Source: Sipunculus nudus (lineage: Eukaryota; Annelida; Sipuncula; Golfingiida; Sipunculidae). From it: a stretch of DNA of 64,000 nucleotides. The stretch is from positions 9,399,664 to 9,463,663 of the forward strand of contig CM049315.1 in assembly GCA_026874595.1 (NCBI GenBank), read 5' to 3'. The notes beneath the pieces are model-generated. The model was not told the DNA's origin and made no database searches. It was given only the letters and a program-made list of their open reading frames with translations. How positions within the stretch are numbered: position 1 is the stretch's first letter; each line of letters starts with the position of its first letter. This document shows positions 1-64,000 of the stretch, one piece after another. The translations under genes and the position numbers were made by a program.

Positions 1-1700
1 TAATATTCTTAAACACAGGCACAAAAATGTTAGAATAGTTTTTCACTAGGTATGTAGGGATGTGATCTAACTCACAACTTTTGTTTGCTAATTCACAAAG
101 CAAGATGTTCACTGCCTTATCATCCAGCAATGCAAAATCACAGAAACAATTATCTTTTTCTAGAATTGATTCCACATACTTTTGGACAATATCTTATGGA
201 TTTACAGGTTTAAGCCCATCCATGATTTTGGCTATTTTGGATATGAAGAAGTTATTAAACTGCTCAGCAAGGGTAAAATTATCAGAGCACTTTGGTAAAG
301 GTAAAGTCTCTTTCCGGAACAGTAGCTGGTTAGACAGTTTATAGATTATGTAATCCCCTTTATGGTTTTAAAACAAACTCCTATAATTTTCCTGTCTTGC
401 ATGTTTCAATTTGTAATTTACAACCGTCTATAATGTTGAAAAGCTCTATAGCTTGATTTATCACGTCTCCTTTTCCAGACTCTTTCCTTTTGTTGCCTTT
501 GTTTTATATCATCCTTGAGCTCATCAGTGAGCCATGGTGTTGGGTTTCTTTCTTTGACCTTGAAAGTCTTCACTGGAGCAGGATTATTTGCCAAAGTTTC
601 ATGATAATTATTGTAACTTGACATTATTTGGTCCAAACTCTCCATGGTAATTTTATCAGTTAATTCATTCAAGTCTGAAGCAAACAAGTCTTTATCTATT
701 TTCTTCCATAATCTTTTCCTGATTGTTTGGTTTATCATTCTGTCAGTTTTAACTTCCATATCAAATTCTATAAAACAGTGTTCTGATATAAAATGTCCTT
801 GTTGGATGTTTCTAACAACAGAAGAGTCATTTTCTGATAGCACTAGGTCAATTTTGTGACCAGCAGTATGGGTAGGAAAGTTAACATAATTGCCTAAATC
901 AAAACTTTCCATCATGTCCCGCAAAAGTGAAGTTTCATTATTATTTGGTTGGTCTATTTTGATGTTAAAATCTCCAACCACCACAAGGTGACTAGTTCTA
1001 TTAATATTGATTTTAAGTACTGAGCCATACTATTAAAAACTCCACTACACTGGAACCTGGAATTCTATAAAGTACACAGATGGTTATATTATTTGTTGGT
1101 GTTTCCAATCTAAAGTCAACACATTCTACATTGGGAAACTGATATTCTTCTTCTGTGCATATATGATATTGTTCCTTATGTATCAAAGCTATTCTACCAC
1201 CCCTGCGCCCTGTTTTCCTTGGTACAGACAATACTTGGTAAGAAGGAAGAGCTATTTCCTTTACTGGTTCTGTTTGATCTGATAACCATATTTCTGTCAA
1301 GGCACATATGTCAATTTTATTTTGGATCAGGTATTGCTGAAGACTATTTTGTTATAAACTGACCTGATGTTTGCCATTGCAACTCGAATGTAGTCTGGAG
1401 AAATTTGTCCTTTATCTTCATGTATCATCTGTACCTGGATGTTATTCTCGAGTATGCAATTCCTAATTTTCTTATGCTCATGTCTCTGTCTTGCAATCAC
1501 TTCTATCTTCTTAAAGATATTCCTTCCATCTCGACTACGTCTGTACAGGTGACATCCAGGAACATTCTGTTTATTTATCCCCGCAGCAATAATACTAATT
1601 TTACTTGACGGAGGTAAAACCCTTAATGGTGACACTCTCAGACTCCGTAAGAATGTTGCAGTGTAAGTCATCATGTTCACTGAACTGAAAGATGTGGGTG
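1..1700 (-). mobile_element. Decayed non-LTR retrotransposon (LINE), endonuclease region and start of RT linker
   Basis: Read on the minus strand from about 1680 down, three broken frames carry an APE-type endonuclease. At 1013-1300 there is a TEIWLSDQ motif, a GGRIALIHK segment and CVLYRIPGSS. At 418-984 VVGDFNI (the catalytic GDFN motif) is followed by SEHCFIEF, where SDH-like residues are usual. At 1-417 the translation gives a linker of the LPKCSDNFTLAEQFNNFF type and a LDHIPTYLVK segment, typical of CR1/Jockey-like elements just before the RT domain. The frames are separated by frameshifts, with an in-frame stop near position 200, so the copy is inactive. It runs off the left edge, so RT and the 3' end are outside the window. 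The 5' end near 1700 abuts DNA homologous to SLC22 copy B. The LINE clade is not firmly assigned. Confidence 0.8.
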
Positions 1701-2293
1701 ATATTAGAAGATGTCAGATGAACCACTGAGTGATAATACAGGATATAGGCTAAATTGGAATAAAACAGTCACCTACTTAAATCCTGATGGTAGCCACACA
1801 TATAGAATGTTTCCTTATAACATGAAGTAATCCAGCACAAGGTATTTCCGATGTATCTCAAAAGTGACTGACTAAAAATGTTTAATTTGGCAGCCACCAT
1901 CAGAACACATCTGACTAGGCGTTATTAAAAGCAAGGGTATATATACGGTGTGTTATGTTTTGTAGAGAACCATTTATTTAAAAGAGGATCCGTCATTTTT
2001 TATAAAGCAGGAGAGCAGCTTATTAATTGGTGGAATAATTGACAAATGTGTCGCTAACATACAGGTCATATAATAACACGTGATCAAAAAATCAGCGCCA
2101 GGTTTGTCTGTCCTTGCAGGAACGAAATGAAATGAACTGTTTGTCGTACGAACAAACAAAACACTAGCAATCAAATCTTTAAAATGTTATATAAAACATA
2201 AGAAATATACATCTATTTATCAATTATAACGACAATACAAAAACAAACAAAAATAATTAAATTACATATACATACAAAGCGTTCTGGTGCATT

Positions 2294-2298
<5 letters not shown>

Positions 2299-2324
<26 letters not shown>

Positions 2325-2348
2325 GATATATATATATATATATATATT
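2299..2348. repeat. (TA)n microsatellite
   Basis: About 50 bp of TA with one interruption. It lies where the exon-4 region of SLC22 copy B (about 12.0-12.45 kb) would be expected in decayed copy A. That region is absent here, so the tract may mark the deletion point. Confidence 0.95.
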
Positions 2349-2913
2349 ACAACGAAATAGCCCCGCCCTTTTGCATTTGCATCCAACAAATTCAATGCTA
2401 GTACCTACCGGTAAAGTTTAACATATAATACAGAGACGAATGGGTAGAATTTCATCCATATTGTTATTTTTGCTGCTTTTCCAAGTTCATCGAAACCAGG
2501 AATTTTTAATGTCGAAGATACAATTGAGGAACAGAAGTATACCGAGCTGAGTGCTTTTTTTCAAATTCAGGCATTATTAATGGCTTTCTGATCAATTTCT
2601 TCATTTTTTTTTTCGGTAAAATTGAAAGAGAGGTTGACTTAAATTATGCACATTTAACTTTGCAGCTTACTAATTAATGATGGAGTTGCTTGAAAAAAAT
2701 TTGCTATCGTGAAAGGAAAATTAGCATGCTTTATGGTCACCCATACGTTCAGATTTATTTTCTGTAGAACAATGACCTCCAGGAGTGTTATCTGTTTTGT
2801 ATGTATAGTCACTAATTTCTAGAACGCAAGTCATATTTTGTACATATATGTGGTGCTTGACGGTGGTATTCAAAAATCAATGTTAACAGAGTGCTTTAAA
2901 GTAATTTACTCGC

Positions 2914-5078
2914 CTATTGTAAATTTCATCAAAGAACAAGAAATTTGTGGAGAATCCTGTACAAATCTGACAAAGCTTGAAAATGAAGCTCCGATGGCTT
3001 GCCCGATCCTATTTAGCATCGTCGACGGTTTAGCCATGCCATCTTTGTCACAAACTAGGTCGAACTGATATATATTAAGATCGTTTATTCCTGTCAAGAC
3101 AAACGACATATGAAACAGCAAAACAGCCCTGCGAAGTGCTACTACTAGTGAAGTCAATGAACATTTGGCTTTGAGACCAGGTCCATTTCCCCTCTCGCTA
3201 CTCTAAGGGTATGCTCTCGTTCAGTGTCGAATTATCAGGGAGGCGACAACGATGAGAACGGGTTCTCAACTGAAAACGGAGTTTATGAGTTGTTATTTTA
3301 ATATGGCAGTCGATTTATTTAGTCATGGGATGTGTTGCAAAAAGGTAACTTAAGTTGTGAAGATAACTTAAACCCAGGGATATCTGTGTGTCACTTTGCT
3401 AAGCAATATGACGTCACAGTTGTAGCAATGGTATTAAAGGCGCCTGCTGGGCTTACGTTCTGTATAATGTTATTGCAACAGGCCTATAGCGCAGAAAATG
3501 CGACGATATTCTTGTTTTCAGCCATCTGTGTGTTAAAAGTTGTGCACTTTCTACGTAGTTGTTATATATTATGTGAGGTCGTTGTCTGATTGTCTGAAGC
3601 GCTCGTGTATACTCAAACAAGGCTCACAACAGCAATAACAGTAACAGAGACCAGCATTTATGATATACGTATCTTTGCTACGTTTACCCTATCTAATACA
3701 TCAAAGGTATCTACTCTAAACAAAAATATGAGATCTGTTGGATATCTTGGGACGCCCACACGATCCGCTGCACTCTGACGTCATTACCCAGACCCCAGGT
3801 CTTCAGTGCTTGACTGGTGCACCCCAGTTCTCAGCAGCCGTATCTCGATACCTCTCGTCACGTCTTGGACGAACATGACTCCTCCGCGGGCCACGCTCGA
3901 ACGCCCTCTCTCGGCCCCGTTGACGTCCCCTGCCGGCCTTTTGAATCCTTTATATCAACAAGTACCGGCAAGCGTTATAGCATGGTTTAACGTTGAGTAC
4001 AGAGTAGGGGATAGTTTAAAAGACTTTTTAACATTATTTAAGCCAATATCTATACAAATAGGGATTCAAGCGCCTGTGATCTGCGGCTTCTGACCTGCTG
4101 GCGATCTCTCCTTGTTGGCGGCGGCTTCAGTTCAAGTGCGATATGGATCGGGAATTGAGCCCCTTCATACTGGCCTCCACTGAAAGCTACTGAAAGCTAC
4201 TGACTATTCATGAGGTGCATGAATTACTAAAAATTAACAATCAGCAAAGTGCTCGGTAGCCTTATGAATAATCATTAGCTTCGACACGGTAGCTAAGCCT
4301 TTTACACAGACGTTCCCCTTCACCTCCGAAATAGTGACCTATGAACTTATTTGCCCGAGCGCTCGCCTAATTACATTGAGCGTTCACTCAACCAGAACAG
4401 AAAAAAAAACAAGCGAGTGATCGCACCAATGTGTATTAATGGGTAATTTTGGGTGGGGAAATTTTTAACGCGTCACATATTGTGTATCACTATTATTTCC
4501 AATTCTGCAAATGGAGTGATTAAAAGATCGTTTAAAAGAACACTGACTACGTTTTGATTAAGATTTTAATCATTGAGGATTCAATTTCCTTCTGTACAAA
4601 TATTTTAGTAACCTAAGGTTTTATACCAGTTTGGGAATTCGTATGTAGCTTGTTGTGATATGCTTTTTTATTTGCACACATTCATTGAAATTAGAAATTA
4701 TTGATATATGTAGATAGAGGTCAAATTTGTAGATTACACGCAGGAGCCCGGATGTCTGTGTATCAGAACCACAGTCAATAAACATAAAGAGATAAAAATG
4801 GTAAACTTTAATATACGTGTATTATAATAAAATGAGTATGCGAACTTGTGTAAATTGCATATATTTTAGATAGCATCACAATTAGGAAGCTGATAATTGC
4901 AAGATTCAAATAATTACCAATAAACATCAATTACATAAATGACCAAGCAAATGGTAAGCCGTATCCACAAGCAACAGGAAAGCATTTTTATATGCCACCG
5001 ACTGAATTTGCCGAGGAGTGCCAGTGCTTTGTCCTCCACTGCTCCTTCATTCTCAGACGTTACTGGTGACACCATCAT
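2914..5078 (-). pseudogene. Decayed 5' fragment of an SLC22-like transporter (copy A)
   Basis: This is a broken paralogue of the downstream genes, in the same orientation. Exon 1 remnant (4918-5078) encodes ALLGKFSRWHIK, then has a one-base frameshift and an in-frame stop before the MFIG end. Exon 2 remnant (about 3124-3269) has a stop (IPLE*REG), has lost the cysteine of SQCQMY, and is fused to intron 2 sequence after the TSQG region. Exon 3 remnant (2914-3064) keeps FDLVCDKDG and GQAIGASF but is 80 nt shorter than the 231 nt seen in both intact copies, removing the DLYGRK loop. It ends at the same GC donor as copy B. Exon 4 is missing, although intron sequence on both sides (about 1940-2400 and 2450-2700) still resembles copy B (11.64-12.0 and 12.5-12.7 kb). 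A functional protein is not possible. Confidence 0.88.
3360..4400. other. About 1 kb insertion in intron 1 of pseudogene copy A
   Basis: Intron 1 of copy B is about 570 bp. The matching interval in copy A is about 1650 bp, and the extra DNA lies roughly here. It is more GC-rich than its surroundings, especially 3780-4150. Open frames at 3332-3589 and 3806-4093 match no family I recognise and lack start or splice context. It is probably a repeat insertion; no clear terminal repeats or target duplication were found by eye. Confidence 0.4.
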
Positions 5079-6080
5079 AGGCGAGGTTGTATATTAATTA
5101 AGCTCAAAACATATGACAGCAAAAACTTGATCGTGTAATTAAGTTTAACATGCGAGTTTTTGCCAAGAGAATTTAGACATCAAACACTATGACCAATTAA
5201 GTATTCATATGAAATTAGCACAGATGAATTGAAACATTAATTTGTTTTCACATAAACTTACTGCTAGACATCCACGCTCAACTATATTTTTAAGGAGAGG
5301 AATTACTAATTCCTGAACTCTGAGAGAATTAGATGGGAGTTGAGGTTGTAAACATATGCAGTAGGCTTACCGATATTCCGGAATGCAGTAGCCAGGAAAG
5401 GACAAATTTGCTTTATTATATTGGATGCAAAATGAATGTGCTTTACAAACAAATGTGCTTTGCACACTTAAAGTGAATTTTGTATTGTTTCAGCATAAAT
5501 AAGCACGCATTAACAACACCAGCTTTTTTTTGCATGAACCACCCTGATAAGTTCCGCTTCATGGTCATGGCAGAGGGGCTCACCTATACGTCCGATCAGA
5601 TGTGTCGAAAAACTACAGCTGTGTCTCTAAAAATAAGATATCATATGGCTGTTTTTGTTATCAAGGATACTTCCTCAAACCTCGATATAAATGAAGCTCC
5701 AATAAACAGGGAACCAAGCAGGCTTTGGACCATAAATGTTAATTACGTTGACGTTCTCCCGCACGAATACAATATGTGTCTGTGTGTGCTTTCAACCTTT
5801 ACTAAAACAAAACTGAGATACGTGAGAGGGACTGCTTTATAGTATAATATTTTTTCAGGTGAAAGTATTTGACACCATTAAGCTGATCACTCTACATTTT
5901 TTAACTTGCCATATCCATTATAACAACTACTTTGAACAATGTTCAGTGAATTCCCTAGTAAGGGATCCAAGAACTGGACATTGATCAACTATCCGCGTTA
6001 ATTGTCCAATGGCGACATGCTATATTGAAAAAAAATCCCTGAATAATTTTTACCATAAGATCCCGTACATATACACAAAC
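5079..6080. other. Intergenic DNA between copy A and copy B; one unassigned open frame
   Basis: No recognised gene. A plus-strand frame of 120 codons at 5480-5842 is preceded by an acceptor-like TTGTTTCAG, but its sequence (segments such as HPDKFRFMVMAEGLTY) matches nothing I know. The codon use is not distinctive, so chance or an old repeat is as likely as an exon. Confidence 0.35.
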
Positions 6081-6249
6081 CTGCCATATATCCTTCTCGA
6101 CCGGTCTGAAAACCAGCTGATTGAAATAGCAGAACCAGCATACTGATTGCAAAAAACTTAAAAATCCTTGAACTAATCATAAACGTTGGAATCGCATTGA
6201 TGAAAAGGATTTGTGCCACTGAAAAATAGCAACTTATACTGTTTAGCAT
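6081..6249 (-). CDS. Candidate first exon with a signal peptide (hypothetical)
   Basis: An open minus-strand segment starts at ATG 6249. A better placed internal ATG at 6180 begins MISSRIFKFF followed by AISMLVLLFQSAG: a basic start and hydrophobic core ending in a small residue, as in a secretory signal peptide. It is followed by a possible donor (ATGGCAG then GTTTGT) ending the exon at 6081. I found no downstream exon in compatible phase before copy A. It could be a short secreted protein, a remnant, or chance. Confidence 0.22.
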
Positions 6250-6900
6250 GTTTTAAGATACAATCGAAACATGCGATATCCATTAAGAGACTTTAATGAA
6301 CTGCAATAAGATCAGAAGTAGCTGGTTGTAAAGAATATTTTGTTAACTCTGCTGCAAATCAGTTGTTTGCTTACCATAATGTAGAAGGTGTGCACCTTAT
6401 TTTTTTGTATTGTTTTTCATTTTAAAAGCTTCCGCGGACATTGACTGACAAAAGGATTGAATGCACATAATATGAGTCCTGCGTAGTTTACTCGCATTTG
6501 TATCACCTGTCCCCTTTATTTCTTACAACATATAGTAAATCACATCAAGTCATACAACGTAACGATGCAGTACCGAAACATTTTCTGTTGAAGTCCTTAG
6601 CTAAATCAGGTCAATTCATAATTGGAAAAAGTCTACCATTAAAATATACCTTTTATGAAGAAGATCACATCGGTCTATTTGCAGTCTCCGACAACAAGCA
6701 ACAAAGTACGCGTGTAATTAATGTAAAAGCGTAGCACTGGCGTTCTTTTCGAATGGCGAGAGTGCCAGGATATACTTTTGAACTATTAGGTTGTGTGCGA
6801 CTTGCTGAAATATATTATCTGATCGTGAAACTTCAGTTATTAATATGTTTACTTAAATTCTAATTCAAATGAGAATGAAATGTTCTCAGAAAAAGTTCTA
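6250..6900. other. 3' flank of SLC22 copy B; unassigned open frame
   Basis: This is 3'-UTR or downstream sequence of copy B. A minus-strand AATAAA lies near 6516, about 385 bp beyond the stop codon. A plus-strand frame at 6498-6734 (78 codons, containing KYTFYEEDHIGLFAVSDN) has no recognisable family and is left uncalled. Confidence 0.4.
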
Positions 6901-9900
6901 TTACTTTCTTAAAGGTACAATAACACAAGCGTCATTTTGCTTTGGCTTGTAGAACTTCGGCTTTTGGCGCCATTGTTCTACTTCCTGTACATTTTCTGGT
7001 AATGGTCTCCATCTAGTTTCCGGCAGTAACAGTGCAAGGAGTGCAGCAACAACCGCTGTTATTCCAAATATAATGGGCGGCATCCAGTAGTAGTGCCTTG
7101 CCTGTGAAAAAAATTATCACACACATGTTTCGTACTTTCCATTTATTGATACCTTATTATAATTATTCATTCTGTGTTAAATTTGCTCCTAAAAATGTCT
7201 ACAGTGAACATTTTCTTTGAGAATCTGAGAGATTTTCATATGATTGTTATTATATATGAGCGCCATTACAAAATAGGAAAATATAAGCGTTTACTTCACA
7301 CGAATTAAGCCAATCAAACTCATACCAACATCCGAGCTAATGGTGAAAGAAACATAGCTATCCTCGCCGCAAGGTGCCCGCTACCTACACCTGTATTCCT
7401 GAATGATAAATACATATGAGATTACAGAGGTCATAAGGAGAAATAAGATTAGATACAATATTCTATGATTCATGTATTAACTTAGGTGACACTTTCTAGT
7501 TAGCATTGACTATAATTTTCAAAAGAAATGATATACTTCTTAGTTTAACTGTGAATTAAAAAATGTACGTTATAACAAAAGGTTATTTTTTTTTGCTTTT
7601 TACATTTTATTTCTCCAAGAAAATAGCACAGCAAATTAATGAACTACGAATTAGTTTAAGTGCAATATATTTCTCATTACTAGGGACTTCAAAGTTAGCG
7701 AGCAGATATTATAATCAGGTGATCATAAGCCTATGTTATAAAATTAGAGTATCAGAGTTTTATATTACCTGATATTTGTTGGATACAGCTCTGGTGTAAT
7801 AAGAATAATGGCAACATAAGCAGCACAAATTGCAAACTTTCCGAATATAGTCAGGAACACGGTCAACGGTACTCTAGCCGGACCAAGATCTACATTAAAC
7901 ATTGAAAGTGGAGTAATTATAAAGATTTGTTATGAACACCAAAGAAAGTGAATGTTATTTACGCGTATGTCGCAGATATAACTATGTTTAATATAATATT
8001 TGCCATTATTGTTTTGTTATAAATTGGGTTTTTTTTCCACACAAAAAAAATGTAATCATATTTTATCATGTTCTATATCATTTTCCTAAAAGTTGGATGT
8101 CACTGCAATTCCCATGTGTACCTCTTTAGTAAAAATAGTATTTTTGTCCCCTGTCGCAGCCGAAGGCGCCGTCGGCAGGGGACATAGAAATGGTGAGCGT
8201 CCGTGCGTCTTTTACGTCCGTCCCTCCGTCTGTCTGACTGTCCGTCACAGATACGTTAACGCAATAACTGAACAAAAATTTGAGGTACAGTCACCAAACT
8301 TGCAGCATAAAGGCGTCGTATCAAGGCCTAGATCAAGTTTGAACATAAATGACCTTGACACATTATTCGGGGTCACAACGGCGATAATGCTTAAATGATG
8401 TTAATGCAATAACTCAAAAAGGTTTTGAAGTACAGTCACCAAACTTGATGCATTTTTTTAGCTCATAAAGCGCTAGGTCAACTTTGAACACGGATGACCT
8501 TGACAATTTTGTCAAGGCCACATAGGTGATGATGCTAAATGATCTCAACGCAGTAACTCTAAAAAAGAATTTGACGCGCTGTCATCAAACTTGCACCTTT
8601 GATGCACCTCATGAAGGGTCAGCTCACATATGAATATTGATGACCTTGACACATTTTTCAAGGTCACAGTGGCAAAAAAGCTGAAATGTTGTTAACGTTA
8701 TAACTTGAAAAAGAATTCCAGGCACAGATAAATATTATAATTACCATTCGTTTTGTTATAATTTTTTTTCCCACTTAAAATACATGTAACTGTTTATTAT
8801 CATGTTTTGTATCATTTTCCTAAAAGTTTGATGTCACTGCAATTCCCATGTGTACCTCTGTTTTATATAATAGAGGTTTTGTTATTGCATGTATGAACCA
8901 TGAAAACGTTATAGATTTACCCATTGTCTGGATAGCAGTAGCCAGAAGTGTAGCTCCGCAGAGCAAAAGAAGTACGCACAGAGGGCGCACTCTTCCGTAC
9001 CTGTCAACGATAGCACAAGCACGTTCAACATAACTGATCTTATTTAGTTTGTCTATGTGTCATGCAAAAAAAAAAAAAATGAAAACTACTCAGTTTCGCA
9101 GCAGCCCTCATGCATACAATTCTACTGGAGAAAAGGCCTTTTTTCTAGATTCAATAATTTGTTACAATACCAAAATGCTATTATCTGGGGTAGGAATCAC
9201 TCTTTTCCATTGATCTTCATAACATGATACCTCACACTTGGTATCGTTTGGTTAAAACTACGATTCACAAGGCCAAAGTGTCGGGATCGAGGTCTTTAAC
9301 TCGATGACTGCACATCTAAATTAAGCAGGCAAGTACATTAACCATTCAGGCTACAGAAAAAGAAAAGAAACCCGGTACATGTTCTTGGGACCACATGTAC
9401 ATGCAAAAAAAATTAACCCTAGGAACTCTCAAAATGGTATTCATAAGTACAGTCGAACATCTGTCAATAATGGTTTCTCACCTTCCTTGGAGATAACCAC
9501 CTATAATGACAGCAGGTATATCAACCACAGAGTAGAGGAAAAAATTGAGATAACGATTTCCGACCATTGACGTAACAGTCATGCTCAGTCCCATGTACAC
9601 GAAACAGTTAACGAACCTTTAACAAATCCAAAGATCAATTTTGCAGTTGTTCATGGAAGGGAAAATGTGTCTTAAAAGTTGTTTTTATTTCAGCATGTCA
9701 GGATCAGTTGACATAAAAAACTGTTAATTTGGTTTAAAATGTTATTAATGAAGGTAATGAAGAAAATCCATAATAGTCATTATAAAGATGTTTTGATAAA
9801 GAAATACATGTAAACTTATATGCATTGAAATTGTTTGGAACCTGCCTTTTTTAACCATTTTAGTTTATAATTCAGATTCAATTGAATTGTACTTTAAATT

Positions 9901-12900
9901 CTAATACTTAGTTATCGTTGTATCACCTTTTCTGTATGTATCAAGATTGTAGAACATATATAGCACTGATATAACGCTTTATAAAATAAATGATTGATGT
10001 TATCAATAATATCTTTATAAATAAAAGAAAGGTTAAAAGTATTTCGTGAATCTCCGCGCTATAATTTATATTATATTTTACATAAAAAGAGTAAAATGTT
10101 GCTTATTTCATAATGATCAATCCAAATAAAGGAGGTGTAGTTGATTTTGCGACTTTTTTAAATTATCGGCTTCCCTTAAAAAATCTATCTCTAAATGCAA
10201 AAAATGCATATTAATAATCTAGGTACAGAAAATTAATCCGTTTGGAGCTTTCCGAAATGACTCGGATTATATTTATTTTTTTTCCTTTGTTGGACGGAAA
10301 TTAACAGAAATCTTACCACATGTAGATATGCAAAGCAGTGTAAAGCCTTATTGACGGTGAATTTAAAAACACCCTAAACCTATTTTCAGGACTGTTTGAC
10401 GATGTTCGTTTTCGATTTCTGCAGAGTCTTCCAAGGAAGCTGACATTTTCAGAAGCAGCATTCGAGTCTGAAATTTAGGAAGATGACCCATGAAATTTAC
10501 TATTCTATATTGCGTTGAATCCTAGACATAACCAAGACAAAACCATATAGCAGTTCTAAGTGGGTTCGTTAGGACACACGCATTATAAATAAATTGAAAA
10601 AAAATTGTCTCAAACAAAGACACTTGATGTTTAGAAATTGCGCATTTAATTGACATGTTCACGACACTAGAGGCCTCTGTGGTCAATGACACTAAGTGCA
10701 AGAGTCCATCAATTTATTATATATAAATTTGAAAGTAAAAAAAGTTTAAATTTAAAAAAAAAAGTAAAATAATTCTGATGATATCGTTTATGGGAAGGTT
10801 CCTGTCTTTATACCTAACATTCGTCTGGTTAAGTTTAACAAACCCGCAATGCTGGTTTACTGGACCTTGTAAACAGCAGACGACCGTAAGCGTAAATCCC
10901 TTATGCCCTTGGAAATGCACCATTACAGCCCTTACACTGGATCTCAAATTTCACTTGTATCAAAACAAATAAGAAATCACAATTGTCCAAAGTCGTCAAT
11001 TGAACGTAAAATTACATGGCATATATTTCCTAATACATAAATATCCGTGACGATATATTTCCCTTTAGACAAGATCCAATAATGGCTGGGACCAAAATGC
11101 CATAGCAACGCCTTGTATCAGTTTATTCTATCCTCTAACTTACAATCTTTTGCTTCTTGCGTGAAAACAACTTCCGGTAAGGTAACCTTATTTGTTTTTC
11201 CTGCTGTCCTAATGATATTCTCGGCTTCCTCTACTTTTCCATTTGCCAGTAACCAGGGCACACTCTCGGAAACAAACCTAGGAGTTGTTGCAGAATTTAC
11301 AACATATAAGGTTACTTTATTTACTAACGTTGCCAAAACAAACACAGGATTGACAAATATTGTTGGGTAAATCACTATAACTTTGTTGATGGATTTTACA
11401 ACTGAATTGTACTTAATAAATAAGTTTCTTTCTATATTGTTTTAAATGCGATATTATAGTTTGATATTATAGATTGCTGATAGATCAGAGAAAATACGAA
11501 GCTCAGATAATGAATTCACCTGATATAATCCAATCTCAACCCCTTGAGTGTCCCTGAGCTGTTATTATAAGTTATTGTACCTCCAGCACCTGATGCTCCC
11601 TAATAAACCCAACTGTTTACCCGATTACATTTGTAATATACAGTGCGTTATGTTTTGTAGAGAACCATTTATTTAAAAGTGGGATCAGACATTTAATATA
11701 CAGCAGGAGAACAGCTTATTAATTGGTAGAATAATTAACAAACAGGTGTCGCTAACATACAGGTGATATAATGATTATGTGAATAAATAATCAGGGCGAG
11801 GTCTCTATGTCCGGAAACGAAATGAGATGAACGGTTGAACTGCTTGTCGAATGAACGTACAAAACGACAGCAATGAAATCTTTCAAATGTTAAATAAAAA
11901 TATAAGAAATATTAAGTATCTATTTGTCAGCTATAATGATATAACAAACAAATTTGCACATAATAAGCGTTCTGGTGGAATAGTCCAGGGTTAACTAAAA
12001 TTACCTCCAATTATATGAAATATCTTGTTCGCGCTTGAACTGTGTGTGACTCGATTTTAAACTCACCAGTTAAATGTAACTGTGAGGCAAAGTGGTACAG
12101 AAATTGTCAGTTGCAGATGACGCCAGTTCCGCAGTAAATAGACTATCGGTGTCAGCAACATCAAACCGATACCCCATGATGTCGACATAATCACACCAGG
12201 AATGGTTCTTTGTTCTTTTGAAAAATGCTCGATTGCAAGCACCAAAGAACTACTCACTATTCCCTATAAAATATCCAGAACACCTTTTACTATCCGCAAT
12301 GGCTGCAATACAAACACCCTCTATTGTTAAGAGAGGTCTCTGTCTATTTTCAGAACCAAAGACATTACAAAATATTCTTAAAAGACAGTTTTCGTATGTA
12401 AAAGATATTTTGTATTTCACAGTTGTGGGTTTAATTTAACATTTAACTTATCCACCTACGTTTTACATAAAATACTGAGATAAATAAGTATGATTGTAAA
12501 GACATTATTATTTTTGCTGCTTTTCCAAGTCGGCGAAACCACGCATTTCAACAGTCGAAGACATAATTAAGTAATACTAGTTTAAAAAACTGAGCATTTT
12601 CTTCATTTTTTTCGGACAGGTTTAAAGAGAGGTTGACATAAAATAATGTACATATAGCTTTGCAGCCTACTTATTGATGATGGAGTTGCTTGAAAGGAAA
12701 TTGTTATTATAAAAGGAGAATCAGCATGTTTTACGGTCATCTATACGTTCAGGTAAACCGTTTTGTATATATAAATGGTACTTGACGGTGATATTCACCA
12801 ATCAATGTCAACAGGGTGTTTTAACCTAATTCACTCGCCTGTTGTAAAATTCCATCAAAGAACAAGAAAGTTGCAAAGAATGGGAAGCTGGGAGAGAAGG

Positions 12901-13606
12901 CCAGAATAATGCCAACGATCGCTTTTGTCCACAGACATCCTACATATACCGGCTTCCTGCCGTACAAATCTGATATAAAGCTGAAGAATGAAGCTCCGAT
13001 TGATTGTCCGATCCCATTTAGCATCATCGACAGTTCAGCCATGCCATCTTTGTCACAAACTAGGTCGAACTGAAATTTTAAGATGGTTTATTACTCCTTT
13101 CAGAATAAAGGACAAAAGAAACAGCAAAACGATATTTATTTCTCCATTCTTTTGGCGAATGTTTATACGTTTTGATCAAATTGCTCAAATTGTGTGCAAC
13201 TTATAAAATCTTATTTGCATACAATTTTATTAAATACAATTGTTTCGATATTCACTTAACTGATGATGCTTAAAGAAAAGAAACCAAATATTAAGGTACT
13301 TAAAAACTACATGTTGAAATATGTTTATCAAGCATCTCACTAGAAATAGCCATCTTTGCAACAGGTTAATAGGCAGCAGAATTTGAGAAACATTCCCACT
13401 CTATCCCTTACATCGGAGAATCTTCTTATATTGCTACCTTATCGAGCACTGAATTTTTCCTCATAGGCATTTCAAAAGATTAACCGTCACAGCCATTTTT
13501 ACGTATGTTAAATCTCTTATATATATATATATATATATGGAAAGGGTATACACGTAAAAAGTCGGTTCACTGCCAGTAGGATGAACCAGCACGGCTATTC
13601 ATTTAT

Positions 13607-13679
<73 letters not shown>

Positions 13680-13778
13680 ACCTGATGAAGAAGCCTGTGC
13701 GTTTCAAAAACTCGTATGTTATTAAACAAGTTAGTCTACCTAAAAAGCGTAAGTCTTACTGTTCACCTGCTCTAGCTG

Positions 13779-13810
<32 letters not shown>

Positions 13811-14882
13811 CATATATATTCCTAGTTGTATAGTTTCAGACATGCATACATGCATTTCACTCTCCCTTGCAATAAACTTTACCTGAGAGTATCATGCTCT
13901 GGAAGGGAGATGTTATTGACTTTAAGTGACAAAAATAATTGAAGTAACTTAAGCATCCTGAACCCTACCTCTGTCACCACTGTAGACTCGTACCCTGCCT
14001 CAGGATCGTACCAGTAGCCGTCAACACAGCCCTGCGTGTCGTTACTACTGGTGTAGTCCACGTACATTTGGCATTGAGACCAAGTCCACTCCCCGTCCCG
14101 GTACTCTCGGGGTATGGTCTGGTTCAGCGTCGAATTAAGAGGGAGGCGGCAACGATAAGGAGGAGTATCCCCTGAAAACAAAGTTTATGAGTGGCTATTT
14201 TAAAATGGCAGTCGATTTACTTAGTATAGGTGTGTTGCTGAACGCTAATTAATTTGCGTGAACAGCTGTATATATATGTTTAGTATTGAGAACTTGCAAA
14301 CTATATGAAATTATATGATGTAACATGTTAAATATTTTGCTTCAGTATCTTCAGTTTTCTTAAAATTGTTTTCATTGTCTATATAATTTCCTTCTTCAGA
14401 AATATTTACGTTAATTAAGTCTTTTAGGAATTTGGTAATTTGTATATGGCTTGTTAAGATATGCTTTTTGATTAGAAATCAGAAAGGGATCAAATATGTA
14501 GATAAAACGATTGAATTTTCTGCCACCTCGAAGCATTTAGTGCCCAAGCCTGACGTGAAAGAATGTCAAAACTGCACGAGGAGACTCGGTCTTAATGTTA
14601 ATTGAACCACAGTCAATTAACATAAAGAGAAAACAAACAGTAAATTGTAATATATTCTAATATGAAGATTTTGCGAACTGGCGTCAAATTAAGGATACCA
14701 TCACGAATCAGAAGCTGAACTTCGCAAGATTTAAAAAAAATACCTATAAACATCAAAGACATCAGCGACCACGTAAACGGAACGCCGTACCCAAAAGCGA
14801 TAGGCAGACATTTTTGTAAATGCCATCGACTAAATTTGCCGAGAAGTCCAAGCGCTTTGTCAGCGGAATGATGCTCCCCCAT
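6901..14882 (-). CDS. SLC22-family organic ion transporter, copy B (11 exons, 554 aa)
   Basis: Major facilitator superfamily transporter of the organic cation/anion (SLC22) family; plasma membrane, substrate unknown. Exons: 14744-14882, 13969-14171, 12839-13069, 12067-12263, 11144-11277, 10317-10467, 9482-9616, 8921-9000, 7769-7889, 7326-7398, 6901-7101; they sum to 1665 nt with consistent phases. Visible family marks in order: LGKFSRW near residue 15; a large first extracellular loop with three cysteines and three N-glycosylation sequons; FDLVCDKDG; SDLYGRKP (the MFS loop 2-3 motif); YLLRNWRHLQ; a cytoplasmic loop beginning ESVPWLLANGK; ELYPTNIRNTGVGSG; PETRWRPLPENVQEVEQW near the C-terminus. 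All introns are GT-AG except intron 3, whose donor is CAG followed by GCGAGT. ESVPW replaces the usual ESPRW. The start is the only ATG preceding LGKFSRW in frame. Intact and probably functional. Confidence 0.93.
8002..8872. repeat. Hairpin-headed repeat flanked by about 125-bp direct repeats, in intron 8 of copy B
   Basis: A stem-loop GTCCCCTGTCG ... CGGCAGGGGAC at 8146-8183 is followed by about four degenerate units of roughly 145 bp (GCAATAACT ... CAGTCACCAAACTTG ... GATGACCTTGACA), ending near 8740. Host sequence before it (about 8002-8130, containing ATCATTTTCCTAAAAGT and GATGTCACTGCAATTCCC) is repeated after it (about 8742-8862). The flanks are far too long for an ordinary target-site duplication. 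Repeats with this hairpin and GACCTTGAC motif are, from memory, common in bivalve genomes. Confidence 0.7.
13545..13677. repeat. SINE-related fragment and (TA)n tract in intron 2 of copy B
   Basis: AAAAGTCGGTTCACTGCC and GATGAACCAGCACGGCTATTC match parts of the tRNA-derived repeat near 48.33-48.4 kb, with the first block inverted relative to that copy. A TA tract of about 68 bp (13610-13677) follows, then GATGAAGAAGCCTGTGCG. A (TC)n tract lies at about 13779-13798. Confidence 0.65.
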
Positions 14883-15630
14883 TTGTTAAACTTTGAGTTC
14901 CGTATAACCTCTGTGTTTGACCATTCACAATGACATTCTGCCAGGTGCATTATCAAGTAGAGATAATTTATAGCACAGGTTGCATTTTAATTAAAACTGT
15001 AATATCCTACTGGTAATGGATTATGTATAAACGGACAGGCCACATGCGGGATTAGGACCAATGTATGCAGGATACTCCACATATCCTTATATTTTAATGA
15101 TCGGGGAGCCCAATATTTATCACAAAATTCACAGAAAAATAAACATTGATATATATTGGCTGTTACAGTGAGAATTATAAAGTTTAATCATCAGTTTAGT
15201 CTTGTAACGGCTTAATAATGTATGATCCATCTTGTTGTTTCGGTTTGAAAGATTTAGAGTTAAGGTTCTCCAGGGAAAAAAGAGGAAATAGAAAATTGAA
15301 TTCTGGGAACTGTTTTTTTTATGCTTTAGAATAATTACAAAACTCTATAAAGAGTATAAGAAATTCACCACTGCTTAAACAAATGATCCGTGAGACATTT
15401 TTTGAATGAAATAAGATTAGGTTTTCTACCAATTAATGTTACTTAACTAGTGGGCTGTGTGACTAGGCAAATGGGATTCTCTACCTGAATGCATTTGTGT
15501 AAACGCTGCTAACACAACTACATACATCCCAGTGATTCGTTCTAGCTTTATGGGAAATGGGCTTTTATATAACAGCACATGTTATTCGGGAATCCATTCG
15601 TTGTTTAAAAGGTTAAGTATATATAATAAT

Positions 15631-15633
<3 letters not shown>
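14883..15633. other. 5' flank of SLC22 copy B
   Basis: Upstream of the copy B start codon. No gene, RNA or repeat recognised; no clear TATA box or upstream non-coding exon could be supported by eye. Confidence 0.4.
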
Positions 15634-15672
<39 letters not shown>

Positions 15673-15901
15673 CTCCGGAAATCCGACTAACGAAAAATAA
15701 CACAAATACAAATAACACTATAAGATTAACACATGATACTAGCTAAACAAAGTTTCTGGATTGTCCTGTTGCACAAATAATATTTATAACTGAAGCGGAA
15801 ACGGGAAGTCCAGTCCAATTCGGTGATCACAAGTTATTCATGGTAATTCACAATAAAAAAAAGTCCGGTTCAGCGTTTAACAGAAGTCCATGGTGGTTCA
15901 C

Positions 15902-16095
15902 TGTAATGTATCCGTGAGGAGCAAACACAAGCAAGCAGCAAGACGTAGCAACTCAGCAAGTAAACTAACAAACTTGTTTATTCACCATCTTGTTCTCGAC
16001 TTCCCATCAAGCTTTGCGGCACATCCGTTTCATTCTGCAGTTTAGTCTATCAAGCGCTCACCAGATGTCGCTAGCTTAAGGCCCAGGACATCACA
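15902..16095 (-). repeat. 3' LTR of the Ty3 element
   Basis: 194 bp, nearly identical to 20325-20518; TG...CA termini. It lies downstream in element orientation. Confidence 0.95.
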
Positions 16096-16242
16096 CCCTT
16101 TAACGCCCCCGGGAAACTTGCATTCCTGCATTTGTTCTAATAACAAAAACAGAGTCCAAATCAAAAGGAACATTAGAACCGCGATAACTTTACTTAAATA
16201 CGTTCTTCAAGGTGAGATAACATTAATCAGTTCTTAATTAAT

Positions 16243-19200
16243 TTACAGGTTCATCTTGACCACTGGTTTCGGTGTTCTGCTGGATCTGCGCAAAACAGTC
16301 TCAGGTGGTTTTGGTTCACCATGCGGCGGCGCAGCCTCAAGCTGCGCATTTGGAGTGACACACGGTGTCTCATCTGGAATGGGAGGAGCACGCTCTTCAC
16401 TTCCAGTAGTTGGTTTCACGCTCTCATGAGCACTCGGAGTAGGCTTAACTTGTGGGAACATTTGGTCAAAGTGCCTTCTAACAAGTCGACCATCATCCCC
16501 TCTCACTTTACATGAAACCGGACCAGTAGTCTCCTCCACTGTCCCCGGAATATTACGAGGACCGTACTGCGAGTAATTTCTGAAGTACACATGATCACCA
16601 GTTTCAAACTGAGGCGCTAGATGAAACTCCTGCGCCTTGGTGCCTTTAAAATTGTTCATTTGCTTTTCTTGCATTTTCTGGACATGTGACTTAACCGAAG
16701 GCAACATCCGATTTAAACGTGAAATGATGCGGCGTTTCATCAACAGTTCACATGGAGCCATTCCTGTTGTGGAATGGGGAGTGATACGATAGTCAAACAA
16801 GAAACGGTACAGTCGTTCCTCCAAGGAACCGTCCATCTTTCCCATTCTTTCCTTGAAGAGTTTGACAGCTCTTTCGGCCAGACCATTTGTGGCCGGATGG
16901 TAAGGGGCGGAAGTCACATGTCGGATGCCGTTTCTATTCAAGAACTCACGAAACTCAGCACTGGTGAAACATGAAGCGTTATCCGATACAATTATGTCTG
17001 GAAGGCCATGTACACAAAATACACTTCTAAGCTTAGCGATGGTAACTGCTGAAGTGTTACCTTTTGTCGGGAAGATTTCCATCCACTTAGAATGAGCATC
17101 TATGACTACAAGAAACATTTGACCCTCCATGGGTCCTGCATAGTCTATATGCAGTCTAGACCAAGGGTTATTTGGGTATTCCCATGGGTGCAAAGGGTGA
17201 TAATAAGCAGAAAACGACCTTGTAGACTGACACACTTTGCAAGTGCTAACCGCACGTTCTAGATCACTGTCCATGTTTGGCCACCATACGTATCCTCTGG
17301 CTAAGGCCTTCATTTTAACTATGCCGGGATGCGTGTCATGCAGTTCTTCTGTAACCTTATCACGACCTTGGGGCGGAATAACTACCCTACTACCCCACAA
17401 GACACATCCATTTAACACTGAGAGTTCAGTTTTCCTTCGAGAAAAAGGTTTCAGTTCCTCCGTTTCGCAGTCACCATCACTCCAGCCTGCTAGTACAGCA
17501 GACCGTACCCGCGCAAGAACCGGATCATGATCCGTCCACATCCTTATGTCTGAATCACTAACACCAGTATAAGCCAGATGTTCGAGAAGCATCACTTCCT
17601 CTCCAACACTAACCGATTGCACAATTTCACGAAGTGGGAACCTAGATAAACAGTCCGCATTCGGAATCTTTGCACTTGGCTTATAAACCATATGGTAGTT
17701 AAAACCTGCTAAGGTTAGCGACCACCGAATGATCCTTCCCGAAGCCAACACTGGCACAGCCTTCATTTCGCCAAGCAAGCCCAGTAAGGGTTTGTGATCC
17801 GTGCGAATTTCAAACTTGCGGCCGAAGAGAAATTTCGATAGCTTGCTCACAGCCCAGACCACCGCAAGCGCCTCCTTCTCCGTTTGGGAGTAATTTCGTT
17901 CCGCCGCCGATAGGGTGCGAGAAGCATAGTACACAGGCTTCAAAGTTCCATCCTCTAACCCCTGCTCTAGCACTGCTCCGAGGCCGTAGGAGCTGGCATC
18001 AGTCGTTAAAACTAGAGGTTTAGCATCATCATAATGCACAAGCAACGAGTCAGAAGAAAGCATCTCCTTGGCTGTCTGAAAGGCTGTTTGTTCAGTAGCC
18101 TCCCATTTCCAAGTATTGGATTTCTTTTCCAGTTCATAGAGTGGCGCTAACACTTGTGCAGCGTGGGGTAAGAATTTGTGGTAATACTTCACCATGCCCA
18201 CAAATGTTGACAACTCTTGTTTATTTTCAGGCACTGGGAAATTTCTAATAGCAGCAACCTTTTCCTCAAGCGGGTGAATTCCCTCTGCAGACAATCGGTG
18301 TCCCAAGTAACGAACTTCTGGCTGCATGAAAACACATTTGTTTCTGTTCAGTCTGAGGCCTGCCTCAGAAAGCTTTCGGAGCACACATTCTAATGTTCTA
18401 AGGTGCTCTTCATGGGTTTTCCCCGAGATGATTATATCATCAAGGTAAACAGCACAATACGGAATCCCTTTTAGCACGTTTTCCATTGCTTTCTGGAAAA
18501 TACCAACAGCACTGTGGACACCAAACTGAAGCCTCCTTTGTGGGTATTTATCACCATCAACTTCTGTGCATCCGGGGAAAGTTTTAGTTGATGGTACGCA
18601 TGGCTCATGTCTAGTTTTGTGTAAGACTCACCCCCAGTCAGTGTTGTAAATATGTCCTCCGGAGTAGGCAAGGGATATCGAGCCATATCAGTAGCCTGAT
18701 TAATGGTTTCCTTGAAATCTGCACAAATTCTCAAAGACTTGCCGTCGGCTTTCACCACCGGAACTATCGGGCTAGCCCATTCTGCATGTGTAACTGGTTC
18801 TATAACTCCGGTAGCTACAAGACGTTGTAATTCCTCTTCCACCATACTGCGTTTCTGATAAGGTAGTGTGCGTGCACGCTTATACACTGGATTTGCACCT
18901 GGTTTTAAAGGAATAGACACTTCCTGTCCTTTCAAACAGCCCAGCTCCTCACTAAACACATCAGCGTATCTATCACACAATTCTTTGACTGCTGCGTCTT
19001 TGATCTCTGGAATGATACTGTTCACAGTTTTTCCCCAATCCAGACGAATATGGCGCAACCAGTTTCTTCCAAGAAGAGAATTCCGTTCTCCCCGCACAAC
19101 CCCTAGAGGGAGCTCCTTGCACTGCCCTTCATACTGAGTTTGAACCATAGCTATGCCCACTATATCTAACTCTCTCTTGTTATAGTCACGAAGTTTGATA

Positions 19201-20312
19201 GTAGACGGTAACAATACATCATTTGGCTTTTTTACCAATGACCTATATGTAGGCTCTCCAATGCATGATACCACGGCACCGGTATCCAGCTCAAAATTAA
19301 CTGTAGAATCATTCACTCGCACAGGTACAAAGTACTTCCTGTCGTCAGCTATTCCTTACAGATCAGCGTCAACACTGTTGAGAATTTGTAATTCTTCCTC
19401 ATTAACTGACAGTCCAAACATACCATATTCACTTGATGGCTGCATGGGTGGCCTCTCCTCAGCCTCATCCTCAACACTTGGAGTGACATCAACAGCCTGT
19501 TGTGATGCCGGTACTCGGCCATCCTGGCAAGCTCTCTGTAAATGGCCAACCCGGCCACACTTTCGACATTTTGCATCCTTGAACCTACATTTGTTGGCAA
19601 GGTGGTTAGTGGCAGTACAGCGGAAACAACGTCTGTGAGCACCAGTATTTGGCGGTTTTGATGAGGAAGGCAGCTTACCAGTCATACTGCTGGATGCATA
19701 ACTCTTAGTCACACCAGATCTGTATTTCCTAGGGGCAGCAGATTTACCTTGACTAGCAATAGCATTTACATGGCCTTGGTTAGACTGCAGTTACATCGTT
19801 GTACTTTCTTCAGTTGAATGACAGGTCGAAGCAATTTCCATTGCTTTAGCAAAGGTTAAGTCCAGGCCCTCAGAGGCTTCCAGTAGTTTAGTAACTATGG
19901 CCTTATTTCGTACCCCTGCAACCAGCTGGTCTACGAGCATCTGATCAAGATCAATTCCGAATTTACAGTATCTAACAGCACTCTTTAGTCTGACACCATA
20001 TTCATGAATAGACTCACCGTCTTTCCTCGCCACACCTCTGAATTTTGACCGCTCAGCTCTTGGATTTCTCTTACCCTGGTAATGTTCGCCCAGAACAGTG
20101 ATTAGTTCATCGTATGACCGTGCTGAAGGTCTTTGAGGAGCCACTAAATTCTTCAGGGTTTGATACTGACACGCACTCAGTCCCATGATCAAAGTGTCAA
20201 CCTTCGCTCCGTCGGCAGTTTTAGCAACTCGAAAGTACGATTCTAATCGTTCCTGATAAGAATCAAAGTCCTCCTCTTGTTCCATGAAACTTGGAATTTT
20301 CATGGATCCCAT
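16243..20312 (-). pseudogene. gag-pol polyprotein frame of the Ty3 element (interrupted)
   Basis: The probable start is ATG 20312, overlapping the primer-binding site. Gag capsid region at about 19791-20312. Nucleocapsid at about 19550-19660 with two CCHC knuckles (CFRCTATNHLANKC and CRKCGRVGHLQRAC). Retropepsin with FELDTGA near 19285. RT from about 18850, with the YLDD catalytic motif near 18440. RNase H with TDASSYGLGAV near 17990. Integrase with an HHCC zinc site, then the D,D,E core (HIDYAG, VSDNASCF, NGLAERAVKLF). Stop at 16243. Gag, protease and early RT share one frame, interrupted by TAA at 19791-19793 and TAA at 19356-19358. RT then shifts frame near 18510-18540, where a short stretch before the RLQFGV segment appears to be missing. 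The natural element would have one long ORF. Confidence 0.9.
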
Positions 20313-20322
20313 CCCGTCGCCA
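20304..20322 (-). other. Primer-binding site of the LTR element
   Basis: Begins TGGCGACGGGATGGG, two bases inside the 5' LTR, in the usual place for pairing with a tRNA 3' end. The predicted Gag start codon lies within it. The matching tRNA was not determined. Confidence 0.6.
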
Positions 20323-20324
20323 CG

Positions 20325-20518
20325 TGTAATGTATCCGTGAGGAGCAAACACAAGCAAGCAGCAAGACGTAGCAACTCAGCAAGTAAACTGACAAACTTGT
20401 TTATTCACCATCTTGTTCTCGACTTCCCATCAAGCTTTGCGGCACATCCGTTTCATTCTGCAGTTTAGTCTATCAAGCGCTCACCAGATGTCGCTAGCTT
20501 AAGGCCCAAGACATCACA
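20325..20518 (-). repeat. 5' LTR of the Ty3 element
   Basis: 194 bp, matches 15902-16095 with about two differences. The element promoter should lie here; no TATA box was confidently placed. Confidence 0.95.
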
Positions 20519-20897
20519 GTGGTTCACTCACAATGAAATCCATACGTTCAACATAAGTTCATGGCAGGTCCGCTGATGGGTACCGTAAAAGAGCACGAGT
20601 TCATATTATGCTCTTGGGAGGTGGCAACAGCCAGGATATCCTGAAGAAATAATTATCAGCCCTCGGATCTCTGGTGTTAATTCTTTAAATAGAGCAATTC
20701 AGACACTTGACCAGTTATGGACCATTTCCCGCGCGTTGTCTTCTGTTGTCCTCGATAATACAGGACAAAGGGCCCGGCAAAATCCTGATGTTAAAATTGG
20801 CACAAACAACGAAAACAACGAACGGGGTCTCCCAGACGTCCAAACCACAGTGGGAGTTCCAAGTGGGGGACATCACATCGGAAGACGGCTTCAGTCG

Positions 20898-20959
<62 letters not shown>

Positions 20960-20963
<4 letters not shown>

Positions 20964-21700
20964 CAGAGTCTATATAGTGTGTAAAACCGGCGACTCATTT
21001 TACGCCTCAAACGTTGTGCTGATTAAATATATTAGCCAAACCTGTTTCATGTAGAATATGGTTGGTATTAAAATTTTATGGTTTGTATTTGAATGTTAGA
21101 TGCATGCTTAATCTTCTGCAAACATTATGAAATAAAATTGTCGCTGTTGCAGTTTGAATTGATAAATGTTATATTATTATATATTTCCTGACTCTTTAAT
21201 TCATGTGATGCAAAGTAGTAAATCTGTGTGTGAATTTAATAAATGAATCTTCGGCCGATGATTTCACCTAACACACCTTCGACCTAAATTGTTTAAAACC
21301 GAGTGAAAACCCCTACAGATTTTGTTATACACATCAACCTATCTCCATTACGATTTAAGAAGGTCAGTCTAGTTTGGTAAAGATTTACTAACATGCAAGG
21401 ATGTCACGAAACGCTAAAGATGTAGTAATAATCCCTTCGCCCAACCTCTTATGGCCCCAGGTGCTCAAACAATGCATGGATATAATATGTCAGTGTGTTG
21501 GACGCAAGTAATCTTTTGTTTACACATACAAACAGCAGCACCTCGGGATCAGCTTTGTCATGGCTCATACAAACGCAATTGAAAACGACAACATAGCCTT
21601 TGAAAATGACGACGTATTATACCGAAGCAACTTATCCTGTTACCACACCTGGTTATGAAAATAGCATTGAAGTTGAACTGTCATGAATAATATTTCAGAT
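20960..21700. other. Intergenic, nothing recognised
   Basis: AT-rich, with no supportable gene, RNA or repeat. Confidence 0.4.
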
Positions 21701-21714
21701 ACAAGGTTTACCAG

Positions 21715-22073
21715 AGGATATGAACTAAATAAGATGCAAAAACACGCACATGATGACTGAAAGTAATCCGGCGCTCCAGCCAGTCATAGGCCTCCGGAAA
21801 ATCCGGCCCGCACTGGCTACCTCGGCAACGACAAAGTTTGACAGATTGAGTCTGTTTTGGTTGATCGAAGATATGTAAGGCAAAAAAAAAAGAAGATACT
21901 GATAGAGTTGAAGATTGTAGTCGGTAAGGTTGGAGGAAATCGGAGGACCCGGAAAAAACATCGACCTTTGACCAGCCTCTACTACCCACTCTCATAGTCA
22001 CACCGGGTATCGGACCTTGGTCTAAAGCGGAGAGGGTCGAGCGTTTTACCACTCTGCCATCCAGGCCCCTATT
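21715..22073 (-). mobile_element. tRNA-derived SINE
   Basis: On the minus strand the sequence starts GGGGCCTGGATGGCAGAGTGG, with a pol III box A (TGGCAGAGTGG, 22049-22059) and box B (GGTCCGATACC, 22006-22016). It continues into a non-tRNA body containing CCGGGTCCTCCGATTTCC. The cloverleaf cannot be completed and box B deviates from GGTTCGANTCC, so this is a SINE head rather than a tRNA gene. The 3' limit near 21715 is approximate. Confidence 0.7.
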
Positions 22074-23150
22074 TATTTATTTAATATGTCCATGTGAATA
22101 TCGAACTTTTATTCAAACGTTTAATGCCACCCGAAATCCTTGACTGAATTTTGCCCGTTATGATGGCTACAGCATCTATGCAACTAGAGAATGCCTCCTT
22201 TAACCAACATCTTAATCAAAAAGGTTAGCAGCTCTTTTATCTTTCCATAGGAATGCGGGAGCCCTTTGAGATAAAATGGAGCTAACAGATTCCTTATGCA
22301 CGGAATACAGATGAGAAATATGGATAAACATCAATATTGAGTACATAAATAAAACGTGTTTCCATATGCGAGTATCCATATGCGAAACGATTCGCTACAT
22401 GTAGCGTTTTGTTTTTGTCAGGTCCACATGGTATACTCGATACGAATGAAACAGATTACAGCATGCCGCCGTATTTTTTTAAATCTCCCAACACCCAATC
22501 CATGTGCTAGCACCGTTTGTACAGATGTTGGTATGGCGGTGGTTATTGTTAAACTAGTGTCACGCAAATGTTTTGCATTTACCTCCGTAAAGTTACCTTT
22601 AAAATTGTTTTTGTTTTTTCTTATCAAGTAAATTACATGTGCTCGACCACAAAACATTAACGTCTGTGTTCTGTTCGTTTTGTATGAATTTCCTGATGTT
22701 TTTGTTGATCAAATAATCAAGCACAGTTAGGAAATATTTGAGGATACGGAAGCTGTTTAAAAGTAGTGTTTAAGAATCATTAATCTGAACGCATCTCCAG
22801 ATATAAAAAAAGTTATAATATAGTATTGTTCAAATAGGTCAGATACAGCTGGCTTTGTATAGATGTTTTTCCCCTATGTTGCTCAGATTGGTTATACTGT
22901 CACTCAATATATAATTGCATTGGGAAACCATGACTTTGTCAGACACAGATGTTGTTTCAATTATATTATTTAAGTGAAATGTTAATAGACTAATCTACAC
23001 AGAACAGTCACGATCATTCACACAAACACACTGATGTGTTCTGCCAACAAATACAAGACGACCCATGCCTTATAATTTGTCAGATTTCAGTTCTTTGCCA
23101 GATTATTCATTGGATTTTACCACTGAGTCCAGTATCTGATAATAAAGTAC
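22074..23150. other. Intergenic, nothing recognised
   Basis: AT-rich. Open frames at 22356-22631 (+) and 22418-22657 (-) overlap each other and match no family. Confidence 0.4.
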
Positions 23151-26100
23151 AACAAGTGACCCACGGGTCATGACGCTCAGCTGACTGGGAAGAGATTCGC
23201 AAAAGGAAAATTTATCATCAGAATGGTAGTATATACCCATTCAATCGAAGCATCAAACAGATTAACCAACAGGATAAGATTTAGTCTGTATTTATATATC
23301 TCAAATATAGAGAAAAAATGTGTAAACTTTAAAAACTAGAATACGGGTAGCCGACAAGTGACTACGTGTATCCGCCATAATCAGAGTGGAACGGGTGAAG
23401 TGAGGCATGGTTTGAGTGGTAAGGGGAATAGAGTGAGGTATGTTGCATGGATGTCTGCAGCCTAAATGTGTATGTAGGTTTTGCCACCTACCACAAATCC
23501 AGAAAGCTGTCCAATTTGTAAACATATGCAAAATTTTAGGCAGAAAAGTCAAACCACTACATGTATATGAGTGATTTTAGCCCACCGCGGACAAACAGAT
23601 AGACGCTGTGCAAAAATGGTTGCAGGTGGCCCCTCCAGTTTTGTGTATGATAAAGACCTATGTGTGATCTAAACACATGCACAATTTCGGCCCAATCGAT
23701 CAAATGGTTCCTGAGATATGAGCTTTGATGTGTGCAGCGTTAACTAGAATGTAGGTGGCGCCACCTGTAATAAAATCAAGAAAGCTGTCCAGGATGTATA
23801 AACCTGCAAAATTTTAGGCAGTTATGTCAATCCACTACAGAGAAATGAGTGATTTTAGGCCACGGCAGACAAACAGACAGACGCTGTGCAAAATGTGCAA
23901 AAATGGTTGCAGGTGGCCCATCCAGTCTTGTGTATGATAAGGAGCTATGTGAGATCTGTACACATGCAAAATTTTGGCCCAATCGGTCAAACTGTTCCAG
24001 AGATATGAGCTTGGATATCATCAGCGTGAACGTGCGTATACATCCTGGATAGCTTTCTTGATTTTATGACAGGTGGCGCCACCTGTCATAAAATCAAGAA
24101 AGCTATCCTGGATGTATACGCATGCCGAATTTCAGGTGAATTAGTCAACTAACTGCAGAGATATGAGTGATTTTAACCCAAGGCAGATGAACAGATGGAC
24201 ACTGAGCAAACATGGTTACAGGTGGCGCCACCTTTTTTTCGTGTATGTTATAGAGCTATCCAAGGGCTACATTTGTATTAATTTTATTTCCTGATCGGTC
24301 AAAAGGTTCCCGAGATATGAGCTTGGATGTCAACAGCGTGATCGTAAATGTAGGTGGCGCCACCTGTCATAAAATCAAGAAAGCTATCCAGGATGCATAC
24401 GCATGACAAATTTCAGGTGAATTAGTCAATTCACTGCAGAGATATGATTCATTTTAACCCAAGGCAGATGAACAGATGGACACTGTGCAAACAAGGTTAC
24501 AGGTGGCGCCACCATTTTTTGTGTATGTTATAAAGCAATCCAAGGGCTACATTTGTATAAATTTTATTTCCTGATCGGTCAAACGGTTCCCGAGATATGA
24601 GGGTTTATGTGTGGAAACAGACGCACAAATGGACGCTGGATAGAGAGGAAAGATCAGAGGTCAACGCAAATTGGTTAGGCACCAGTTCACATGTGACCCG
24701 ATAATTGGTGTAAGTTTCGGAAAAATCGGTCCATTAGTCTCAGAGAAGCTCTGCGGAAATGGACGTGGCGGCGGCGGAGGAACCCGGTCAAAAACATAGT
24801 ATCCGCAAAACTTCGTTTGGCGGATATAAAAAATACAGGTGGCTCCACCAGTCTGCAGAAACTAATAAAAACACTTAATGGTCAATATCCATGCAAAGAA
24901 TCATGGTGATCTCTGCATTAGTTGTTCAGATATTTCAGCTTTTGTATCAAATTGTCCATTATTCTGAGGAATACTTCGGAGTCCTATAGCTTGAAGGATA
25001 TGGGTAACAGAGACCTAATTTCAAGTTTCAACAGGCACTTTTTATGGGCCTCCTTGCATGACAAGAATGAAGATTCTAGGTCCAGTTGTTGCGATTTGTA
25101 CCCTGTTGACAGATAACCACATCTTAAAAGGTCTCAAAAAAAGAGAAAAAAATTCGTAAAAATTTGAAAAAAAATAGAGGTGGCGCACCCAGTCTGCAAA
25201 AAGTGATGGAACAGCTCATGATCAATATGTATGCCGAAAATCATGTTTTGTAGTTTTTGAGATACTGCAGTTTTTGTATCAAATTCTCCATTATTCTGGG
25301 GGTATTTTGGAGCCATACAGCTTAAAGAATATGGGTAACAGAGACCTAATTTCAGGTTTCCATGGAGACTTTTCATGGGTCTCCATGTGTGTCAAGAATG
25401 AAGATTCTAGGTCCAGTCTTTATGATTTGTGCCCTGTTAACAGCTGTTCACATTTTTAAAGGTCTTAAAAATAGAGAAAACAATTCGTAAAAATTGAAAA
25501 ATACAGGTGGCGCCACCAGTCTGCAGAAACTGATGAAACATCTCATGATCAATACGTATGCCAAAAATCATGTCCATCAGTGAAGTAGTTAATGAGATAT
25601 TGAAGTTTTTGTATGAAATTTTTGACTATTCTTGGGGGTACTTTGGGGCCCCATAGCTTAAAGGATATGGGTAACAGAGACCTAATATCTGGTTTCCATG
25701 GAGACTTTTCATGGACCTCTCAGTGTGTGGAGAATGAAGATTCTAGGTCCAGATGTTACGATTTATGCCACGTTAACAGATGACAGCATCCTTAAAGGTC
25801 TCAAATATAGAGGAAAAATCGTACAATACAGGTGGCGCCACCAGTCTGCAGGAACTGATGGAACATCTCATGATCAATATGTATGCCAAAAATCATGACC
25901 ATCAGTGATGCAGTTATTGAGATATTGAAGTTTTTGTATGAAATTTTTGACTATTGTAGGGGATACTTTGGGGCCCCATAGCTCAAAGGATATGGGTTAC
26001 AAAGACCTAATTTCTGGTTTCCAAGGAGATTTTTCATGGACCTCTCAGTGTGTCGAGAATTAAGTTTCTTGGTCCAGTCTTTACGATTTGTGCCTTGTTA

Positions 26101-26513
26101 ACAGATGTTCACATTTTTAAAAGTCTCAAAAATAGAGAAAAAAATTCGTAAAAAATCGAAAAATACAGGTGGCGCCACCAGTCTGCAGGAAGTGATGGAA
26201 CATCTCATGATCAATAAGTATGCCAAAAATCATGACCATCAGTCAAGTAGTTAATGAGATATTGAAGTTTTTGTATGAAAATTTTGACTTTTCTGGGGGG
26301 TACTTTAGAGCCCCATAGCTCAAAGGATATGGGTAACAGAGACCTAATTTCTGGTTTCCAAGGAGATTTTTCATGGACCTCTCAGAATCCCAAGTTACAA
26401 GGTTCTAAGTCCAGCGGTTACGATTTGTGCCTGGTTAATGGACGGAAAGACGGACGGACGACGCACAAAGAGTGATCGCTATAGCTCAGGTGACTTTCAG
26501 TCAGCTGAGCTAA
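23151..26513. mobile_element. 3.4 kb non-coding array element with GGTGGCGCCACC palindromes and inverted ends
   Basis: The left end reads AACAAGTGACCCACGGGTCA, followed by GCTCAGCTGACT; the right end carries the inverse AGTCAGCTGAGC. The left half (about 23.58-24.64 kb) has units of about 290-330 bp with AGATATGAGCTT and AGGTGGCGCCACCT. The right half (24.84-26.4 kb) has five units of about 330 bp, starting near 24838, 25176, 25502, 25829 and 26164, each beginning CAGGTGGCGCCACCAGTCTG or a variant. Short open frames inside recur in each unit and are not genes. A shortened, inverted relative lies at 54513-54993. No transposase is present. Confidence 0.8.
24033..24122. repeat. 90-bp near-perfect palindrome
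   Basis: Centred on GGTGGC/GCCACC between 24077 and 24078. The two 45-base arms pair with about one mismatch, with no spacer. It marks a head-to-head junction of array units and could form a long hairpin. Confidence 0.9.
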
Positions 26514-27797
26514 AAAAAAAAACATAAATGCAACTTCTTTGAGCCCACAGATACGTAGACTTCTTAATCAGAGATGACAGAGTTTGGAGTTAGCTTTAAG
26601 GTGTTAATGAAAGAAATAACAGTTTTGATTTACATATAGTAGTAATGGGATTTCAGTTCATAGATGTAGTCTTTAAGTGAAACCTGGTATCACGAAACAT
26701 TGATTTCTTTAGTACTCTTTCAAAAATACTAGAAACTACAATTACTTTTGGGTCCCGATAACTTTAGATTGTGATAATCAGAAAAGAGACTGCACTGTTT
26801 GACAACGGTGGAAGATCAAACACCCTCGACCTGGATCCCTGTGTGTGACCTCGTGTGACCTTTGCACTGCCCAGCGTGTTCTCTTGGGTCGAAAGTTTCT
26901 ATAGCTGCTCTCTAGCTATAGCCGACAAGTTAAGTGCATTGTGCAACCAGTGATAGCTCCTTAAATATTTCGACAATATTGTGTAGGTACTAGATAAGCC
27001 ACTTTGCAAAAGGTACGTACTATTAGTACAGTTTGTAACCGTTTACATAGCATTCCTTCTTTTCCATCATGCCGCCCACCGTTAATTTACATTAATTTCC
27101 CATTAAGTGTTGAGAGATGACCAATGTATTATACAACTATTATGATACGCATCTGTTGATAGTTCATCGAGAAATATATAAGATTTCTTACTAAAATCGC
27201 GGATAAACGTAAAACTTCTGCTGGACCATGATTAAAAATGTGCGTAAATGGCACACAATGTTTTAATGGAAATGGACTTTAGTAGTTTATCTGAGTATTT
27301 TCATAGCAGTTTATCTGAAATTTTTCCCCTTTAAAATTGGACCTAATACTTCGTCAAAGTTTACCTATATTGTCTTGCAGTTTATTTTTCTCATTCATAT
27401 CATATTCTTAAGTCTAGCTAAAATGATGTCCATTGAATCACATTTGCCTAAATGACAGCTTAATCTATAGAAATAATTGTAATAAATTAAATTTTCAAGA
27501 GGTTTCATGGTATAAGTGAAATTTTTAAGAGGTTTCAGAAATACCTAAGTAATTAAAATCAGTTATAATTGAAAAGAAAGCGCCTCTTTAATCTGTACAT
27601 TAAATATCTTTGCTGCGTTTGCTTTATATCACTAATATTTCAATTTTGACACCTTCCATCGTTTATCCCCATTTTAACAGTAAAGTTATAGATTTCATAT
27701 ATAAAATACAGATACACTGTGTAAATATTACTGTATTGCGTGCATGTGGCGTCAGTATAGAACGAATGCACAAATAAACATTTGATATATTGATTTG
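26514..27797. other. Intergenic, 3' of SLC22 copy C
   Basis: No gene or repeat recognised. Confidence 0.4.
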
Positions 27798-27803
27798 TTT
27801 ATT
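27798..27803 (-). terminator. Candidate poly(A) signal of SLC22 copy C
   Basis: AATAAA on the minus strand, about 250 bp past the stop codon at 28052. Chosen by position only; AT-rich context makes chance matches common. Confidence 0.4.
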
Positions 27804-28051
27804 TAGAATATTTCTTTTTTTTTCTGAAGATTAAACTTTAGCTCCAACGTGCTTACGGCTGTCGTTAATATTGCTGGAGGTTATCTCATAAAGTAGCCTT
27901 TTTGACGAAGATTTAAGTGAATTAACAAGAACTGGCAGCAGGAACCAACCCTAATTTCACATTAATATACAGTTTGCCGATATGATTTCCCTGAACTTGT
28001 CCTTCTCTCAATAATATGCAATTTATCACATTCAGGACCAAGTGATCCAGA

Positions 28052-31000
28052 TCATGTCTCTGACAAATTCTGTACCTGACCGTCATTAACAGGCACTGTA
28101 AGGCATTTATCGTCTTGCTTTGGTTTATAGAACTTTGGCTGGTGGCGCCACTGTTCCACTTCCTGCACAGTTTCCGGTAATGGTCGCCATCTTGTTTCCG
28201 GAAGAATTAGGGCCAGGATCCCAGCAAGGATCGAAGTTATTCCGAATAAAATGGCCGGCATCCAGTAGCTGTGTCTGACCTATTTTAGCAATAGATAAAC
28301 ATTTCTTTTAACTCGAGCATGTTTGAATGAAGTGGTTCTTGATCTTCATCCTAGTTTAATTGATTACCTTTCCTTAAAAGTCTTTGCCTGATATTTTTTT
28401 TTTGGTCAAAAGAAACGAAGAGCTTTATGCCGGAAAAGCATGACGAAGCCTTAAGCCCAAAACACACCAATTCGGGCGCCACCCGTCAAGCGTCAAATTT
28501 GGAAAAGTCGCTCCACTCTATTTATCAATACAATGGCAAAACAGACTAACGGGCGCAACAAGCGTCAGCTATCGCTCCTGGAGCTATTTTGACGCGTGAC
28601 GCGCGCTTGCCTCGTGGGAATCCTGAACAATGACGTCATTTCGAAGAGGCTTTCATATACAACTAATTGTCATAACTAAATACACAACAGAAGCTTGGCT
28701 GTATTATCCAAACTGACGCGTGGCATGCGCGTGGTTGCCGTGTTTAGTATGTTTTGAATTCGTGGCGGGCCGTGTGCGTGGCGCACGTGTGACGCCACGC
28801 GCGCGTTCGTGTGTTTTGGGCTTTACGTTTTGTGCAGAAGTACTCGCATTATGTGAAAGTTCAAAGATACACACTAAGGGCACAGACATGTATCAGGATT
28901 TAGTATTAAACCTCACCAACATCCGCGCAGATGGTGCAATGAACGTAGCCACCCTGGCAGCAAACTGGCCGCTACCTAGACCCGTATTTCTGTATGATGA
29001 CATTTGTTAATGTTGAAATTTCCGCATCAACAAAGTCAGGTAACATAAACTTAAGTCACATATTATTTAAAAAAAGGTATTATATGTAGGTAGTACGTGG
29101 ATAGCACTATCTTTTCGAAATTTAAACGATAACTTTTAATTTCCTCACAAACTTCTTCACATAGATTTCTGACACATTTTACATGGCAAACGTTTCCAGT
29201 AAAAAATGATGCAACCGTATAATAAATAATTCAGATCTGATCATAATTTGTTTTTATTCGGGAACTGTTAAAAGGTTAAAGATTGTTATATTTACAGTAC
29301 CTGATATTTGTTGGATACATTTCCGGTGTGATTGCAATGATGGCCAGAAAGGAAGCAGACACAGCAAACTTCCCGACTATACTTAGGAACACAGTCAAGG
29401 GCACCCGGGCCGGACCAAGATCTACATAACATTATAACTTCATCATTTTATCTCTTTATTTCATGTTTTTATATATAGCCAATGTAGGATACAAATATAT
29501 GATCTTAAAAAGTCTGAAGGTGATAATTTGATTAACAATAATTTCGAAATGAGAAGTGGTTGTTCTGATGAGTATACAGATAATTATATATGTTTGTTCG
29601 TAATTGATTATAATAATAAGAAGAAGAAGGAGGAGGAGGAGGAGGAGGACGGACAAATTACAAATAAAAATATTTAAGGTATTTAATGTTTTTGTTGTAG
29701 ATGTCTCGATCGTTATTAGATTGTCAAAATTTAAGCTTATGAATTTATTAAAATCATATATTTATTTAACAAGAAACATAATCTCACAGTTTCATGCTGA
29801 TGACAGCAATGAGACCTTATAAAGGTACATTTCGCCGAACTTACTTGATATAATACTGATAGAAATGGAAATAGGAAGTGGTAGATTTACCCAATGTCTG
29901 GACAGCAGTAGCCAGAAGAGCAGCTCCGCAGAGAAAATGAAATCCACACAGCGGGCGCACTCGTCCGAACCTTTTAACGCAAGCAAAAATAAACGGCCTC
30001 GTCAACTAGCTGCGTATCATGTGGCTCAAATACAACTGACCTTAGAGCTTCGTACTGAATGACCACGTATGAAAAAAAAGACACATCTTTCTTTAAAGAT
30101 AAAGATTATTTACTCCGTTTTTACGGCATTTCGTTTAATCCGTGAAGCCATCATTACAGTAAATATGGTTATTTCACAGCTTAGCTAGCAGATGCACGGT
30201 AGATATGTTATACATTATTTCAGTAAGTAGTTTCTAAATGGTGTGTTTTCATAATGATTGGCGCTCTCGCATTTCAAGATTAAACATTAAGTTAACAGCA
30301 TCTACTTAGTCAGAAATGGTAATTAATTACACAGAGAAACATATATGAATTGCATAAGATCGCAGAAAGGACGACTAGCTTCACACTAAAAGAAATATGT
30401 GAAAGAGCTACGTTTATCCATTATTATTGTCTACAAACAATTACGTACCTCCGCAGGAAATACCCACATATATGGAAAGCTGGTATTTCAACCAGTGCGT
30501 AGAAGAAAAAATTCAGATAACGATTCCCGACCAGTGACGTCACAGTCAAGCTGAGTCCCATATACACGAAGCAATTGACGAACCTAGAGAATATGAATAT
30601 GTTAAACTATACCATGGAGGGGAAGCCATAGTGAATAACGAAACGTTTGCCTGGTTTTAATTAATATACTTTCATGACTCTAGCTGGATGTAGAATTCAT
30701 TTTTATAAGAGGACATAAGTTGCTTCGACCCGCATTTGCATATAACTAATCACCACAACTAGGCTTATATTCCTGTCAGACGGGTAAATCCTTCGATAAA
30801 TTCACATACTACATGTGTAATATCTATCTTCAACGTTTGGCTCCTCGAAAATGAACTTCCTGGCGTTCTCAATCTTACCATATAAAAATAAGTACAGCTG
30901 TATAAAGCCTTATTGACGGTGATGTGATAAACACCCTGAGCCTTTTTTTAATGGGCTCTGACGGAATTCGTTTCCTCTTCCTGAACAGTTTTCCGAAACA

Positions 31001-34000
31001 GCTGACATTTTTTAAGTCAACGTTTGAGTCTGAAAGTAGATGAAGTTTCATCAATAGTTTGTTTCTTTTATAAAAGTATGTTTATATTTAGACATTTATG
31101 TGTTAAATTAAATCTATTTAACTTAACCTAAAGTTTTACTGACATAGTATTTAATCTACCTGAAAACAAAATATATACAGTTGCACTTCTTTTACAGCCA
31201 ATACAATAAGTTCTATATGTACATTTTAAATACATTTAGTCTATTACATGTGAATGACCCATATTATTTATAAAAGGATCAAAATAGAATCACAGATCAG
31301 TCGTTTCCATAACCCAAAAGAAATCACTTCACTTGTACCGAGAATGAAGTCACTTGTTATATGGTCAAATCAATTTAATAAATTGTGAATTATTTTACAG
31401 AACTTTTTTATTAATTCGTGCCATTTTGTTCTGATGAATGAATTTTCGTCAAATGGACGACGATTAATCACAAAATATCCTTCAAGAAATAGTATTGTGA
31501 CACAGCAGTAATATTCCTGTAATTTTTCTTCTCTTCACAACTTTCTTTTCTTCCTGAAAACAACAGAGCGATAATAAGACCTTGTACCAGACTATTATTC
31601 TGTGGTACTTACAATCCTCTGCTCCTTTGATGAACACTACTTCCGGTAACGTGACCTTGATTGTTTTCCCCGCTTTTCTAATGATATCCTCGGCCTCCTG
31701 TACTTTTCCATTGGCCAGTAACCAAGGCACGCTCTCGTTGACAAACCTAAATTTATAACCGACGTCGTGTACTGGATTCAACCAAGTTTGTTCACTTACT
31801 TACATGAACAGAGGGTAACAGAAATTAAACTTTGGCATTTTTTTAAACAAAAAAGATGGAACTAGGGTTCACAGAAATTAAACTCTGGGATTTTTTTAAA
31901 CATAAATGGTGGAACTAGGGTTCATGGTTAATTTAAAATTGTCTACATAAAACACATGATAATCTGATTTCGTTTCTGGTTTTTATCAATTATTTGCATA
32001 TTTTTCAAACATCATTACCAGGTGTGAATATTAGAAGGATCGTGCTGTAGCACATTTTAAAAGGCCATACATACGTTTCATCTGTTGTGTTCTGTCATGT
32101 AGTCTTTCAATTATAGATTAGAACAATCATTTAAGCAGCTGTTTTATTAATAATAAACAAATAAGCCATGTGCATGTAAAATAAAGCAAGCACTTAATAA
32201 TGAAAATGGATAAAATCGTATACTACTAACCAATAAAATATTATCGTGATGCTTAGTGGAATAGATAGTGTCATTTGCAGATGACGCCAGTTCCGCAGTA
32301 AATAGACTATCGGTGTCAGCAACATCATGCCGATGCCCCATGCTGTCTCAATGAACACACTAGCAATAGTCCTTTGTTTCTTGGAAAAGTGCTCAATCGA
32401 CAATATCAAACCACTATTTACAATTCCCTGTGAAATAAAGAAAGAATGGATATGATATACACAGAGTAGCGAGTTATTCCAAAATTGATACATTTCCATA
32501 TACACCGTTCGATGTGAATTCTGGTATACTTTTTACCTATATGTACACCACGAGATATGGAAAGAATAGCTAAAACAAGTAAAACCATACGACTCTTGTT
32601 AATGATAAATATACATATATTGTCAAAACGAAATATGTAGTCATGATATATATTTAGATATTCACTTAACGGATTTTTTTAGAATTGTCTGGAAGTATAC
32701 ACGGTTCTGTTAGAAGACCCTTGAATTTTACATCCTGAAATATTTTTAGAATGAATAACTTATTGAAGGTTGTTGGACCTGGAAACGTTAAACAATTGTG
32801 GAAGGGATATTTTAGCATTTAAGGAGGTATTTACAGAGTTCATTACATATTTAAATATCTGCGGCTTCTATGCATTTGATTGTTTCGGCGGTGGAATCCT
32901 GTGTAAGAATTATGTAACATTATAGAATATATAGTGCTATATTATGTTATTATACAATACTGACTTTGATGATCATTAATTTTCAAGGATGTGTTTGCCA
33001 AAAGCATGCACTGTGATATGCAGCTTAATTACTGTTTTTCATCGGTGTTCATCACAGAAGCCTGCCATATGTTTCCATGTTCACTCACCAATATTACGGA
33101 ACGGTTATCATCAAAGAATGCCTGTTAACATATTTCCATGTTCACTTACTTGTATAAACGATCGGTTATTATCACAGAATGCCTGTTAAAATGTCACCAC
33201 GTTTACTCACCTGTATTTACGAACGGATATCGTTACAGAATGCCTTATAAAATATTTCCAAGTTCACAAACCTGTATTAACGATCGGTTATAAACACAGA
33301 ATGGCTGTTAAAATCTTGCGACGTTCACTTCCACAGTGTTACCGAACGAATATCAGTACAGAATGCCTGTTATAATGTATCGACGTTCACTAACTTGTAT
33401 TAACAATCGGTTATAATCATAGAATGGCTATTTAAATTCGTCCACTTTCACTAACCTGTATTAATGATCGGTTTTTATCACAGAATGCCTGTTCGAATGT
33501 TTTCAAATTTACTAACCTTTATAAACGATCGGTTATCATCATAAAATGCCTGTTAAAATGTTTCCATGTTCACTAACCTGCATTAAGATTCCTTCAAAGA
33601 ACAAGAACGTTGCGTAGAATGTGAAGTTCGGAGAGAAGGCCAGAATTATACCGATGATTACTTTTGCCCAGACACATCCTAGAAATGTTGGCCTCCTCCC
33701 GTACACATCGGACACTGGGCTAAGTAACGGAGCTCCCACGGCTTGTCCGATCCCATTTAGCATCATTGATAATTCAGCCAGGCCATCTTTGTCACAAACC
33801 AGATCAAACTGAAATGAAAAGCTTGGATAAGTCTATATTCACGATTTCTGTTATGAAAAAAAGACCGAAAACCCGTTTACACGTTTCGATGGAAATTGCT
33901 TTAATTATTTACTAGTAATGAAATGTTATTGGTATACACTTTGATTAAACATGAAAGCTCAAATGATTCAGTTTTCAGTGAACTGATAATGCTAAAATAA

Positions 34001-35335
34001 ACGAAATAACCCAACTAATACCATGGAAAGAAATAGGTTTCATTTTGTTTTCGCTTTGCAAGCGTCGGTTTGTCCGATCTTGTTCAATGTCAATGAGAAG
34101 TCTGCCGAGAAATATTTGCCACAAAGTAGGTTTAAGTGGAATGCAAATGGCGCGACAGTTATTATCCTTGTCGTGTGATTTGGCAGTATAAAACCATATT
34201 TCTAAATAGTAATACACGTTTATCAACAGTTGCTTTGGTATGGATAAAAAATATCGGGAAATACCTTGGTTTACGATGAATTAATGATACCACACAATAT
34301 TTCTCTGACATTATAACCTAATTATGATAAAGCGGGGCCTCATAGGGGTTACATAGAGAAACGAACATAGGGTCTTGAAACTCTACCTGAAATGATTAGC
34401 AAAGTACATAATGACGAAGGAATCACATACGTATAAAATGGCAGTGAGCGATAAAAAACATTATAGTAGGTTTAAATATTTTAATCATATACCTCCGTCA
34501 CTACCGTAGACTCGTACCCTGCCTCCGGATCGTACCAGTAGCCGTCCGTGCAGGCCTGCGTGTTGTTACTCATAGCGGAGTCCACGTACATTTGACACTG
34601 AGACCAAGCCCATTTCCCATTCCGGTATTCCTGGGGTATGCTCACGTTCAGTAAGGCATTATTAGGCAGGCGACAACGATGAGGAGGTGTATCCCCTGAA
34701 AACAGTATATGATACGTTGATATAATATGTTATTATTTCGCAAGGGCTATCAGTTTATTCATCTATGCTTGATAAGGATGGACAAACTATGCCTATCATG
34801 AATCTTAGCAATATGTCAAACGCCGATTTGGTATACATATGTAGCTTATTTTTGATACATGCATGTAAAATGTTGTTCCTGCAACAATACATACTTTCGA
34901 TGCACTGGAATGCGATTTAACATGTGCAACTCTTGCAAACTTCCGTTCAAGACGTCAGAATGATACTCCGTAAAAATCTTAAAGGAGCGGGCTTTCCTGT
35001 TGCATGTAACCAGGAAGTTAAATGTCTAAAGTACGAACTCGAACATTATTTGAACTAACATTAGCGTGTAAGTTTGAATATGTTTAACTTCAGTTTGACT
35101 CAATCCATTAAAAGGAACGTTTGGCAGTTTATGCTATTAGGAAGGCCTAACTCTCCAGCATATGAAGATTTGGACATGTTATATTTAAATGTTTACCTAT
35201 AAACATCAGTGACATCAATGCCCATGAAAATACAATTCCATATGCAAAACCAGTAGGAAGGCATGTTTGCATGTGCCAGCGACTGAATTTGCCGAGAAGT
35301 CCAACAGCTTCGTCAGCGGACAGTTCCTCCCCCAT
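28052..35335 (-). CDS. SLC22-family organic ion transporter, copy C (11 exons, 563 aa)
   Basis: Paralogue of copy B with the same architecture. Exons: 35197-35335, 34493-34695, 33578-33808, 32231-32427, 31613-31746, 30879-31029, 30449-30583, 29891-29970, 29301-29421, 28917-28989, 28052-28279. The first ten have exactly the same lengths as in copy B; only the last differs, encoding an extra tail ending NLSET. Visible marks: LGKFSRWHMQ near residue 15, an extracellular loop with three cysteines and two sequons (NVS, NNT), FDLVCDKDG, SDVYGRRP, YLLRNWRHLQ, NESVPWLLANGK, EMYPTNIRNTGLGSG and PETRWRPLPETVQEVEQW. Exon 3 uses a normal donor (CAG then GTTAGT), unlike copy B, and that donor sits at the end of a 61-bp repeat array. 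All frames are open; probably functional. Confidence 0.93.
28454..28822. mobile_element. PIF/Harbinger-type MITE in intron 10 of copy C
   Basis: 369 bp with 14-bp terminal inverted repeats (AGCCCAAAACACAC and its complement), flanked by a 3-bp TTA target duplication (28451-28453 and 28823-28825). The interior is GC-rich (GACGCGTGACGCGCGC) with no coding potential. A TTA duplication is the hallmark of PIF/Harbinger insertion; the family name is inferred from that alone. Confidence 0.75.
29611..29649. repeat. Trinucleotide tract (TAA)n(GAA)n(GGA)n
   Basis: Three adjoining trinucleotide runs in intron 8 of copy C. The open frames read through them (poly-R or poly-L) are artefacts. Confidence 0.9.
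31818..31923. repeat. 53-bp tandem duplication in intron 4 of copy C
   Basis: Two adjacent copies (31818-31870, 31871-31923) of a unit starting ACAGAAATTAAACT and ending GGAACTAGGGTTC, with a few differences. Confidence 0.85.
33010..33600 (-). repeat. 61-bp tandem array carrying replicate 5' splice sites
   Basis: Nine degenerate units with a period of 60-62 bp. On the minus strand each places a donor-like sequence at the same phase: GT at 33088, 33149, 33210, 33271, (destroyed near 33332), 33394, 33455, 33516, and the authentic exon-3 donor at 33577. Examples are CAG/GTGAGT (33210), CAA/GTAAGT (33149) and CAG/GTTAGT (33455). The unit spans the last bases of exon 3 (TTAATGCAG, versus TTAATACAG in repeats) plus intron start, so the array arose by duplicating an exon-intron boundary. 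Confidence 0.88.
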
Positions 35336-38300
35336 ACTTCATCTGGAGCGGTTCAGATAAAATTAGCTTCGCTCCAATTAATAGAGACTGATCTGAAAAT
35401 ACAATTAGCAGATATCGATTCAACACGTGTTATATTTTCAATTAGAATATTTCAATCTTCCAGCAAGCACGAATCACGCAATTACGGTCACGTTAACATG
35501 CGGGAAAAAGCCGAATGAAGAGTATAACGTTACAGCTGCCCGTTTTGCCTTCCGTATACGCAGCTTCACTAATTGTGGTCATTTACTTTACAAACATCTA
35601 CATTTCATTGTTTATGTCCATAAGTATATGTAAATTAACAATGATTTGCTGATTTTCGCCCGTTTTATTTCAGTTTGAACTGGTTTGTATCATAGAAGTC
35701 TGAATCTTCTAAGATGTTTAATCTAATCGGACAACCATAGCGTTCCCTTTTTTCAACCTTCTGTAAGACCTGTATGGTAGGAAATCGTGTAGATTATTTG
35801 TTTCTTAAATTTTCCTCAACATTTAGCACTGGTTTTCATTGAGTGGACGCCTATCGCTATACCGTTTTGAGGCAAATGTTCATTGAAAGAGGTCCTATCA
35901 AAAGTGATTTGCCATATTTTAATCAGATATTTTTCATTAACATAGAACACGTCTACTAGCTGTGTTAGCATGGTCTCACACTGAGCCATTATGAGCTGCC
36001 AGTAATCATTATATATGCATATTGTACCATATTACTTATTTGAGACATCATGTATAATATTATATATGGCAAACTTAATATGTCTTTTTTTCAAGAGATC
36101 TCCCATTCGGCTCTTTTGTATTTTGGTCTGTATTACCGGGCTAACACCAGAGATATCCTTTGTACTAATATTTCGTATACAACAGGATTGATGGTGGCCT
36201 AGGAAGTTTTATTGTTATCATGCCGTTTACTGTAAAATTAGTAAATGGAAGCTTTAGGTTTGACGTTATGGGTAACCCATGTGTAATAATTATCATGGCC
36301 CAGTGACTAATCTCTGCTGTGTTGATAATAAATCGAGCTCTGGTAGGTACAGTTATAAAAGGTCTTTTGTATCACTGGATTAGGTTTCTTTCCGAATACA
36401 TTCTATAGTCTTCTGCACTTTTCTTTAAAGAGATATTATTGGATATAGAGTGCTTGTGTGGTCTAATATTGAAGTTTTTGTAAAGTGCTGGAATTACTTT
36501 GGATCTGTTATATAACAAATTATTATAGGCAATGAGTGTAAAAAAAGCCACGACCTGTCAGTGCCAATGGAACACATTAATCTATGCACCTTCACCCTGA
36601 GTTCTACAGTGTTTAGGACCGGTTTGTGCGCTTCCATGTATATCTTTCTTACGCCAGTGCCGTTAAGAGTTTGGTCATTTAAAGCGGATAATAAATGCTT
36701 ATGAGTGCTACATTCGTTGGCGTTTGTTGACTTGAAATGGTGGTGCGGCGAGTGAGTGAGGGATGCACATATTAGCATACATGAACCCAATATGCCTGCA
36801 CATCCTTTGGTGTTAATCGTGGTTTGTACCGTCCCCGGGACAAAGCTAAATCAAGATTCATGCTTTATTATAACGGTGTTATAGCACGAATGCTAAAATG
36901 TGCAAGATACCAGTTCTAGTAGAGTAAAAGCGTTTTGAAGTAAATTGTCTGAAGATGCATGTCCAGCTCACAGTGTCAGAAAATGGCACATATAATATGA
37001 TAGGAAATCTTTTTACACACGCTTGAAACGATTATCTGTTTTCCTTAATGAATTTGTAACTTTATAAAATGAATTTACATTTTATTTTTGGATCTAAATT
37101 TTACGGAGGTAACAGGGTCTTCTGTTCAAATTAGTAACTTTGTAACTATTTAGTCGAGTATGGTTTGCGGAGCATTGCGTGTAAGGGCTGCTTCATTGTC
37201 AACCATTACGCAGTCGCCTGACTCTGTAGGGCCCAGCTGTTATTTTAATTATTTTCTGTATAAAACAGCAAACAGGCTTATCTGTACATCAGGCAAGGAT
37301 TGCCAATTCATCGTCAGCTTAATATACATACAGAGAGAAAACACCTAGATGTATATTTAACTAACAGAAACTAGTTCATCAGTTTAAACGCGATCTTATC
37401 ATTTGTATAGACTGCAGTTTAGACAAAAGCTTATTTGTCTCAATGTTCCGAGCAATAACGAAAAAATTGCATTTTTTCAAAGTATAGCGTAAAACGCCCT
37501 GAGGATGAATTTGAACCACATTGTTATCTGGCGCCTGAGGCGCGCCGGAAACTTTAGGCAGCTGCTTGGGGACAAAATCACTTTTTGCTTAATGATTTGT
37601 TTGACTGTGAAATATATACACAAATGTGTTTAAGATTTTACCAAGCTTCTATGTAATGCTTCTTGAGCAAAAAAGACGATAAATATTTCTTCTTATTCAT
37701 GAAGAGGGGGTGAAAAAAGGGAAGTGATACAAGTACACACCCTCCCTTGTAATGACCCCTGTATTTCAACATTCACTAGTTTGGACCTGACCGTAATTGC
37801 AATTTTTTTACCTGAAAAAAATGAACTGTGCTTATAAATAGGTTTCATATATCCAAGTGATTAATGTATATAAAATGTATATCTAAAAGCATGTTATACC
37901 TCCCAGAAAAGCAATTTTCGGCTGACAGAGCTTCTTGTTAAGGTAATCAGTGTCATATCAAGCTCAGCAGACGTTCCACCTTCTTGGTCATTTGTATATT
38001 TAATTTCATAGTTAAATATTTCTATATGATGAATTCCAAAAAAATCTTTTTGTTATTTCCATAATATATTATCCCAAGAACGGAATCTCCCCGATTAAGG
38101 AATTGAAAAGATACAGTTATTTATTATGTGCACCCGGGGAGCCGAGACGGCCAATATGACTTTCGCTGTGCGGTATATAGGGTCGTATCACATTTGAACA
38201 GTGCCTATATAGATTTTTGGTGATCTTTAAACATATGCTATATGAGCAACATCCATGTACCCATGTGTCAATTTTTCCATCAACTTAATTAGCTTTAACA

Positions 38301-39694
38301 AAGGCTCGTAAATTTGTCGCAAAATGTATAAATCTGGCCTTGAGAATGCTAAACTCGTGCAAATGTAGGGTGCACCACCTAGATTTGGTAATGTTTACAA
38401 GGATTCTTGATTCAATTTCCACCTGTGTTTATTCAGTTTTATGAGTACTCATTTGGCCTTTCTAAGCAGCAGCTGTGCAGATTGTCTTAAGATTTGGTGT
38501 ATCCCTATACGAAAAGAGCACCTGATTATTTCGGGGCCATCAAGATGTTCCTGTTTGTTTGTAACCATTTACTGTTGAAATGGTGAATAAAAGATTTTGT
38601 CAATTTTAAGTTTCCTGATTTGGAGTCCCACTTTTCCAAATTCCAAATAAAACTAGTAAATAATCAGAATGTTCTCTTTCATAATTAAACGATTCCCTAT
38701 AATGCCGTACTTAGAACATATAATAAATGTGTGGTGATTTCCGTATTTTCAAAGAATAAGGATGACTCATATTATGTGGGTATGTCATCAACTTTTTTAA
38801 CAACCCTGGCTTTGAAAACCGAATTTTCAGGAAATATAATTGGCAAAAATAGTTGCCTAAGCTATAGCAGACATGGAATAGTCTAATTTTACAAAGGCTT
38901 TATAAAACCAAGACGGTGCAACTCTACCAGGGTTGGGTCTTGTTAAAGGGTTTCTATTTCTACTGCTTTTATAACATACTTTCATCTGGTACTATTTCTA
39001 TTACTTGGTTTTTATTACTGTTACTATTAAATAGTGGGATGAGCATACCCTAACCTGGTCCTATACCTTACCAAATCGCATCCCTTTTGGGTTAAATAAT
39101 GAACTATTCCTGTATTTATATTATTACATTTTTTTTTGGTTATAAACTAAAAATAAAACTAAGTAAATCGAAATCATTTATTATAACGAGGTTTCTCAAG
39201 CATTTCATGCATACATTTTAGTTAAGTTCAGCATTATTTATTTCTATCACGTTCATAATCAGCATAAAACCATTTCAGGTATTCTCATATTCACCACAAT
39301 TTAAGACAGTATTTTTTACATTTAAGTATACATTTCACACAAAGAACAATTAAAAATTAAATAAGCAATTTCATATTGGGCATAGTTTAAATAGAAAAAG
39401 TGGAAGGTTTGAATAATTCTGAAACACAGAAATACTAAAATGAATTTTGGGTACAATTTTGCGAATTAAATATAATAAGTTGCTGGTCAACTACATAAAC
39501 CTAGTAATGTTCTTAAAAAATGTTAACAAGTTGATCCTCGCAAAAGAAAGAAATCGGCGCAGTTTATTACGTAGAATTCAGGAACACTTTCTCTCGTGTC
39601 ACATGTCTGTGTCTAAATTTAAAACATCATGTTCGTTTCCAACATCCAGCCTGTGCATCTCCAAATTTTGTGAATATATATATATTTATATACA

Positions 39695-39765
<71 letters not shown>

Positions 39766-40783
39766 TAGTTCCTTTAGCTCTAGAAATGAAATAAGACTTA
39801 TTCCTGGTAAGTGTAACATAAGTCAGTAATTTCGTGTTCATCGACAGTTAATATCATTGCGTTAGATCAGTCCATTTTAATTTTTCTAACTGTACATATA
39901 AACTCATGTGAATATTGGAAATATAAAAAATGGAACAATCCATTTAAAGTATACGCACAAGGTGGTATTTACACTTCGATATGCTTAAATAATGCTCTGT
40001 TTTCCTGCACATGATATTTATGCATATGCATACATAGGGAGAAACAGAAATATAAGAAATCCTAAACGTGCTGTATCTAAAGAAATATAAGTATTCTTTG
40101 TCTTTAGCTATGTAAATATTCCTTGTCGTGCGGTATTCTTTACGTTAAACTGAAATATGTAGTTGTAGCAAATCGTAATATGTACGCAGTGGTTGAAAAT
40201 CGTGAAAATTGCAGGTGCGGAAGAAACCTCTGTCCCATGCAATATCTTTCACTGAAATATTTAATCGTTCTTTTTGCTTAAAAATCTGTATCCCTCGCAT
40301 GTTGCGGGCTTGAGATTTTCAATTTACATCAACATACTTCCTTCCTTTTTTGTAGTCCCTCAAACTAGATGCCATCAAAGTAATCCTTCAGAAAAACACA
40401 TCGAAAATCGTCGTTCTAGCTGAATACAACCAAACTCAAGGTCTACAGAAGTACATATGGTTTAACGAAGCTGCTTGAGCTGGTCTAATCATAAAGGTCA
40501 CGTGGTATACATAACAAATATGATTAGAATTTCTTTTTCCTGAAAGTAAAATTACATACCATGCATTAAAATGACACATTTCCTGGACGTTCAAATCCAT
40601 AGGGTACATAATATTTATTTATATAAAGAAAATATAGATAAAAATTGCAATAAAATATTAAGATATATAGAAGAGATTGTGGTATCAAAGAGCATGTACA
40701 TCACATTCCTGGAGACTTGGAAGGATTGCCCTGCCCTCCTCCAGTCATTTTTTAAAGGTACAAATTAAGTATTCATTTTCTTA
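35336..40783. other. Gene-poor region between SLC22 copy C and the P2X gene
   Basis: 5.4 kb with no supportable exon. Open frames at 36494-36790 (-), 37160-37348 (+) and 39447-39794 (+, mostly TA repeat read as IY) lack family similarity or splice context. Promoter elements for copy C should lie just above 35335, but none was recognised. Confidence 0.45.
39696..39760. repeat. (TA)n microsatellite
   Basis: About 65 bp of uninterrupted AT. Confidence 0.95.
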
Positions 40784-40789
40784 TTTATT
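40784..40789 (-). terminator. Candidate poly(A) signal of the P2X gene
   Basis: AATAAA on the minus strand, about 157 bp past the stop codon at 40946-40948. Confidence 0.45.
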
Positions 40790-40945
40790 TTTCGGATGTA
40801 GTCAAAGTAGATTAAAGATTTAATGTCATCTATATTCAAAAGTATTTGAAACCTAGGATAAATGATTAATAGCAGTCACATCATTAAAATGTACAGAACA
40901 AGAATTCAAATTTTACATTAGGACTTGGTTTGGTATCTTATCAGT

Positions 40946-43900
40946 TTACTCGCTTCGCTCTTCTCCCTTCTGTTTACGCTGTGCTGTTTCATCACTATCA
41001 GGACCGTGGGCTGGAGATCTGCGTTATGAATTAACATGATGTAAAGAAATCAGCATAGCCTATATACTTGATAAATTTATATAAAGCATCAATTGAAAGC
41101 TGAATAATCATTAGCTTCAAAAGGAAAATATGTCTACTATAAAAAAAGTCAAGCTACTAATTTTATGACCTAAATTTAACTCGGCTACATAAACACACCC
41201 AATAAACCTAAAATTTTTTGCTATATACCTAGCCCCTTAAATAATACCTAAAATGCAGACAACTTAAATCTTATTACTGGTCTCCCATTTTTTACATCTT
41301 AATATGAGAAGTATATCCGACAACAGGTCTCACTCTCTCTCATTAACAAAAAAAGAAAAAGAAAACCTTTTGCGACCAGCCTTTCCCTTCGTGCTCCTAG
41401 AACCTCGCACTGATCTGTGTTCAACCTCCCTCGAAAATGTAGCCCTGTACGGGGGATATCATTGTTTATTATACTGAAATTTATTGATTAATTAATTCAC
41501 ACAAGTAAGGCTTGTTTTTGTTATACATAAGGAATTGTTCCTGCGAGAGCAAGCAGACATTACTTATTAGTTTCTATTCCTGTTTTACAAAACATAATAG
41601 AAAAATGATATTAAACCAATTAACGTTTTTACCAAACCAAAAAAAAAAATCTAAAATACCTTTGTATATTTGGAATTGTATAATTCCTATTGTATATTTG
41701 GAAGATGGAATATTTAAGTGAATTGTATGGATTTTTAAATAAACAGTCGGTTAGTTATACCTAGGTTTAGCGGAATTGTCTTCAATTTTATCACGAATTA
41801 ACATTCGCTGCAATAGCGCCTCCTGGAGGAAAGGCAGATCATCGTCCAGATCTATCCAGCCCTCAAATCCTCGTTCCTTATACAGGTACTGTACATCAAT
41901 CGCTTTCTCATCTAGCCTAAAATCCTGTGATATGTATTTCATGATGTCCTTCCTGCGCCTTGAAGACAGTACCAGTCTCTTCCTTCCTCTGTATGTCGCA
42001 ATAATTTTCATTTGACCTACAAATAACTATATAACTAAATAACTTTTTAATCACTCAATCAACCAATCAATCAATCAGTCAAGCATATGAAGAATAACCT
42101 ATTTACACATGACTGATTTTGAGACATATGATTTTATAATGTAGTAAACTGAATGATTAATTATATATTATAAGCCGTAGTATATCGTCCATCCTATTTT
42201 GTTTTGGTAACTGAAAGATTTATTCTGTGAAATATAATTTTACCGTATGTACATTATCAGAAACAAATGGCGAATATCTATCGCTTAGGAAAATGCTAGA
42301 TTATGTTGAAATTTAATTTTCCCTTGTTACATTTTGTCCCATCTTTAATGGAAACATAATTGTATGATAGTTTTTCTTGATAGATACATCCAAACTCTAA
42401 CTAATGAATTTTTGATAGTTATGTAACTGCATGTCATCTATGTATATAAAATTTTACTGTCTTTCAACAGTACCATGAGATTTACTGCGGGGACTGCCAT
42501 TATTTCCGGTATCGTTTCCCCCCTGCTCTTCTGTACATATCTCCTCTCCTCGTGTACGGATCGCAACGCTGACCTGGCTCTCCGATGTAACATCTTCTGA
42601 GACCTGATTCTCTTTACTGTTATTGGATAACATAAAATTATATATGTTAATGCGAAGAATATATGAAACTGTTTTTCTTTTTAAGTAATCGAATCGGTTG
42701 AATTTTTAAAAACAATTTGAATGAACTTATATTTTTATTTGGTAAATATGCGACTTTAGTTGTTTTGATCGTGGTAAGACACTGTCACCGACTCTTGATT
42801 TCCAAACCCTAACAAAATTTACTGTTTAGTCTGAGAAATAAAGCCGTTGGGTTAATCAAGGTACTACTGGGGAGAAATGGAAGAAAATTTAGGGAGATTA
42901 TCAATTTCAGTATATTGTTAGCCGACAATGTACTTGCCACTAGTTCATTTATCAATATTTTTTCTCTCCAAACTTTTTCTGATTTTCTCTCGCATTTTCG
43001 CCCGTATTTATTCTTGTATTTTGAGTGAATTATGGCGATGAACTGAACCCATTCCTTCTTTGAAATTAGAATTGACATGATTGGGACATACCTTATATTC
43101 TTTCCCGATAGTTGTATCCTTATGATGTGTCTGTCTGTTGTACTCAGGAATGACAAATCATTTATTTTAATATCGATGACAGAATCTTTGCTAGAACCAC
43201 ACTTGTACAAACACTGAATATCTGCATGCTTAGGCAGTTTAAATTTTTTCTTTGCAATTCCCTTGATACCATCTGTTGTTGGGTGTATATTCACCAATTT
43301 TCTCTTCTGTTTATATTCAAGGCAGAGCTTTCTTTTATCTAAAAAGAATACACGGAAATATCACACAGGCACCAGACCAATGTGTTTTGTTACTCATACC
43401 AGTTTTTTTTTTAGTAAATTAGTGTTTAAATTCCTGTTAGTGTGTTATCAGAAGGGAATAAATAATGTGATTCATGCTGAAATGTCCAATACGGGTCGTA
43501 TGTTACTATTGACAACTTCGAAGATATCTTACCATCTCTTACAGTCTTATTAAAGTAAAATCGCTTTTATTGTTTGTTCCAAAAAGATAAGTAATATAAT
43601 AGTTTATTATTATTTCCACATGTTAGAATTCTATTCAAATATTATAAGTAATTACTATATTTATCTGGCTAATATTACTGTTGTCATGTAATTTACATCA
43701 ACCCTCAAACACATTCATCTTGTAAAGAGATCCTTCGGAAAAATAATAATGTAACAACTAATGTAATGGTTTTTTATAGGTTATACATCATTAAAGATAG
43801 AAACACTCGAAATTCTTTGTTACAATACAGATCACCTGACAGCATTCATAACAGCAAGTCTATTTATCTTCGAATTTATTCATGTGTCAAACTTAAAAGC

Positions 43901-46900
43901 ATATACATTTTCTCTATGTCAAAAATGCACTCTAACAAAAATTATTTATTATGCTTTATGTGGTCAATTACGTAAGGCCTCAGAACTGTCTCAAGCGTAT
44001 TTGGAAAATAATAATTGTTTTTAATGTTTTCTAAATTGTTGTTGCTCAGGGGTCACTTGACCAGTACATATTCGGAACAAAATAGTTTCTCACAATGTGG
44101 AGTATAGAATACTGGGAGTGTCAACAAATGGTTGATTTTTTTTTATGATTTTATACAAAATCTTAATCTTTACAAAAAATTTTAAACTTTCTCACCAATT
44201 GTGTTTAAAACATTCCATTTTCAACAAATAAAGTTTAAAATTTTGCTATTAATTTTCTTTTTATTTCTTCCTACATTTGATGAAAAGCTTCTATTGATGA
44301 CAATTGAAGAAATTTATAAAACAAGGACTATATTCATGTAAATTTCTAACTTAAATCCCCTGTATTATCATAATTTTGACAGTTAACAATCACATTACAA
44401 GTTTTGCGACTTTATATCCAAATTTAGCATGATGTCCAGTATTTTCTTTATCTATTGAAGGTATCCTGGAAGAAACAAGTTTTTTTAAGTCAAATTTTAA
44501 AAGGTATTTAGAAATTTATAACATTTTGATACTGTCAAGTAGTATTAGAAAATCCAAGTGTGTTAGGGCGAAAGTTTGTAAAGTATGCATGGTAAACTGA
44601 AACAGTGGTTACAGGTACTCCTGAGATAGTTCTGAGACCTTAACAGCATATCCCTTAAATCTACACGGGCATTACATATCAAGTTGCATGTGTCTATGAA
44701 GAAATAATATATACTCACCTCCAGAAGACCACTGAGAAACTTTGCTGTTAAAAAAGACCAACTTGATTGTTATATGTTTAAATAATTCAGAGTATTACAT
44801 TTATCATCCATATCGTACTGTTTTAAAATTCGGCATATTCATGAGGCATAGGGTGCAAATAGATGAACAAATATAGCTTACGAATTCAAATAAATATAAA
44901 ATCATTTAAAAGCATTGATCATTAGAAATAGTTAAATTGTATAAGTAAAGTAAATAGAATAAATTCGGACCTGGAACGAAATTTCTTCACAGTCGCTCCA
45001 ACGTAAAAAATCTTAATACAATTACATATTTTTTTTGTTGCAAATTACATATTTGGTATTTTGTCTAATTTATTCACATCTTTTGCAAAGCTTTTTCCTT
45101 CTAATTACAAATATATACAAATAATAACAATAATAATCATTATAATAATAATATCAAGAAGAATAAGAATGATTATTACATTTTTGGTGGTGATTCTTCT
45201 CCTTGTTCTCCTGCGACTACCTCATCCCTGTCAAGCCACATACATACATATATACATATATATATGTACATATATAGGTATATATATGTATATGTAAATA
45301 TGAATATAATATTATGTGTTTTTACATATTTGACTGCGGCCCCTATTCTCCTGCGAGTTTCCACAACGGACGATGAGCTATATCGGACACTCTTCTTGTG
45401 GTTCCTTTTCTATCAATATTATGAAACTTATAAAACAAAGTATTTGAATTTTCCTGAGCCATCGCGGGTGACGGGTGCGTAACACATACTCACGGGTTTG
45501 CATCTGATAAAACCTTGATGTTCTGTATATTCCATTCATAAAAACAAGGCGAGTATCTGTCCAGAACCAACCAGCTGCTAAAATCATCAATTTCTTTCCA
45601 ATATCTGACGTCATCATCACGAACCTCGTCAAATTCCGCCCTGATCTTCTTCATGACGTCATCAAAATTCCGACGAGCTTCCAATAGTACACTTCTTTGA
45701 TGACTGGTTACAATTAAGAGCATGCTCTCTAGAAAATGTCAAAGATAAGCACAGTTTTTCATTTCTGGGCACGATTTATTTAAAAAAGCAAACTAGGTAA
45801 AAATATTGAGCGGTAACACAGGGATATATTACATTGAACTGGGTCGTTCTCATAAATGTAAAATAATATCCGGTAAAGTGTAAATATATGGCTTACCTCG
45901 CTTTGAACCAATAGGCCACGTCGTAATGTGAAAGAGATTATCGCGATATTCATGTCCTAACATATTTTGCAGTTTACATACATGGTTAAATCTAGCCTTG
46001 AAGTCGACTGATAAGAATTCAAGGATATGAAAAGAATTTAAATAAATCCATTAATCTTATTCTTTATGTCGTGGGTCGTACATGTATATCCGACAAGAAG
46101 ACTTAAAAGCGCCTCCCACCTGAGTCATTGCAGCATGATGATTTTTGGAGACAGTTACATTCCCAGCAGGTGCTGTGTATGTTCCTGCTGCAGCCCGTAT
46201 CGCCTATCCTGTTAATCACAGATGTTCTTTATATCATTAAAATGAAAGAAAGAATAATATATGTCCGAACTTGGACAACGGATATGGGAAAATATTTTCT
46301 ACGGTTTATCTCTAAGCCTATGTCTCTAAACCAATCAGATACCTCAGAAACCTTCATTCTCAATATTTGAATCTATCCAAAATCCAAATGGGTTTGCTAT
46401 GCCAAGAGTACATTATATAAAGCAGAAGTGGCATGGGTAACCTGGACCCATATCCGACGCAGCGTCATGTCATAAACTCGCTATCCGAGGAAATCTCGAG
46501 AACTGGGGAATCCTGGAATCCCGCCCATTCCTCAATTTCATTCCTCAAATCGAGACAGCAAACGCATTATTAAGGTTAAGTGCTTCATACAGTGTATTTA
46601 TTATCTTATTCCTTGCGAGTATTTTGGCAGGATAAGAACATCTAGTATTCCTTTCTATGTTATAGCCCGGTAAGTTTTATGCATGTCTATCGACCATAAA
46701 TAACAAATTATGGGTTAGTGTTAGAATCTTAAAAATTCGATAAACATACGGCAGGTCGACTTCTGTGTAAAGCTCATTTTCTTTCTCATCTTTCGATCCA
46801 TTAATGCAACAACAGCCAACCAGGAAGGCGATGACACCAAATATCTATAAATATGAACCAGAAACTGACAATATTCCAAAAGAACCAATATCCGACTAAT

Positions 46901-47789
46901 ATTCATCTAAAGCTTTATAAAAGTGCTTTACTGAGGAACATAAATACGATCTTAAGGTAGATTAATTAAACCAACGTCATATATCATTACATTTATTGCC
47001 AACAAATTACGACGTATTTTCAAGCGATGAAAAGGTTCATATTATCTGCCTGACTAAATAATATATGGTCGTTGATTGCGAAACCCAGAATCAAATTTAA
47101 TTAAAAAAATTACGTGTATATAAAGGCGCCAGGTCCTAATAAAGACTTCATAGAATTTTCGCATCTGGTTATTGATTTATTTCTAATGGTAAATATGATT
47201 AAACATACTGATTTAATGCAGTAGTGATTAATTGAAATATAATCACATTAAAATTTAAATTAAATAAAAGTACAATTCAATTTTAATAGAAGTAAAATGA
47301 CTCACTCCCATGGCATAGGCAAGCAGCGCCCCGAGTTCGAAAAAAGTTTGTATGGCATCAAACTGGCGGCCTTCACCGGTTACTGTGACTAGGAAGCGAA
47401 TGCCATAAGCTTTTATAAGCATCCGTTTGTGCTTCCCGTTTTCAAAATAATTGTAGGCAAATCTGTAAAACAAATATGCAAACATGACGTTCACTTTTTT
47501 TTTCAATCCTACTTTAATCAAATCCAACTATACAATAAAAATTAAATATTTCAAACTTGCATTTCCTTTAATCTATTTGACATCGAATTATCATTTAAAC
47601 AGAAAATTCTAATGCAAGACCTAAGCTGATCATGATTGAATTTATGTTAGTTTTTCATTTTACTGCTTTAAATATTATAGGCTACAACAAGCAATCCTTT
47701 TGAGGCATCTTCAAACGATTTATTTCCCGGTATTATACCTAATGAAAGTATAAGATTTGACCAAAATTCATTTTCTATCTGAACAATAG

Positions 47790-47856
<67 letters not shown>

Positions 47857-47887
47857 CACTTAATTGCGATTGTATGGACAAAATAAC

Positions 47888-47935
<48 letters not shown>

Positions 47936-48002
47936 TATGTACATTTTTTCTAAAAACTTCTCACTGTCTTCATCAGTATCTCAATTGCGATTGTATGGAA
48001 AA

Positions 48003-48044
<42 letters not shown>

Positions 48045-50412
48045 TTTGTCCAAACAATTGCATTGTAGTGCTAAATATGATTATATATAAATATATATAT
48101 TTATATATACATCTATCTATTTACATATCGAGAGAGAGAGAGAGAGATGTATGAGCAGCCATGCTACAAATTCGCTGTGCCGACACATGTAGTAGGTGAG
48201 ACCATCACTACCATGTCGTCACTTCGCCGGTTCCTATAAAAGTGTAAAAATACACAGAGGGGTTTGGGATCTGTCGTAGCTTAGTGGTTAAAGCAGCCGA
48301 CCGGAAATCGGCAGATCATGGTTTCGTTCCCATCGGCAGTGAACCGACTTTTCTGGGTATTCTAGTTCCATCTCTATATATAATGAACCAGCATGGCTAT
48401 TCATACCTCTCTCTCTCTCTCATAATGTGATTGATTAAAATGTTGGCGTTTATATCTCTCCTCTGTTTTTATTCATTCACTGTTTTGAGCCAGCACCCAC
48501 AGAATTTAGAAATGTTATATTTTTATTGGGATGCACCGTGTTGGACATTATCGGAATTATTGTAAATAATGTGTATGGCTGGGGCCTCCATAATGGATCT
48601 CATACCTGAAGTTCAATCCAGCCGTTTTCGGATATTTTTTATCATCTAAGCGGTTTATTATATACTCGTGTTCACAAGTATCATCGTCAAAATCACACTT
48701 CCAGTGGATTCGTATCGATATGACCCCTCCCTGGTACATAATAAAATTTTACATTTATGATTTTTTACTTAGTTTTATTATTTACTTAGTATTATTTATA
48801 ATGTCTCATTTAAGATTATACATAATATATCCTTGTGCACAACACACTATTCATTATAACTAATTGTACGATAAATGTAAAAAGATAAACATTTAAACTT
48901 AGGCTATTAGTTCCAAAATATAGTAAAAATAATACAACGTAGAGCTCGATAAAGTTGAGCCTCCATTGTCTTGTAGAATAATTTATTCTATCTTTCCAGA
49001 TAGATTCTCATTACTTCAAACTTAATATAGATTTTAATATATATATAAGCTAAAACGTGTTGCACAAATATATATAAATAATTTATAATGACATATTCTG
49101 ATGTAATAAGCCTAACCTTAACAGCGATGGTGTCATAGTCCTCGCCAGCAGCCCGGACCAGTGTTCCTACATCAAACACCGGGCAGTATTGTCTCCGGGG
49201 ATGTCCAGCTGCATACGTACAGTTTTCTAAAAACTCCTCACTGTCTTCATCATGTACAATGTTCCTCCTGTGTCATGTTAACAGACCGCGCGAGAAATAC
49301 ACGTTCATATTTGTGTATGGTTACTTTTTCTTTAACAAATATACAGTATACAAACAGTAACACTATACGATAACAAGACAATTAATATAGAAGAAACGTG
49401 ATTACAAAAAGTACAATAACTGTAGAAGCTACTAAAGACCTGCTTGTACAATGTAACAGTATAGATAAATTGCGTTTACTTTCCCATTTTAATAATTTTA
49501 ATTTTAATGCTGGTAAAATTAGGCTATGTAGTCCAAACTTTAAAATTTAATTATTTCCTAGTATGGTTTGTGAAATGTTTCAATTTTATTTTGGGCATAG
49601 GACATACTCCTTATATGCACATTCTGAATTTCATGGATCTGTGCGACTATTATGATGGCGGGGGGGGGGGGGGGGGGGGAGACAACCCACAGCTACACGG
49701 AAAGAAATAGTACTTTGTCACCCCCTTCCTAAAAGTGACGGGAACACGACCCCTTTGAAACAAGGTTCATGGCAGTTTTCTTATATTATGTAATAACTAA
49801 GTTTGGTGCACAGCATTGCTTAACTACACTTCTCAATTGTGATGACTAAAAGTCATTGCCAGAAGATATATGAGTTTTAGGAAGAAACGATGCTACTGCG
49901 TCACCAACTATCCTTGTATGCTGTTCTGATGATTTGGAAAGTTAAAAAGGACAGGTTTATTTCTTAACTACATATAATTTCTGTTATGGTTTGGTTGAGG
50001 AAAAGGGATGTTGCCTATTACCCACAATTTCTCACATGAATATAACGTTGTTTCTTAACTGTAATTTTTTTTTTAATGACTTTTTACATTTTCTAAAGCC
50101 TGAAAATTTGCTAATTACATTTATAAATTTCCGCAGTTGTTTCTTTGATAAAAGATACTGCATCGGTAAATTTCTTATCAGACTGACCATGATTAAATGC
50201 CGCCATATGGCATCATATAAAAAAATAAACGATACAGGTACTGCAGGATGTATGTACATTCACACATACATATTTTTGTGGCCAATATAATAAGTGCCAG
50301 GCCGTTTTTACCTCCGTTGGTTGAATCGTGGGAAGAGGACATTGTTCCGTAATTGAACTTGGAAATTCCTTGATTCCAACAGAGCTGCACTACCGTTGCT
50401 GTGAAGAATAAT

Positions 50413-50509
<97 letters not shown>

Positions 50510-53426
50510 GTAAGCTCTTATTTGAATAAGCGCATTTTCACTTGATAGTATGGTAACATAATTCGTTAAAATTCTAAAATCTATATAAATTTAGATTATT
50601 AATTGAAGATCGGTAAAATGTTTTATTCATTTATCAATTGAATGAATGTAGGTACATGAATATATTTAAGTGTATATATTTACATTGGCAGTTTGTCCAA
50701 TTCTACGGGGCACCACGCTCTGACTTCACACACACTAATGTTGGGGTTCATCGTCGAAGGTATACATTTGCCAGTTTTGATCCCTGAAACGACGAGAGAA
50801 ATCTTAGTTCTGGATGAAGACACGAAAACTGTGTGCCAGAAAACATGATTCAAATCTATATTTTTCGAGATACCTGGAAATTCCAGTATATCATAAAATA
50901 CTTATATGTACCGTACCATGCATTATGGTTTCGCCATGTGTACACGTGTTGTTGCTGTCACACAACGCACCGGTTACATCGGGATCCTGTGAACAATAAT
51001 TTCACGTGAAATATTTCAAATACTAGTACTTGATATTTTTTATCAGTGTTTCTCTCATCAGGGTTTACGTTTTAACTCTACAAAACAACCCAGAAAATAT
51101 AGGGGTAAATACTGGTAACAATCAACGATTATCAAGAGACGATATTTATATGTACTTGTTTGACTGGCTGATAAATTGTATTTTGACGATTTATAGATAT
51201 TAGTATACATTTTGAGCGAAAAAGAGATTTACAGTTAAAAATCCATGTAATCTTGCCCAAGCTCTCTATAGGTCTTATTTTTATGAGGTTGTGGGGGGGG
51301 GGGGGGGGGTAGCCGACATGTCAGCGACGATTTTTAGGATTTTAACACATTTACAGACTTGAATGGTTCAGCTAAACATAATTGCCAAGAACAATTTTGA
51401 TTTTGATGGCAATCTGCCTAGAATTTCAATATATTTAATATTTAAAAAAAATGTTGCCATAGCATTAAAATGAAAATTTGACAAGCAGTGAAAGAATGAC
51501 AACTGTAACGATCAGTTTAACTTTAAAATTATTTGTTTGAGGTGCATGATTCCTAATCACAGACCCAATGAAAAAAATCAGAATTAACGGCCCCAGGATA
51601 GATCCCTTCTAATATTTAAGTTGTTGCAAATGAAAATGAACAGTGATTAATAAATCTTGATGTAAACATTGCCAACATTTTTCTTGTGTACACTTTCAAA
51701 GTAGGTATTCCATTAATACGTATGCGAATGCCAACAGTATGCATTAATATCGGACATGTAGTACAGAGCTGAAAAAGTAGAGAAGTCTACCATAGAGGAG
51801 TTACCGTGAGCGATCGAAGGGTGCTACATACGCATACGTGTTATTAGTGCACACGCATATATGGAATCGTAACGCAGACGTATACGCACATTTGGTATGC
51901 CACCTTAAAATATATAAAGAAGTGCCCCCTACCTTGAGGATTACATAATATAAAAAAAGGGCAAAACTAATCGGGACAATAGGGATATCGTCGTTCATCG
52001 AGGTGAGCGACATAGGAGGTTAAACTTAACATTTATCTACCCACGAACAAAATATAAAATAAAAGCAATGAGAAATAGAGATGGTTGGTGGTTAGTTAAG
52101 TTCGGTATTTAATTATTTCTACCTCTGCACAAACTCCCTGCTCTTGTTCGTGAGTGTAGATCATGTTGGTCATCACGAAGAACGCTCCATTGTCCTGTAA
52201 AATGAAGAAAAAAAGAGAGAAAGAAAAAAATATAGAATTTATTAGGTAAGCAATAAAAGAAAACAAGGCAGACATATGAAAAGGGACAATTTTATCGTGC
52301 AATCTTAAGTGTTCTTATAAAGGTATCGTTGTCTTTTTTAAATAGTATATAACAATTTAAAGGCTGGCGTTTCATGACCATTTTCCATATATAAATCATG
52401 TATCCCCGAGGGTTTGTCCTTTTTTATGGAAATAAGTGCCAGTCAAGAAGGTTATTGGTGTATTTTTTTAATAAAAATTCTTTCGTGACAACGTTCGTGG
52501 TAAACCAGCAACTGTACAGCAAGTGTTTGCTTGGCACTCGATTAAATAAGACACCTCACCTATATATAAGATCCTTAATAAGAAGGTTATGAGAAAGTTA
52601 TATATCCTATACGAAAATCAAATCATTTATACTGCAGAGGGGTGTGTAATTAAGAATATCAGTGGGCCTTGTGACCTGCATGAATAATTTTAGAAAAAGT
52701 AAAGATATAAGAAACAAAAAGGGCTGGTTTTAGGCACAGAGAGCATAAAAATGGTTATTTTCAGGAATAATTTACCAATCTTGTGCGCTATCCCCTCGGA
52801 TTTCTTCCAAATAAATAAAATAACAAATTTCGATAAAATACCCCTGTGTTATGAATTTTCACCTGTTCAGCAAAATAAATGTAATGATTTTAATGTTGTC
52901 ACCTGGTCATATGAAATTCCAATGGAAAATTTAAAATAAAAATGTAAAAAAATCGTCCTCTCGCACTAATGTCTGAAATAAAAAGTTTCTGAGGTTTACT
53001 GCCTGTGGTTGAAACAATATGTTGACGGTCGCAAGACGGTGAAAAATCAGATTTGTCAAACGAGAGAATTCAAGAAGATGAAGGTGTTGTTAGTTGCTCT
53101 TCTTTGTACTTTAGAAATACAATAGTGAATGTAACTTTTATTTAGGTTTTCTTATAACTCTTCGGTTGGACCCTCCCCTTTAATTAAATTCTGGAACCTG
53201 GAATCATGGAAGTTCAGTTAAACCATAGAAGGATCTAACCTGAGGCGGAATGATGTAGTCAGCAGAATCAAACAGCATATTGTCGACGACCTCCGCATTA
53301 GGTGAACGGAGACTTTCGTTGTATTGAGCACTGAAGTTGGTCAACGCAACTCCCTTCAGCTTTATAACGACAGCGCCCACGGGAACATCGGTAGCCTGGT
53401 AACGCTTCGACAACAGCAGAAATACC

Positions 53427-53480
<54 letters not shown>

Positions 53481-54554
53481 ACGCTTGAGATGTCACTGGA
53501 TTATGATAACGAGGTATGTCAACCGGGAGAATGCACGTCACCGCAAATGCCACAGGTAGATCCTATCAATGTTTAATTATCAATTTCCTTACGCTCCACG
53601 CCGAGCCTTAAGAAATGTGTAATATAACAAGAATCATCACTTTGTTCATCGAGGTATAACTAATGACTACAGCCCGCACGCAGAATGCATAAACTGCTTT
53701 GATATAGTTACTGTGTATATAGTTCATTAATATATGTGCAGAGTAAGCCAGTGTTCACATATATTTTACAGATAAAGAATGTAAATAGTTGGCTTTAAAT
53801 ATTCAGTGAACTAGGAAAATGTTGTTGGACTCCTCGTGGTCGGAGAGCTAAAACACAAATAGACAAAAAAAAAAACATATTCAAAATAGTGATAAACTCA
53901 CAGCCGGACCTAACCTTCTAATTATACAGTATAAACACACAGCCGGACCTAACCTTCTAATTATACAGTATAAACACACGCCGGACCTAACCTTCTAATT
54001 ATACAGTTTAAACACACAGCCGGTCCTAACCTTCTAATTATACAGTATAAACTCACAGCCGGACCTAACCTTCTAATTATACAGTATAAACACACAGCTG
54101 GACCTAACCTTCTAATTATACATTATAAACACACGGCCGGACCTAACCTTCTAATTATACAGTATAAACACACGGCCGGACCTAACCATCTAATTATACA
54201 GAATAAACACACGCCGGACCTAACCTTCTAATTATACAGTAAAAACACACAGCCGGACCTAACCTTCTAATTATACAGTATAAACACACAGCCGGACCTA
54301 ACCTTCTAATAATACAGTATAAACACACAGCCGGACCTAACCTTCTAATTATTCAGTATAAACACACAGCCGGACCTAACCTTGTTATTATACAGATGTC
54401 CCTGATGGCTCTTATTTCTTTTGTGGAATTAACCAAAGCTTTAGTAAAATGTCTGACACAGATTTGAAACAAAACACACCTATTTATGCACAGGGTTTCG
54501 GTTTTTTTTTGCTCAACTGACTGTAAGTCATCTGAGCTATAGCGATCACCCTTT

Positions 54555-54607
<53 letters not shown>

Positions 54608-55366
54608 TAACCTGGCACAAATCGTAACGCTGGACCTAGAAACTTGTAACTTGACATTCTGAGAGGTCCATGAAAAATCTCCTTGGAAACCAGAAATGAG
54701 GTCTCTGTTACTAAACAACTAATGCAGAGGTCACCATGATTCTTTGCATGGATATTGACCATGTGTTTTTATTAGTTTCTGCAGACTGGTGGAGCCACCT
54801 GTATTTTTTTATAGTTTACGCATTTTTTCTATATTTTTGAGATATATAAACACAGACACAATCTTGGCCTGTTGGTTAATTCCTTTTGATGCTTCAGTTG
54901 AATGGGTATATACTACCATTCAGATGATAAAATTTCCTTTTACGAATCACTTCCCAGTCAGCTGAGCGTCATGACCCATGGGTCACTTGTTTTAATACTA
55001 CAATGATAACATTACCAATACAACTAAACTGATTCCATCTTCGTAGCCAAAAATTTTGGGATAGTTCAGTAGGCCCAGTTACATAACAATCGCCCACATA
55101 GGGCCTATAAGAGCAAGGAAAATGATATCCTCAACGAAGCTTTATTAGCCTCAGGCCACCGGGCGAGTGTTAATATCGAACCCTACGTATATAAGTACTT
55201 ACACTGGCCCCACGATTACAACTACAAACAGAAGAATCTGTAGAAGACCGCACACTGGTCCCATATAAAAGCTCACTTCCCGAGGGAATGAGTAGGAGCA
55301 GGGCGCGGTGCAGCAGGATGCCTGGGTACCGTGAAGACATTGTTTACAGCAAACCCTGCAGCCCAT
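40946..55366 (-). CDS. P2RX: P2X ATP-gated cation channel with long PB1-like C-terminal tail (17 exons, 760 aa)
   Basis: Ligand-gated cation channel opened by extracellular ATP; P2X subunits are two-pass membrane proteins that form trimers. Exons: 55203-55366, 53240-53426, 52123-52194, 50917-50986, 50684-50783, 50312-50398, 49117-49267, 48606-48730, 47306-47462, 46750-46844, 45897-45991, 45494-45728, 44719-44744, 43092-43338, 42474-42616, 41761-42016, 40946-41018; total 2283 nt, all phases consistent. The N-terminus is cysteine-rich (MGCRVCCKQC); TM1 about 36-60. ATP-site residues are K77/K79 (IKLKGVALTN), N317-F318-R319 and K336 (LIKAYGIRF). All ten ectodomain cysteines are present (139, 150, 156, 171, 183, 189, 243, 255, 289, 296). 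TM2 about 357-385. The tail holds a charged, probably helical region (436-512) and two ubiquitin-fold, PB1-like modules (about 525-600 and 654-730). Oddities: Q211 replaces the usual ATP-site threonine, there is no YxxxK after TM2, and the N-terminal TxR/K site is altered (SFPRE). Exon 11 acceptor is the weakest call. Confidence 0.92.
41761..43338 (-). other. Duplicated ubiquitin-fold (PB1-like) modules in the P2X tail
   Basis: Exon 14 (43092-43338) encodes KLCLEYKQKRKLVNI ... IQCLYKCGSS ... INDLSFL ... HIIRIQL. Exon 16 (41761-42016) encodes KIIATYRGRKRLVLS ... VQYLYKERGF ... WIDLDDDLPFLQEAL. Both show a hydrophobic strand with a basic Y/K-rich turn, a K/R-rich helix, a (Q)xLY strand and an acidic (D)DL-FL segment, the order seen in beta-grasp domains. 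The basic first strand plus acidic D-DL segment most resembles PB1; CIDE-N and other ubiquitin folds are alternatives. Both exons enter in phase 1 and leave in phase 2. Exon 15 (42474-42616) is a polar linker rich in S, E and G. Confidence 0.6.
47791..48037. repeat. Cluster of (TA)n tracts with inverted spacer motifs, P2X intron 8
   Basis: TA tracts at 47791-47850, 47891-47931 and 48008-48037. The spacers contain AATTGCGATTGTATGGACAA and related copies, and an inverse form (TTGTCCAAACAATTGCATTG) lies just after the cluster. Confidence 0.85.
47932..47978 (-). repeat. 47-bp copy of part of P2X exon 7
   Basis: Matches 49210-49256 inside exon 7 (encoding about HDEDSEEFLENCTYA) at about 42 of 47 positions, same orientation, with one indel. 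It sits between TA tracts in intron 8. Not a usable exon: flanked by repeats and frameshifted by the indel. Confidence 0.75.
48265..48421 (+). mobile_element. tRNA-derived SINE in P2X intron 8
   Basis: Box A (TAGCTTAGTGG, 48277-48287) and a box B-like GGTTTCGTTCC (48320-48330) are followed by CAGTGAACCGACTTTTC, ATGAACCAGCATGGCTATTC and a CT-rich tail. The paired GCCGACC ... GGAAATCGGC region resembles an anticodon arm. Box B departs from consensus and the acceptor stem does not close, so it is a SINE head rather than a tRNA gene. Confidence 0.65.
49660..49679. repeat. 20-base G run (C run in the P2X transcript), intron 6
   Basis: Uninterrupted G on the plus strand. Confidence 0.95.
50417..50503. 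repeat. (TA)n microsatellites next to P2X exon 6
   Basis: Two TA tracts (50417-50459 and 50463-50503), starting about 19 bp upstream of the exon 6 acceptor on the transcript strand. Confidence 0.9.
51293..51309. repeat. 17-base G run, P2X intron 3
   Basis: Second long homopurine run in this gene; C run in the transcript. Confidence 0.95.
53429..53478 (-). repeat. (TC)25 microsatellite forming a polypyrimidine tract
   Basis: Fifty bases of GA on the plus strand, read as TC in the P2X transcript, ending two bases before the exon 2 boundary (CTCTCAG then GGTATTT). It supplies the whole polypyrimidine tract of intron 1. Confidence 0.92.
53898..54395. repeat. 39-bp minisatellite, about 13 copies, P2X intron 1
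   Basis: Units of 38-39 bp beginning CAGCCGGACCTAACC and continuing TTCTAATTATACAG, starting near 53902 and repeating every 39 bases to about 54390, with a few point differences. No spacers, so not CRISPR-like. Confidence 0.95.
54513..54993. mobile_element. Short inverted relative of the 23-26 kb array element, P2X intron 1
   Basis: Read backward, it matches the ends and one internal unit of 23151-26513: GCTCAACTGACTGTAAGTCA at one end, a (GTCT)n run, AGACTGGTGGAGCCACCTGT, and GTCAGCTGAGCGTCATGACC at the other. About 480 bp, so most array units are absent. Confidence 0.8.
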
Positions 55367-55395
55367 CACGTCACTTCTTTCTGGCCTCTTCTGAT

Positions 55396-56291
55396 CTATA
55401 AGAATAAGTAAATCGATTTCAATGCTTCTGCATTGAAACTCAAATTATTAGGAATGCAAGTGATTCATGGGCAAAAGTGCTCAGCTGACGAACATGCTAT
55501 AATGGCCTGACATTCACACCATTTAACTTGAGAAAAAAATGAAATTGTAGGTGACGCCATCAGCCTTGTAAGACTCTTAAGATATCCATGATCATCATAT
55601 ATGGAGAATTTCAAGGAAATAATTCTACTCAAAAGATCCTATACTTACAGTGAAATGACATATTTTAGTCTTATTTATTTAAGAATTGGTTCGCCGAATT
55701 TCGTTTGAAATTTCCATGGTGACTAGTCCAAACAGATGCATGGTCCAAAGCCTAATGTATTGGTGCAGACCTAAATTTTCTAAACTGTCAATCTGAAAAT
55801 AATTTAAAAAAAAAGTAAATTTAAACTTGCGTAAAAATTAATTAGATAGAAATATTGCGTCAGGGTCAGGTTCACGGACTTTGTGTGTGTGTGTGTGTGT
55901 GTGTAAACTGAGATTTGGTCGTAGTTCGCTTCCCAACTTTACTCAGTATAAAATTATGCCTGGGACTCTGTGGTCAACCATGGACGGAATGGATCAACAG
56001 TACCAGTATTGATCACCAGATGGCGATAAATGAACCAGCTGCACTTGCTTGATATCTATCGAATGGGAAAACCGGTAATATCAGATTATGATTATTTGTG
56101 TTGATTAATTTTTTCATGCTGGAAAAAAATCCCCCTTCAGAACAAGATGCAAATGATATTTGTTATAATACATTAAAGCATCGTAAATATAATCTTATTT
56201 CAACGGTATTTCCTATGAGATCTTAGAGTCTTTGCGGTATTATTTCACCCGCCTGTTCAAAATAGCACACGGTGGCGCTGCAGTCAAAAAT
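55396..56291. promoter_or_regulatory. Shared upstream region of P2X (-) and Mis18-like (+) genes
   Basis: Start codons at 55366 (-) and 56292 (+) are 925 bp apart and point away from each other, so both promoters should lie here. A (GT)n tract lies at 55882-55904. An acceptor-like TTCTTATAG just above the P2X start (exon edge 55395) suggests an upstream non-coding exon. No TATA box or specific factor site could be supported. Confidence 0.4.
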
Positions 56292-56475
56292 ATGAGCCGG
56301 TCGAAAGAAAAGCCAAACGATGTCGAGATGTCTTCAGCGACATCGACGCCGCCAGAAAATGACACCGAAAATGAAAACCCTCTTGTGTTTCAGTGTGCAG
56401 GATGTTTGAATATTCTGGGGGATTCATTGGCATGGGAAGGCGCAAATGAAGAACTCAAGACCATCACTTTGGACA
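56292..56475 (+). CDS. First coding exon of a Mis18-like centromere protein (partial)
   Basis: From ATG 56292: a polar, S/E/N-rich leader of about 35 residues, then PLVFQCAGCLNILGDSLAW followed by EGANEELKTITLD. The FQCxxC...GDSLxW pattern is the start of the Mis18 (Yippee-like) zinc-binding domain, whose proteins prime centromeres for CENP-A loading. The second CxxC pair and the C-terminal helix are absent, so later exons are needed. The exon probably ends at 56475 (GGACA then GTACTG) in phase 1. No further exon is recognisable in the remaining 7.5 kb, which is repeat-filled; the rest may lie beyond the window, or this may be a remnant. The frame is also open upstream to 56232, but the later ATG fits the family leader. 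Confidence 0.62.
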
Positions 56476-57194
56476 GTACTGTGTTTTGATTTGCTCTTTT
56501 GTTACATGGTGGCGCATCTTGTCTTGGATACAAGCAGTTATTTGTTCAGGCCCTGCCATCGCTCACGGGTCATCTTTTTAGTCGCATGACACACCAATGG
56601 CTGGACTAGCCTACGTCAGTGGCTACGTCAGTGGCTGGACGCAGGCCTGCCAATCACTCTTTCTTAAGAGTCGCTCTTTTTTTGAGGATATCCTGAAAAT
56701 GAAGCTAATTACAGCTAATTAAAATGAAGCTTTTTCACTCTTTTTCACAGCTGAACTTTTTTTTCAGTGAAAAAAATTCACCATTTCTTTTATCTTTAAT
56801 TAACAGTCCAGTTAGAATAAGAATGGGACATTTCTCAAATTTTTTGTGTGCAAATGTTCAGCATATGTCACAACATGTGGAAAATGCCCTTATTTTCATG
56901 CAGGGGGATGTGTGACATAGGTTTCTGACATGGGGAACGAATTGCGTCAATTAATATATTCACAATTGTGGTTTTAAAAGTACATCTTTATTCAGTCTGT
57001 GATGAAAAATGGGAAATTGTCGCTTATTTTACTTTTTTTTACTCTTTATTTCAATTAAACCTTTTTTTTTTTTTTACCTCTTTTTTTTCGGTCATTTACC
57101 TTTGACAGGGCCAAGATACAGTGCATAATCTACATATGTATTATAGCCCAAGCACGCATCAAACCAAAAAACCCACCTACCTGTTTACCATTTT
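56476..57194. other. Probable intron of the Mis18-like gene
   Basis: Low-complexity T-rich stretches and a short imperfect duplication near 56590-56640 (CTACGTCAGTGGCT). Nothing else recognised. Confidence 0.35.
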
Positions 57195-59830
57195 TAGCTC
57201 AGCTGACTATAAGTCATCTGAGCTATAGTCATGGTCCATTGTCCGTCGTCCGTCCATATGTCCGTAAGACTAGCACGTTTTGACACCATTGGACCTATGA
57301 ATCTGAAATTCGGCATACAGTTAGATGTCCCAAAAATCTCCTGCCATGCTTAAAATTGGGTCAATAGGACTATGTACATGCCAGAAATTAAGTCAGTATT
57401 ATTTAATTTTAAAAAGTTTTGAGCCAAAACATAATGGACTTTGTAAAAAAATCAGGAAAGATATTTGGTCACTTAAGACCAAAAGTGTTAAAGGCAGGGA
57501 CTTTTTTTCAGTAATACAACTTTAATTAATCAAAATGTAATTGTATACCAAAAATTATATCAAAATCTGTTACATATTTTAAATATTGGCAAAAATATGA
57601 AATTGGTACCTTAAATTTTGCCCAAGTTTGACAAAGGCACGTTTTTTTCCTGTAACTGCTGTGGATTTAATTTTCAAAGCATGTTTTTGTTAGCATTTCA
57701 ACTGTTTACACCAAAAATTTGAAACCAGTTGATCAAAAACTAGATTTTATTCAAGTTTTCAAGCACCATGTCACATATTGTTTATATCAAGCTGGTGTTA
57801 TGCAGTTTGCTAGTGCTCAGCTCCCCAGCTTCAGCTCTAAGTTCCTTAAATTTCACATACAGTAAGATGTCTCCAGTATCCCCTACCATGCCAAGAATTT
57901 GGTCACTAGGACTTAATTCCTTCAAGATATTAATGAAAAACTTCATTTTTTCATTAAAAACCCATTGGTACACTTTAAGACTGCCTAATATCAAAACCAC
58001 TGATCTGACTTTGATCATATATAATAAACATATTTTTCTATACATTTGCTATGCACATGCCAGAAATGATATCAGTATTGCGTAATGTTTTAAGTTATGG
58101 GCCCAAACATAATTCACTTTTTAAAAAATCAAGAAATATATTAACTCCCATAACAGGAGGATTGCTGAAGCTAGAGATGTTTTGTCAGGGATGTTACATT
58201 ATTTAATCAAGATTCAATTGAATATCCAAAATTAATTCTGAATTTTTCAAATTTTTTAAGTTATTAGTATAAATATGAAATTAGTACCTTAAATTTTGCC
58301 CAACTTTGACCATGGCACGTTTGTTTCCTGAGAGCACTGTTGATATAATTAGCTCAGCTGACTATAAGTCATCTGAGCTATAGTCGTGGTCCATTGTCTG
58401 TTGTCCGTCCGTCTGTCTGTCCGTCCGTCTGTCTGTCCAGATGTCCGTCCGTAAGACTGGCACGTTTCAACACCATTGGACCTACAAATCTGAAATTCGG
58501 CATACAGTTAGATGACCCCAAAATCTGTTACCATGCCGAAAATTGGGTCAATAGGACTTCATTCCTTTGAGCTATTAAGGAAAAACCTCAATTTTTTATT
58601 AGAAATCTATTTTCACACTTCAGGACTGTCTAATATCAAAACCACTCATCTGGTTTTCTTCATATTTACCATAAATATTCCTCTATATAGTTCCTATGTA
58701 CATGCCAGAAATTAAGTCAGTATTATTTAATTTCAAAAAGTTATGGGCCCAAACATAATGGACTTTGTAAAAAATCAGGAAAGATATTTGGTCACTTAAG
58801 ACCAAAAGGGTTAAAGATAGGGACTTTTTTCCAGTAATACAACTTTAATTGATCAAAATTTAATTGTATACCAAAAATTAGATCAAAATCTGTTAAATTT
58901 TTTTAAATATTGGCAAAAATATAAAATTGGTACCTTAAATTTTGCCCAAGTTTGACCATGGCACATTTTTTTCCTGTAAGTACTGTGGATTTAATTTTCA
59001 CAGCATGTTTTTGTTAGCATTTTGTCTGTTAACACCAAAAATTTGAAACCAGTTGATCAAAAACTGTAGATTTTATTCAAGTTTTCAAGCACCATGTCAC
59101 ATCAAGTTTATATCAAGCTAGTGTTATGCAGTTTGCTAGAGCTCAGCTCCCCAGCTTCAGCTCTAAGTTCCTTAAATTTAGCATACAGTTAGATGTCTCC
59201 AAAATCCCCTACCATGCAAAGAATTTGATCACTAGGACTTAATTCCTTCGAAATATTAATGAAAAACTTCATTTTTCCATTAAAAAACCATTGTTCCACT
59301 GTAAGACTGTCTAATATCAAAACCACTGATCTGACTTTGATCATATATAATATACATATTTTTCTATACATTCGCTATGCACATGCCAGAAATGATGTCA
59401 GTATTGCATAATTGTTTTAAGTTATGGGCCCAAACATAATGCACTTTTTTAAAAAATCAAGAAATATATTTACTCCCTTAACAAGAGGATTGCTGAAGCT
59501 AGAGATTTTTTGTCAGGGATGTAACATTATTTTATCAAGATTCAATTGAATACCATAAATTAGTTCTGAATTTTTCAAATTTTATGAGTTATTAGTATAA
59601 ATATAAAATTAGTACCTTAAATTTTGCCCAATTTTGACCATGGCATGTTTGTTTCCTGAGAGCACTGTTGATATAATTTTCATATTATGCACACATAAGG
59701 ATTTCATCTTTGTAGTTTAGAAAGCTGAAAGAAATTGGCCAAATATTGTAGCTTTTATTAATGTTTTTATGAGACCATATCAGACCCAGGCTTAATCCAG
59801 CCCCTCTTCAGTCACCTGTATGTTGACCTT
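57195..59830. repeat. Array of GCTCAGCTGACTATAAGTCA repeat units
   Basis: Two heads, at about 57195 and 58350, each read AGCTCAGCTGACTATAAGTC then ATCTGAGCTATAG, an imperfect hairpin, followed by CCGTCCGTCTG runs. Within each, a subunit ending ACCTTAAATTTTGCCCAA recurs near 57612, 58292, 58935 and 59616. The head hairpin relates this family to the elements at 23-26 kb and 54.5 kb. No coding potential; small open frames recur with the unit. Confidence 0.8.
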
Positions 59831-59864
59831 GTTGACCTTTCAGCAGATTATGCATGCTGGAATG

Positions 59865-62800
59865 AATGAATGAATGAATGAATATTTTATTCAGAAATAT
59901 AAGGCCTCGGGCCCATAGTTCCATATGTGCATATATCACATATAGAAAAACAAAATAGACAATGTTTTCAAACTTGAAAAACAACATCACAAAGATAAGA
60001 GAAATGAAATAATAAACAAATGATAATATATGATATATGCATTCCAAAATATTAACAAACAAAAAAAAATCATCATGTAGAGGTCATTTCAACCATATAT
60101 ATAAATATACATAAATATACGGTTCTCATAAGATTAATAAATATGCAAGTTAATAATTACACATATATGCATGTGTATACACATATTCTCAATACATATA
60201 CATGCATAACTACATATTAAGCCATATGTAATCATAAAATATATTTTATAAATACAAATATATCTATATTAATATAATTTTAAATAAAACTTTACATATT
60301 GAACTCTTTTAATGTGGACAATTTACTTAAATTTTAATATGCATATATAATAATATCTAAATATTGTACTACTCAGCTACCCAAGGACTCGTTCACAGCT
60401 TCCTGCAGATGGTCCGCATGATAAACTTGCAAAGGGGGCCAAGTAGTACCAAATAGTATTGTATATCAATTGTTTTTATCCATATATATATATAATACAC
60501 ATACATACATATATATACACACATTATATATATATATATATTATTTTTACTTGATCAAAATTTACATAGTTTTATCCATATATTAATATTTATAACCAGA
60601 GTAAACAAGTGACCGTTCAACTATTTCATATGGATAATCTGTTTAATTTAGTTATTGACTAATGAATTATTTCTCTTTTTGAAGGCATAGTGTACAAATG
60701 CTGCTAAACTATTAATAACATCAGTATTTTTACTTGACATAAGAGATATAAAAGAAAATCTGCCAAATTTAGAAAGGTAAATATCTCTTAGTTAATTGTA
60801 TAAAGGACATTTCATTATGAAATGATATTCATTTTCTACTATAGATTCTCCAAGTTTCAAACAATAAATACAGATTCTTTGTGTCCAGTGTATACTTTCA
60901 TGTCTTCCTTTCTCAATTTGTAAATTATGTGAAGAGCATCTTAACCTAGCTAAACTAATCTTGTGACTATTATTTCTAACAACATTCAAATACATTTTGA
61001 CAGAAAGAAGTGATTTAAATACAGAGTATGTTTCCAAACGCCTGTTATTTGAAATGTTACTTATCCATTCTTGTAAACATATGTCTTTGAGTTTCTGCTG
61101 CAACTCAAAGAGAAACAATTTTGTATCTCCTACATCTTGATGTATCCAAACATAACCAAATCCAAGTGAAAACAGTACATTTTTAATTTTTGTTGCCCAT
61201 GTTTTTCTCCCTAATTCATCAAGATGATATAATCTTACATATAACTGTTTTGGGTACCTATTTTGTGTCATTCTAAATAATTTTGTCCAATATGTAATAC
61301 ATCTCAATAAATAATTAATTTTTAATGGCCGCCGTCCACATTCACCAAGTGCCGCAGCAGTTGGTGATGAAGAATTTATCTTGAGAATATATTTGCAGAA
61401 TTTAGTTTGTATTGATTCAATATTGTCACAGTTTTCATGTCCCCATAATTCACTACCATAACACAAGATTGGCACAACCATTCTATCAAACAGAAAGAAT
61501 GACTGATCTACTGTTAGGTATTTATATTTACTAATAAACTGTTTAATCATAATGACTAATTTATTGGCTTGATTTATTAGATGTTGTTTCATTTTGGACC
61601 ATTTCAGATGACTAGTGAAAGTTCCCCCCAAGTATCTGTAACTGCTAACTACTTCAAGTTGTTTTTGTTTATAATACCATTTTTCATAATTTCTTAAAAT
61701 ACCACCATTTCTAAATACTACAATTTTTATTTTATCTACATTAACTTTCATCCCATAAGCATCACAAAAAGTTTCTAATTTATTAATTTTGGACTGTAAT
61801 CTTCCAACTGTATCTGTAAAACAAACAACATCATCTGCGAACATGAGCATTGAAAGTGAATTTGCTTCCGGGTTTATGTATAAACTTTCTTCTTCAGAAT
61901 GCAGTATAAAATATAATTCATTCATAAAAAATGTAAATAATAAAGGACTAATCATACAACCCTGTCTTGTTCCTACAGTGCATGTAAAATAATCAGTTAA
62001 ACCATTACTAGTTAACACACAAGACTTCAATTTGGAATACATAGATTTTAATATGTTATACATTTTACCTCTAATGCCAATTTTATGAAGAACATGAAAT
62101 AATAGCTGATGCTGAATACAATCAAAAGCTTTGGAAAAATCTATAAATATTGCATAAAATCTGCCTTTTTTCTTTGATAAATAAGATTCAGTTAGTGCCA
62201 TAAGAGTGAACATGTTATCAACTGTACTATAATTTCTTCGATAGCCTGCTTGTTCTTCTATAAATTTGTTATGATTTTCAGCCCATAATATTAATCTTTC
62301 ATTTAAAATTTTGGTGAATAGTTTACCTATTACGTTTAAAAGAGCTATACCCCTGTAATTATTTGGATCATTAATAGGACCTTTCTTGTAAAGTGGAAAT
62401 AAAATTGCTTTTGACCATTCATTTGGAAATTTACCACATGAAAAAACATTGTTGAATAATTTTTCTAAAAGTGGTATCATAATAACTTTGTTTTCTTTTA
62501 TTAATTCTACCGAAATACCATCTGGTCCCGGTGTTTTGCCATTTTGCAATCTGTCTAATTGCCTCTTAATCTCTTCCTGGTTTATGTCATAATTTACTTC
62601 CATGTCAAAATTACTTGTACCTACTTCTTCAAAATAATCATAATTATTTACTTCATTTACATGGTTTAGGTTGATACTGTTTACATTATTATTTAATAAC
62701 TTATAGAAAAATTTTATCCATTCTTGCCCTGTTATACTATTTTTAATTTGCATTCTCTTATATGACTTTATCTTTTTAAATATTTCATTAGTTGTTGAAC

Positions 62801-64000
62801 AGGAGGTTATTTCATCTACTTTTGCCTTTGCATATCCTGTTTGAGATCTATTACATTCAACTTTAAATTTTGATTTTATTTGTTTGTATTTAATCAAATC
62901 TGCATACTTATTTGTGTTTCTAAATTTATTCAATGCTTCATGTTTTTCTCTTTTAAACTTGCTACATGTCATATTCCACCATGCTGGTTGAACAGTTTTC
63001 TTATGATTTACTTTTTCTGATTTTACAAATGTTTTGTCGGCTATATAAAGAATTAAGTTTTTCAATTTTACTGCTCCAATTTCACTGTTAGTAAGTAGGA
63101 CAGGTTCTATATTATTTATTGTATCAATTATCTTATCATCATTAAAGATATCATATATACAATTTTTCTTTTTCCTATACTGAATCCAATTTTCATACTT
63201 TTCCACATTTTTACCAATATTTACTTCATTTTTAATTTCTAGTGTTGTAGTTAATGGAAAGTGGTCAGATAAGTCTTCATTTAGAACCTCAAAAGACTTA
63301 AAATAATAAAAAATGTCTGAACTAACAATGATATAATCTATTACTGATGACCCTTGTGTGGACGTATAAGTTAGGTCTCCCTCATAATCTGGCTGTATCC
63401 TACCATTTAAAACATGTATATTTAATGTTAATCATAACTGGTGCAACGACAATCCCCATTTGTTTGTTCCACTGTCTTTTGATTTTCTAGGTAAGCTGAA
63501 AGAGTCACTATTATATTCATCAATTTCAGTGTAATGTAAAATGTAATCTTCCGAATAATCTTGCAGATTACCCATTCTGGCATTTAAGTCTCCCAAAATA
63601 ATTAAATTTACATCATCATATTTTATCAACAATTCAACTAGTGCATTTTCTAAAATAGTGATTCCGTTTTTCTCTTCGACAAAATCATAAAATACAGAGT
63701 TCTCTGGAGCAACATACACAGCAACCATTGCAATGTCATTATCAAAACCCAAGATTTTGCCATCCAAAATAATAATAATCATGTCCATATATGTCTTTAT
63801 AACATTTTTTACGTATTTAATTAATGTTTTCCTTAAATAGACAAGAACTCCTCCACATTTCATATGGGTACGTACATTGGAGTACCCTTTGTATTCACAC
63901 AAATCGTTTACATATTGGTCAGTATTAGTTGCCCATGTCTCAGTTAAAACTATTATATCATATTTAGATATGAGTTCATGAAAGTCAGGATTTTTGTAAA
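59865..64000 (-). mobile_element. LINE retrotransposon, nearly intact, running off the right edge
   Basis: Minus-strand element with endonuclease, reverse transcriptase, a 3' UTR of about 900 bp and a 3' tail of (ATTC)n repeats at about 59862-59881, preceded by a GGGCCCGAGGCCTTATATTTC segment. The 5' part of the endonuclease lies beyond 64000. Only one coding defect is visible. Clade not assigned; the endonuclease is APE-type. Confidence 0.88.
60792..64000 (-). pseudogene. LINE endonuclease-reverse transcriptase frame with one in-frame stop
   Basis: Endonuclease C-terminal part at 63432-63902 with ILGDLNARMG (catalytic GDxN) and a YVAPENS segment; LSDHFPL (the SDH motif) follows near 63260. 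RT at about 61500-62600 shows NGKTPGPDGISVELIKE, NYRGIALLNVIGKLF, AIFIDFSKAFDCIQH, RQGCMISPLLF and the catalytic MFADDVV. The C-terminus ends with a CxxC...H....C knuckle (CIYCLKLGESIVENEYHFIM then KC). TGA at 63432-63434 sits in the same frame as both parts (63902 and 63206 differ by a multiple of three), so the element has a single ORF broken by one nonsense codon. The stretch 63207-63431 is open. Confidence 0.88.

Follow-up and report, generated by a model that had tools for sequence, protein, structure and literature searches.

A P2X receptor gene of Sipunculus nudus with three predicted beta-grasp modules in its cytoplasmic tail

Introduction

To our knowledge, no P2X receptor other than P2X7 has a large folded domain in the cytoplasm, and the link between this domain and inflammation is still a matter of debate. 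The ATP-site residues of P2X receptors comprise two lysines, an NFR motif, a lysine before TM2 and an NFT motif, and their inner ends usually carry a T-x-K motif in the N-terminus and a Y-x-x-x-K motif after TM2. PB1 domains of type I share an acidic pattern, D-x-D/E-G-D.

According to the excerpted text of PMC7016195, the juxtamembrane cysteines of P2X7 are palmitoylated and its ballast domain was captured by a P2X4-like gene. The acidic motif of type I PB1 domains is named OPCA in an extract of PMC8200828, and CAP-Gly3 of human CYLD is described in an extract of PMC10320722 as binding NEMO and modulating NF-kappaB. No P2X receptor with PB1 or ubiquitin-like modules appeared among the literature matches listed, in which few subscription papers are covered.

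Here we analyse a P2X gene in a window of 64,000 nucleotides from the annelid Sipunculus nudus (C10:9399664-9463663; positions without a chromosome are those of the window). The original prediction described a P2X receptor whose tail carries repeated ubiquitin-fold modules; we rebuilt the gene independently of it, and that core observation is confirmed. The protein resembles P2X7 in joining a P2X core, a Cys-rich juxtamembrane segment and a large cytoplasmic tail (PMC7016195, in the part excerpted). Where P2X7 has its zinc-coordinating ballast, the tail domains here are predicted beta-grasp modules spread across many exons, and a Pfam search up to E 10 assigned no family to the pieces of the tail. 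The capture of this tail was probably independent of that in P2X7.

Results

Gene model and P2X core

The gene lies on the minus strand, from 55366 to 40946, and its 18 exons encode a protein of 795 residues (Table 1). All 17 introns are GT..AG, and the phases chain unbroken to the stop codon at 40946. Phase is thus kept throughout, as had been proposed, whereas the exon count of 17 given previously becomes 18, and the earlier residue numbers lie about 33 below ours, as if Met35 were the start. We chose 55366 for Met1 on the strength of a likeness between the residues ahead of Met35 and exon 1 of one paralogue (query residues 19-53).

Table 1. Exons of the P2X gene and other features of the window. 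E values for exons 13, 15 and 17 are from the external profile described in the text.
Feature	Position	Strand	Content	Basis
Exon 1	55203..55366	-	Cys-rich N-terminus and most of TM1, aa 1-54	similar exon in one paralogue
Exon 2	53240..53426	-	P2X ectodomain, IKLKG lysines	Pfam and gene model
Exon 3	52123..52194	-	P2X ectodomain	aligned to solved P2X
Exon 4	50917..50986	-	P2X ectodomain	aligned to solved P2X
Exon 5	50684..50783	-	P2X ectodomain	aligned to solved P2X
Exon 6	50312..50398	-	P2X ectodomain, NFQ instead of NFT	
Exon 7	49117..49267	-	P2X ectodomain	aligned to solved P2X
Exon 8	48606..48730	-	P2X ectodomain	aligned to solved P2X, paralogue comparison
Exon 9	47306..47462	-	NFR, IKAYGIR, TM2 start	
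Exon 10	46750..46844	-	TM2 end, CCC, YTEVD	phase-2 donor kept in both C10:40.48-40.50 Mb paralogues
Exon 11	46120..46208	-	Cys-rich juxtamembrane segment	start like next exon in both paralogues
Exon 12	45897..46007	-	linker	phase and splice signals only
Exon 13	45494..45728	-	module 1 (predicted beta-grasp), aa 471-547	E 1.1e-4
Exon 14	44719..44744	-	26-nt microexon, linker	phase and splice signals only
Exon 15	43092..43338	-	module 2 (predicted beta-grasp), aa 558-638, basic N-half	E 0.059, rank 3
Exon 16	42474..42616	-	acidic linker	phase and splice signals only
Exon 17	41761..42016	-	module 3 (predicted beta-grasp), aa 688-764, basic N-half and acidic C-half	E 1.6e-12
Exon 18	40946..41018	-	charged C-terminus and stop	phase and splice signals only
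Tandem array	53890-54400		in intron 1 of the P2X gene, unit of about 40 bases	noticed by reading
Retroelement	16243-20375	-	RT, RNase H, integrase and gag frames; presumably Ty3/Gypsy-like	Pfam
Probable LINE	60792-63431	-	879-codon frame	reverse transcriptase domain, E 2.7e-36
Transporter exons	28000-35350	-	presumably organic-cation-type (SLC22-like)	

Residues 40-389 match the Pfam family P2X_receptor (PF00864; E 1.1e-88), and the best solved structures are the P2X receptors 3i5d (E 1.4e-63), which we take to be zebrafish P2X4, and 9bqh (E 4.9e-63). Ten ectodomain cysteines (residues 139-296) align to those of 3i5d, and IKLKG, NFR and the lysine of IKAYGIR are all present, which bears out the canonical P2X core that had been claimed. 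In these features the protein is like the P2X4 and other P2X cores (3i5d, 9bqh), from which it differs in the replacement of NFT by NFQ and in a tail of about 400 residues. From this core we predict that the gene encodes an ATP-gated cation channel subunit of the P2X type. After TM2 the order is CCC, the Cys-rich exon 11 and exons 12-18; the juxtamembrane cysteines are at residues 382-384, 409, 417, 420, 422, 428, 429 and 443.

Three related modules and their relatives in the genome

Two related segments had been proposed for the tail. Both are present, in exons 15 and 17, but the real number is three, as the module in exon 13 had been missed. Exon 13 is similar to exon 17 (BLASTP 4e-6; score reached by 0 of 2000 shuffles), and so is exon 15 (28% identical; BLASTP 5e-4 for the single pair; 2 of 2000 shuffles). 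Between exons 13 and 15 we found no likeness above that of shuffled sequence (1235 of 2000). Every module occupies a single exon with a phase-1 start and a phase-2 end. Module 2 is a candidate whose support consists of its likeness to module 3 and its phase.

The tail had no relative among PDB sequences. Nor did ten aligned modules have one in NCBIfam, where the sole matches were weak, one apiece for two of the ten (E 0.014 and 0.11), and no Pfam model matched any of the ten copies scanned, three from the window and seven external, which points to a module family outside the reach of Pfam in these ten copies. A genome search with exon 17 returned ten further places up to E 10, among them exon 13, and a search with a chromosome-11 copy likewise returned ten besides itself, exon 17 included. 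Exon 13 recovered itself and two weak places, one being exon 17, and exon 15 recovered itself alone.

We then scanned the 1182 open frames of the window with a profile of eight external copies. Exons 17, 13 and 15 took ranks 1 to 3 (Table 1). The fourth-ranked frame, on the plus strand, scored E 0.089 compared with 0.059 for exon 15, so the scan by itself does not establish the exon 15 module. The profile includes the C11:29797 copy, which loses frame near its end, and omits those at C10:40.219 (disrupted), C7:78.95 (stops), C6 (near-identical to C13) and C8:46.98 (weak, with stops). As judged by eye, a phase-1 acceptor lies at the same place in 6 of the 8 external copies and a clear phase-2 donor in 3 of the 8. 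On these computations modules 1 and 3 are homologous to copies elsewhere in the genome, and module 2 would join them through its likeness to module 3.

At C10:40.219 Mb, some 260 kb away from a pair of P2X paralogues, a relative of exon 17 has a phase-1 acceptor and is disrupted by an internal stop and a frame change. Near-identical module copies at C13:48.7177 and C6:10.2314 Mb occur within 213-codon frames that have a long ORF as neighbour, and possibly belong to a mobile element; a DUF4218-like match beside the C13 copy (E 0.014, for that piece alone) was too weak for naming. The module exon at C2:44.204 Mb is followed by further frames, which we take to resemble fish SAMD3-like proteins.

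Basic first strands and acidic later strands had also been claimed for the modules. This distribution is clear in exon 17 (N-half +9, C-half -6; reached by 17 of 5000 shuffles), moderate in exon 15 (+10/+1; 140 of 5000) and absent from exon 13 (0/-3; 1827 of 5000). Strong bipolarity is also seen in two (35 and 72 of 5000 shuffles) of seven external copies, a count that omits the incomplete C11:29797 copy; the other five lack it.

CYLD-type CAP-Gly exons beside module copies

On chromosome 11, the module exon is found 3' of an exon pair that, when joined, matches the CYLD CAP-Gly structure 1ixd (E 4.3e-12), presumably the third CAP-Gly domain of CYLD. Two such joined pairs matched Pfam CAP_GLY at 6.8e-9 and 3.4e-9. 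Six CYLD CAP-Gly-like pairs are located at C11:29.76-29.80, 68.45-68.47 and 69.20 Mb; five are followed by a module exon, and the sixth lies at C11:69199125-69199770 on the plus strand. Correspondingly, 5 of the 6 chromosome-11 module copies adjoin a pair on the same strand, with the module 0.6 to 2.5 kb 3' of it, and the copy at C11:29787949 has no CAP-Gly exons in about 11 kb upstream. The upstream check covered 1 to 1.5 kb at the C2, C13 and C6 copies and left out the C7:78.95 copy. CAP_GLY (Pfam) was not matched in the P2X protein. What these computations establish for pair and module is adjacency in the chromosome 11 sequence. The arrangement is unlike human CYLD, for which the extract of PMC10320722 names no such module, and searches of the genomic stretches around the module copies, with an approximate human query and a regular expression, turned up no USP catalytic domain.

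PB1-like or ubiquitin-like

The fold was modelled for exon 17 alone. A single-sequence fold was poor (pLDDT 59.5), gave incoherent structural matches and was replaced by a three-row model, which predicts with moderate confidence a beta-grasp (ubiquitin-like) fold, as had been proposed. The further claim that the modules are PB1-like holds in part. PB1 domains lead the structural matches, occupying five of the first six rows, and the predicted order of strands and helix is like that of MEKK2, PKC iota, NBR1 and Par6. PB1 proper, on the other hand, finds no support in sequence. The PB1 profile PF00564, proposed earlier as a check, hit 4 places in the genome, none of them a module; no PB1 match (Pfam) occurs in the modules of the window or in seven external copies, and profile comparison of the module with the PB1 domain of Par6 was null. 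By eye, neither exon 17 (KERGFEGWIDLDDD) nor exon 15 (KCGSSKDSVIDIKIND) contains D-x-D/E-G-D; K-E-R-G-F stands at its place in exon 17, and KEIDDF in exon 13 is partly acidic. The modules of exons 15 and 17 have Lys3, a candidate for the conserved strand 1 lysine of type II PB1 domains, and that of exon 13 has none.

The modules could instead act as ubiquitin does, recruiting proteins of the ubiquitin pathway or of trafficking (e.g. deubiquitinases or sorting adaptors) and regulating the turnover of the receptor, without pairing among themselves. In Z, ubiquitin and ISG15 (8.5-8.6) are level with PB1 (9.0), and among the best 50 structural matches listed, sorted by title, 32 are ubiquitin, ISG15, SUMO or Ubl and 12 are PB1. 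A profile search of solved structures placed polyubiquitin first, at an E of 0.032 that is short of significance, and Foldseek with the exon 17 model returned no match at E 1e-3 or better. The lack of the PB1 acidic signature and the proximity of the module family to CYLD-type CAP-Gly exons also fit such a role. Against it stand the PB1 domains at the head of the structural matches and the strongly bipolar charge of module 3, and none of the three modules has a di-glycine end in its sequence. We consider this reading somewhat unlikely.

A possible partner-free role for the tail

The modules might also be passive or gating ballast that stabilises the cytoplasmic part of the trimer or sets desensitisation and has no partners. 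The usual inner-end motifs are not kept, the T-x-K site reading FPR and the Y-x-x-x-K site YTEVD, which leaves room for another element to hold the inner ends in place; a precedent is P2X7, in which a folded domain of the tail follows the cysteine anchor. However, two P2X paralogues also lack the post-TM2 motif (YTKTE and IHAEE at that site, and NRE at the N-terminal site of the one whose exon 1 was read), yet show no modules in the 30 kb read. What is more, the excerpted text of PMC7016195 attributes the non-desensitisation of P2X7 to the cysteine anchor and not to the ballast. We regard a tail of this kind as unlikely.

Is the tail joined to the channel?

The paralogues, two close relatives at C10:40.48-40.50 Mb, have the exon 10 donor at the same position and in the same phase (GTAAGT). 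Their next exons start with DTGCYR and ETGCYR, compared with DTGCSR in exon 11, and the step from exon 10 to exon 11 is therefore conserved. Neither has a module in 30 kb (best E 1.4), so that the tail is not general even inside this genome. Phase alone is weak evidence, because 54 stop-free AG..GT segments of 200-270 nt with matching phases occur on the plus strand of the window. Simple splice scores from approximate textbook frequencies are low for donors 10, 16 and 17 and for acceptors 16-18, and within the core they are similar at donor 5 and at acceptors 7 and 10.

These results bear on whether the P2X gene ends soon after TM2, by read-through of exon 10 or with a short tail past exon 11, leaving exons 12-18 to a separate minus-strand gene or a rare isoform. 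In favour of such an end, donor 10 is weak (within the top 13.9% of GTs), read-through would meet a stop after 24 codons, the introns flanking exon 14 are long (749 and 1380 nt), and the paralogues show no modules in the 30 kb read. The kept position and phase of donor 10, the start of the next exon and the unbroken chain from exon 11 to exon 18 argue against an early end, which we judge quite unlikely. The joining of a P2X core to a long tail with repeated modules, as originally predicted, agrees with the gene model and the module homology. At the sequence level, the case for a fusion rests on that homology, on exon phases common to copies elsewhere and on the exon 10/11 junction kept in two paralogues.

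Discussion

The reading that we put forward, and to which we give an even chance, is that of a P2X subunit whose tail captured and tripled a beta-grasp module, the copies serving as docking modules that couple ATP gating and clustering to an intracellular scaffold. The core is predicted to form a trimer gated by extracellular ATP. Lipid anchors on the Cys-rich stretches of the N-terminus and of the segment behind TM2 probably tether the inner ends to the membrane, as in P2X7, and the trimer would display up to nine ubiquitin-fold modules at its inner face. These modules may dock to each other or to family members in other proteins, above all those of the CYLD-like CAP-Gly genes, and such docking would couple gating and clustering to an intracellular signalling scaffold. 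The more specific idea that homotypic pairing of the beta-grasp module common to the tail (three copies) and to CYLD-like CAP-Gly proteins wires the channel to a CYLD/NF-kappaB-type ubiquitin platform, making extracellular ATP an adaptor-free danger signal, seems to us decidedly doubtful.

If the proposed docking tail is real, it would represent a second, independent capture of a tail by a P2X receptor, in which the module is of another kind, is present three times and has genomic relatives beside CYLD-type CAP-Gly exons, and hence a natural experiment on tail function. It would also suggest how, in an invertebrate, extracellular ATP could feed into ubiquitin or NF-kappaB signalling, by a route that is concrete and can be tested.
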